Shown here in pieces: positions 1 through 64,000 of a stretch of DNA of 64,000 bases. The notes beneath the pieces were generated by a model. That model was not told the origin of the DNA, did not search any database, and saw only the letters and a program-made list of their open reading frames with translations. The stretch is from Pomacea canaliculata (taxonomy: Eukaryota > Mollusca > Gastropoda > Architaenioglossa > Ampullariidae). The translations under genes were made by a program, and so were the position numbers. The stretch spans positions 779,371 through 843,370 of the forward strand of contig NC_037592.1 in the NCBI RefSeq assembly GCF_003073045.1, written 5' to 3'. Numbering within the stretch: the stretch's first letter is position 1; each line of letters begins with the position of its first letter.

Positions 1-78
1 TCAATCACAACAAACAACCTGTAAATAGGAGCAATCACAACAAACAACCTGTGAATATGATCAATCACAACAAACAAC
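1..78. repeat. short AATCACAACAAACAACC tandem repeat
   Basis: A roughly 30-bp unit containing AATCACAACAAACAACC recurs at the left edge of the window, at least two and a half times. It lies downstream of pdxT and is probably cut by the window edge. Confidence 0.6.
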
Positions 79-96
79 CAAGTGTCCACAGAAAGC

Positions 97-102
97 TTTA
101 TT
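97..102 (-). promoter_or_regulatory. candidate polyadenylation signal of pdxT
   Basis: AATAAA on the minus strand about 180 nt beyond the pdxT stop codon. Position and sense fit; cleavage itself cannot be seen. Confidence 0.45.
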
Positions 103-278
103 TATAGCCTGGAGTACACTGCGTTGATTTTCGTCAAGACGAGGATTTTGTCTACAACACCATGGCTGACCTTTGACTCTGTCTTCTTATTGAAAACAAC
201 ATGCGCATACACACCATCCTCATCACTGACAGTCGTCTGTACAACACCATCCTCATCACTGACAGTCGTCTTGTTCTC

Positions 279-2948
279 TCAAACTCGACACAGCGCCATC
301 TTCAGGAAGTATCGGTGCCAACGTAGGTCGTCTGTCAACTCAGGATGGAAAGCTGTTGAGAGTACATTCCCTTGGCGGAAGGCCACGATGACCGGATGCT
401 GCTCGGGTGCGAGTCTCAGCGCCGCCAGCACTTCCACGGACGGAGCGGTGACGTGGAGAGTGGCGGGTGCCCGGATGAAGACAGCCCGGAAGTACTCCTG
501 GTGGCTGGCCGGGTCGTCCAGCAGACTACAAGCGGTGACGGGTAGGTCAGCCTCGAAGCTGTTCACCTGGCGACCGAAGTAGTTACGTGACACCAGGGTA
601 TCCGTGACGCCGAGCTGTGGACAGTGACACAACGACAGTTCTTTATTGACGACAGCTAAAATAAACAAAATAAGTAAAATAAGCTTTTTCATTAACCCCT
701 ACCCCTTTAGGGGGAAGGAATAAACTAAGTAATTAAGGTAATTAAGTGCTATGAGAATAATTAGTAGAAAACATAAGATAAGGTATCAAAGGAGAGTGGG
801 AGGTGAATAGGTACAAAAGTGGTTAAGAGAGTATATTATAGCCACTGTTAGCTGTGAGAGTATACTAGTCACTGTTAGCTGTGAGAGTATACTATAGCCA
901 CTGTTAGCTGTAAGAGTATACTATAGCCACTGTTAGCTGTGAGAGTGAGAGTATACTAGCAACTGTTAGCTGTGAGAGTATACTATAGCCACTGTTAGCT
1001 GTAAGAGTATACTATAGCCACAGTTAGCTGTGAGAGTATACTATAGCCACTGTTAGCTGTGAGAGTATACTATAGCCACTGTTAGCTGTGAGAGTATACT
1101 AGCAACTGTTAGCTGTGAGAGTATATTATAGCCACTGTTAGCTGTGAGAGTATACTAGCCACTGTTGGCTGCGAGAGTATACTATAGCCACTGTTAGCTG
1201 TGAGAGTATACTATAGCCACTGTTGGCTGCGAGAGTATACTATAGCCACTGTTAGCTGTCAGAGTATATTATAGCCACTGTTAGCTGTGAGAGTATACTA
1301 GCCACTGTAAGCTGTCAGAGTAAGAGTATACTAGCCACTGTTGGCTGCGAGAGTATACTAGTGTTACCGAGGACTAGAGTTAGTGGACTCTATACTCACC
1401 GAGGACTAGAGTTAGTGGACTCTATACTCACCGAGGACTAGAGTTAGTGGACTCTATACTCACCGAGGACTAGAGTTAGTGGACTCTATACTCACCGAGG
1501 ACTGGCCGCCCTGTTTCTGGTGCTCCGTATGCTTGGATAAGAGAATCATGCCCGCACATGTTCCCCAAGTCACGTGGTCTTGCTGACCAATCCACGCTTT
1601 GAGTGGTTCCTCCATGTTATTTCTCCTGCAAAGTCACGTCACCAATGAGGATGTTAGGGAATGTGGTGGTACATTATTGTGTTAGGCGACACACCGACCT
1701 GTCATTATTGTGTTAGGCGACACAGCGACCTGTCATTATTGTCAAAATCTTTTTTTAAGATCATCGGTTGCCGTGTACCTGTCTCCAGCTCCTTTCTCAC
1801 CTTTCTGTCAATCTACCTTTTGGTCGCTTACTACACACACAGAGTTCACTGCGCCACTTTGATCTCGAGCATGCTAAATACGCCACAGCACCAGTCAGCA
1901 CCACTCATCACCACACAGCACCACACAGCACCAGTTAGCACCACACAGCACCACACAACACCAGTCAGCACCACTCAGCACCACTCCATCACCACCACAG
2001 CACCACACACACTCAGCACCACACAGCCCCATTTAGCACCACTCAGCACCACCACACACCAGTCAGCACCACAGCACACAGCACCACACAGCACCAGTAG
2101 CACACTCAGCACCACTCAGCACACACAGCACCACACAGCACACAGCACCAGTCAGCACCACACAGCACCACTCAGCACCACACAGCACCAGTCAGCACCA
2201 CACAGCACCACTCAGCACCACTCAGCACCACACAGCACCACTCAGCACCAGTCAGCACCACTGAGCACCACTCAGCACCACACAGCACCACTCTAGCAGG
2301 AGCTATTCAGGATCGAGTGGTGTTTGTTCATTTGCCGACCACAAAGATGTGATGTTCCTCGCTTCCAGACTTTTGTTCGCGGTCCTGGTTGGTCGAGTTG
2401 CACGCCGGGCCAGTGTCATGGGCGTCCTTTTGTCAGTGGCCGTGTGTTGACAGTTCATACTGACACAATGTCACATTGACTGAATACTTCCTAATAGGTC
2501 TGCCGGTGTCACTTCAAGGACACGTGTAGACAGAGAGGACAAGCAGTCAAGGACCCACAGAACAACCAAGGACCCAACCTCCCTAAATACAAATAACAAA
2601 CAATCAAGAACACAAAGAGAGAAACAAAATCAAGGACGCACTCTCGACCCTCTACCCTTCTGCTTTTGTCTCTTGGACATCATTTTGGTTTCTCAACGGA
2701 CTGACCTTTGCCGTCCTATGGCGACCTTGACCTTCTCACCTTAGAAACAAACTGATGGTCGTGCTCTCCCCTCCTGGTATGATGAGACCCTTCATGTCGG
2801 CCGTCATGTCCTCAGCGCAGCGAACTTCACGAATCTTGAGCGCAGGGCATTGTGGGATCTCCTTAGCAGCCCGCGACAGCGCCACCTGGTGCTCCAGGAA
2901 CGCCCCCTGCACTGCCATGATGCCGATGGTCAACTCGGAAGAGTTCAT
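279..2948 (-). CDS. pdxT: PdxT/SNO glutaminase subunit of PLP synthase, 3 coding exons, 224 aa
   Basis: Exons (minus strand): 2948-2740, 1625-1496 and 614-279. The phases (2, then 0) close to 675 nt, that is 224 codons plus TGA, the usual family length. The start is the ATG at 2948 ([17 protein letters not shown]); the open frame extends a few codons further upstream without another ATG. PdxT is a class-I-like glutamine amidotransferase that hydrolyses glutamine and feeds ammonia to PdxS. Motifs seen: PGGEST at about residues 58-63, the nucleophile elbow W-GTCAG with Cys93, NYFGRQ-NSFEADL at about 124-137, and FHPELT with His203 and Glu205, so the Cys-His-Glu triad is intact. The middle exon is short and was found from the GTCAG motif between a CAG acceptor at 1626-1628 and a GTGAGT donor at 1495. 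The gene lies head-to-head with pdxS. Its introns contain minisatellites. No signal peptide, so a cytosolic protein is expected. The identification is firm; the 5' UTR is not resolved. Confidence 0.95.
827..1362. repeat. 29-bp minisatellite in pdxT intron 2
   Basis: About 18 imperfect copies of a 29-bp unit built around GAGAGTATACTATAGCCACT and GTTAGCTGT, with small length variants. It fills most of the intron between pdxT coding exons 2 and 3. Confidence 0.92.
1363..1500. repeat. 32-bp minisatellite that includes the pdxT exon 2 splice donor
   Basis: Four units of 32 bp (GGACTAGAGTTAGTGGACTC plus TATACTCACCGA on the plus strand) run directly into pdxT exon 2. Read on the minus strand, each unit carries TCCTCG followed by GTGAGT, the same bases as the exon 2 end and its 5' splice site at 1496/1495. 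Three further perfect donor copies and one variant therefore follow the true one. Confidence 0.9.
1660..2300. repeat. 34-bp duplication and CAGCACCA-type satellite in pdxT intron 1
   Basis: At 1660-1745 a roughly 34-bp unit (GTTAGGCGACACA-CGACCTG) occurs about twice. From about 1875 to 2300 there is a degenerate array of CAGCACCACA/CAGCACCAGT units of about 10 bp. The long open frames here come from the repeat, not from a gene. Confidence 0.85.
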
Positions 2949-4102
2949 CTTGTCCTGGAGGTCAAAGCTCAATAGACTGTTGGAGGATGGGGAGGATGGG
3001 TGTGGGTGGCTGTGTCAGCTGCTGTCCAGGTGAGATGGCCAAGGCCGGTGTACGGCTGCTGTGGCCTGCCTCCCCGAGTTACTGTCACCTGACCTGCTGC
3101 AGCTTCGGCGGTGACACCTGGATTCTGCAAAATAGCAAGATCAGATGAGGGTCTGGCTGACAATGTAAGAAAAGGGAGAGGCTGAAGGGTGTCAGATGAA
3201 GGTCTGGCTGACAAGGTGAGATGAAGGTCTGGCTCCCTTGTGGCAGTGAGGAGATAGTCAACTGGATGACCTCAGCGCTAGCCAGTCTGTGACATGACGA
3301 CCTCGGGGTTAACCCCAGGGTTTATGCATGTTCGCCCTCATTTCTGCGTGCATTTGCATTTTCTCGCGGACCTCTCATCGGTTGCGTGAAGACGATTTGA
3401 AGGTGCGGAGGTAGATGGAGTGCTTGGCTACCTGACGAGTAGTGAGCTGGAGAGTATACGTGTGATATGAAGGGTCAATGACAGTATAGTGTAACTGGAA
3501 GAGGTAAACAGAGATGAAAGTCGCTGATGTAAATATGTGATATCAAGTGTGGTGACATCACTACACCGTCTGTAGCTTTGACAACCACCCTGATGGCCGA
3601 CCTGACAGGTGTTGCACCTCAGCCGTCTGCAAGTCTGCGATAACCGGAAATCAGCTTCCACTGATTAAGGAAGATTGGGATCAAAGGTTAAAACGGTTTT
3701 TGTCTTCTGTGTGTCAGTTCCTTGTCAGTTCAGTCCTTTCCCCCTGGGTTACACACACACCAGACACACACACCAGACACACACACCACAACCCTTGTAA
3801 CCTTTGCCCCCGGACTGTCTACACATACAGGATGCAGTAACGGTCTCTGTAAACGGAAGTCGTCTGAGCATTACATAAGACCTAGTAGGTAACTGGATAT
3901 AGGCGGACTATTCAAATATATATTACATAGTAGGTAACTGTACGTATATAGGCCGACAATACACATAATATGTAGTAGGTATATAGGCTCACTATACACA
4001 CAATGCATAGTAGGCAACTGCATATAGGCGCACTATACATATAATATATAGCAGGTAACACTGTACACCTAAATGACGACGACAGCCTGTACAGTTCTCC
4101 CA

Positions 4103-4446
4103 CTGTACAACTACGTGAATGTAGTCACCCAGTACAGTGGGAGGCTAGTACAGCCACCTGTACAACTACGTGAATGTAGTACACCCAGTACAGTGGGAGG
4201 CTAGTACAGCCACCTGTACAACTACATGAATGTAGTACACCCAGTACAGTGGGAGGCTAGTACAGCCACCTGTACAACTACGTGAATGTAGTCCACCCAG
4301 TACAGTGGGAGGCTAGTACAGCCACCTGTACAACTACATGAATGTAGTACACCCAGTACAGTGGGAGGCTAGTACAGTCACCTGTACAACTACGTGAATG
4401 TAGTACACCCAGTACAGTGCGAGGCTAGTACAGCCACCTGTACATG
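4103..4446. repeat. 56-bp minisatellite between pdxT and pdxS
   Basis: About six copies of a roughly 56-bp unit containing CTGTACAACTACGTGAATGT and CCCAGTACAGTGGGAGGCTA. Copies differ by a few bases (ACGTG/ACATG). Confidence 0.9.
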
Positions 4447-5298
4447 TACACACCACTCCTGGTCACGTGATGCCGGCGAGAAGTGAAGGATGCAGCTGTA
4501 CATGGCGCCCTTCACTCGCTGTCTGCTACCCATCATTGCCACCCTCACAGCTCCACTTACCTAAAGGTCCTGTGATCAGAATCGGGATCACGCAGATAGG
4601 ATCAGGATCCGCAGACAGGATGTTGTCGGTGCCACGTGCTAGAAACATCTAAATGTCTGTGCTACTGCCGGCCTTCCCTAGGGTTTGTGTAGTCGCCACA
4701 TGGAGAGTGGTCCCCACAGACTACAGGGCGGGTCACGTGAGTGTAGTGACAGTGTCACCCTGTCAGTCACAGTTGTCAACTGTGCGGCTGTCAGCAGCCA
4801 GGTAGAGACAAAGCACACACACACACAGAGGGGGGTGTCGGGGGCTGTCCCCCCAGCTGTAGGTAAGGAAAGGGGCGTGAAGTGGGTGAGTAGGAGTTGG
4901 GCGGTGGTCCGCCTGCACAGTAACACCACCAGGGGGCGTGAGGAGCTGAGTGGGGTGAGTGGGGGTGAGGGGGTCAGTTTGTTATAAAACATCTTGGTGG
5001 GGGGGGCGGTGAGAGCAAGGGGGCGGTGTCAGATACGGGTCGGCATCACGCGGTGAGGTGGTGCGTGCGGGTGTTTATCTGTGGCCCAAGCATCACACGT
5101 GTTGTTTCCACAGATCAGCTGACACAAGGTGGTGACAGCCCAGCCACGAGCCTGCAGTGACCGGCCATACGACCGCCACCACAAGTTGTGACCGACGACA
5201 GTCTACACCGACACCTCCAGCTCTCGACCACCGCAGTGTCTCTCCTCCTCCAGGTGTTTGGCATCAGGTGAGCAGCTTTTCCTCCATTCTTGTTGTAT

Positions 5299-5330
<32 letters not shown>

Positions 5331-5394
5331 ATAGCTTTGCTGTTGATATAAATGACCGACAGTTGATCTTTGTCATGCCTACACTTTAGTCACA

Positions 5395-5740
5395 GAGTGA
5401 TATAGGATAGTATAGGTGTTCATTCACAGAGTGATATAGAGTAGTATGTGTTCATTCACAGTGATATAGAATAGCACGTGTTTATTCACAGAGTGATTTA
5501 GAGAAGTACATGTTCATCCACCGAGTAATATAGAGTAGTATGTGTTCATTCACAGAAATATAGAATAGTTATGTTCATTCACAGAGTAATATAGAGCAGT
5601 ATGTGTTTATTCACAGAGTGATGTAGAGAAGTACGTACATGTTCATCCACGGAATAATATAGAGTAGTATGTGTTCATTCACAGTGATATAGAATAGCAC
5701 GTGTTCATTCACGGAGTGATATCAAATTGTATTTGTTCAT
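5395..5740. repeat. degenerate ~35-bp minisatellite in the pdxS leader intron
   Basis: Repeated GTGATATAGAGTAGTATGTG plus TTCATTCACAGA units with many small differences. The array ends just before the acceptor of the probable leader exon. Confidence 0.8.
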
Positions 5741-5802
5741 CTGCTTGCAGCAAACTCTCTGCGCACACTAACGGACTTGTTGTTCATCTCCAGACCAGCG
5801 CC

Positions 5803-8800
5803 ATGAACGGTGAGTACAGATGATGGTGAGCTGTGTTCAAACCCCACTGAGCGCCACCCCAACTGTCTCTGTACAGAGATGGTAAAGTCAGGATCATCCC
5901 CCCTTGACTGGAAACTCCTCCTCCCTCCTGTCCCCATCCTTGCCTACCCCTCACGTGACCCAAACTGTACTGTCAGTAGTCAGCAGTCGAGTCGATAGTC
6001 AACGGTATAGTCAATAGTTAATAGTCAGCAGTCTAGTTAGTAGTCAACAGTATAGTCCATAGTTAATAGCTAACAGTCTAGTCCAGTGGTTCTCAAAGTG
6101 TGGTCCACTGGTGGTCCACGTGCATAGGTCAGGTGGTCCGCGGCTGACAGTCGTCATGTCAGCAAAGTGATGTTTACAGTGATGTATTCCTCGCATTAAC
6201 ATTTTAATTACAAAGAACGAGGTATACGTAGTTTTATGTCAACTTATTACTATGCTACTGTCACAAAAGTACATTTAGTTTTGAATTGTAATAAAACAAA
6301 TGCAGCAATTTAAATTCGAAATTCATAGTACAGACTGATTTTTAGGCCTTGGTGGTCCGCCATATTTTTTACCTAAGTAAAGTGGTCCACGGTCCGAAAT
6401 ACTTTGAGAACCACTGAGCTAGTCTGTAGTCAAGTCTAGTCAGTAGTCAGCAGTCGAGTCAGTAGCTAAGTGTGGGTACCCCGGGTAGAAACACGCTTTA
6501 CAAGTCAGTTTTACTGAAGCAGGGAATGACTATGACATGACTGTCAAAGCTTTGTCATCAGGGTTAGGTCGCTGACATCTGGCAGAAGTTGAAGGTCAGG
6601 GTATGAGTCCGTGTCACCTCCTGTCACCGCTCAGTTAATCACTAATCATTGACGGCTTGGTCTGTGTGTGTGTGTTTGTTTGTGCGTGTGTTTGTGTGTA
6701 TGTTAGTGTTTGCATGCTTTTGTGTGCGCGCGTGTATGTGTTTGTGTTTGAATGTGTATGTTTGTGTGTTGTGTTTGTGTTTGCATGCTTGTCTGTGTGT
6801 GTGGGCGCGCGCGTGTGCATAGAAACTAAAGTGTCATGGGGATGTGCAGGAGCCGTGACAGACGTCACCAACTTGGTGGTCACTGAGGCCGCAAGTACAC
6901 CTGGCAAACAGACAGGTGAGGCAGCGACAGTTAGTTGAGTGATAAACACGTGAGAATGCAGAGCTGGCGCAGATAAACACGTCACATTGTAGGTTAGACA
7001 CAGGTAAACACGTGGCACCACACAGGTACAGTTACTGTAGATAGTCGGATGGGTAGGCACAGTAGGACACCAGCAGATAATCCGATGACAATGGAGAGTA
7101 CGAGCAGGTAAATAGGTTAAGCAGCAGAATGTCCAGCGTGACGTCACGGAGAGAGGAAGTAGGTCGGGTGGATGATATGTTTCGGTTAGCCTCACTTTTC
7201 TTTCTGACTGCGAGACTTGCAAATGTAAGTGTGAGTGGCACAGTATCTATGTGACAAAGTCCATGTGTATGTCGATGAGGAGTGAGTGCACGTCACGGGC
7301 AGCTACTCCAAGGAGCTCGTGGTGCTCTCCCCTTGCTGATGAGGAGGCTAGTCTGAGCTCGCTGACCCCCGTGCACGTGGGGAGGACTATCGGGGGTGTA
7401 AATAAGCAACTTTCTGTGATGATGACATTTACCTGCGATGTACATAAGAACAGCCACGACCTTCTTGGCAGGTACATTCAAGGTGAAGGCCGGGCTGGCA
7501 CAGATGACCAAAGGGGGGATAATCATGGACGTCACCACGGCGGAAGAAGCCAGAATAGCAGAGGAAGCGGGGGTTCGTCACACATCTTGTTCTCTTCATG
7601 TAACGGCCATAAGTGGTCTGTGACTGTGAAGCATTTTGTTTTCTTAATGTGATGTTACTGTCGTCTGTGAAGCTTTGGTAATCACAATGTGATGTTACTG
7701 GTGTCTGTGAATGATACTGGTGTCTGTGAATCACTGGTATTCACAATGTGATGTTCCTGCTGTCTGTGAATGAAACTGTTGTCTGTGAATCACTGTATTC
7801 ACCGTGTGAAGCAGTGAGGACGTGCTGTGTTCCTGTATTTCTCATGTGTCAGTCAGTCTGTACTGTCGGTCCACTCGTTGTTCCAATGTCCAGAGGCCAG
7901 AGTGTGTTGATGTTTACTCTGTGTTCATATCAGTGGGCTGTGTCGTTAGATGTTTGTTGTCTTGCTGTAAACAACCGGGAAAATGGCGCCAGTCGTGCTT
8001 GTGTGTCACGGTACTCACCAGGCCTGAGAGACGTCAGTGGTGACGTAAGCTGTGTACATCGCGCTATTGCTGTGAGGTCTGCTGACGTCACATGTCACAT
8101 GTACATCACATGCTATATTTTCAGGCATGCGCGGTGATGGCGCTAGAGCGCGTGCCAGCAGACATCAGGCGACAGGGGGGCGTGGCCAGGATGACGGATC
8201 CCAAGGTTAGCTTTCATAGCTTCCATGGCGCTAGTTGTTAAGTTGTTACATCACATAAACACACACATACGCACATACAGACACCAACACGTGTTGACGC
8301 TAAAGTTTAACCCAGTGCAGTTAATAGCAAATGTTTACATGTGTACAGAAATAATTTAAGGCTGACACACACACAAGGTAGGTAACAGCCGAGTCGTTAC
8401 AGGTGTCAGCTGACACACACACAAGGTAGGTAACAGCCGAGTCGTTACAGGTGTCACCTGACACACACACAAGGTAGGTAACAGCCGAGTCGTTACAGGT
8501 GTCAGCTGACACACACACAGGACACAAAGGGCAGCTAATGACAGGTGAGAAGTAGCGGTAATAACAGGTCATAGCCAATGGTTTAGGGTTACTACCGCCC
8601 TTCATGGCCAAAGTCATGTCAGGTACACGAGGCGCATTGTGTACCCGTGTGACCCCAGTGACCCAGTGACCCCAGTGACGGCATACTCAATCCTTTGCTG
8701 GTTTCCTGCAGCTCATCAAGGAGATCATCGACGCCGTGACCATCCCTGTGATGGCCAAGTGCAGGATCGGACACTTCGCCGAGGCCCAGATCCTTGAATC

Positions 8801-11800
8801 ACTTGGGGTCGACATGGTAGACGAGTCGGAAGGTAAGTCAGCTCGCCCACGTGCTTTTTCGCTCTAGTGAATCGGTTTTGATCTTTGTGTACTCACCGCC
8901 ATACACTGACTGCCCTTTGACCCAGTGACACACTGGTCGCCACTAGGCCCTGTGACAGCCTGGTCACACCTGCATGCTACATACAGGTCTCCCGCCTCTT
9001 CCTCGTGCTGTCACTCGAGCCCTGCATGCCACTTGGCGGTGCTGTAGCCATGGCGACAGGTGTTGATCAGTACTGTAGCCATGGCGACAGGTGTTGATCA
9101 TTTTAAACACAGTATTGTAGCCATTGTAGCCATATTGTTACCTACAGGTAGATACTAACCACCGATCGTGCGATACAAGTGTTGCTACGCACCATCATGG
9201 ACCGTGGATGTAAGTGTGTCTACACCTGGAGAAGGAAAGGTGTGACGTACACTGTGGGCTAGTCGCCAGGTAGACACAGTTCTGCACGCGCTCATTGTCG
9301 CCATTATTTCTGTGATTGTGATTATTGTTGACAGTTGAGTTGTTGCTATTGAGGTGAAGTTTGGAGCCGCGAGTGGGAGCTTTGACTGCAAGCATCTCAA
9401 TGTTCACTGTTCACTGTTGACAGTTCTAACGCCTGCTGACGAGGAAAATCATGTGGACAAGCATGCCTTCACCGTGCCCTTTGTGTGCGGGGCACGTGAT
9501 CTCGGCGAGGCACTGCGCAGAATTAGCGAGGGCGCCGCCATGATTCGCACCAAGGGCGAGGCTGGAACAGGTATGACAAGTATATGGTGTCTTGACACGT
9601 GACAACAGGTATGACAAGTATATAGTGTCTTGACACGTGACAACAGGTATGACAAGTATATGGTGTCTTGGCACGTGACAACAGGTATGACAAGTATATG
9701 GTGTCTTGACACGTGACAACAGGTATGACAAGTATATGGTGTCTTGGCACGTGACAACAGGTATGACAAGTATATGGTGTCTTGACACGTGACAACAGGT
9801 ATGACAAGTATATAGTGTCTTGACACGTGACAACAGGTATGACAAGTATATGGTGTCTTGGCACGTGACAACAGGTATGACAAGTATATGGTGTCTTGGC
9901 ACGTGACAACAGGTATGACAAGTATATAGTGTCTTGACACGTGACAACAGGTATGACAAGTATATGGTGTCTTGGCATAGTGTCTTGACACGTGACAACA
10001 AGTATGACAAGTATGTAGTGTCTTAGCAGACACGTGAGAACACGTGTGACAAGTATATAGTGTCTCGACACGTGACGAGTGGGACAAGCTGTGCTGACTG
10101 ATACACCAGACCCTGTCTGCACTAACAAACGGGTACATGGTAACATGGGTACACCGTACACTGATGTCTACTTAGTAAAGCTCAGTGTCGTCAGCCCCCT
10201 CATCAGTGCCAACTGTTACATGGAGGAGGAAATCCAAGGGCGGTAAGAGTTGTTTGTTGCCAGTAGTCACGTAGGTGTCACGTAGTGTTGTGTCATACGG
10301 ACCCTGTGATTGTATTGGTGTTTGCCTCAATAGGTGACGTTTGCGAGGCCGTACGTCACGCCCGGACCATCCAGCGCCAGATTCGAACCGCGCAAGCGCT
10401 GGACCACACAGAACTGTACTCCTATGCTAAGGACCTCCGTGTGCCCTTTGACCTCCTGCAGAAGACGGCGCAGTTAGGACGTCTGCCGGTTGTCAACTTC
10501 GCCGCCGGTGGACTGGGTATGTACACTGCGGGGTACCTGACATTAATTGTACACTGTGGGTACTTGATAGTAACTGTACACTGCGGGGTATGTGACACTA
10601 ACTGTACATGTCTATGGTACTCAATATTAATTGTACATTAATTGTTGTTAATGTCGCAGTTCGTATCGCTGTTGATGTTGCTGAGGTTCTCTGTATGAAT
10701 GGAGGAGTGGAGCTGCAGGCTGTAACTTCAGGGTTAGAGGCGTGAATCCTGTGTGTAGAGCCTACCTGCTGTAGGTAATGTGTAACCATGACGACCACTC
10801 CATTCAGTCGTGCAAGCGACACAAGATCGGGGAGACGTTTTGATAGGCAGCAAGGCTGGTGGTGCATTTCTCTAAACAGTAGGTGGTGTGACGATGACGA
10901 TGACGATGACGATGACAGTCCAAAGAAAGGACTAGGGTCAGGTGTGTCAGCAAGCACCCTGCCTATAAATGCTGTCTGAACTTGTTACCCAAGGTAGCTC
11001 GCTTAGCAAGTCACCAGGTAGTCGGCTAGCGTCCACGTTTGATGTTGCCGCCAGGCTGGTAGCTCGTCACCAGCGTACAGGTGCGAACTACGGAAAGGAC
11101 ACGAAGGTACTTTTGCCCCTGGCGTCAGCAAGACACAAGGCGCCGAGGTGCTTAATTAAGCCCCTAACTACGTAACTGGACACAATAAGACATCGTCACA
11201 CCACCCCGATGGTAACTGGGGTAGGCCTATCTTGTTCGCGATGGGTGTTTGGTGGAGTCCATGCTGGAGGTGTGACTGGGAGTAGAGAGCATGCTGGAGG
11301 TGTGACAGTGGGGTAGAGACCATGCTGGAGGTGTGACTGTGACGTTTCTTGCTAGCGTTTAAAGGGTTGAGGGGACGAGAAGATTTAGCAGTGTGTGAGG
11401 GCAATGCGTGAGGTGCGCTGCACACTTTCATTTGAAGCCGAGGTCAGCAGTGAGGGCAAGAGACTCGCCAGGAAGCACAAGTCGCTTGAGCTCGAGATGT
11501 CGGGTCCAGCGTTTGCTCGTTGTTATCTTCTACACCTAGCAGTCTGTGACTTGTAATATCGACTGTCCTGACTACTCACTATAGAATGCTCTCACTCTAG
11601 ATTACTCTCACTATAGAATACTCTCACTATAGAATGCTCTCACTCTAGATTACTCTCACCATAGAATACTCTCACTCTAGAATGCTCTCACTATAGAATA
11701 CTCACATCATAGATTACTCTCACTCTAGATTACTCTCACTCTAGAATGCTCTCACTATAGAATACTCACATCATAGATTGCTCTCACTCTAGAATACTCT

Positions 11801-12211
11801 CACTCTAGAATGCTCTCACTATAGACCTACTAGAGTGGCCTGCAGACATCTGTGTGCGCCTCTAGGCTAATGCTGGATAGTATGTGACGTGCTATGCTCA
11901 GATCACGTGTCCCATTGTGTGCAGCCACGCCGGCTGACGTGTCGCTGCTGATGCAGCTGGGAGTTGACGGCGTCTTTGTGGGATCCGGGATCTTCAAAAG
12001 CTCTGACCCTACGAAACGCGCACGAGCCATGGCACAAGCGGTGACGCACTTCCGCAATCCCAAGGTGCTGGCGGAACTCAGCGAGGATTTGGGCGAGGCC
12101 ATGTTCGGCACACCTGTCAACCAGCAGCGACGTGACGTCACATCCAGCCAGGAGAAGGACAAGCTATGGGAGGCCACTCTTGCCCGCCAAAAGTTCCAAA
12201 GCACGGCGTGA
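5803..12211 (+). CDS. pdxS: PdxS/SNZ synthase subunit of PLP synthase, 8 coding exons, 330 aa
   Basis: Exons: 5803-5809, 6850-6915, 7472-7572, 8125-8205, 8712-8832, 9424-9570, 10334-10516 and 11925-12211. They total 993 nt with every phase matched. The first coding exon is only ATG AAC G and is followed by GTGAGT. PdxS is the (beta/alpha)8 enzyme that condenses ribose 5-phosphate, glyceraldehyde 3-phosphate and ammonia to PLP. Seen: KAGLAQM, IIMDV with Asp44, [19 protein letters not shown] with Lys101 (first Schiff-base lysine), the [11 protein letters not shown] segment, [10 protein letters not shown] with Lys169 (second lysine), NFAAGG-ATPAD and [10 protein letters not shown]. The protein is slightly longer than most relatives because of about 28 variable N-terminal residues and a C-terminal tail of about 25 residues after EDLGEAM. 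Introns hold a hAT MITE and several minisatellites. Eukaryotic introns argue against bacterial contamination. Confidence 0.97.
6000..6480. repeat. TAGTCAACAGT-type tandem repeat split by a MITE
   Basis: Degenerate units such as TAGTCAATAGTTAATAGTCA lie on both sides of the MITE at 6084-6416 in pdxS intron 1. The MITE appears to have inserted into the array. Confidence 0.7.
6084..6416. mobile_element. 333-bp non-autonomous hAT-type MITE in pdxS intron 1
   Basis: Terminal inverted repeats start CAGTGGTTCTCAAAGT and end ACTTTGAGAACCACTG. Flanking 8-mers are GTCTAGTC and AGCTAGTC, which match at 6 of 8 positions and fit an aged 8-bp hAT target duplication. There is no open frame. Subterminal TGGTCC motifs occur at both ends. 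CAGTGGTTCTCAAA ends are typical of Charlie-like hAT elements. Confidence 0.85.
6657..6822. repeat. GT-rich low-complexity tract before pdxS exon 2
   Basis: Irregular TGTGTGTGT/GTTTGTGT tract that also runs as an open frame into exon 2. It is simple sequence just upstream of the exon 2 acceptor at 6848-6849. Confidence 0.85.
8362..8517. repeat. 48-bp repeat, 3 copies, in pdxS intron 4
   Basis: Three near-identical units containing GTAGGTAACAGCCGAGTCGT and TACAGGTGTCA. Confidence 0.9.
9567..10075. repeat. 38-bp minisatellite starting at the pdxS exon 6 donor
   Basis: About 13 copies of a 38-bp unit that starts ACAGGTATGACAAGTATATG. The first copy begins inside exon 6: ACAG at 9567-9570 is the exon end and GTATGA at 9571 is the used donor. 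Each later unit repeats ACAG|GTATGA. The last units are degenerate. Confidence 0.93.
10652..11570. other. pdxS intron 7, no coding signal
   Basis: The intron between exons 7 and 8 runs 10517-11924. It holds a short GACGAT run near 10892-10915, three copies of a CATGCTGGAGGTGTGAC unit at about 11260-11340, and the array at 11576-11830. Open frames here have no family resemblance. Confidence 0.6.
11576..11830. repeat. ~17-bp CTCTCACTCTAGAATG minisatellite
   Basis: Alternating units CTCTCACTATAGAATG, CTCTCACTCTAGATTA and variants in pdxS intron 7, close to the last exon. Confidence 0.9.
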
Positions 12212-12506
12212 CCTCAAGGTCAGCACGTTCATGTGCGCGTGCAGCGCCACCTACACCCGCCAGGGGACTGCAGCTGTGTTTGTCGTGGTTACTCTGTATG
12301 ATGTGATGTTACATCACTCAAACATTTGTGGCAGATAATGAGGATCGACTTGTAGTGACGTGTTTCCCGTGCTCACCAATAGCTGACCCACCGATGGACG
12401 TCACAGTCCCTTGGCTACGAGACGACCAGAACTTTCTTTGCAATTAATTTTGACTAATTATTTGTGACTCTAATCTTACTACTGAAACTCTCGTCTTGAC
12501 AGTCTC

Positions 12507-12512
12507 AATAAA
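12507..12512 (+). promoter_or_regulatory. candidate polyadenylation signal of pdxS
   Basis: AATAAA lies about 300 nt after the pdxS stop codon on the coding strand. It is the first such hexamer in that stretch. Confidence 0.45.
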
Positions 12513-13600
12513 CATGCTATTAGCAGGCGAGTCTCACCTGTCTGTATATTCACGCTGTGTAAACATGCTATAGGTATACAAGTCTCACCTATAAACATGC
12601 TATTAGTATACATGTCGCACCTATAAACATAATATTAGTATACAATTGTATACTAGAGACTTAAGTCTCACCTGTATGTATAAACATACTATTAGCATGC
12701 GAGTCTGTCTGTATAAACATACCATTAGCAGACAAGTCTCACCTGTCTGTATCTACACTCTAGCTACTCCCGCCCATCGACTGCATGCACATCACACTAA
12801 ATCATTGTTTACTAGACAGTTGTCATGGTGACTGCCACTGGAGTGTCCCTCTTGCAGCACAATAAACAAGTTTGTGCACAATAAACACGTTTGTGCACAA
12901 TAAACACGTTTGTGTACAATAAACACGTTTGTGCACAATAAACAAGTTTGTGTACAATAAACACGTTTGTGCACAATAAACAAGTTTGTGCACAATAAAC
13001 AAGTTTGTGTAGCCAGCGCTGACAAGAGAGTTTTAGCCTCATAACAACGTCCATGTTTGTGTTGGTCATGCCGTGGTGTATGTTGTACATGTGCTGCGTG
13101 TGTCTGTTGCTTCCTCCTGCTCTCTCAACACACAGCAACATCCGAGAACGCAGATGGATCACAATTTCCTTTGGCATTGGTTCTCCCCTTGTCAGTAAAT
13201 AACGGCCTTGACATCATAATCACGTGACGGCAGTGTCCCTCTCCTCCCCCTCGCTGTCTTATCAAACCTCAAGGGTCAGGCTCCCATTCTCTGGGTGCTC
13301 GTTAGTGAATCACTCAGCTAGGTACACCCCGTACATCACAAGCTATACATGTTACGTAGCTAGCTGCATCCTGTACATCACAAGCTATACATGTTACGTA
13401 GCTAGCTGCATCCTGTACATCACAAGCTATACATGTTACGTAGCTAGCTGCATCCTGTACATCACAAGCTATACATGTTACGTAGCTAGCTGCATCCTGT
13501 ACATCACAAGCTATACATGTTACGTAGCTAGCTGCATCCTGTACATCACAAGCTATACATGTTACGTAGCTAGCTGCATCCTGTACATCACAAGCTAAGT
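12510..13600. repeat. run of minisatellites between pdxS and the PAN gene
   Basis: No gene is seen in 12212-13869. Arrays: about 12510-12745 (TAAACATGCTATTAGTATAC and TCTCACCTGT units); 12855-13012 (about eight 19-bp ACAATAAACACGTTTGTGC units); 13322-13598 (about 6.5 nearly perfect 42-bp units with ACATCACAAGCTATACATGT and ACGTAGCTAGCTGCATC). The 42-bp period is a multiple of three, so it gives open frames on both strands. Confidence 0.9.
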
Positions 13601-13869
13601 AGGTTAAGATGCTCAGGTGCTGGGGTACATTGAGTGACGTGCAAAGGCAGGGCTTCAAGGAGTGACGTGCTTAAGCAAGTGTATGAATGCGAGTTTTCGT
13701 TAAGTGACGTGCTTCGTCACAGGATTTCGTGGAGTAACGTGCTTCAAGGCAGTTCCTTATGGAGTGACATGCTTAGATGTGTACAGGTCTTGACGTAGTG
13801 ACGTGTTTTGAGAGATGTAGGTGCAGTTCTTTCTGCAGTGACATGCCTAGGTGTGTAGAGGTCACGTGT

Positions 13870-16800
13870 TTAGGCACAGGTCTTCATGTAGTGGTTGATG
13901 TCGTCGTTGTCCTGTGCCCTCCAGTACGAGGCCTCCTGCAGGGCGGTGACGTGCGCCAGGAAGCAGGTAGAGGAACTGAAGTTGTACTCAAACGTGCGGC
14001 AAGCGGGGTCCATGCTGCACCACTCGACACACTCGGCCCACGACGTCACGCTGCTGTTTAGGTTATGTTGGAAGATATACCACCCTGGGTAGCTGACCAT
14101 CAGAGGCTTGAGGTCAGCATCCGTGCAGTCTACACAGAACATCAAGACACACAGGGTCTAGACAAGGGGACAGGTCAATGGTTATGTAACCATAGCAACA
14201 GTACAACAGTGCTACGGTGTCTGCTACGGATTTTCTTATTAGTCGCTTACAGAAGTCACGTGATTCTGCCCCCGCCCTTGTGCATCATGGGATAAGCCTC
14301 GTCTCATACATTTCTAACTCAGAGATTGTTAGTTAGAAGCTTTTCCTTTTAAACAAAATATTTCTAGGCGGCATGTGACCCCGCCTGACCTGCAGGTGAC
14401 CGCCGCGCGGCTTTGACTAGAGCCGCCTATAGATCATTCTAGCAAGTGTGTCAGCGAGTGTGTGACGTAAGCCTTGGTACTTGCGAGGTTCAGTGGGAAA
14501 GAGAGCGCATGCGTAACGGGACGATGCTGCACACAAGCTAGCGGTGACACACGCCTGACACAACAAACTAGTGGTGACACACGCCTGACACAACAAACTA
14601 GTGGTGACACACGCCTGACACAACAAACTAGTAGTGACACACGCCTGACACAACAAACTATAGTAGTGACACGCCTGACACAACAAACTAGTAGTGACAC
14701 ACGCCTGACACAACAAACTAGCGGTGACACACGCCTGACACAACAAACTAGTAGTGACACACGCCTGACACAACAAACTAGCGGTGACACACGCCTGACA
14801 CAACAAACTAGCGGTGACACACGCCTGACACAACAAACTAGTAGTGACACACGCCTGACACAACAAACTAGCGGTGACACACGCCTGACACAACAAACTA
14901 GCGGTGACACACGCCTGACACAACAAACTAGCGGTGACACACGCCTGACACAACAAACTAGCGGTGACACACGCCTGACACAACAAACTAGTAGTGACAC
15001 ACGCCTGACACAACAAACTAGTAGTGACACACGCCTGACACAACAAACTAGTAGTGACACACGCCTGACACAACAAACTAGTAGTGACACACGCCTGACA
15101 CAACAAACTAGTAGTGACACACGCCTGACACAACAAACTAGTAGTGACACACGCCCACAATAGCTTGTGTAACTCTAATGTTCACTCCGACTCCAACGGT
15201 TCCTTTCACCTGCATGTAGCAAAAGGAAAACCCAAACAAGACGACATTTCCAAGAAAGGAAACATCAGTACCAATGTGGACGACAGCAACATAGAAGACG
15301 AGGACAGCGAAGTTTGTGTCCCATAAGACGACTACAAGACAGAAGCACTCCTACCTCAAGTACACAGCAAGAGAAAAGTGAGAGAAGTGAGGTGCTCATG
15401 ATAGAAAATTCAAAAAGGAACAAAACACGATTCCAGGTCTCATCGGATGAGTAGAAAGTGAAGTTGTGATGGACTCAGGATGTGACACTAACATGGTCAC
15501 TCAAAGTTCATGGAATACAACAAAGAAGCAAGGGGTAGTGAGTAGTGAGCAGTGAGTAGTGAGCAGTGAGTAGTGAGTGTAGACACTCAGGTGCAGACAT
15601 GCGTGGAGTGAATGAGGCCGTACTCAGAGAAGGACCCCCAACACCGACAGGTCGCGAGCTGATACAACATGTGGTAGGAAGCAAAATGTTTTCTAAGCTC
15701 CATCTCAAGATGGGTTGTCATCACCTGGAGTCACATCACATTCCAGAGACATTTGTGACAGACTGCGGACTGGTTCGCTACAAGAGATTGGTCATGGGAA
15801 GAAATGCTGCTGCGGAACTACATGGGCACGAGATACAACAGGTGATACAAGGTGTACAGTGAACAGCCAACCTACAGGTGATACAAGGTGTACAGTGAAC
15901 AGCCAACCTACAGGTGATACAAGGTGTACAGTGAACAGCCAACCTACAGGTGATACAAGGTGTACAGTGAACAGCTAACCTACAGGTGATACAAGGTGTA
16001 CAGTGAACAGCTAACCTACAGGTGATACAAGGTGTACAGTGAACAGCCAACCTACAGGTGATACAAGGTGTACAGTGAACAGCCAACCTACAGGTGATAC
16101 AAGGTGTACAGTGAACAGCCAACCTACAGGTGATACAAGGTGTACAGTGAACAGCCAACCTACAACCTACAACAGGTAAACGCCTGAAGCTGACACTACA
16201 GATGTTACAGAGGTTACAGATGTTACAGAGGTTACAGGGGTTACAGAGGTTACAGAGGTTACAGGGAGAAGTGGAGCGACAAAGTCAGTCGTTACTGAAC
16301 AGAATGAGAAAAGCTCCAGCTGAGGGCAAGGACTGGCATTACATGAAATTCTGACACATTACAGTGTCTGGTGTCAACATCCACCCGTGTACAGGACGTA
16401 TCCAGGCGAGCTGTTGTTTGGTAGAGAGATTTGTACACGAATTCCAGTTTGTAAAGAAATTTCCTCCCACAGAGGAAAGAAGAGAAGAATAGGATGTACA
16501 GGATAGGCTGCATTCAATACAATGAAACTTGACAGACTCAATATGGAAGTCCCTCAGTGTTGACAGACAGAACTCAAGTAAGATGAACACATATCACGAC
16601 TGCAGGGGGAGAGAGAGAAAGTAACCACAGTAACATAAAGCTCAATAAAGCGCCATCTGTCTCTGTGACAATATAAAATATAAATATACCAATATCAAAT
16701 GGTGCATCCCATAATTGTGTTCTGTGGCAAGCGGTGTATTTACCTTAGAAAGCGATTCAAAGCAGCAAGACCCTCTGACCTCGGACTGTGGTGGTACACA

Positions 16801-17520
16801 AGGCCAACTCACCTGCCAGACACTCGTCACGTGAGTGCGAGTAAAAGAAGCCTGGGGAGCACAGACAATGACCCGCGAAGCAGACGGACTTCGGGTGTGT
16901 GCAGTCCGAGTCTTTGGTGCAAGTCTTGTCTAGCCACGTCAAGACTGCCAAACAATAAAAACAGACAAACAAATAGAATTCATAGAGATATTGTCTCGAT
17001 AGTCCAAGTAGACAAACAGAGAAAAACTATAGAGTGAGATAGACTCAACAGGCTGAGGAAGTTGTCTTACTCTCGAGACTGTAAAGTCTTTAAACACTCG
17101 ACTAAAGCTGCAGTACACTGTGCGACATGTCGTCACTTTGCTGACTGCCGCAGTAGTGCACTGCCCTAGAGGTAGGTACTTACCCTGAAGACTGTATGCC
17201 CTGGTGTTTGCTCGGTTTCCGAGAGTAGACCCTGGCCCGAGCCCACAGTGACCCCTACACTCCACGCCCCGTGACGTCACAGTTGTAGCGGTGAAGGCCA
17301 GGCATGTGACGTCACGTGCGCACAAATCTGCGCAGTGGATCACGGACCTCGTCCACGTAGTCCATCGCAGCTCGTCGTCGGAGATGTAATCGTCAAGCTG
17401 AGGCAGGTGGTGAGCTGCTGCCTGTCTCACCTTCACTGACCACAGAATCTCTGGTGCTACTGACGTCACATGCAGCGCCAAGCCCACCGCAACTGTCACC
17501 ACCACCAGACCCACAGCCAT
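13870..17520 (-). CDS. secreted PAN/Apple-like plus EB/EGF-like protein, 3 exons, 242 aa
   Basis: Exons (minus strand): 17520-17184, 16944-16813 and 14129-13870. The phases (1, 1) close to 729 nt with a TAA stop. The start MAVGLVVVTVAVGLAL is a hydrophobic signal peptide. Module one is about residues 45-110, with spaced cysteines in a PAN-like pattern (HCADLCARDVTCLAF, then CRGHCG). Exon 2 encodes CTKDSDCTHPKSVC and GHCLCSPGFF, a Cys-rich EB/EGF-like unit. Exon 3 is a second PAN-like module (WAECVEWCSMDPACRTFEYN, then CFLAHV). Each module sits in its own phase-1 bounded exon, as expected for shuffled extracellular domains. The role is unknown; a secreted adhesive or recognition protein is plausible. 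Module names rest on cysteine spacing, not on a profile search. Gene structure is more certain than function. Confidence 0.82.
14545..15152. repeat. 30-bp minisatellite, about 20 copies, in PAN gene intron 2
   Basis: Very regular units of 30 bp (ACACGCCTGACACAACAAAC plus TAGTAGTGAC or TAGCGGTGAC). The two variants, GTAG and GCGG, are interspersed. Because 30 is a multiple of three, several frames stay open on both strands for more than 220 codons. Confidence 0.95.
15170..16620 (+). mobile_element. Ty3/Gypsy-like LTR retrotransposon fossil, fragmentary
   Basis: Plus-strand translations resemble parts of a Gypsy polyprotein: a reverse transcriptase piece (about 15595-15870, with FSKLHLKMG and VTDCGLVRYKRLVMG) and, further on, a piece resembling the tail of an integrase region (about 16370-16500). 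The copy is clearly broken, with many disruptions and large parts missing. No paired LTRs were recognised. A 36-bp tandem array sits inside it. It looks old. It lies in intron 2 of the PAN-type gene on the opposite strand. Confidence 0.7.
15838..16165. repeat. 36-bp minisatellite inside the Gypsy fossil
   Basis: About nine nearly identical 36-bp units (ACAGGTGATACAAGGTGTAC plus AGTGAACAGCCAACCT), followed at 16200-16266 by GGTTACAGA-type 9-bp units. The left end grades into the fossil's own sequence, so the unit may derive from it. Confidence 0.92.
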
Positions 17521-17714
17521 GGCCGTCCTCCTGAAACGTCACAGGTCACGCGACATCACAGCCACCCCAGTGTCATTCTGACAGCGCCAGAGATGTGTAA
17601 CGTCACACGAGACATTCTGACAAAGCCCGAGATGTGACAGGAATAACTGTCGTCACAGGAGACTGTGGCTACGTCACTACTAACACTATTTAACCTGTAA
17701 CGCCCACTGCGTGA

Positions 17715-18570
17715 CGACCTTTTTGTTTGCATGTTTATCATTATTATCGATACATGACAACGACTTTATTGTTTGTGTGTTTATCATTATTGATACACGA
17801 CAGAGTCTATTGTTTGCATGTTTATCATTATTGTTGATACATAACGACCTTATTGTTTGCATGTTTATGTCAACCCGCGTGTTTATCGCGAAGAACGCTC
17901 ACTGACAACAGATCCACGACTACGTGTGCCGCCTGTCAGCAGCCTGCTGGCCGTGGGTCAGTCTGTGAGCTCCTCACCCACCTACTCGTCGGCACGTTGG
18001 TCAGCATGTCTGTCCCGTTACTGCTGAGTGGTGTTCACGTGTCAATTGTTTTAACAAATCTTTTCAAACACTTTAAACCAAACAGTCAACAATTAGTTGT
18101 TTACAAACCAAACGGTCGACACCAGTTGTTAAAGTGGAAGACGATGTACTTTGACCTTTGTCTACACTCTACAGGACTGCACTGTAACTTACCTGAAGTA
18201 CCTGTAGCACAGTAGCAGAGCCTCCACCTGTAGCAGGTGTACTACCCTATCATCGAGTAGCCACTGGCTGTAGCTGTGATCACCACTCACTGTAACTTAC
18301 CTGAAGTAACCTGTAGCAGTCTCAGGTGTACTACCCTATCATAGAGTAGCTACTGGCTGTAGCTGTGATCACCACTCACTGTAACTTACCTCAAGTAGCC
18401 TGTAGCACAGTAGCAGAGCCTCCACCTGTAGCAGGTGTGCTAGCCTATCATCGAGTAGCTACTGGTTGAAGCTGTGATCACTCACTGTAACTTACCTGAA
18501 GTAACCTGTAGCAGTCTCAGGTGTGCTAGCCTATCATCGAGTAGCCACTGGCTGTAGCTGTGATCAGAAC
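17715..18570. repeat. two minisatellites upstream of the PAN gene
   Basis: 17715-17870: three to four units of about 45 bp with TTGTTTGCATGTTTATCATT. 18172-18570: about four units of roughly 95-110 bp with ACTGTAACTTACCTGAAGTA and CTGGCTGTAGCTGTGATCA. No coding exon is recognised in 17521-18800; the PAN gene promoter must lie here. Confidence 0.85.
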
Positions 18571-21500
18571 TTAGTTGTCAAGGTGTAGCTACACAACCAC
18601 TGCCCCTGTACCTCCTGGCACCCACCATGACCCGGCAGCAAACTTTCTGTCTTCAGGTTGAACTTGAGCCAGCATGGACCGCCACCTTTATAATGTAGCA
18701 CACGTCACGTGACGCTGTCAAGTCACGTGGTGCGTTGAAACTACTGACAGCGTTTACTGGACGTTGGCTGACTGCAACTAGCGCCCCCTAGCGTCTTGCG
18801 CCACTTCAAGACAGAATGGTGACGTCACTGTTTGCTTTATTCGATATCAACCGTCGTGCTGCCCGGTGGACACGCGTTTGCACTCAGACCTTCGTGAGTG
18901 TGTGTGTGAGTGTGAGGGGGGATGAGTGAGGGGGTGAGGCCCCCACAAGTTTGTTGAGGCGGAGAATTACTCTGGCACAACGCGGCTCCTCAAGATGCTA
19001 GAGCGAGATTTCTTGACGGTGTTGGGGCAAAACTACTTCATTCAGTCACCTGACAAAGCAGGGGCGGTAATTCTGTCATCAGCACTCGGTAAACTAAGGG
19101 CGCAGGTAGCGGCCGTGTTAGTCAATCAATCACTGTCAACCTCACTCCAGGTAAATGGCTAATGGCGTACAAAACATCAGCCTGAGTGGCTCGCCCGGTG
19201 CACTGTGGGCCGCCACGTGATGCATACGGGAGTTAAGTCCCCCCTCCTGTGAGCGGTACACTGTGTCTAGCATGCACCACATCTCTATCAGGAGTCGGAG
19301 GCAGCTGACCCGATGACCTTCACCTGTGAAAAAAGCCGCAGCAACCACATCACCTCCAAACTTTACTGAGCTTTGCTGAGCTTACTGAACGTTAGAATCT
19401 CACGTGACACACACGACAATGCTCCGGGCCCTGTTTTGGAAGTGTTTGGTGTGTGGGGTGGAAGAATTGTGTTGCTGGTGAAAACCGCGAGTCGCCAACA
19501 GTTTCCCTTCCAGACTTTATTTGAAAAAACACAAGACGGCGCCCCAGATAATAATCATACATCATACACACCGGTGTAAACGGTGGAAAATGGCGGGCAC
19601 AAAACGATGAAAGGAATTAAAAGCAAAGAAACAAACGAAGAATAACCGTTGAACTATTTGCCCTGCAATCATAACAAAAATAAAAAGACTGTCAGTATCC
19701 CGAAATAACGCTCCTGAAAAAACCTGACAATGGTTATCGTAAAATCCTGTGACAAATCCATGGCAATGCATGTTGACACCTTACACTACAATGTATGTTG
19801 ACACCATACACAGATACACTACAATGTAGGTTGACACCATACACTATGTAATGTATATTTAGATTGTCTAAAGAGTGGTCACTTGTGACCCTGTTTGTGT
19901 CTGGATTTGCAGCGAGAGACCAAAGAGGCAGGAAGCCGGGCAGTCAGATCATGAACGTAGATCCTATCTACGTTCATGGTTGAACAAAGATAGTCACGCC
20001 GTGGTCTCCAACTCACACCGGCTTGCCCAGTGGAGGACAAGCTTTTCACGTTAAATCTTGGTGATTAACACGTCCCAATGAATTAAAATAAGGCGAAATC
20101 CTGATAATTTAGAGTGCATCTATGAAGTTTTTGTGTAGTTTAGATGACCACCATGTTTGATTAATAATGCATTTTAAGCACCAGAAATAAATGCTTGTAT
20201 TTAAAAGCAACGCACAAGCTACAGATGTCAATCAGATGTGACCAGCTGACCACCCCCCTCGTGACGTAGTATGGATGAGTGGATACAGGGTCCGTGTGTC
20301 CTGTGTAACGGTCATTGCCACCACGCCTGTTGTGGCTTCAGGCATCGTTCATTTGCCCGTCATTTGTCCTCACTATTGTTCGATGGTTGTGCCATGCATT
20401 GTCTGTAGAGGGCATTTAATCTTTGTTTGGTTTTGTAATTTGTTGTCTGGAGAAAGTCCTTTGAACTGGCACCCATGACCTGGCAATCATTGTATTTGCT
20501 TAAAGAATGCACAGCTCTCTTGAGTGACACCCATTTGTCCTCGACACCCGTAGTTAACTAGAGTTTCACACCATGTCACCTCCACACCTGTACAAATGAC
20601 ATCAAACAAGGACATCAAGGTGCAGTGGTGCTAGAACACAATGACAAGTCAAAGAAGGAGTTATGAAAAATGTTTTAATTTTCAAGGAAGTCCGCTGTAG
20701 TAAAACCGAAGAACAGGCTGTTCCATTAATCTGGCAAATCATTATCACATAAAGCAGATGCTGCCCGACAGAATGGTGGCGGTCTTGTAATGAAGCATAC
20801 TGCTTGTGCTCATAACAAAGGAAGTGGGGGGCGGGGTTCAAGGGAGACCACGTAATGCTAGCTGTGGAATATGTATCCCTTTAGGTCAAAGTATGAAGAG
20901 TGGAATGAGAGCGACAAGGTGAGCAAGGTTACTTGCTAGGCCACATATTGTAACATTGCAACTCTCCTGAAGAATCCAACCATGATATACTCTCCTTTAC
21001 ATTTCCTGCGAGTCAAATCATGATGTCCACGTCACCTGCCTACAACATACCTTTACAGTGGACAAGCCCTGAATCTTGAGTAGTCACACTAAGACCATTA
21101 CACTGTTACTATTGCATATTCACACATTCAAGCAGGTACAAAAGTCAGCAGGGACTGTGGAAAGCAGCAAGTAACAAGCAGTCCACTGCACTGCGCCTGC
21201 CAGGATAACACACCATCTCACTCAGGTGTCAAATCTCTTGCACCAGAAAGGTTAACAAGCTATCTCACTCAAGGAAGGCATCTGTAGCATCAACCAGGTT
21301 AACAAGCCATCTCACTCAAGCATCAAACCTCTTGCACCAACTGGGTTTAAAAGCTATCTCACTCGATGAAGGCATCCATAGCATCGACCAGGTTAACAAG
21401 CCACCTCTCTCTAGGAAGGATTCTGCAATGATCTCTGGACCTGGGGCTGGCCATTTGGATTATACAGATGTACAGTGGTTCTCTGCTGTATCATGATCAG

Positions 21501-24469
21501 CTTATCAACACATGTGATGCTAGTTCAATATGACACCAATGTCTGTTGGTGTTATCCATCAGGAGAGTATCCTACATGACAACCAGAATCTTGCCTGAAT
21601 GACTACGAAAGTTACAAATCAAATCTTTTTCACAAATACAATGAAATGAAAGGAAAAAAAAAATTATTTACAGTGTGCTCAGTCACCAATGCTTCAAGAC
21701 CACAACCTGGAAATGTTGACATGTGAGCATGTCATTACAACAACACATAAACATGACAGGTGCACATGCATTCAAAAATGCTACACACACACTTGCAAGC
21801 AGCTGGGATATATCACAAAGTGCTCCTCCCAACACTGGCCTAGTAGAACTCGACCTCATTCTGAACAGTCACTATAATCTATGGACATGTCCTCCCTTCT
21901 ATAGTGGGCATGTATTGTATCAAGTTAGCAGCTACAAAACTGGAAGTTGTTTCATTTTGCAGGTTTACTCACCAATGTCTCATCTCCCTAAGTAGACAAA
22001 TCTTGTCTAATGATTAAGAGCTGAAAGTCACCCCACCAACCCCCTCTAGCACATTAAGAAAGGGAGGTTCAGGTAAGCTACAAAATCTTACTGATCAAAA
22101 AGCTAAGGGGCCTTATCCCATTCCCTCAAAGCTGCAGTCAAGATCAGCTGGCTAAAACACCACAGGTTAAACGTCTCCTCTAGTTTCCCTAGCTGATCAA
22201 TGTTCACTCATTTTGATAAATATGCCAAAGTGGCATGACATGACTGTGCATATTTATAACAAATTGATATACTTTAATATGTGAGAAATTTACTCATTTG
22301 TTCATGACAGTATTAGTATAACTGTAGGCAATAACACAATGCATATTAAAAAAAAATGGATTAAAGCTATGCTTAAGTTCAGATCCTTTTAGGAGTCACT
22401 GATGACTTTCCTTAATTATCCCACAGCCTGAGATGTTCACCTGTTTGTATCTTGTTATTTCTACTCTCCCTCAAAGCCACACATCTATTATTATCCACAC
22501 CTTCAGCCTGCAGCAGTAATACTTACCCATACGCTCACATGAATTATCAACACCACATGCATGCACACACATATACCTGTAGATGCACATATCCACACAG
22601 ATACTACACACATATACTTGCAAATTTGTGCACATGCCCATGGGCACACACACACACAGAGGGTATACAATAATACATTTAAACATTGAAATCTCTCTTG
22701 TATATACACGTGAACACACACACAACACACATGCTTATTTGGCCCTAGCTTCGGCCACGCATAACCAGGTTACAAACTGTTTCTGTTCTGTGTTTCATTC
22801 TCTTTTTTTAACAAACAATTGATCTCCCACAGAAACAGTAAAACTGTAGTAGAAAATAAATACATACTCTGTAGATTCCATATATCATAACTACCGCTAA
22901 AAAAACCTATGTTACACTGTACAGCCTAGCTGACTGTTCTCTCTGCCCAGAGTTTGTCCACATGAGGATCTCTTGCTTTGTTTAGAAAGGAAACTGATTT
23001 GTAACCTAACACAGCACGAAGTCTACGCTGCCATGTACACTCAGCTGACAGAACCAAGTCACACAGCATCGGACACAGTACAGTCATCTGGCTGACACCA
23101 AACATAATACGTTCCACAGCAAGACTGCAGGTACAAGACAAGAGCTGTTGTGATGGTGCCAGAAAGACTGTTGTGTTTGTGAGAAGGCTGCCTCCGTGTG
23201 CTTCTCATCACTGTGCAGTTTTTCAGTTGTATGACTGTATAGTTGTCAAGAGTGAGCTGCCCTATACAGCAGCTCATACAACTGTATATCAGTCTCTATG
23301 CTGTTATCTTCACAACACTGTTCCCTGCCGTCAACTCTCTCCACTAGTAGCACATAGTGACAGCAACTTAATGGCTGTCTCTACACCAACTCCACTTTGT
23401 TACATTCACCACACTTTCCGCTGCTACCAACCTACTCTACGCTGGTAATGCATGGTGACAGCTGCCTGTTCTATCAAAAATTCTCATATCTAAGTGACCC
23501 ATTCAGGTTACTATTACCAACCTACTCTACACTGGTAACATGTGGTCACAGCATCTTGCTCTATCTAAAATACTCACGTCTAGGTGACCTGTCAGCTGGG
23601 TCTATACACTTCTACTAGCACTAACACAGAAGCACAGCTTGCTTCTGGCTCACAAAACATAATTATTCACAGATGTAAACAGGTTTAGTCACAGATGAAA
23701 ACAGGTTTATTAATTGATCTGATGAGTCTACCCCATATAACAATGTGTCAACCACTGCCAGGGTATTCAGCTGGCATTTGATATAAGGCTCATTTACAGA
23801 TGTAGCCCAGGCATGTATTTAGTATTGACAGAGGTTTGTTTACTGACATAAGCAGTTTATTTACGAATAGAGACATGCTTCAAGCATGAACATGAAAATA
23901 TAAAAAAATTCAACCTCCATCTTTGTTTGTTTGCCTGTACACAACAGGTAAGCAAATAAACACTGACTACTAACAGCACACCTGGAAGATGGACAAGATC
24001 ACTTGACAAGGTCAAGCACCCTTGCGGAACACGTACTGCACAGTGAAGTAGGCCTCGGCAACAAAAGTCTTATTGTCCCACCTCAGAGTATCCAAGGCCA
24101 ACAACACTTACACAAGCTGACACTGCAGGATGCATATCCCCTTGCACAACGCACTCCAGACTGCACGACACCTGCTTGACAGCACAGCAGCTGGTAGACT
24201 CTCACATTTTGTCTTTCTGGAGCAGTTTTAGCTATATATATACAGTATATCTACCACGTTTTGTTTAAAGCACACACAACATGACAGATGTTCTCTTTCC
24301 ATTTGTTTGTAAAGACCTTAAAGCAGAAAACCACTTTCCAGCAACCGGAGGAAAGTACTGCGTGTGGGTGCTGACAGTTGTCACAGTCACAGTATTCTCT
24401 GCAAACCTTTTCGCCAAATTCTCCCACCTGCAGGCTATGTGTATGAAGCCAGCAGAAAAGACCCAATGG
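18571..24469. other. no recognised coding exon; composition change; possible 3' UTR of the catenin gene at its right end
   Basis: Base composition turns AT-rich at about 19.5-20 kb and stays so to the right edge. Weak tandem repeats lie at about 21230-21420 (CTCACTCAAG/GGTTAACAAGC units, ~57 bp) and 23290-23600. Minus-strand AATAAA candidates for the catenin gene include about 23867, 23706 and 19516-19521, the last with a downstream-only AT drop. The true end of that transcript cannot be placed. Short open frames here show no family resemblance. Confidence 0.5.
19950..19978. other. perfect 13-bp inverted repeat with 3-nt loop
   Basis: CATGAACGTAGAT, CCT, ATCTACGTTCATG. It could form a strong hairpin in RNA from either strand. 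No flanking duplication was seen. Function unknown. Confidence 0.8.
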
Positions 24470-27400
24470 TTACACCCAGGAATCTGCTCCCCCTTGACCC
24501 CCTGAGGCATCCAGAATGACAGCAGAACTCCCACCGCCTGCAGCTTGGGTGTAATCATCATGACGTCGACGGCCTTTGTTGACCTGGGCATATAAAGGTT
24601 CTGGCACGGTGGACAAGTCTTGTGGAGTGGGACTGGGCTCTTGCTGTGCTCTATCTCCACCTCTGCTCTGTGAGGCAATCACGTACATCAGTATTACTGA
24701 TAAATAAGTGCATTAGAACTATAAATACATAAGTACAGAGATTTAGCAATGCATCAAATATACAATTAGTACCATAAATACATAAGTACATATACAGAAC
24801 TATCAATACATCAAGTACAGAGTTTGTACTGCTCATGCTTCCTAGGTGAGATCTGGAATACACATATGCTTGTTTCTTCGAGCTGAATCTTATTCGTCTT
24901 CAGACCACATATCAATGAGATCTGTGTTTCCAGCCTAACTGTAAGTATTGATAAAACCCTGCCCCTTGCATCAGAAAATCCTTAGAGATAAATAAGCAGA
25001 TGATGGAACAGTGCGTCTAGTATATCAGAAAGTCATGAAAGTCCTCGATCTGGTCCACAAATACATACGACTTGGGCAACCCATGGAAACTGTTTTATTA
25101 TTTGTTGAATCAATGCGCAACTGTCAGGAAATCTTGAGTTGTTAAGTACTGTGTTTGCGACAATTATAAAGTACAGTAAACATGGTTAACCTCAGTGTTA
25201 TAAACTACAGGATATACTGTTCACTTTACTACATTATAAAGCACAGTATATACCATTAAGTTTAGTGCATTTTATTTGGCTGGAGGCATTAAAGGCTAAA
25301 GACAGGTAGACAACTCAGCTGTTGTTATTTGTTGGAACACAACTTACTGGTGGCAAATTCGGAAAGAGGGGAACTCCACCTACTGGCTTCTTGTGTGGGC
25401 GGGGCTCATCCAGGGGAGCATAGCCTGGCCCCATGTCACTCAAAGGTACACTCTCTACCTACACAACACAGCATCACAGTGTCACACATTTCCTGCAGTA
25501 CTGAACCTACACAACATTGCTACAATGTCCGGCTCTTCCTGTGTTACAAAAACCTTGTTCTATCTATACTTTGTCATACCTAGCACTGCAATGCTATACT
25601 ATCCTTGAAGTAAAGCTTATTATATATATAAGACACCACAGGGAAGCGTTGTACTGTCCCTAGGCTATAATAAACTTATCCCTCTACAACACCACAGTGT
25701 CATACTATACAACTACACAGAGATAATGAACTGTCTTAGCAGATTTATGTACTAACAAGTTTCATATTCTTACCGGAATTCTGTCCCTTGAGTAATTCCC
25801 TCGATCTGCAGAGGAAAAAAAAAATAAAAAAATAAATAAATGGACGCTAATGTCGTTTTCAGCACAATTTGCGCATATGAATGGATGGCACGAATGAGAC
25901 ACACTACTACACTACATTCTAGGTTGATGACTGTCATGTGATGGATTGCCAGTGTGTAATCCATCCCCTGAGCACCATTGGACAGCACTTTTCACTTTAG
26001 ACTTTAACATTCAACACTTCATTAGGACATTCAAGCAGATGCATCTGCACAGTCGATAACAAAATATATACATAAAACAAAAAAAAATAATTAAAAGGAA
26101 ATTTGCAATAAAACAGTACATATATAAATAGTTCTAATAATTGTTCCAGACTTGAAATCTGTAAACTTCTGTCAGGAAAAAAGCTATTTTTGTTGACCGA
26201 TGCACATGTCCTTGACTGTGACAGGAAGAATACTTGACTGTTTTCTCCAGCGCTGTATTTAAGTCCTGACCAGACTGATAAAAGGTGTACAGCTTTCATG
26301 TAAAACGTTGAGGTGAATCTGCTTCGGGTTTGTTTTTTTAATTGTTGTAAGTTAGTTTTGGATGAGAATAGTAATATATGTCTTTAAATGATTGTCAGAT
26401 TTTTAAGTAGTGCCTTTTTCTGTCCAGGTTTTTTTTTTAATTCGATCTCCTGTGTTTGACGGGGGCTAGCACGCTGAATTCAACAGAAGCAAAAGACTGT
26501 ATTGTGTTTCTGATGGTGGAAGCTTCAGAAGCAGACTTGTCATGTGAACTTTTAATCTGACTTTTACTGTGAAGAAGGGGGATTACTGTTGTGTTTTTGT
26601 GTAAAGTTAAGCCTTATGGTTGTCGATTATTTTTTCCTAATGTTATATTCATCTTTTTAAATTCATATTTTTGTTGGTGTTTTAATCTTGCATGTCTGTT
26701 GAGCCATTGTAAAATTCACAGCCCTAGCATGACCGAGACACATCATTACACTGCATGACCAGCTGAGTGCACTTCATTAATGGCATTAATGATAGAGGAA
26801 AGAAAAACCCTAAGCTATTAACTCAGTTTCTTCAGCCATAAGCTGTACTATTTTTCAGACAACCACAAGCAAAAGTAACATTGTAATACAAACTCATGTG
26901 AGTGTCTCAATGCTATTTTCATGCTGCACAATTGGATTTCCATCATTGAATAGTTCATGTAGAACATTCTAGGCTAGTGTGGAAAAAATGGGTACAATGA
27001 TTTAAAACGGTTACAGAATATTACCAGCCTCAAACTGACCTTGGTCAAAGAAAGCTGGGTTGCCCTGGTTCATCTGCAGATAGCCATCCATGTCACTGCG
27101 ACTGCCTCTCGCACCCCCTCCATAGCCCATACGTTCAACCCTTGGTGGCGCTCGGCCTGTGCTGAGAGTGCTGTCATCATATCCTTGGGCAGAGATTGGA
27201 CGAGACAAGGTATTGTAAGGTGTCGTGTGGTTGCTGGAAACTGGCCCTTCATTGCGGCTTTTGCTATCTCGGTAACCGTCAGGCCTGAAAATAACCAATT
27301 AATTTTTTTCCTTGGTTAAATTACCAATAAAAAGACTGGGCATTAGAATTTATCACAGTACACTATTACAGCACCATACAACAGTTGCTCAAAAGTGGAG

Positions 27401-30400
27401 AAAAAGTCTCCAAGATGGTGCATGAGAGGAGGTGCAGATGTTGCAGATGAGTACAGCATCGACTGCTGGCTTCCTGACATCAAACTTGGTGCTGGGAAAG
27501 TTTCACTGAGCATGCACACTCAGGTGACAAGTCTCACCTGGGTGTGGCTTTGGACACCAAGAAATCCTGTTCTGTAAATCCCATGTGTGAATAGCGCCCA
27601 TGCAGAGACTTAAAACTCCACAGTGTCTTCAAGATCTATAAAAAAACAACAAATAAACCCCGCGACAATGAGTAATGTCTATAACAATGAGTACTGCACA
27701 TAACGTGTTTTGTGTATAACAATGATTAATGCAAATGACAAGCACTTGCTGAAGGAAAATCTGTCAAACACCGAAGGTGATGTATTCACATGGAAATTAC
27801 ACACCAGTCAGGGGTACATGTTTTCTCACAACAAAAATGTTTTTAAGGCTTCTGGGTTTTTGGGGATCTTAGCTCCACAATTAGTTTGAAGTGGTCAACA
27901 GCTTCAAATACTTGGGAACCACCATTTCTGAAAATGGCAGCATCCTGACAGATGTCAGCATCTAGATGGTGACAGTGACAGCAGTATAACATTTTCAATT
28001 CAAATGATTCTTGCATCTATTGTGTGTTAAGAAGGAAAGTTATTTTTAGCAAGTTAGATTTCTGTAGCTTCAGTCTTTGAAGTCATGTGACTATGTGATG
28101 CAACCTACCACATATTGCATCAGGTCATTGGGCACAAAGGAATGTAAGATCCTTTAGAATAAAAAGATGCCATGCTGAAATGACTAAAAACTTGTGTGAA
28201 AAATTTGCTAACAATATTTTAATGATAAAAAAACCCTGAAGAAAAAATTATAGCATTAAAGAGGGCTTAAGTCATTTACCTGTGTTGGTAATATTTCCAT
28301 TTAAAAATCCTATATCAAAATATTTTATGGAAATGACAATACTCAATAGTTTATAGGCTGCTCTTTTTAAATTGCATAAATCTATTTCTGGGATTTGTAG
28401 TTATACAGGTATAGGTTTCTGAAAAGCATAAAAAAACTGGCAACCACATGGAATGCTTGCATAGAGAGAAACTACCACAGGGATGAGTTAATAAAGCTAA
28501 GGACATACAAATGTCTGCTGCCAGTTCTATCTACAGCACTAAGCATCTTCTATTACCATAAGGTTGATATTGAGTATTCTGCCATTTCTACCATTACAGC
28601 ACTAAAGATATATTACCGTATGGTTAATCTTGAGTGTTCTGGCAAGGAAACGTCCCTCAGATGTATTTATGTACTTCAGCCGCGAAAGTCCATCCTCTTG
28701 AATCAGGGACCTGCATGCAAATTACACCTATCAGGTTTTGGACTGCCATAAAACACATACTCAGATTAACCCAATGGACTAATAATCATGCAACAATGAA
28801 TAAATGAGGTCATTTTTAATACAACAAACACATTCACTATGTCTCTTACACACGCTCTCACACAGAGTCTCTTGGGTACTCACACTGCATAGTCTTGGTT
28901 TGAGCGAATCACTTCATACAGTGTAGCCAAAACAGCACAGATCAAGTCATCAGGACACTTATTGGCTGCATGGCGAGTGTCACGTGGCAGCCAGGCCACT
29001 AGTTGCTGTATGGAGTATTTACCTGCATAAAACATACAATTCTTACATGACATGCAACTCTCACAAAGAACCAATTACCTACGTATTATAGCTGAAAAAA
29101 GTGTGTACTGACCTCTAGAATTCAATGGACATTAGCTAGCTCTGGTACACTGCATGTACTTACTACAGCTCAAAAAAAGAAAGGGACTGGTGATCAGAAT
29201 GTCTAATGACAAGAAGAAAGTGAGTCAGCTGCCCAGACCTCCATGTAAACATGTGATCATTCTCCCCCAACCACCTTGTGTCTTACATAATCTAACAAAA
29301 AAACGTTAGCACAAAAAAAATACTGACCTACAAGTTCTTTGTTCTTCTCATCGATGGTTAGATTGCGCAGTGCAGTGGCCGCAGCACACACCACCCGGTT
29401 TGATTCATTTGACAGCAAATCCACTAATATAGGCAAGCCCTTCGCTTTCCTCACAAAAGCTCTGCACTCTACTGCTGGCTGTCACACAAATTAGGACATC
29501 AACAGTTATTTTAAGCAAGACCAAAATTTGTATCTGTATCCATAAACATTGGCCAACTTTCTTACCCTCCATCTTATGACAGAATTACAAAGCATGAATA
29601 AACAAGACCAAAGATACATTAATGATAGCATCATGAGACTAATGACAGAATACAACATCAACAGGGTCATAAAATATCAGGACAGTAACATAAGACTGGT
29701 GTTTGTGTTTGTTTGACAAACACCATCAACAACAAGCTCCAGACCTTTACCAACCAATCCTACGCCAAATTCTGGGAATAAGGTGGCCTGAAAAGATCTC
29801 CAACAGCAGCCTGTGGAAAAGAACCAACCAGAATGCTGCTAGCCAATGACATCAAAAAGTGCAGGGTGGAGCTGGATTGGACACACCCTGAACAAACCAT
29901 TGCCAGGCAGGCACTTGACTGGAACCCTCAGGGGAAGAGGAGAGTTGGGAGACCAAAGCAGACTTGGAAAAGAGCAGTAGGCAAAGGACGCGGGAACCAC
30001 AAGGGCTCAACTGAAGGGGTGCTGCCCTAAACCGGGTCTGCTGGCGAAGTGTTGTTGCAGCCCTATGCTCCTCAAGGAGTAACAAGGACTAAACAACATA
30101 AGACTAATGATATGGCTATGAGAAACTAAATTGGTCACCAGATGCTAACTATAGCGACATAAAACACAACTGAGTCACACAAACCACTCATCACAACATG
30201 CACAATACTGATTGGATTACAAAACAATACTGAGCTGCTTGTAGAATTATCTGATTAATCAAATAAAGCAACACAATACAACTTTATTCATCTACAACGG
30301 GCAATTCAAGATAGTGCTCATACTAGATAATACATACATGTTGAAATGATTTCTCTCTCACACACAATTCCCAGAAACAGTAGATACAGTTGGTGACCTT

Positions 30401-33400
30401 AGATCACCTCAGGCTAGCGATATACTAATACAATGGTTGTGCCTATAGAATTATCTGATTAATCAAATAAAGCGATGTACTAGTACAAGGGTCTGTCTGT
30501 AGAATTATCTGATAAATGTTGAGACACTATCCTCATATACACCTTGTACAACAAGGATCTACTTGTATGATTAATGCTGGGACAGTTGGACATCTGATCA
30601 TTAAACTGATCCATTCTGGAAATTAAACTGATTATGCAGCACTTATCTTTGTAGTCTCATCATACTATGGGGATAAAATACTCAGCATCAAGCAAAACCG
30701 ATACCAAATGGCTAATAATATGTGACATACAAAAGTGTGTGAAAGCAAGACTTGTCTACACACCTCCCAGTCGCAGGCTGTGAGATTCTGGATGGCGCCA
30801 GCAGCAGCCTCCATGGAGACAGGGTTGGTACAGCTCTTGAGAATGAGCAGGTACAGTTGTATCAAGTCATTTCCCCACAGTGACTGGTACTCACTGCCTG
30901 ATGGTGGTAGCTTTGGGGGAAATCTACACATAAAGTATAGTTGTGTTAAATTATTGCCACCAGTGACTGGTACTCATTGCCTGATGTGGGCATTCTACAC
31001 AAAAAAGGAGAGTGTCAGCTTGCAACTTGCAAATAAATAAGCAGCGACTGACAGAAATAAAACTGCAAGATTCCAATGGAACTTCTTCCATTTTTGCTGG
31101 TGCCAACACTTCTGTTAACCAATAGACATCACAGCTATGGTACACCTCATAATTTGTTCACTCATCCCAATCATAGCTCACAGTTTCTTCCCTCGTCATA
31201 ATTCTCTCTGCTACACCTGACAAGTGCACATTTGGGAATTTGTTTTGCTGTGATTATGTCTGGCTTCAATGCTGTTAATAACACAATGTATTTGACATAC
31301 CAATTATGCGGTGTTAGCGACATCAAAGACTGGATGCTACAAAATAAACTTAAATTTAATAATGATAAAACAGATGCCCCCTTCTTCTCAAGAAGAAGAA
31401 ATTGATCATCTTTGGCCCATGTACATCAAGGTGGGTGACTATAGCATCACCTTCACATCATCTCTCCAAAATCTCAGATTCATCATTACTGAAGGTATAA
31501 TCCTTAATAGACAGTTACAGCTGTCAGTCTGCTTCTTATGAGCTCTGTAAGATCAGCACAATCCACCACATTCTCTCAACACATGCTGCCAACACTTTTA
31601 TCTGTATGTTTGTTCTATCCAGGCTTGATTACTGAAACTTTTTGTTCTCAGGTTGCCATGCATACTTATATTCATCAACTCCATTTACTCATTTACTCAT
31701 CGCTAAACCTCTGACCTCCCATGAGCTGGCTGGTTGCCCCTTTAACCGCAGCACGGCTAATGAACAGCTGACATTTCATACGTGTCCTCCCATCGTTGGG
31801 GAACGCTTGGGAAATCCGGGCATATGCACGCGCAAACCAGAAAAAATCATAGCCAGCACAGGTTTTCTCTGCACCCCTGATTCAGAATTACTAATTCTGC
31901 TTTTATATATAATTTATATTTTCTATTAGAATCGATGGGACTGGCTCTATTTCGAAATACTCTGTATGTGCAAAATTTAGTGAGCCTCGAATGAGTTACA
32001 GATAGGGTGAGCCGTCTATAGCTAGGGTGGTTCGGCCAGAAGAAGTGGCCTAAAGTTACCAAAGACCTATATCGCATTTAAGACTTGGTTGACCTTTAAC
32101 GGTCTGTAAGTGGCTTCAAGATGTGACAAGACCTTAGCCCCTGGTACTTAGAGATAAAAAACAGGACCATGTCACTCTGTTTTCTGCACTGGCTACCCAT
32201 CTGTTTTTGAATTCAGTACAAACTGTCTGTGCTGTGTTTTAATTTCTTTGCTGGCTCATGCCCTAACTATTTCTCTGAGCTTCTCTTCGCCTACTTCCCA
32301 CCATGACTACTCCGCTCTTCATATGATGACCGTACTCTATCCTTGTCACCAGAACAACCACATATGGTCATTGGATTTTTAGTTTCTGTGCTGCAAAACA
32401 GCTGAACTCTCACGCCTTCCATATCTGCTACCTACCCACCATTGAATCCTTAAAATGTGCACTAAAACACATCTGTTCCATAACCATTACACCTCACATC
32501 AATCAACATAACAGTTAATTTTCTAACCCTTTCTTTCATTTCTTTCTCTATTGATTTGTCCACTTGCTCATCTTCCTCTGCAGATTTATGCAACTCTCAA
32601 TCCTTACTGTATGTTTCCCTATTACTCTTTGCGCTTCTATCTTGCCTTTTATTGCTTGTCTGCACAGTTGTTTATCCTTCCGACATTCATATGCTGTCCA
32701 GGTCTCGTTCTTGTCTCAAGCGTAAAGAGCATGCTCCTTCATGACTCCTTATGCACTATATAAAATCATACATTATTATTATTATAATACAAGATAACAT
32801 CCTCCCTATTGACCCATGGGGTTCAGCTCTCATTTTGGGCACACTGTTCTTTCTCTGCATGTGGCATCTGTTTACAGGGCCGGTTGCCTTGCTGTGATAT
32901 AGCCTTAGCTGGTAAAACACCTTAGGGTAACACACCAATGCCTGCAGTTTCCTGTTGATCCATGCTGACAGGCATACAGCACCTTCATGAATACTACCAT
33001 CCACAGCCAGACAGGTCAGAACATAGTCATGAATACTTCCATCCAAAGCAAGAGAAGGCAAACTCACCGTTGTGGAGTGTTTTCTCTTGTCGAAGTTTTC
33101 TTTGCTGCTTTCTTCCCACCACCTCCAAAGCATCCAGAATTCTCTTCTAGTAAACAGAGCAAAACTGTCAATTAATCAAAATGCAACTGATAAAACATTC
33201 ACTACAAATTGATGTAACACTCATAACAAAGCTTATTCCAGAGCATCTAGTGCAACTAGTTTGTGAGACAATAATGAAGTTTTAATAATGAAATGATTTT
33301 AACACAAAGATTATTTGGTTGTAAAGCAGAGTTAATCAAAGCTACAGTAGCAGAGAGGTAAAGTTAGATCAATCTTGTTTGCTGTGCATCTCACCTTTAG

Positions 33401-36400
33401 ATGGTGGGGCAGAACTGCGAGGCACTGAGCGTTTTTTATAAAAATCGGGGTCTTCCATCTCCTGCACTCGGTAGGACAGGTTCCTGAGAATGCAGACCAC
33501 ATTCTCGACGGGTTTGCAGTCAATGTTGTTGTCATCACGTGCCTGTTGTAAAGCATGTATCAGAGCGTTCACCAAACTACGGCATTCTCGCAGTTTTTTC
33601 CTTGCATCATAGCCTGCTGAACTTATGTTTCTGAAAAGAAGATAATATAAACAAATGCTATCACAAATCTTACACTTTTTTAAGTGACAGGGTGCCATGT
33701 AGATATTCCTAGGATGTAATACATAGGCTTTATGGTGATTGTAATCATTATGAGCCAAGTATACAGGCATCATAGTGATCATAATCATTACGAAGTACAC
33801 ATGACTTTTAGAGTGGATAGCCTGGGTTTCAATGCTTACTCAGGTCTGTGACACCTGGACTCTTGCAGCTGCAGCTCCACGTAACACAGCAAGAACAGGT
33901 CACATGGGAACACTTACAGCTACCATGATACCACTTTATAAGTAATCACACCACTTCTATCCAAATCAAAGCATGACCACAAAACAAACAAAATCAAGGA
34001 GAGTCAATCTCTTAGGCCTATTGCAAAGAGTGACATTTTGAAAACTTCTTTTGCTGTCTTGGTGTCTGCTCAACGCAATTTCATAAATTCGTAGTAAAAC
34101 TTTACAAAGACGATGCATTCTTATGATGCCAAATGCTGCATCAACCTTTTCACGTTACCTCAGAATACCAGTGGTATTTCTAAACACTGTGGTCCAGGGT
34201 CGCTGCGATGGTTGTGAGATCCCTGCATTCCAGCCAGAGTAGGGCAGTACCACCACATTGACCAACACAGTCAGACCGTCATCCAAAATGACCTGCTTGA
34301 GATCCTGCAAGGTAGATGCAACAACAGAAACAACATGTAGCTATGGCATACAGCAGCTTTATAAACACAGCCTTGTAAGAAGGGTTTTCACCACAACCTG
34401 TCTAGAACACTAACCTATTCCCTTTCAACCTGTCTTAAACACTAGACCTACTCCCTTTCAAAACTGACCTGCAGTCTAAAGACAAATGCATTGTAAATGA
34501 CACACAAATACTATATCTGTACACAGCACCCACCAACACTACTCCTGTGTCTGTGTCACACCAATAGTACTTGTGGTATGTCAGACATTTCTTTATGCCT
34601 GCGTTTCTCTCAGTGCATGGGACACACCAGTAACAGAAAGGCAGCTTACAGCAGATGACGTTTGACATCAGATTTAATGTTATTTTTATCTGGTTCACGG
34701 GGGAAGCTTGAGGCCTTTTTTCACTGACTGTAGTGACGCCTGACGTCATTCCCATTCTACATCATGCTTCGTCCGCTTGAGTGCTGAGTTTGCTGTTTGT
34801 TTTTGCAATAGGGGGTTCGCTGTTTATTGCCTCTCCCAACCTTGTCTGCAAGTCTGGCGTGAAAAACCCTTCGCGCACTTTAGCATGGTGTGTGTTGTGG
34901 GCACTGGTCATTGGTTCCAGTCCCTGGGAGATAATGCAGCAAACCCCAGAGCGTAGCGTCCCTCGGGGCATTCCTCCAAAGACGCTAAGAGGAGCGGGAT
35001 GTTTTGAAAATGGTGAGACCGCCTAGGCAAGGTGCCGTGTGCAACACACACGAGTATTACTTTTCTGTATTTGACTTACCAGTTTTACTCCTGTGTCTCT
35101 GCATGTATTTCTGTGTGTGACACACCAGTATTACTTTGTGTATTTCTTATATGATAACAATGATTAACAACTTCCTTACTTAAGAAAGGACCCTTATCAC
35201 AAGTCAAAATGGTCACATATCATTGTACAAGCAAGACACTTTAGATTCTACACATTCTAATTACTGCAACATACAGGGCTATTACTTTCACCTACAGACA
35301 ATGCTTATGATCATCATGACATATAATAAAGCTACTAGTGAGATATAAAATGTCAGATCATTGAGAAACCAAAATCTTCAACCTTCCTTTCTACAAACAG
35401 AAATTGAACAGTCTCAGCAGCGGTGAGCAAACAAATATTTATCACACAAACCACTTTGCTTAGTTTGCAAGCTGAAAGTGTACTACATCACAAAAATTTA
35501 ACTTCACCCAAAAAAGCAAGTTATAGTTGCATAAAACCAAAGGCTCAAATCTTTCCATGTTTATAGTATTTTATACATATAGAGCTGTTACAGTCCTACA
35601 CAAAAACTGCATTGCAATATCAGCACACTCTCTCACCTCACAAGAAGACAGGTTCCACAAAATGCCCGTCACAGAGTCCATAACATCTTCCTGGTCCGTT
35701 TTGCGAAGCAAGCGTATTAGTTCAGGCACTCCACCCAGGTTTTTAATTGCTCTCTGCCATATACAATGTTGCACAAAATATCTCTATCATAAATTCTACC
35801 AATTTTTGAAATTTTCCTTAACACTGAGAGAAAGATCATTTATGTAGACAGAGAACAGAAGAGGTCCTAAAACCGAGCCTTGAGGAACACTAAATTTGAT
35901 TTCAAGAGGATCAAACATTTGGTTGTTTGCAGTGACTCTGAGTTTGATGATAGAAAAAGGAGATAAGGAGTACTTAGTTTATACAATTCAAGTTTTCTGA
36001 TAATCAGATTATGATCTATAACATCAAAGGCTTTAGCAAAGTCAACAAATAAGGCAGGAGAAAAATGGTTATTAACCTTATTTAGCCATTGTTTCATCAT
36101 TGATGTAAGTGCAGTGTGGCAAGAGTGATGGGGCCTAAATCCAGACTGGTTTGTGAGAAGCTCATACCTTATAAGGTGCTCTTGTAGATGCTTAGGGATG
36201 TGTTTTTCTAAGGGCTTTGAGAGGTGATAGGATTGACACTGGCCGATAATTAGGTAGTAGGGTCGCCTGAATCACCTGATTTGTGTATTGGGATAACTTT
36301 TGCTTAAGTGCTGGAAAGGAGGATTTATCAAACTTTTCTCACTCAAGAGCTGTACTGGATGTGATATAAAATCTCACTGGCCTGAACATGGCGGTTTTGC

Positions 36401-39400
36401 CAGAATCATGATGTTAAAAATGAAATTATGTTGTGTCTGGTTAAAATAAACGGGCCGTAGGTTGGCACCCCTGTTGTAAAGGGCGGTTGTCAACAAGTTG
36501 TATGTATAAATGGATTACCTGTAAACAACTGTATGATTTAACATGTTCACACAGGTAGACTAGACTGGTGCGAGAACTGCCTCCAACTGAACATGCCACG
36601 ATCTCAGGTGAGCTCAACTAGCATGTTTCAACTACCAGTTTCAAATGGGAAAAAAGCAAAACTTTCCTTCTCTCACTACACCTGTTGCAATCCACACCTT
36701 ACTAACCTTGTTTTCATCGTTAGCTTTGCCAAAGGACAAATTCTGCAGAGCACCACAAGCGTTTCTGTGTACCTCTGTCAGTTCATTACTCAAAAGTTCA
36801 ATCAGTGGCTGGATGCCACCAAGGCTCCTGCAACAGTCACAATAGCTGGTCTGCAAAATTCCTTGTGAGAAACACATGGTGCACATACAACAACCTTCTA
36901 CAATCCATATGGTGCTCACAAACCATCATACCTTGTTATTCAAGCTGTAAAATGCAGCTCAGAGGAAATGAAATGTCTATAATCTACATCTTTTGACTTG
37001 AAACTCACTTCAAATGAACATCAGAATTAGTATAGCCTATATCTGCAGCATGGGAAAACATGGTAAAAGAATAAACAGAATATTGCTTTAAAGGAAAGCG
37101 TGCACAATTTGATAGTACTGAAAAATACAAACTGCAAATTTTGATGTATTTATGTCTGCAAAACAGCTGTGCAATCTAAATCTATTCTGCTTCCAGGTGT
37201 TCTAGCTTGACTTGTGCTGCATAAAATACAGTTATGTCGCTTTGCCTCACTGGCTCAAGAGGAATGCACTGCCTTTCATCTGGCCTGTTGATCTGTGAAC
37301 TTAAGAATCTCTTCTTGATCTTTGCTTTTTGTTGTGTTACTTAACCTGAGTTCGTGGTTAACCTGTGTTCTGGGTTGTATTTCATCTATGTTCACACCCA
37401 GCCATTTCTACCAACAGACTACTCATTATTTCCACAGCCTTTTGTACCTTAATAGCCACTGTTACAGGTACAGCACAGGAAAGTACAATACCCCCCACCG
37501 TAGCCTGCGCTACACATCTGGCCCACATTAAACTGGACCGGTACCTGGTCTTAGCTTTAATCCCATCATCATTGAAAGACAAGTGTTGCAGGTAGGCAGC
37601 AGCATTGGCCTTGATGCTGTCATCTGGTGAGCTGAGGTACTCGATCACTTCCTGCAAGTCTGGGGCCCTGTGGTAGTCTCCAACTACAAATCCACACAAC
37701 GTACACAAATCAGTGACAAGCAGCACAAGGTGAGGCTCCACATGTGACATTACAAGCAAATTGGAAATTGTAGCACTTCCTTACTCTGAAACATTTGAAC
37801 TCTCACTTCCATAGTATTTAAACTTGCTTCAGTATCCTACAGCATTTCAATTCACTTCTGGGGACCATAGGGACTGCATGCACATCTCAGTTTGAGAGAG
37901 TCTGTGTTTGTGACAGGATGTGTGTATGAGAGAATGTACATGAGTATGTGTGTGCATATAACAGTGTGTGATATGAATGTGTTTGTATTGCTGTGCATGT
38001 GTGAGAGAGAGACAGTGTGTATACAATGTGTTTGGGGAGAGAGAGTGTGTGTGTGTATATGAAAGTGTGGGGGGAAGCGAGAAAAAAATGTGTGTGCATT
38101 CATGTGTGACAGAATGCGAGTTTGAGGGTGTGTATGACTGTGTGTGAGAAAGAAAAATGTGATGTGTACATGCATGGCTATGACAGTGTATGTGTGTGTG
38201 AGTGAGTATGAAAGTATGTGTGTGGGAGAGAGAGAAAAATGTGTGTGCACAAGCATATGTGTATGACAGAGTGTGTGTGTGTGGGAGAGACAGAGAAAGT
38301 GAGAAAAAAATGTTTGTAGGCACATATGTATGACAGTGTGTATGACAGTATGTGGGAGACAGAAAAATGTGTATATGTTTGTGTTGGGGGAAGGGAGAGT
38401 GAGAAAAAAATGTGTGTATTAAAGTGTGTGTGTGAGAAAGAGAAAGTGAGAAAAAAAAATGTGTGCACTTGCATATGTATGACAGAGTGAGTGTGTGTGA
38501 CAGTATGTGGGAGAAAGAAAAATGTGTATGTGTGTGGAGGGGAGAGTAAGACAAAATTGTGTGACTATGCATGTGTGCGTATGACAGAGGGAATGTGCAT
38601 ATGCATTCACATGTTATGTGTGTGTATGTGTGAAAGAAAAAATGACGATCATGTAGGTGTCAGTGACTGTGTGTTTGAGAGAGTGTGTGTGTGACAGTGT
38701 ATGTCAACTGACCTAGGTTTAATATTTTGAAAATGGGACAGTTTTGTTCACTCCATGGGAATTAGATCATTACTATATGGGTGTCTCTAATAGAATAGCC
38801 ATACCACAGGCACAAACTATTAAGAACTATTGGCAAAGAACAGTTTCATTCTTACATTATGAAACCAGTTTGTTTTGTCCTTGATATTTAAATCATGCAA
38901 CGTTTTCTATATACTTGAGAGAGCAGCCTATTATCAACCCTTCCTGCAAGTGTTAGCCAGTAGGTAATAAGAGCAGCTAATGGTAACAGCTAATGACAGC
39001 AGCTAACACATCTCATGACTAAATTTTCTGTCACTGGGTATCAAAGTACTTCACCGTTAACTAGACCATTAGAGGTACATCCAGCCATGTAGGAACTTTT
39101 TAGGGGCAAAAAGGTGAATTTCTTTCACAATATTCTACTGCATTATCTAGCCCCTAGAGTTCTTCATCAAACTGTAACATCTGATGGACTTGTGAATTTA
39201 TGTAACCAAAAACAAATATACAGGAAGTAAGTTATTGCACAGCAGACATGATTTTTATCTTCCATTGCTAAGTCCTGACAAGAAACAGAAAAAAAAGTAA
39301 CTTCATTGAAGAAGACTCCAAAAATATTTGTATGCATTAACACTTGTCTTAATTCTCCTATAAACATTCACAATATGCCATAATCTCAAAATAGCTAACA

Positions 39401-42400
39401 ATTAAGATTTTCATAAAATTTCAGAGTTTATTTTCAACATAAATGAGCTAGCATGACATTTCTCAAACTCACATGGTGGTCTGCCATCCACAGATGGGGT
39501 ACGTCTGTCATCTGGGTGGTACCCCTCTGTTGCAGGTGGCGCCAGTTGCATAGAACCCATGCGCCTCTCCATCTCCACCTCCTGTGGGTAGAATGGTCGC
39601 TCTGTCTCATCAGGATAAAAAGCCCTTTCGGTCTCCCCAGGGTAAGGTTGAGATTCCATATAGTCATCATAGCGAGGGGCAGCACCCGACAGGTAATCTG
39701 CGCCTTCATGGCCATCATAGGGATGAGGATCATAGGGACCTTGTCTCATGTCTGTGCCAAACAATTACAAGAGTTACAAACATATTTCCTTCTTCTCTGT
39801 CTCAACTTTTTTTTTAGACTAAAATCCTAGTTTAGTTAGTTTATTCCTTGTTACTCCTCGAGGAGCATAGGGCTGAATAATCTTCAATTCTGGCTGTTCC
39901 AGAACAAATGCATCTTAAGAAAATTGCTATTTATAGCATATAGTTGAAATTTTATGCAGTGACCATGCATAGTGCCTAAAAGTAGATGCGAGTAAAATAA
40001 CTACAACTAAACAGAAATAAAAATAATATGTGCAATAACTGTAAATTCTATCATTGTCAAGCCATTGACTGATTTTTATCAACTTAGATAACTACTCTAT
40101 TAATTATAAAAGGAGACGATTATTATGACTGACACAACTTTCCATAATCAACTGAAATAACTATTATCAACTAAGACAGCTACTCTATTACCAACAGAAA
40201 ACTATTAATTATCAACTGAGATAACTACTTAATTTGTGATTCTGATAAATGTCTAACAGGGGCTCTGACATGATCAGTTTGTCCAATACTTCGTAGATAA
40301 TAAGTGATTTTAGTCTTGTCCTTCAACTTAAATCTGACTACCAACTGAATGTGTAAGAAGGAACTAGAACTATATAAGTGAGATGCTGGAGCTACTAAAT
40401 AGCTGGCAAGCTAGCTGAGCAATACATCTATCTTAGCAAAAAGGTCAGAAAAGGAGGATTAGCTTGGCACTGCCAGAGTTTTTTTATGATCACCATGCAA
40501 GGAAGACAAATAAGAATACAAAATAAGAAAAATGGGTTCCAGCTTCATGCCTTTTTACAGAATATTACACAGGCCAAGACAACATCCATGCATGGAGATA
40601 ATTATTTAAATCTTATTCACCATAAAATCGTCCAGGATACATATCACTACCTCCTGATGGCGACTGGCCACGATGATAGGGCTCTTCGTCACGAAGTCCA
40701 GCAAAAGACCCATCATGACTGCGCTGATCTCGGAATGGGTCATCTGCAAAAGGATCAGTGCGAACAGGAGGCAGGCCTTCATACTTCCTGCCAGGATCCT
40801 CAAAGGAATCATTGGGATTGCGTCCATCCTGATAGCTACCTCTGGTTCTGGCTGGCTGTCCGTCATCATGAGATGCACCATAACTATGGGAGCCTTCATG
40901 GTCATAGCTGCCTCTGTAGTGAGCAGGCGCTTCGTCTGCTGGCAAGCCTCCATATGGAGCAGGCTCCTCTCTATTATAGCTTCCGCGGTAGCGTGGGCCA
41001 TCCTCTCCAGGAAGTTCTCCATCATACTGCTGCAAGGGATGGCCTTCATCATAGCTGGCCCTGTATCTAGGAGGGCCTACTCCTGGCAAAGGGCTCTGTC
41101 TCTGATACCCTTCATGATCATAACTGTGGCGCTGCTGAGGGGAGTCTAGATAGGGATCATGGCGATACATTTGCTGTTCTCCACCTTGGTAATGATCACC
41201 TTGGAAAGAATCATCTGGCTGCTGTGGAAAGGTCTGGTGGCCATCATGGTAGTGATCTATATTTTCGTTTGGCTGCTGTGGAAAGGTCTGGTGGCCATCA
41301 TGGTAGTGATCTATATTTTCAGCAATCCTTCCAAGTGCATTAGGGGGGTAGTCTTGGAGATGATATGGGGAGTCTCTGTAACTTTCATCGTAGGGTGGAC
41401 CAGGGTCACCATGGTCATCCACGTATTCAGGTTGAACCAGGCCACGAGTCTGATAGGGATCACCTGTAGGAGACTGCCTGTACTCGGCAGGATAGTTGTC
41501 CCCAGACACAGGATAACTGTTGCCAGCCCCCACACCTCCATACTCATCTCTGCACAGTAAATAACAGTTTGATGTCCACACATTATACTGCTCCAATACA
41601 ACTGTCAGTAAGTTTATACAGTCTAACAACTGTGAGTTGGACAGGCACATATCAGCAGTAAATTTATGTGCTCCATATGTGGTAATGTAACAATATTAGT
41701 CTGCTCATATGCCTGCCATATAAAGCTAAAACTGTTCATATCTGACACATTTAACACTGTACACAACAGAGTGCTGCAATGATCCCTATTACAACACCAC
41801 ACATATCAGACTGTGTTGGCTGAAAACTGTCAAGGCTGCATCTTGTAACATGATCAACATAGATATACAAATGTCTATCATTAGAAATATCTACCCCCAC
41901 CCACCCTAAAATACATAGAAAACATAAATGATTCAGGTAATGAGAACAAAGGAAATGCAAACGATTCAAAAAGGATTCACAAAGGGTTGAAGTAAATAAA
42001 ACCCAAGATTCAGGTACAGCCACCTATCTAAAGACACCAGAGGATAACTATGGTCACTTGATAGGAACTGCAATAACCAAGCTGTAGTTTCCAACTAAGG
42101 GTGTTGGGGAAAGCGGCCTTTGATCTTGCCTTGTTATAATGTTTTCAAATAATAGCAATATCTTTATTAGGGTCCTTGAGAAAAAGCACTATTATCAATA
42201 CAACAGTTACATTGCTGAGGTGGACTAAACAACTACCAAAAGCACCAACACTTCATACAATATTAACAACACAGTTCCACATGGATGAGAAAGATAGAAC
42301 ATGAAAATGGCGTGGCCTTTAACAGGTGACAAGTGATAACATGCAGGCAGAAATTGAAATCGTGCAGATGATAAGGGTGAGAACGTGATAAATATACCAG

Positions 42401-45400
42401 GACACTCACCAGGGATAATATACACGGGTCCTAATTAGACGACAGTATGGAAATTTTACATACACTGGGTCTCTAATTAGATGATAGCATGCAAATTTGA
42501 AATTGCCACATATTTTACATACACTGGGACCCTAATTAGACGACTGAGAACATGCAAGCACTTCACAGATGGTTTACATATGCCAGGTCCTAATTAAATG
42601 ACAGTACAAGAACATGCAAGCTCTTTGCATTTGGTTCATATACACTAGGTCCTATTTAGATAAGAGTATACACCTAGGTTATAAATGAAGCTATAACATA
42701 CCTGCACCATAAATAATCCAAGATGTTACATACCTAGGCCCAAAGCTATCATCCACTCCTGTGTGATCAGGGTAGTTTGGGGAAGGGGCCTCTCTGTACT
42801 GGGGGAGATTGTGGTAAGGGGATTCACGGGGGTTCCTAGGCATAGGGGAACCACGATCATCCTCAGACACCCTTGCCATACCAGCATAGGAGGAATATGC
42901 ATCATTTGACTGTTCTCCTATTCTTGGTGCCTGGAGTCAAAAGCAAGAAACCATACTACTATTATAAGGTCTTCATGTACATGTTAAAAAACTTTCATAC
43001 CAAGTTTTACACTAACCCTAAGACACTGTACTATTCTTGATCACAATGGTAGCACTATTCAGACTCCATCCTTTTATTAAATAATACATTACACACATTA
43101 TAATAAATTAATAAAATAGTCTACAATTTTAAATTACATATTTAAACATTACAAGTCTTCTACTTGTGCCAATTCCCAGCCAATAATGCAAAAGATAGAT
43201 GAAGCAAGAATACTCTGTGCAAACAGAAATATCAGTTCCAGCATGTTTAAACTTTACTAAGCCCTAAAATCTCTCTCTAATCAAGAAACATTCATAAAAG
43301 CTAAATAAGTGCCTAAGTTGTCTACAAAGTTTGACTCTCCTAAACAATTAACCTTTGTGCTGTACAGCAAGAAATGTGCAGCAAACAAAAGTAAGGTTTG
43401 ACATGTGATATAAGACTGATGCTTCAAGGTCTCTTCTGGAAAAATGAAAAATGGTTAAATAACTAGTTTCACAAGCTTTTATTTACATGCATAAAGCATT
43501 ATGTATTGCTCTCTACATTCTTAATGTCATTTAAAACAAAATAGACTGTGCTGTGCAAATGTCTGGCTACCATGGTGCTTTGTGTACAGCCAGTATTGGA
43601 TTTCAACACTCCCTGCAAAGGTGTCTGGCTCCCAGGGTTCACACAATGAAGTCTCTGATAAAAGCACCATTTACCTGTCGAGCACCTGGCCTGTTGCTTC
43701 CTGTGCTGTGTAAGGAAAGGTGCGATGACTGATCGCTGTGGCGATCAAAAGATGTGTTTGGGTTGTAGTTCATGCCAGCCCCTATATAGGGGTTGGCCTG
43801 AGGAGTGTAGTAAGAGTCCCCTCCATGTGAGTAATGATCAGCATGCAGGTAGTCCATCCTGCCTCGCTCCCTATTAATAAGAAAAGAGAAACACTGTCGA
43901 TCTAGCCTGCACCATTAACAGCAAGAAAGAAACACCGTCAATATAGCCTGCAGAATTCTACACCAAATATAGGAAGAATTCTATACTCAGCATTATTAAG
44001 GCTGACACCTGCAATTTTGCAACACAATTTGATAGCAAGGTAAGAATTCTACAAATACCACTCACAAGTGTAATTTTACTAATCACACAGCATAAAGAAA
44101 TGGACTACACTGCCTAATCACTCAGCATAAAGAAATGGACTAAATTACTAATCACACAGCATAAAGAAATGGACTAAAATGGACTACACTGCTAATCACA
44201 CAGAATAAAGAAATGGACCACAAATGGACATTTCAAATCAGATAAAAAGTCACGAAATAAAAGTCTCTTCCCAGTCTCACATCACAGTGGATGTATGAAA
44301 GTATAACTATTTGATAAAACTGTTGTCAGAAAACAATTCTTTTTCTTACTGATGGTATCCGGTGCTGAATGTTCCAGAGTCTTCTACTTCACGTCTGCAA
44401 TAGATGTGCTATTTAAGACTGAGATACGCAACAAATTCATTATGTATTTTGTTAGATTATTGATAACCTGAAAAATAGTATAAAATGATACACACACACA
44501 CAAAATCAGATCAAAGGCATTGTAAATATAAAAAGACAAGTTTTGAAGCAGCATGTGGCATGAATCTATGTGAACCTTTCTAAACTCTTTACTAAAATAG
44601 CCATTCTCAAACTAAGCACACCAAATTTTTTTCCCCCTATGCTAAAGAAATAGTGTCATGCAAATGTACACAACCTTGGACACTGAAGTGGTGAATGAAA
44701 TCCATTTCGTCATCATACATCTTTCTGCTCCCTTCGCTGTTTCTAAATATATCTCTTTAACTTCCTATTAAAATGTGAGAAAGCTAACTGAAAACGCTTC
44801 TCAATGCATTTAACATCATCACACATGGCTATCACACTATGATATGGATTTGTTCATTAGCCAGAGCTTAAGATCATCACATAGCTCTGCTGTTTGGTCT
44901 GCGCATCACTCTATAATAATTAACTGTCATTAGGCCGGCATGTTACACAGCATGCTATAACTGTCATTTGATCTGGAAGCAACACTATGGTATGGAACTG
45001 TTGTTTAATATGTTATGATAATGAAATATTGGCATGTCACACTGCAATAATGATCTATCATTTTGTCAGTATTACACACACACAGTTCAATACAACTTGC
45101 TTAAGCTAATATATCTAGCAAGCCAAGACTTTATATATGTGATGACATGAAAAATATTCAAACACATGACAAACTAATCCACGCTCAAACACCAGCCACA
45201 ATTACCTACCTTACTAGAATTACAGTGTTACACTCTCTCTTTCAGCCTCCAACTGTAGAACTGGATGCTGACACTGAATCTCCTGGAAAAGAAATTCCTC
45301 TTGTTAAAAAGTCATCACAGCAACTGTAGTTTTTGCCTTCTTCAGTTCTTTAGCTTCTTACTCCAAAGACTATCTGACAAAAGGGTTGCACTGGCATTTT

Positions 45401-48400
45401 TGGGAGTATTCTTTTATATCTACATACAATCTATGAATGTCCTACAAATAAACTCACAGTATCAAAGTATCAGACAATACCAGCAACTTGTTCTCAGCCT
45501 ATCAAGCCTATAATGCTATACAAATAAATTGTACATTCTAACTCTAAACACTTGACATAAATATAAAAATAAATCATAGATTCTCTAAACGCCTGACATT
45601 AAAAAAGTGTACTAGAGAGTTGTAAAGGTCCCCAGCGGTGGCATTTGGGGGTGGCAAATGGGGCGGCCGTCCCAGGCCCCACTCTTGAAGGGGCCCCGCG
45701 CTTCAGCCCCGAGGTCATCTTTATGACTTATTGCTAGCTGTGTTAAACAAATTGTGACAAAAAAAAATCAACGTTCAGAAAACACTTCTAAGTTCTAATT
45801 AAGCAAATTATCGAACCCATGTCTTCACGTTAAGCCCAGCAATAATAACAAGCAGTTTATTAAGTTATCGTCCCCATATTATTTCGCTTTAAGAAAAAAC
45901 GCTGCTGTCACAAGCGGTGGGAAAGGTTACGAACAATGAAAACACTAAATTCGTGGTTATTTCGTGAAATTGATCCAGCCTATCTAACTGTATATAAATC
46001 AGTGCTTCCGGCATCATATCAATAGGGATCTTGATACACGTACTCCATTACCCCGGCCCCGCATGGATGGTCGGCCCTAGGCCCGGCGTATTCCTAACGC
46101 CGCCTCTGAAGGTTCCATATAAGCTATCATCTTGATTCAGTCTGTTAACCTTGACCCTGGTGTTGTGTTGCACTCTAGTTAACCATGAACCACCTCAAAT
46201 ACTTAAGCTGCTTTGCTTGTCACAACCACACTGTGATGCCAGTCAGTCCCAGTTGCGCACATTAACAAGACAAGGTTAGTGATTGATTTCAGACAATGTG
46301 AAATGCAGCAGTACTTATATCAACAAAAATACTTGATTATCTATCAGAAACACAGTATAAAATGATGGAACTTAACTCATTCATAGCAACAGAATCAATA
46401 ACAATACTTTTTATTAAACTACATACCTTACAGAAAAATAAAACAGAGGACTCGAGTGGCTTTAAAAGGCAGAATAGAAGCATCATTTCCACAACAGGTA
46501 GGGCAAGTTTACCACTACAGAAAAATGAACTTAACCTTCCCTCTTACCTGCTTTTTGACTGACGTAAGAATGCTAGAAGATGATACATCAGCTGCAGTGG
46601 GGCTGGTTGATGAAAGGACATTAGCATTTAAATGTTTGTATTTAGAATCCCCCAGGCTTTATCTTGGGGACAAGACTGCTATACTATCTGCACCCAACAA
46701 AATCCTGCCAGGAACTTTATGTTTTCAAAGATCCAGCCATTGATGTCTATAGTGCAAAAAGAGTTGCACTAACAGTCCAAGAAAAGTCTGCAACATCAAA
46801 GAGAAATACAATCAAATAAATCCATCTTACAGCCACAACAAAATCACACAGCAAACTATAATAAAATTTAACACATCCTTTACAAAGTCACATGCTAATT
46901 ATTATTAAAAGCAAGTTGACAAGCCATAACAAAATTAAGCACACACAGCTCTAAAGACAGTCTGAACAATGAAACAATCAAGAAACTAGAATAAAAATTA
47001 TACAGCACTGCCACATAAATTACATAGTAAAACCATGTTTATCTTACAGCAAAACCACATATATTATGCCAAAAAAAACAACCCCACATTAAATTAATAT
47101 CGATTCCTTCTCATCTTTGCTTCCACTCCTTTAAAACAAAGAACTACTGTAAGCAACTGCTGTACTCTGCTATTTACAGCCCTATTCCTCAACCCAAATT
47201 AATAATGGGGTGAGGGGCAGTGTTATTTATGTCCATAAGCTTCTCACTTCTCATGGAAGGAATACCCTGAAGATGTCAGTGCATCTGATTGTCATATGTG
47301 ACAACAAATGACTTTACAATGTTTCATGTACAAGTACAGCTAGTATTACAGCATTACCAACTGGCATGTTAACTCCACCTGTATAATACCCAACTTTATG
47401 GAGTTCCTTCTGTGCATACAAGTTACTGCACTTTATGAGGAACATTAAGCACACAGGTATGCTTTGCCATGGGCATCAGGCATAGTTCTTCCTATCCCCT
47501 TCTTATGAATGCTGATAAACCACAACCAATGCATTCCACTGTCTGAGTTATAAATAATCCTTAGGCACCCAGTCATGCTTCACAGCCTCCCTGAGAACAT
47601 TCAGGCCAGGAGAAAGTTGACAGGGAGTGGAAGTGCAGGGAGTGGTTGAAATGACAACAAAAGGGCTGACTTCACCTACTTGTTCATCACGAGGTATATT
47701 ATGACTTGCTTACTAATGTGGAACAGAAATGCCCACAAAATACAATGAAGTATGCTGACTGGCCAATATGTAAGATTAGAGATCACATCACTTAGTGTCT
47801 TAGTTCTCCTCACTCCTCACAAAATGCTCTCCTCACTATTTTTGATAAAAGTCCCCTCACTTCCCAGACAAGAAGAGTATGAGGTTTCTGACCTCTCCAA
47901 TCTTATTTTATGATTAGCTTACTCAGAGGTGCCTTTCAATGACCACGAGACAAAGAACAGAGCATGGACAGCCTGACCTCACACGCTCAGTCACAGGAGC
48001 AAATGCTTAATCTAATTTGAAATCCATCCAACAAGTGCAAGCTGTGGTCTCCCTAGGCCGGCCTCTATTTTTACCTTCATGTTTTTTACCTTAAAAACAA
48101 TTCCTGTGTAGACCATCAGACTTCAAAAATAACTGGCAAAGGTCACCAGCACAACTGCCATAATGAAGAAAAATCCTTTGGGAAATATTCCTCCAAATGT
48201 TCAGTAGACTGCCTGTCACACAATCTAAATAATGACTTGTGTTGAGTGGGGTGGGCAGTGTTTGTATCTATAATTAGTACTGATTAGCAAGTAACAAATT
48301 GCAGATTTATTTTGAAACTAAAAAGAAGCTATATGATGGAATAAAATCAACCTAGAATGGATGGTTTCAACTAACCCTCACTATTCTAACAACTCCATTG

Positions 48401-49401
48401 TCTCCAAGCTCTGTTGCTGATACAACGTTAAGCAACAACACCCTGCTACATCAAGCAGACTGAATGAGAATTACATCACAACAAATTAAAGAACATTACT
48501 TTTTGATAGCATTATGTCTGTAGAGGTTGTCAGCATTTAAAAATTACTTCTGGATGTGATAGCAAAAAATTCATCTCTTGAAGATAAGCCTTGCACTGTG
48601 AGGCCTGTTTTTAATGGAGAAAGTGAACAAGGCAAAGAAAAAAGCTATCACTGTCAGTTCAAAACAAAAGCTCCTCAGATAACTGTATATGTTAACATGT
48701 TACACACATACACACATATCTATGCAAGCCTTCACATGAAACTCCAAATAAGGACTTTATATACTAATTTTTATATTTACTACTTATTTATATAAAATTA
48801 AATTGCAAAAAACATTCCTTCAGTTGGTCCCACAAACACTGTCAATGATGACACTCTATGTGTATCTTAATAGCAGAATAACCATCACAACTACAGTGTA
48901 CTACTGCTGTCTACCTTATACTGATGTACTGCTGCTGTCTTGCATTTACTAGTGTACTATTGCTATAACATCCAGTCTGTACTAGTGTAATGCTACTGTC
49001 TAGCATGTACTAATGCACTGCTGCTGTCTAGCCTGTACAAATGTACTGCCTGTCTAGCCTCTACAAGTGTCTAACCCGTACTAGTGTACTACTGGTATGA
49101 CATCTAATCTAAACTAGTGTACTATTGCTCTAATGTCTAGCCTGTACTACTGTACTACTGCTGTCTGGTCTGTACTAACATTACTTCCGCTGTGATAGCC
49201 TCACAGAACAGTACTTGTTACCACACCAAATGACCAACATATGGGCGCAGCAGGGCTTTTGGGTAATACAGATTTACATGCTACTAACGCATGCTGAATC
49301 TCTAAACATAGTTATCATCAGGAATGGAATGTGCGAGTGCTGTTGAGTACAAACGACTGTGTACATACCCAAGCTGTTTACTTACAAGCGGTGTCGGCCA
49401 T
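24470..49401 (-). CDS. CTNND: delta-catenin/p120-catenin family armadillo protein, 23 coding exons, 1281 aa
   Basis: Coding exons (minus): 49401-49386, 46591-46548, 45282-45224, 44394-44350, 43870-43675, 42930-42734, 41549-40621, 39751-39473, 37683-37545, 36827-36707, 35753-35637, 34304-34159, 33630-33395, 33146-33068, 30923-30764, 29478-29328, 29022-28884, 28710-28617, 27635-27538, 27284-27025, 25805-25774, 25458-25348, 24667-24470. They sum to 3846 nt with all phases matched. The family binds the cadherin juxtamembrane tail and modulates Rho GTPases at adherens junctions. The N-terminus ([12 protein letters not shown]) resembles the conserved SILASVKEQE start of p120. Residues about 60-588 are Tyr/Pro/Gly/Asp-rich and disordered-looking. 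The ARM repeats span about 589-1082 ([73 protein letters not shown]). The Lys-rich loop GGGKKKAAKK lies within the ARM region. The tail ends in DSWV, the PDZ ligand of delta-catenin/ARVCF/p0071. Least certain: the exon 3 donor (GTAATT) and the exon 21-22 joins. Confidence 0.95.
29711..30095 (+). mobile_element. 3' end of a non-LTR retrotransposon (LINE), in catenin intron
   Basis: The translation keeps the C-terminal LINE signature ([43 protein letters not shown]). The nucleotide end GCCCTATGCTCCTCAAGGAG plus TAACAAGGA matches the tails at 39829-39882 and 58900-58925. It is interrupted by frame changes and 5'-truncated. Same family as 58528-58930. Confidence 0.85.
31270..32790 (+). mobile_element. 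3' half of a Jockey/CR1-like LINE, degraded, with an internal insertion
   Basis: Order of recognisable pieces: [20 protein letters not shown], a [19 protein letters not shown] segment, RLDYC, then after about 450 bp LHWLPICF and a run typical of the RT C-terminus. The 3' end has GCACTATATAAAATC followed by an ATT microsatellite. The roughly 450 bp between RLDYC and LHWLP, normally about 100 bp, suggests an inserted segment (about 31690-32150). Frame breaks are frequent. Confidence 0.8.
32805..32938 (+). mobile_element. SINE fragment, same family as 50366-50541
   Basis: It shares CTTTCTCTGCATGTGGCATC plus TGTTTACAGGGC, GTGATATAG and a TAAAACACC end with the SINE near 50.4 kb (there on the opposite strand). 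Directly follows the LINE tail. Confidence 0.7.
34760..35040. repeat. GC-rich island in an AT-rich intron, possible tRNA-derived SINE
   Basis: A sharply GC-richer block with A-box-like TAGCATGGTGTG and B-box-like GGTTCCAGTCC about 30 bp apart on the plus strand. Ends are undefined. It may be a SINE or another insertion. The open frames on both strands are not recognised. Confidence 0.35.
35790..36350 (-). mobile_element. Jockey/CR1-like LINE reverse transcriptase fragment
   Basis: Minus-strand pieces in order: [47 protein letters not shown] and a [18 protein letters not shown] segment. These are RT motifs 1-4 and the start of the active-site region. Frameshifts and 5' and 3' truncation are evident. 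It lies in the catenin intron between coding exons 10 and 11. Confidence 0.88.
37880..38705. repeat. TG/GA-rich low-complexity tract
   Basis: Irregular TGTGTGTGAGAGAGAAAAAT units over 800 bp in the catenin intron between coding exons 8 and 9. Minus-strand frames give Ser/His/Thr-rich open frames of up to 241 codons, which are products of the repeat. Confidence 0.9.
39829..39882 (-). mobile_element. LINE 3' tail only
   Basis: On the minus strand, CAGCCCTATGCTCCTCGAGG plus AGTAACAAGGAATAAACTA is the same 3' end as the LINE at 29711-30095. It is a tail-only insertion or a SINE that borrows the LINE tail. Confidence 0.7.
41217..41320 (-). repeat. 54-bp tandem duplication inside catenin coding exon 7
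   Basis: Two copies with a 54-bp period, identical over the 50 bp compared. They encode [17 protein letters not shown] twice in frame. Identity at all codon positions suggests a recent event. It lies in the disordered N-terminal region, where RGSYD-type short repeats also occur. Confidence 0.93.
42410..42680. repeat. degenerate ~60-bp repeat in catenin intron 6
   Basis: Four to five units with ACACTGGGTCCTAATTAGAC and GACAGTA. A second array with AATCACACAGCATAAAGAAA (~33 bp) lies at about 44060-44225 in intron 4. Confidence 0.75.
45633..46108. mobile_element. 476-bp non-autonomous hAT-type element in catenin intron 2
   Basis: Ends CAGCGGTGGCATT and (reverse complement of the right end) CAGAGGCGGCGTT form imperfect terminal inverted repeats, with GGCCGTCCCAGGCCCC-like subterminal blocks. 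Flanks AAGGTCCC (45625-45632) and AAGGTTCC (46109-46116) are an 8-bp target duplication with one mismatch. GC-rich ends and an AT-rich middle. No transposase frame. Confidence 0.88.
46592..49385. other. catenin intron 1, largely without features
   Basis: AT-rich intron between coding exons 1 and 2. At 48890-49195 there is a degenerate array of about 35-bp units (TGTACTACTGCTGTCTAGCC). Nothing else recognised. Confidence 0.6.
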
Positions 49402-49720
49402 AGTGAGCAACACCAACTTCTATGCGCATAATTTACACGCTGTCTGACCTATCTGGGATCAAAAGGAAATTTTCTATACAACGCCAATTTTCTCTCAAGA
49501 AACTATTTTCATTAAACTTATATCAGTTTTTGTTTTGACTTTTTCACGAGAGCAATGTTGCCTTCGCGCTAAAGCATGTCAAGCCGACCGACAGCACGAC
49601 GCACCGAGCAGAAGCATACCGATGGACTGACCCTCATTTGTTGTCAGTATCGACATCTACAGCTCCTAGTTCACGTAGATTCTATTACATAAGACAATAA
49701 ATGCATGTTTGCTACTCACC

Positions 49721-49860
49721 AAAGTAAGCAATCACCAAGTATAATAATGTCCAAGTGTCTGACACTCCGTGTCGGCGCCTTGTCAATCAAACACAGGCTG
49801 TTGGCGGCTGTTCCGCTAGCTGTGCTTCCGTGTCGATAGCTGAGGGCATCAGTCAAGTTT
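49721..49860 (-). promoter_or_regulatory. catenin first (non-coding) exon and promoter region
   Basis: On the minus strand a GC-richer, CpG-containing stretch ends in CTTTG followed by GTGAGT at 49719, a strong donor. The next exon probably starts at 49452 after TTTTGATCCCAG and carries the ATG at 49401 (context CACTATGG). Transcription would start near or just right of 49860; no TATA box is evident. Confidence 0.55.
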
Positions 49861-50044
49861 CTTCCGTGTTTTTTTTAAAGAAATAATTATACACACTGTT
49901 TAAGATTTCAAAAGTAACAACAAAATATTTTGTACTAATATGTTTAACTGAAGTAATAGCATATTTGTCACATGTTTATTATTAACAATTATTAGAGGTT
50001 TAGTGTGTTGTCCACATTCCAAACTCCTCCCAGACTAGCCGAGC

Positions 50045-50345
50045 GCCCTCTATCTGCATGCACAGGTGAAGTAACTGGCAGGTGAGAAGTGTGTAGTCAC
50101 TCGCCAGACTATAGGAGGTACCTCACGCTTCCCAGTGTCTGCATGCACAGGTGAAGTAACTGGCCAGGTGAGAAGTGTGTAGTCACTCGCCAGACTGTAG
50201 GAGGTACCTCACGCTTCCCAGTGTCTGCATGCACAATAACTGGCAGGTGAGAAGTGTGTAGTCACTCGCCAGACTGTAGAGCACCCTCTACTTCAAGCTG
50301 CAGTGTGCATGCACAGGTGAAATAACTGGCCAGGTGAGAGGTTTG
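50045..50345. repeat. ~90-bp minisatellite upstream of the catenin promoter
   Basis: Three to four units with GCATGCACAGGTGAAGTAAC, GTGAGAAGTGTGTAGTCACT and CGCCAGACTGTAG. A more diverged part continues beyond the SINE at 50580-50650. Confidence 0.88.
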
Positions 50346-50365
50346 TAGTGACTCGCGAGACTATA

Positions 50366-50541
50366 GGGAAAGTTCGGTGTTTTACGCCGGGCCAGCAACT
50401 AAGACTATATCACAAGACAGTCAGCCCTGTCAACAGATGCCACATGCACAGAAAGAACAGCGGGCCCGAGACGAGATGTGAACCTTCGATCCCTGTATCG
50501 GTGACAGGCGCTGACCGTTGCGCCACTGGAATCCCCCCCCC
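50366..50541 (-). mobile_element. tRNA-derived SINE, inserted in a minisatellite
   Basis: On the minus strand the head reads TGGCGCAACGGTCAGCGCCT (A-box) and GGATCGAAGGTTCACATC (B-box region). A central block with TGTGCATGTGGCATCTGTTG follows, and the element ends near CGTAAAACACCGAACTTTCC. Related copies: 32805-32938 and, weakly, about 60760-60830. Degenerate minisatellite sequence lies on both sides. Confidence 0.8.
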
Positions 50542-50649
50542 CACCTCCTTTTACCATATGAAAATTTAAGCTTTGAAGTCACTGCATGCGTGCACAGGGG
50601 AAATCAGGGGCCAGGTGAGAAGTTTGTAGTGAGACCATGTCAGAGTGTA

Positions 50650-51925
50650 GGAGTTGGAAGAAACCGCTGTCAACTAACGGGTGTGACTGTTCCGCGGGTA
50701 CTGAGCTGCATGCCTGTGTGCACGTAGACACATGGGCACGAGAATGGAAGCATCCATCACTTTTAAATTACAAAATCCGCGCCTGTCTGTCCAGCCGAGG
50801 GTGACATTATGAGAATACATTGGAATAGCTCTGTAACATGTTGTTATTAAGCCTCTTGCACCTGCAGAACCTGATACCTGAAGCGGTTACTGATCGACTA
50901 CGACCCTCGGTCGCTTCGACCATCGAGTACAGAAGTTACCATATCCTGTGTAACACTAACATATCTGTCGCTTCTTGTTATGTGGCAAAATGAAACGAAA
51001 TTTTTTTCTGCAAGTCCTTTGCGGCTGTGCTTACGCGATAAAAAGATTTTGATTACAACTATATAGTACTTGGGTAGCCAGAGTGTCGGGTGTTAGTAAG
51101 CCTGTTGTTACTTTGTACGTACTGTAAATAAACCTCTGTATTTTAATATTACTACAATATTATTAGTAATAATCTGCCTGTCACATGGTGGGAATGCTCT
51201 GATGTCATGTCTATGTCTAAATGATGCGCTTATGAACATAACGGTATGTGAAAGCCATCGGACACAAAACACTAAACAGGCAACATTAACAGTAAACTCC
51301 AGTCTGCAAACAACACACTGAACACAAACAGTTTGTAAACTCCTAAGTAAGCATGTAGTAGATTAATAAAAAATTAATAATTGAAATGCGAAGAATTGAT
51401 AAAGAAGAAATGACACTTCACACCAACATTTATTTAAAGTCTCCGAGGAACCCTACCAAGCGGGGTTAAAGATAGGGTGGGGTTAAGATTTTGAGTTTTT
51501 TAGTTAGTCTGGGATTGCTTGATTAGGCATAGGGATGGGGTTAAGGTTTCAGGATTTTTTCAGATTTTATGTTTTAAGTCGTGGCGTTCATAACAGCCTT
51601 TGTCTATGCACAAGTTCTCCACTTCTCCCCAGCTAACTTTGTGTGGAGTACCCACCAGTCTGCAATAACTGACATCAGGTATCTCCAGGAAACTCAGTGA
51701 AACATGTTGCTCACATTAATCTGATTGATGGTGATGCTGAACAAGGCCAACTTGTTTTTGAGACCTTTGACCTGACTACTGTATTTATGTCTTTCTTACA
51801 ACTAGTAGCTGGTCAAGTTCATAGATACAAGAGTGACAAAAGCTAAAAACAGACAAAAGTTATGTCAGACAAACCAGTAACAAAGCATATTTTTATATAC
51901 TTGGACAATAATTTACGATTACAAT
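50650..51925. other. intergenic stretch, no gene seen
   Basis: No exon-like frame with family resemblance. Contains AT-rich sequence and a short GGGGTTAAGATTTTGAG-like duplication at about 51465-51560. Confidence 0.5.
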
Positions 51926-51929
51926 TACA

Positions 51930-52385
51930 AGGGGCCTGGAAAGATCGTCTACCCCGGACTCAGGTTTACTTCCTTCACCAGCCTGACATGCAGGACACGT
52001 GCTACGAGGAGATCCACATGGTTATTGGAACAGAGCGAGCGCCCAGCATACAAAACAGACATAACCCAGACCTCAGTTTATATGGAGGCTGTCATCATGC
52101 TTTGCTACGTCAACACTGCACCCCTGAATATGACATGGAGTTTGGTGGATACACGATCCCTAAAGGCACGTTAGTCATCCCCAACCTGGATTCTATGTTG
52201 AAAGCTCCAGAGACCTGGGGTGACCCTGACACATTCCGATCTGAGCGTTTCATAGGAGAGAATGTCAGTTGTGGCGATCCAAAGAGTTCATTTTCCTTCT
52301 CTATGGGTCGGCGCATCTGTTTGGGTGAGACACTTTCCCGAATGGAATTATTTGTATATCTGTCAACAATGGTATTCTCATCTCT
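51930..52385 (+). pseudogene. cytochrome P450 (CYP2-like) C-terminal pseudogene fragment
   Basis: Recognisable in order: HQPDMQDTCYEEIHMVIGTE (J-helix region), EFGGYTIPKGTLVIPNLDSM, PETWGDPDTFRSERFI (PERF region) and FSFSMGRRICLGETL with the heme cysteine. Between about 52070 and 52125 the frame is lost: the conserved YMEAVIM and YVNTAPL appear in another frame, and part of the segment is missing. The piece is contiguous where many CYP2 genes have introns, and it stops after LSTM, near a usual last-intron site. 5' parts and the final exon are absent. A fragment of a real functional gene is less likely. Confidence 0.78.
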
Positions 52386-53322
52386 GTGTATTACCAGTGT
52401 CATCATCATCTCTGTAGCACCAGTGTTATCATCATCATCTCTGTGAGGTACCAGTGTTATCACAGTTTGATTGCTTATGATTGCACTTGTGTGGCAGCAA
52501 TTGAGGACAAGATTATCACAGTCCAACTGCTTAACTCATTTTCGCAAACACTGTGGACTTTGGTTTGCCTCTAAACATGTATCCATTGCTAGTCTTATAA
52601 AAAGTAATACTAAAATTCGATAAAAAGTAAAATTACTTTCAAAGGAAAAAAAATTTTTTTCACGTAGATGCAGCCTGAATATCCTAACAATAAAATGCAG
52701 TGTGGCAGCCTATACGACATTTTGAAAATGTCACTGAAATATATCATGTCACTCAATTTTTGGTACCTTCATTATATACTCCAGAATACTGTACTGCAAT
52801 AGTAAAAATTCCATTATGTACACATCTATGCCATGTACAGCATACATTCCAGCAGATTGTAGTGTAATAGTCACAAATTCCACCATGTACACTATATACA
52901 CATCTACACCTTATACATCATATACTCCGTATTCATTCTCCAGTGAAAATCCACACTTTTGTATCACATGAAAGATAAGTAATTTTTAGAAAAAGTGTTT
53001 TCCCTCCTGCAATTACTAAGTTCTGTTGCCTGACTCCTGTGTTTTATGAAATTTTTCACAACCATCATCAAGTTTGTTGACAGGATATTTGCATGAAGAA
53101 AAATGGTGGACTTTTAGTAAGTCAACCTGCATAGAGTCAGTTGATTGGATTCAACAGTGTGTCTCACAGGTATGCATCAGCTTGTGGTCAGTATCATTGC
53201 TGTCTGGACAAATTAATGGGATCAGTACTGTTAGGCAATGAACATCATCCAAGCAAGACGACAAATGATGAAGATCATCCACAGAGTCCAGTGGCAAACA
53301 GCACCCAAGCATCATCTTGTGG

Positions 53323-56300
53323 TTATGTTTCTAGCAGCATCAGTCGGATGAGGACGGAAACAACGTGGACATTGAGACTGTTGCCAAGGACACGGTATTT
53401 CTGGACTGCATTTAACTCTGGAGGAAATACTGCAAAAGATAAAGAGACAAAGACATCAGTTAGAACTAAACAATACATTGATTGTAGTACTTACTACCTA
53501 TAAGCAATCCACATCTGTACGCATAAGAAGGATCATCAGATACTGTTAATGTCATATTGTTGCAGTTGTTGCTTTTGGAAGGGAAAGTGCTTTCTCCTTG
53601 CGGTGATTTCACACTGTGGGGGATGGGGATCTTGGGCGGGGGATGTGAAATAGTGTTGGTGAAGGGAGGGGGAAGAGGCACTGCTTTGTGGTGCTGCAGG
53701 TGTTGTCTATGCTTGTTTGTGCTCTTTACCTGTTGGTTTGTCAAGTCTGCTTTGGTGGTGAACTGTGCTACTGCCCTCTTTTCGTGTTTTTAATCTGTGA
53801 GGCCTTTCAAGCTTGAGTTGGTGGTGCACTGTGCTGGTGCCCTCTTTTCCTGCTGCCGCCGCTTGCTATTAGTTCCTAGGAAGCCTGTCAAGTTCGCCAT
53901 AATGGTGAACTATATTGGTTGCCGTGTCCCTTGTGTTGTTTTATTCTAGATTATTTAGCTTTTTTTAAAACTTCTATATAGGTGGTTATGTTGTCCAATT
54001 TTAACCCTTTGCCTATCTTAGTCTAAAGTATACGTGGCCTGTCGCTATTGATGCTACTAATAAAAGTTTTTTATGCCATAGTTCTTTAGGTGGGTTGAGG
54101 CACTTATTAAGGTTTAGTGCCAGTCTGTATTTATCTAAAGAATATTTTACTTCTTCTCTTTCTAATTTATTTTCATTGCACTCCAGCGGTATGTGGAGTG
54201 CTAAGTATATCCCCACAGGCACATGAAGGAGGGTCTTTACATCTTGTTAGATATTTTTCATTGAGCCTCATTCTAGTTATTTTGGTTTGGTCTGACCTAT
54301 CTGACTTTACGAACATCAAAGTGTGACTAGGCTGGTCATCTATCAGTCTCCTAGTAGCTTTAGTCCTTTACCTTCATTTTTGTATTTCTCTTGCCACCTT
54401 ATTTTTATTGCTGGTTTCAATGCTATTCTTCTCTTTGCTGGTGAAATAGGGATGTTTAGGATGACTTTGGGGTTTGTTTCTTGTTTTACTGAAGTCTCGC
54501 TAGTTTTTCAGCCTTTTCACTTCTTTTATTCTGGTATGGGAGGGAACCCAAAGGAACTTAATGTCTCCATTTTCCTGGTTAATCTTCTTTATGAGAGACA
54601 GTATCTCATACTATGCCTATTCTGTTCTGTGCCTGGATTTTGGTGGTTGAGAGTTTAAAGCCCTTACATTTAAACCATTTCATGATTTTATGTAGATCCT
54701 CCTGTATCTTATCTATTCCTATGATTTTAGGCCTGTTAGGATTACTTGTTTTGCATACTTCTACTTTTCCTAGGAGGGATGCAAATTGCTTGACTTTCAC
54801 ATGTTTGACATTTTTGTGGAGGTCTGCAATCATTATGTTGAACAGTAAGGAACTGAGGACACTTCCATTATCTTGTGATACCTTGCTGGAAATTTGATTC
54901 TCAATTCTTACTGATATTTTCCTGTTTGATAGGTAGAACTTAATAAGTTGAACTATTTGTTTTATTTGGGGTGCCTATGCAGAGGAGTTTCTGGGGGTGG
55001 CCTTCTTGGCAGAGCATATCATAGGCTTTTTATGTATGTCCAGGAAAATTCCACAGAGGTTCACTCTTTTTTTTTCCTGTGGGGGCATTATTTCCTGCTG
55101 TAAGGCTGTTATTTAGTCCATAGTGCTACATTTCTTTCTAAAACCACTCTGTTCTAGGGGTAGGATGTTGTTGGCCTCACAGAAGTGGTTTAGTCTGTTT
55201 TTAATAATCATTTCAAATGCCTTGCCTCGATGCAAAGTAGGTGCGATTGGTCTGTAGCTAGATGGGGCTGTTTTTGTTTTTACCTGGTTTGGGGATGGGG
55301 ACTATTGTGGCCCTTTTCCATATGTTAGGGAAGCTACTTTTATCAAGGATGTCTTTGAATACTCTAGGATAAGGTGCTTAGTTTTAAGGTAGCAGTTTTG
55401 GAGCATTTGGTAAGTCTGGGGCCGATCCTAACTTTTTAGTTGATAGGGCTTGCTCATTAGGATGTACAGCAGTACATGTACAACACTGCCATGATAATCC
55501 TACTATAGCTCCTCAGTGCCTGACAATCTTGAGTACCATGTGGTTAGATATCTGTATGATGATAAGGCTAGCCTGTTCATGATGACATTTTTGAGTATCA
55601 TGTGGTTAAAACTCTGTCTGATTAGGATAGCCTGTACAAGAGAATATTACTGAGTGTCATGTGGTTAGATATCTGTATGACTAGGCTAGCCTGTACAAGA
55701 GAATATATCGTCATGTGGTTAGATATCAAACTTACCTGTAGAAGTAAAAAAAGTTACTAGAAAAGTCTATGCCTACTTTTGGCATACAGCACAGACTATA
55801 TATATATCATAATATTTGATTACATAATATCTGACAGATTTATTGTATTTTCTGTCTTCCAACACATTTGAAACAAATGTACTACATAACTTCTATGATG
55901 AAAGATAATATTCAAGACACGCAAAATATTCTAACCATGCATATAGTAACTTTTCCTGGATTTTCTGCCACTGCAACTTTATTAATTAAAGCTGTGACCT
56001 GAGATAATTTAAAATGTGCATCATTTAATTTTAAACAGATTAACTGTTAATATCACTTGTGCAAAACAGTCTATTACTGTGTAACTTTCAGTTTCACTGT
56101 AAAATATGATTCAAGAAAACTGTTAACATCCTGGTAAAACATAAAGCATGATTAAAATTTAAAAAAAAAACAACATACAAAACTCCTGGGGGAAGCAAAG
56201 AAGGTTTGCTACTTCCCGTGGTGTAAAATAGCGTAACTTAAGACTTCGAAGAATAGACAACTCAGTTTCTGCCCACTGATCACGATTTTTTTTCTCCACA

Positions 56301-59300
56301 GCTAAGGACTTGAAGTCACTAGCCTTCTTCACCGCCTGCAAACAGGGACAGTACTCTCAGAAACATAACAATTGGAAGTTTTTCATGACTACCAATATCA
56401 GGTAGACAACAAAGGGCTAACAGAGACAAAACAGCGTTAGCACTATGAGGCAGACAAGAGAGAGTTTTGGTCACACATAACTATTCAAAGTGTTCTAATA
56501 GTCTGAAAGATTATGTGACGATAAAAGTCGTTGACATTTAATTGGATAATGATGGCCAGTGGTGTGGTGTTTGTCGAAAAAGAACCTCATACTTATATTG
56601 GGATGGGTTGTCATTGGCCATATTGCTTGAGCTCAGCTGTTTGAAAATGTTACTCCAGCCATTAGAAGTGAAATTGCCCTTTGCTCTGATTGAAATATTG
56701 TAAATGACACATTTGAAACTATAAACTTTTTTTCTGAAATGAAAACTCAATGCCAAAAGTGTTCTGCAAAACAGAACAGATATCAGTAGAAAGCATGAGG
56801 TTCTTGAATGCTCGCCTGAATGATCTCACTAAACTGAAACCTGTTTAAAATAATATTTATCTCCACTCTGTCTCTACCTGATTCTGGACATCATCTTTCT
56901 GTGTATGGGCAATGTGGACCCTCACATGCAAAATAACGCCATGGAGACTGCTAATGGTCATAATATGTACTTGGCTGACTCTTGTGACATGCAGATTGCT
57001 TTGCCGGCTGGGCTGGTGATGAAGGCTGACAATAATGCTGGCTTTCTACTGATGATGGGGGTGTGCAATGAACAATTCTGGCTTTATGTTGATGGTCAAG
57101 GTGGGCAGTTGATAGTGTTGGCTTTATACTGATGATGAAGTAATGATGCTGGCTTTATACTAAGAAGCATGTTATGGGCTGAGCTGCTTGTTATTGTTAT
57201 AATATTATTATTGTTCACATGCTTAAGTGGTGCACTGTCTTGTGCAAAGGCAGACTACACAAGGGAAGCAACCAGCACCTGGTTGCTACATTGTAAAGAG
57301 CATACTTCTATATCAGTAATCATCTGTAGGTTGCTATGTTGTAAATAGCTTACTTCTATATCAGTAGTCATCTGTAGGAGAGAACCAGCACCTTCAACAT
57401 AGTGGCCATACCTGCACAGCAAAGGAAAAAATTCGCCAGCTGTTTATAATTTTATTATTAGTTACTTCAGTACCCACCACAATATTTTGTACAGCTGCTG
57501 CACAACAACATCAATAACAACAACAGTGCATTTACATAGGGTATTTCTCTAGCATCAGTCAGCTTCAAAGTGCTTTATATATAAATACACAGCCTCATAA
57601 GCACATACCTTTTTAGGGTAGGTATCAAATGCACCTGTATAAACATGCATTGCACACAAACACACACAATAATAATAAAGGAAATTTATATAGCGCTTTT
57701 CCTGACTTAGCAGAAGTCTCAGTGTGTTTTAAAAGAGAAAGGATATTGCATAAAGTAACAGGGACACAAAATATACAGAACACACATACAGAGACAGTCC
57801 AATATGTCTTAGCAAATACACAACTAAAAAAAAAAGAAAACCCCCAAAAGAAAGGCTAAAATCTAGCTGTTCTGTTTTTGGATCATTGCTCTGCTATATT
57901 ACATCCTCTAACTAGACCAAGACTGGGAGCTGTTACAGTTCAGGTCTACAGCTCAGAAAGCCATTGTATCATCTGTGGGGAATGCAGATCAACAGACTCA
58001 GGACAATGGAGATAAAATCGCCTGAAGGCTGCTAGTATTAATGCAATCAATCACAAAGCAGAGAAAAATTGCATGAAAGCGTTAAGGCAGAGGACTGTGT
58101 GATCTTCAAGTTGTGGAAGGTCCATAGTAGTGACAACTTGGAAAAACAGAAAAACCATTATAGTGTCAGGTAAAAAAGACCAGCAGGGTGGAGGAAACTA
58201 AGGTACCCAGAGAAAACAATATTAAGCCCTGGAAACAGGTGTTACATCTAAAGAGGTATGTCAGATCATACAAACCCATGATACAAGATGTATCTATCAA
58301 ATAATGAGACAGGGCTTCTGAGGATCAGAAAACAAAAAACAGGAGGACAGAGACTGCAGACAAGCATGCATAAGCTTTACAACTTTCAATTACATCATGT
58401 CATTAGGTTGATATTATGCATCATCTAAAGTTAATACATTTGTCGTATGCGCCAGAAAAATGATCAGTCCATTGAAAATTGCTAACGGCATTACAGCTAA
58501 TATAGCCTGGTACTAGCATTATGACATGGCGGGTGACAAATGCCATCACCAACAAGATACAGACATTCATCAATAAATGTCTGCGCTGCATTCTTAACAT
58601 CCGATGGCCTGAGAAGATCTCCAATACCGCCCTGTGGGAGAGAACCAACCAAAACCCTGCCAGCCTAGACATCAAGAAGCGAAAGTGGGGCTGGATTGGC
58701 CACACTCTACAAAAGCCAGCCGACAATATAATGCGACAAGTTCTGGGCTGGAACCCACAGGGGAGGTGCAAGGTTGGGAGACCCAGACAGATGTGGAGAC
58801 GATCAGTCCACAGAGAGGCAGAGACAGCTGGCATGACATGGTCCCAACTAGAAAGGGATGCCCAGGACCAGGTCCGATGACGGCGTGTGGTTGCGGCCCT
58901 ATGCTCCACTGGGGGCGAATAAGAACGAAGAAGAAGACTAGCATTATGGTCAATACAGCTAAATCTAGCAACAGACCTATGTCTAATATAGCTGCATTGG
59001 ATAATAGCATTATGGTCAGTTCAGCCACACTGTGCAATAGCATTATGGCTATTATACAGTCAAACTTCGATAATGCATTCCAAGACAACGAAATCTGAAA
59101 ACGATGAAAACCGAGGCAATTATTTTCAAATGAATCGATGTAAATCCAATTCATTCTAGACAATCCAAAATACATGCCAAATACACATTTTAAAGAGAAT
59201 AAATATAGTGTACCAAAAGTTTTCCAGGTATTGTGACCTACCTTTTTGTAAAACAAGAAGTCTTCTTAAGGCTTGGCTGTACTATGTCCATGACAACAAA

Positions 59301-62300
59301 CATTTTAAGTTCTTTGTCAGACAACATGAATGGCTGGAAACTATCTTCATCCATGTACTCCAAAAATGTTTTTAGTTGAGTGCCATGTCTGCAGCAAAGA
59401 GGGTCATCTTCTTCACAATGTCGCATATTCCGCCCTGCATCAGCAAGCGCCAGGTCCTCAACTTCCCCAATGCTGCTGTTGATCTGCCTTGAGTGTGTTC
59501 TCTCAGTCTCATCATCTACTGAGTGCATTTTCTCAGTCTCACACTCTGCTGCCCCTACAAGACCCTTCATACAGCTGTTGAACTGCCTTGAGCACATTTT
59601 CTCAGGTTGTTTGGAGAAAGCACTCTCATTACAACTGGGTATAGAAGAGAGAGTCTTGTGGCATGAATTACTACAGGAATGGCTTTTTACCTCAGCCACA
59701 TGGTTTTGTCGATAGCAAAGCCATGTTAGTGCTTCTTCTGGAACTGTTGTCATGATCTTAAAGATAAAAGACAAAAGTCGCATGATAAGCAAGAGTAAAT
59801 GATAAAGAAAAAATATTAAAAATCCCAATATTTTGTTTATACACTTAATGTTTGACACCCAAAACTTCATCATGTTTTCTTCTTAATTTTTTTATTTAGC
59901 ATAACAAAGATTCATCTATATACAGGTCTGAAACCTTACACTTTCTTGCTCATAAGCGTTAATGTACTCTCTGATAACCTGAATAAAAAAAAGCAACAGT
60001 TCTTCTTCATGGATGCCTTCCGTGGTTTACTTCAGCAACAGCAGTGTTTGACATTAAGTATGATCAAGTGAAAAATACAAATTACATACCAACACATTCA
60101 TATACTTAAAACAATTCCACAAAGCAATGGAAATCACGCGCAATCACTGTGAATGAAGTCTTTAAAAAAATTACATGTATCCAGAAAATCTATTTAGCTA
60201 ATGCTATTTTCTATATTCAGTTCAAAGTAGGTCCAAAATTAAAGATAACCAGACCTTGGCAGATGTAGGAAATCCAAAGGATGCAAGCCCTTGTTTGGCT
60301 ATGAGGTAATAGCGAAGTCTAGCATTAGGAATACCAAACTGTAGTGGTGATAACAAGAATTCCTGAGCAGGACAGCAAATTCTTGCAGCAAGAGCAGTAA
60401 AATTCACAACAAAAAAATGATTCAAGCTATTAGTTTATAGACAAGTATGCAGTTGTAGTTAACATGTCCAGCCGCATTTAAAAATTTATATTTGTAGTAA
60501 TGAAATCACCTGAGTTCTGTGCCCTACCAATTCAGTGATGCTCATGCCTTATGCTTTCCCCTAAATCATCTAGGTCTTTCTGTTCCCCGTTTCACTCTAT
60601 TTAATCATCGTTAGTAAAATTAAACCCAAGTGTTTTTCCCACTTCATCCAATCATAGTAATTAAACCCCACTCTCTCACTAATGAAGCACAGTTTTGTGA
60701 CCTCTGACATTAGGTCCTTGATGGTACAATAGCTGAAGCATCTGTTATGACTGTAAGAATGGGTTTAGTGGGGTCGTATCTTAGGTCTGACATTTCTCTC
60801 TCTGGATGTGGTCTCTGTTTATAGGGCTGACTGTTGGTGATTTTCTCCCGATACTCTAATTTTCTCCACCCTCTGTGTGTGTTTGTCTTGTGTGCATGTG
60901 TTCAAGTATGCATGTATGTTACTGTATGAAGAGTCATGCTCACATGCCTAAAAAGCAACTATGTTTCTGTCTAGTATTGTGTGCCTGTGTTTATACATAT
61001 GTAAAGTGGTTGAGTCCAGCCAGTGCTTGGAAAAAGTGCTAAATAAATATGCTTTATTATTATTGTTATTATAACTTTATTTAGCAAAGTGTTGCATCCT
61101 CTTGGCCTGCATACCTGAAAGCTGTAATCACAATCCTTTAGCACTTCAAGCAGCAGTCTTCGAGTCTCTGACACCTCAAAGCCTTTGACATTCTCCACTA
61201 ATAGGTAATGCGGTTTTTCTGACAAGCTGTTTGAAACATAATACATTGTATCACACATTCTATAATACATAAAGTTCTCACAACTTCAGAACAGAAGATA
61301 GTGATTTGAAGATTTACTCAACCCAGTAAATGGAGAAACACTCTCTGTCCACCAAGCAGTAAATGGGATATCCAATTAATGCAACACTGATGTAGCAACT
61401 AGTTGCAGCTGAAATTTTATGTTTCTATTCATTGTAAATGGTTAATATAAACCGAAAGTAAATGATGCATTTAAAAGCTGAATTACCTATCTGCAAGTTA
61501 TTTCCCTTAGTTTAAATTTCATGACAATTCATATGTATTGGTCTTTTTTAGCTTAAATTCCTGTCAGGCATCACCTGAACAGCTAATATAATTATCATCT
61601 AATCAACCATGAAATCCTGTAATTATCACCTCCTGAGCAGCCCAAGAAGGTGGAGAAATGACTGAGTGCGACGGTCCTCGTGATCTTGTTTCTTCCCCAC
61701 GCGTGTGAATGGCTGACATGGTGGACTCATCAGGATTACATCAATGTTCCACCCCTCTAGCTGAGTCTTACTAAGATTCTGCCATCACAGGTAGAATTTA
61801 TTTAAAAAATGACCAGCACAAGGAGTCCAACACTGTTTTCCAAAACATAGAAGAAACAATAGATGTAGCAGATGCGTGAGAAACACTGAATCACACTACA
61901 TAATTCTACTTATTCCTCTGTAAACACAATAAAGATAAACCATACAAATATGCATAAAAAATAATAGTATTCCAAGTATTTTTAACCCAATGTACTACTA
62001 AATCTGGTGTTAAGAGTGTGGTTATTGGGCTAAGCAGTGTTTATAGTTGTCACAGTCAGAGTACAGAAGGGGGTGGGGGTGGTGTCAGTACATTTGTATT
62101 CAAAGGCCCCCACCTCCCCTGCACTTGACATGCTAGAAGGCTGGCACAATTACTGGGCTTCATGTGCAAGCCATGTGAAGCCTGACCAGGGTGGGAATTT
62201 AAGGCCACCCAGGCACAGCCTGGCAACTGGTTGAGTACCCACTGGTATAACATCAACAAGTGGGAGACCTGTTAGTACCTCTGCCGAGACACTGGACAGC

Positions 62301-63153
62301 CATTGGACTCAGGTCCAGTTTAAAACAATGGGAGACCAGGCTGGCCAGTTCTGAACAGAAGAGTGCGTGTGGGTAACGCAGTGCAGCTGCCTAAGACTGT
62401 GGGGACGTACTATGGAGATACAGGCCCACCACCTTGAAGCAATCGATGCATGGGAGAATGTATGAGGATAATGCTGTGCTGCTGCCTGAGACAGGGGGGG
62501 ACACAATACAGCCAATGTGTGTGTCGCAAGTCAAATACAGGAACATCATAGAACACCGACCATCAGCTGAACCAGTGGTAGAGCATTTCTTCCAAGCGAG
62601 CGACTATGCCGATCTATGCTAAACCAGGCAAATTAAGAATATTTCCATTTTTAGTGATGGAAATAGATGGAGGAAAAAGACTATTCCAGACACTGAATGT
62701 TCTTTTACAGAAGATTGATCCTAGACTGGTGGTCTTGGTTCATTGCTGAACAATTTATACTTTGATGACTCAGGTGAAGAGCATTTAGCTGTTGGTTAAT
62801 GATATTTTGTGAATTGTTTTACTTATTGGTTATAGAATCTTAAATAAGCATTTAAAGCATAAACTCTCAAATACTAAAAACTATATTACTTTATCACATA
62901 AAATACATACAATGTTGAATTTATGAAACAAACTGAGAAACATCTTGAATTGTCCCTGGGGATCAATAAAGTTGTATTGCATCAGGGTGTACACAAATTT
63001 TATGGTGCATTGTGAGTGTACCTGGTGTAGTGTCTCAACTTACTTCAATCCTTGTTGTACAAACATCTATATCTGGAAAGTTGTGGCGATAGATTCTGTT
63101 TGCAGTGGTGTTGATATCCATGGCTTTTATCACCTCAAATGGGACACCGCTCT
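53323..63153 (-). CDS. TRDMT1: TRDMT1/DNMT2 tRNA (cytosine-5) methyltransferase, 8 exons in window, 5' end cut
   Basis: Exons (minus): 63153-63044, 61778-61630, 61226-61115, 60362-60255, 59756-59242, 57411-57354, 56335-56179 and 53429-53323. Phases match at every join and end in TAA; 1316 coding nt lie in the window. The first exon (ELYSGIGGMH motif I) is not found here and should lie right of 64000. TRDMT1 methylates C38 of tRNA-Asp and a few other tRNAs using S-adenosylmethionine. Seen: ESGVPFEV-KAMDINTTAN, MSPPCQPFTRVG with the catalytic Cys (motif IV), ENVKGFEVSETR (motif VI), SPLQFGIPNARLRYYLIAK (motif VIII), LDIVQPS-like MDIVQPSLKKTSCFTK, RYFTPREVANLL and VLGNSLNVHVV (motif X). Exon 5 (171 codons) has a long Cys/Ser/Glu-rich insert in the target-recognition region, making the protein longer than the 391-residue human one. 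An active enzyme is expected. Confidence 0.96.
53990..55440 (-). mobile_element. degraded LINE reverse transcriptase fragment in TRDMT1 last intron
   Basis: Minus-strand pieces: YRPIAPTLHRGKAFEMIIKN, LNHFCEANNILPLEQSGFRK and, further on, NIMIADLHKNVKHVKVKQFA and IQEDLHKIMKWFKCKGFKLS. These follow RT order (palm motifs, then thumb). Many frame breaks; clade not certain (Jockey or I type). Confidence 0.8.
57480..57760 (-). mobile_element. one or two SINE/LINE 3' tails
   Basis: Reading the minus strand, AAAGCGCTATATAAATTTCC followed by TTATTATTATT (about 57660-57700), and a weaker similar end at about 57500-57570, are the common SINE/LINE end type. 5' parts are not recognised. Confidence 0.5.
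58528..58930 (+). mobile_element. 3' end of a LINE, same family as 29711-30095
   Basis: Open over 119 codons: [35 protein letters not shown] and GRPRQMWRRSV are the well-known C-terminal region of an RTE/Nimbus-like or related non-LTR element. The 3' end (GCGGCCCTATGCTCCACTGG plus GGGCGAATAAGAACGAAGAA) matches the other copies. 5'-truncated, as usual for LINEs. Better preserved than the 29.7-kb copy. Confidence 0.88.
60745..61075 (+). mobile_element. weak SINE-like element with AT-rich tail
   Basis: TCTCTGGATGTGGTCTCTGTTTATAGGGCTG resembles the central block of the SINE at 50.4 kb. The right end, AAGTGCTAAATAAATATGCT followed by TTATTATTATTG, is a typical tail. Diverged. Confidence 0.45.
62050..62985. 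repeat. unclassified GC-richer insertion-like block and a LINE-type tail in a TRDMT1 intron
   Basis: 62080-62620 is GC-richer than its surroundings and contains an internal imperfect duplication (CAGCTGCCTAAGACTGTGGG versus TGCTGCCTGAGACAGGGGGG). 62940-62985 has CCTGGGGATCAATAAAGTTG plus TATTG, a common LINE/SINE 3' end. No coding family recognised. Confidence 0.4.
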
Positions 63154-64000
63154 CTGAAAATAAATGTTTTATGCAAATTATTCAGTGGTTTCAATGGGTA
63201 CAGAAAAGTGTGAAACTGAATTAAGTCCTAATCAAACTTCACATTTAATTCAAAAACACCAATAATCTAGACTGGACCAAGACCAAATGGTTCTGGTGTT
63301 CTTCCATTTCATTTTCAGGCTACCAACAGTGACACCTACATCACAGACATACATCTACATCAATCAGGATGAATTTTCCGGGTTAAATTCTCAAACAAGG
63401 CCCTGGTCAAGCAGGTTTTCAGTTTCACCAGCAAGAAGAGCAGACAATGTGAGCTTTTGCTTCGACTGAGGTACAAAATCTCTAGCCATATGGTCTGTTA
63501 TGTTTTTGGTTTATTAGATCCAAGTAATGGGAAGAGGAGGTCGATGATTTCTTTCAAAAAAGAAAAAAAATAAGAAAGTTATTCTAAAACTTATCAAAAG
63601 TATACTCTTAATATTAAGAATTCTGGATATTGACAGTCAAAGGGCTCACCAAGACCTGACAGTCTAAAATTTTGTATAAGTTTATTGATCTGCAGGGCTT
63701 CTGCTAAGGCTAAATTCTTTGGGGTCCCAGGGACCCCTTCTTCAGATTTTTAAGTCTTTGAAAATTGACGAAAATTGAAGGGGTCCTCCAAACTTTTAAT
63801 GCGTACTGTACGCAATTTTTTGCGTAAACAGAAGCCCTGGATCTGGGAAGACTGTCAGCCATTTGAGATACACGTCAATGTCTAAATAGTCTCTCAACAG
63901 GCTTGATAAAATGAACATATGGAAGGGGCAGGAATCTGCTTCTTTGGGCTGATTATCTGAATCTGTTGGAAATTGTGCATGTTTTTTTGTGCTGTGATGT
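63154..64000. other. part of the TRDMT1 first intron; exon 1 not found
   Basis: A search on the minus strand for the GIGGMH motif found nothing before the right edge. Apart from the MITE, nothing is recognised; a plus-strand open frame at 63287-63469 has no family resemblance. Confidence 0.55.
63693..63839. mobile_element. 147-bp MITE with perfect 11-bp terminal inverted repeats
   Basis: Begins CAGGGCTTCTG and ends CAGAAGCCCTG. The 6-bp GATCTG occurs on both sides (63687-63692 and 63840-63845). Internally it has paired GGGGTCC blocks. Too short to code. Superfamily not certain: the ends look hAT-like but the apparent duplication is 6 rather than 8 bp. Confidence 0.8.

Follow-up and report, generated by a model that had tools for sequence, protein, structure and literature searches.

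A divergent PdxS/PdxT gene pair for vitamin B6 synthesis in a probable animal nuclear genome

A review (PMC7954711) and a 2025 sponge paper (PMC12665527) state that animals are incapable of vitamin B6 synthesis, and two other reviews state that most animals are unable to carry it out (PMC6253932, PMC6071262). In a 64-kb stretch of DNA (the window) an earlier note had recognised both subunits of the deoxyxylulose-independent pyridoxal 5'-phosphate (PLP) synthase (SNZ/SNO, PDX1/PDX2). The window very probably carries these synthase genes as an ordinary, intron-rich animal nuclear pair lying head to head. The exon structure of the pair, its assignment to the two families and the conservation of the named residues are established.

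In-silico splicing of the window reproduced the eleven coding exons with matched phases that had been described before. A PdxT/SNO glutaminase of 224 aa is obtained from three minus-strand exons (2948-279; intron phases 2 and 0) and a PdxS/SNZ synthase of 330 aa from eight plus-strand coding exons (5803-12211; intron phases 1,1,0,0,1,1,1). The nine introns measure 506-1,408 bases, all nine are GT-AG with compatible phases, and not one internal stop or frameshift occurs across the 11 exons. The features are as follows.

279..614, minus strand: PdxT coding exon 3, with His203/Glu205 (FHPELT) and the stop codon (gene model and alignment)
1496..1625, minus strand: PdxT coding exon 2, with Cys93 within WGTCAG (gene model and alignment)
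2740..2948, minus strand: PdxT coding exon 1, from the ATG start, residues 1-69 (to ...SLFLR), with the PGGESTT motif (gene model and family match)
2949..5802, no strand: interval between both start codons, 2,854 bp
5751..5809, plus strand: probable extent of the first coding exon of PdxS; the start codon lies at 5803 and only the 7 bases 5803-5809 are coding (gene model), the 5' end being placed by the acceptor
6084..6416, no strand: miniature transposon of hAT-like type within intron 1 of PdxS; over 27 bases, counting some flank, its inverted ends agree at 89%, and they are presumably those of a hAT element
6850..6915, plus strand: PdxS coding exon 2 (gene model)
7472..7572, plus strand: PdxS coding exon 3, with Asp44 (gene model and alignment)
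8125..8205, plus strand: PdxS coding exon 4 (gene model)
8712..8832, plus strand: PdxS coding exon 5, with Lys101 (gene model and alignment)
9424..9570, plus strand: PdxS coding exon 6, with Lys169 (gene model and alignment)
10334..10516, plus strand: PdxS coding exon 7 (gene model)
11925..12211, plus strand: PdxS coding exon 8, with the phosphate-binding GSGIF stretch, the extended C-terminus and the stop codon (gene model and alignment)

Splice signals suggest that the first coding exon of PdxS is probably the 59-base exon 5751-5809, or 5794-5809 if a second acceptor is used, and that it is probably preceded by a leader exon that is not translated and ends at 5267.

The family matches are far above chance for both proteins. 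PdxS is assigned by Pfam to SOR_SNZ (E 5.4e-110) and exceeds both curated NCBIfam equivalog cut-offs (NF003215, 486.9 vs 395 bits; TIGR00343, 471.3 vs 438.45). PdxT is assigned to SNO (E 6.2e-46) and passes the curated equivalog cut-off of TIGR03800 (156.8 vs 105.55 bits), while falling below that of a narrower second model, NF010050 (91.5 vs 181). Searches of PDB sequences gave 2zbt, presumably the Thermus PdxS, as the top match of PdxS, followed by PDX1.1/PDX1.3, which we take to be the Arabidopsis entries, with yeast SNZ1 lower; for PdxT, all 12 matches were PdxT/PDX2 or predicted kin. In alignment to B. subtilis, Asp44, Lys101 and Lys169 of PdxS correspond to Asp24, Lys81 and Lys149, and Cys93, His203 and Glu205 of PdxT to Cys79, His170 and Glu172, which are the catalytic positions of the enzyme. 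All six residues named in the earlier note are thus conserved and, with the gene models, Pfam matches and curated cut-offs, they bear out its claim of a complete two-subunit pair.

In the proposed mechanism PdxT would hydrolyse glutamine at Cys93/His203/Glu205 and pass the ammonia to PdxS, which, using Lys101 and Lys169, would combine it with ribose 5-phosphate and glyceraldehyde 3-phosphate into PLP. Expression of the genes, assembly of a 12+12 PdxS/PdxT complex, its activity and the animal's independence of dietary B6 are inferred, and so is the earlier note's reading that this animal can make PLP itself. It is very improbable that the two genes have decayed into relics or changed their function. 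Their proteins do differ in length from those of B. subtilis, PdxS being about 20 residues longer at the N-terminus and about 16 at the C-terminus and PdxT 28 residues longer, but the unbroken exons and the six kept residues argue against decay, as does base composition: the coding CpG ratios are 0.92 and 0.86 with a third-position GC of 0.70, against 0.62 and 0.35 with a GC of 0.47 in the introns.

The divergent orientation, with a distance between the start codons previously put at about 2.85 kb, holds at 2,854 bp from ATG to ATG, which is long for a bidirectional promoter and tells against the regulatory region that the two genes may share according to the earlier note. A pair of that kind would be expected to have its transcription starts within about 1 kb and to be co-regulated. 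Within this interval a TATAAA at 4983, upstream of the probable PdxS leader exon with its donor at 5267/5268, is suggestive only, and a 56-bp tandem repeat fills 4103-4444 with some six copies. Among the matches listed, both genes lie on one strand in all 65 prokaryote loci that hold both. By contrast, all three SNO/SNZ pairs of yeast are head to head in the table rows of one paper (PMC3303733), so that the divergence of SNZ2/SNO2 and SNZ3/SNO3 given in the earlier note stands, while its count has to be raised from two pairs to three by SNZ1/SNO1.

The introns and the animal-type neighbours make an animal nuclear genome the most likely host; the animal is probably a bilaterian. Exons of a delta-catenin family gene came to light only through frames that matched PDB sequences and through Arm repeats, which three of another four frames contained. 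Exons of DNMT2 were also found, the DNMT2 rows ranking just behind a lectin row without a passing stretch. Pfam matches were obtained in three of ten scanned reading frames of the window (a P450 and two reverse transcriptases, one of them under the cut-off); the window contains no tRNA, and no Rfam match reached the gathering score. A second copy of PdxS or PdxT is absent from the 64-kb window at E 1e-5.

The linkage to delta-catenin and DNMT2 could nevertheless be a misjoin, because the composition of the window breaks sharply at 20-21 kb and the two sides have no dispersed repeat in common. GC drops there from about 0.48 to 0.40. The CpG observed/expected ratio, taken in 1-kb windows, is 0.40-0.86 over 0-20 kb and only 0.16-0.42 over 21-34 kb, and tandem arrays give 52 rows in the first 20 kb as against 22 in the other 44 kb. 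No match at E 1e-3 was obtained when 1-20,000 was compared with 20,001-64,000 by blastn. The 1-20 kb block might then be contamination, or belong to some other eukaryote (commensal, food item or alga) and have been misjoined to an animal contig, in which case the genes would be real but not the animal's. We consider this improbable. The left block itself holds a gene for a PAN-domain protein, the hAT-like element and introns of the size given above, none of them exclusive to animals, and the CA/TG excess, likewise not animal-exclusive, is similar on both sides (1.42-1.47 left vs 1.30-1.44 right in 8-kb windows). Furthermore, the window is free of any N, and CpG might also drop where one methylation domain gives way to another between genes.

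The prokaryote neighbours of the pair were collected as the best matches to the window's own peptides, which biases the sampling towards look-alikes. Among the matches listed, the nearest prokaryotes for both subunits are Caldilineaceae (Chloroflexota), a family with some members living in sponges. Identity of PdxS to the sampled prokaryotes in these matches is at most 74% over at least 275 residues (75% in one 89-residue fragment), and that of PdxT at most 52% by BLAST or 55% over the tree columns. The PdxT alignment includes a Stutzerimonas plasmid record and the PdxT tree a Paenibacillus sequence. Neither gene falls inside a recent microbial clade, and recent transfer or contamination from the sampled prokaryotes is ruled out by the long end branches, the nine introns, the divergent layout and the low identity. 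A virus-borne copy was likewise rejected: two stretches of viral contigs fit a peptide pattern and neither encodes a relative.

Old inheritance and old transfer both stand, since PdxT groups with Caldilineaceae while a recent transfer is excluded. In a transfer, an ancestor of the animal would have received a pdxS-pdxT operon from a Chloroflexota-like bacterium, which was later split into divergent genes and gained introns. This is a live alternative, although we hold it to be unlikely. The best 80 prokaryote PdxS loci have Chloroflexota-type titles save one from Dormibacterota, with best segments of 73-74%; the window groups with Caldilineaceae in the PdxT tree (support 99/93) and stands beside them in the joint PdxS and PdxT tree (97/96), and both have GQKxGGQ and RNYFGRQ stretches in common. 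However, besides the biased sampling, the window PdxT branch is long (1.82-2.23), and Chloroflexota as one clade without the window is not rejected in the joint tree (p 0.126). PdxS alone leaves the place of the window ambiguous: three clade tests were made and none rejected (p 0.13, 0.289, 0.405), the first of these allowing a clade of window, yeast and Arabidopsis. Arabidopsis PDX2, in a provisional sequence, falls in the same 13-row set as the window PdxT, and the likeness to Caldilineaceae may therefore be common to several eukaryotes. The genes of Caldilineaceae are uninterrupted and on the same strand, whereas those of the window are split by introns and divergent. A clade of the window, Arabidopsis and yeast PdxT was rejected at p 0.004, with two of its three rows being provisional sequences and the yeast row very long. 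This rejection argues against the view that the gene simply passed down by vertical inheritance from an ancestor shared by plants, fungi and animals. A more far-reaching version, in which an old transfer of a Caldilineaceae operon gave animals, or gave them back, the ability to supply their own B6, and the operon became divergent and intron-rich and was kept by a probable bilaterian, has a slim chance of being correct.

The most likely history is instead an old presence of the pair in the lineage with its divergent layout kept; the genes would be common to sponges and fungi and would have been lost in most other animals. Among the closest known systems is, by description, the sponge Suberites domuncula, an animal with both subunits. 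Its SNZ and SNO genes were described by Seack et al. (2001, BBA 1520:21-34), reportedly head to head and with a promoter tried in mammalian cells. Yeast resembles the window in its head-to-head pairs of both families, and Snz1 is 64.7% identical to the window PdxS; the yeast genes are short and intron-less. Arabidopsis PDX1.1/PDX1.3 reach 67-68% identity to PdxS and, to our knowledge, the PDX1 genes are not paired with PDX2. PDX proteins of molluscs and cnidarians may also be on record in databases, in which case the pair would be less exceptional than it appears.

In the literature, the PLP pathway is listed for some sponges in a review (PMC7954711), and yeast, unlike the window, is described in another paper as having three SNZ/SNO copies (PMC6385983). 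The statement in the earlier note that vertebrates, insects and nematodes lack the pathway has to allow for an exception among nematodes, as the cyst nematodes Heterodera and Globodera are described in three papers as plant parasites with de novo B6 genes acquired by horizontal transfer (PMC4901422, PMC5664098, PMC11817004). Like the window they represent animals with B6 genes, and they differ from it in being reported as transfers; the likeness is one of description only. Among the titles and abstract openings listed, which came mainly from outside the subscription journals, none dealt with a PdxS/PdxT pair from molluscs, annelids or other lophotrochozoans, a weak result for that reason. One annelid paper has B6 made by endosymbionts (PMC10192322), and the main texts of two papers on animal gene loss contain neither 'vitamin' nor 'pyridox' (PMC4339202, PMC6040629).

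Kindred genes are already known in a sponge, in fungi and in some plant-parasitic worms, and the pair of the window adds one more case. If a probable bilaterian has both genes intact, the B6 pathway was lost in a patchy manner, and the animal would offer a system in which independence of dietary B6 can be tested. The pair would also raise the question of whether the head-to-head layout that it has in common with yeast reflects an old unit under joint regulation or arose by chance.

Within its first 12.2 kb, the window contains two complete spliced coding sequences running in opposite directions, which encode the glutaminase (PdxT; SNO, PDX2) and synthase (PdxS; SNZ, PDX1) subunits of PLP synthase, the enzyme of vitamin B6 synthesis.

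PdxT and PdxS coding sequences
2948 (ATG) to 279 (end of stop), minus strand: PdxT, 3 exons, 224 aa
5803 (ATG) to 12211 (end of stop), plus strand: PdxS, 8 coding exons, 330 aa

Each of the nine introns (506-1,408 bases) has GT-AG ends and a fitting phase, there are no internal stops, and the two start codons lie 2,854 bp apart. Spliced reading of the window thereby bears out an earlier note, which had claimed a complete head-to-head pair, in its coordinates, exon count, residue numbers and start-codon spacing. In Pfam, PdxS matches SOR_SNZ (5.4e-110) and PdxT matches SNO (6.2e-46), while two NCBIfam equivalog models for PdxS and one of two for PdxT score above the curated cut-offs. The nearest solved structures by sequence are 2zbt and PDX1.1/PDX1.3 for PdxS, with yeast SNZ1 lower, and other PdxT/PDX2 proteins for PdxT. 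Asp44, Lys101 and Lys169 of PdxS align with Asp24, Lys81 and Lys149 of Bacillus subtilis, and Cys93, His203 and Glu205 of PdxT with Cys79, His170 and Glu172; the earlier note had listed these six window residues, whose counterparts have established roles in the reaction. PdxS and PdxT are two intact genes with these residues in place.

PLP synthase makes PLP from glutamine ammonia, ribose 5-phosphate and glyceraldehyde 3-phosphate. In the window pair, PdxT would release ammonia from glutamine, which PdxS would combine with the two sugar phosphates to yield PLP. The pair is predicted to be expressed, to form a complex and to be active, and may bring some independence of dietary B6.

The surroundings of the pair, including a reverse transcriptase piece in the right part of the window, point to an animal genome.

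Features within and beside the pair
6084-6416: short element in PdxS intron 1, whose inverted ends, compared over 27 bases, are 89% alike
About 13885-17523, minus strand: gene for a protein with a PAN domain, its middle exon rich in cysteine (PAN_1, E 1.2e-07, after three exons were joined by eye)
About 27000-44000, minus strand: large gene of the delta-catenin family, some exons of which encode armadillo repeats (outer limits guessed from open frames)
51847-52446, plus strand: part of a cytochrome P450 gene (E 1.7e-30)
60222-60434 and 60971-61285, minus strand: two exons that match DNMT2/tRNA cytosine-38 methyltransferase (E 1.5e-06 and 2.9e-07)

Exons of the delta-catenin-family gene match catenin delta-1 at E 2.3e-05 and 1.9e-12, and three of four further frames contain Arm repeats. 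The ends of the intron element resemble hAT ends, and it is presumably a miniature hAT-like transposon; its flanks, GTCTAGTC and AGCTAGTC, may be a decayed target duplication. G+C, CpG ratio and tandem-repeat density shift together between 20 and 21 kb: GC is about 0.48 to the left of the change at 19000-21000 and 0.40 to the right, the CpG observed/expected ratio is 0.40-0.86 on the left against 0.16-0.42 on the right, and most of the dense tandem arrays lie on the left. This change may reflect a misjoin of the left and right parts, which have no dispersed repeat in common at E 1e-3, or it may have an ordinary cause, a methylation-domain border; the PAN-domain gene lies between PdxS and the right-hand delta-catenin-family and DNMT2 genes. 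Because of the composition change and the lack of a common dispersed repeat, the animal assignment, still the reading to which the genes point, falls short of full confidence. Among the many tandem arrays of the left 20 kb, one at 14533-15155 repeats a 30-bp unit about 21 times, and a 36-bp array breaks up fragments at 15180-16510 (plus strand) whose motifs resemble those of a decayed Ty3/Gypsy-type retroelement.

After removal of four duplicates from 103 fetched prokaryote loci, mostly of Chloroflexota, 99 were compared for layout. PdxS and PdxT lie on the same strand in 65, i.e., in every locus where both were found, with PdxT clearly downstream in 63 and the match ends overlapping in two; in the other 34, PdxT was not found within the examined stretch. 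In yeast, all three SNO/SNZ pairs are tabulated as head-to-head in a paper on such genes (PMC3303733); the earlier note had named two of them. The window layout is therefore fungal, unlike the bacterial same-strand arrangement. A sponge SNZ/SNO pair is reportedly head to head too (2001 study). One promoter for both genes is a candidate arrangement, for which 2.85 kb between start codons is long; the sole pointer to the PdxS start is a TATAAA at 4983, 5' of a probable PdxS leader exon (donor 5267/5268).

Among 574 prokaryote relatives, the best 80 PdxS loci bear Chloroflexota-type titles save one Dormibacterota, with identity up to 74%, and 56 of 61 genomes drawn from Chloroflexota have a match. 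A plasmid scan gave 58 records, at best 67% identical, and a scan of viral sequences gave no relatives. In the PdxS tree (41 rows: 36 of the 103 loci, four PDB rows and the window), the window is placed without resolution on an end branch of 0.7; three groupings were tested for it, and none is rejected: yeast plus Arabidopsis (p 0.13), five Caldilineaceae (p 0.289) and yeast alone (p 0.405). The PdxT tree (68 rows: 64 of 69 PdxT-bearing loci, leaving out four duplicates and one broken frame, three PDB rows and the window) places the window beside Caldilineaceae (support 99/93; end branch 1.82). This holds (97/88) in a 40-row subset with provisional Arabidopsis PDX2 and yeast SNO1 sequences, where PDX2 falls inside the same 13-row set (100/97) and SNO1 outside. 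With these provisional sequences, a clade of window, Arabidopsis and yeast is rejected (p 0.004) and one of window and yeast is not (p 0.097). A joint PdxS+PdxT tree of 36 rows unites window and Caldilineaceae (97/96), but a single Chloroflexota clade that leaves the window out is not rejected either (p 0.126). Since prokaryote rows were gathered mostly by likeness to the window, itself a long branch, the apparent Caldilineaceae affinity is a lead and not a finding. Five Caldilineaceae-type loci (L001, L005, L009, L011, L015) have PdxT stretches in common with the window, among them GQKxGGQ and one of 10 residues, which are not in the other aligned bacteria. A recent move of the pair from any sampled prokaryote is excluded.

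B6 genes of cyst nematodes are described as transferred in passages of PMC4901422, PMC5664098 and PMC11817004. Titles and abstract openings of the open literature, a scope with few subscription papers, yielded no comparable pair from molluscs, annelids or animals like them. As a probable animal pair, PdxS/PdxT would go against a common general statement on animals and B6, and it offers a way to test both when B6 synthesis was lost in animals and what the divergent layout means.
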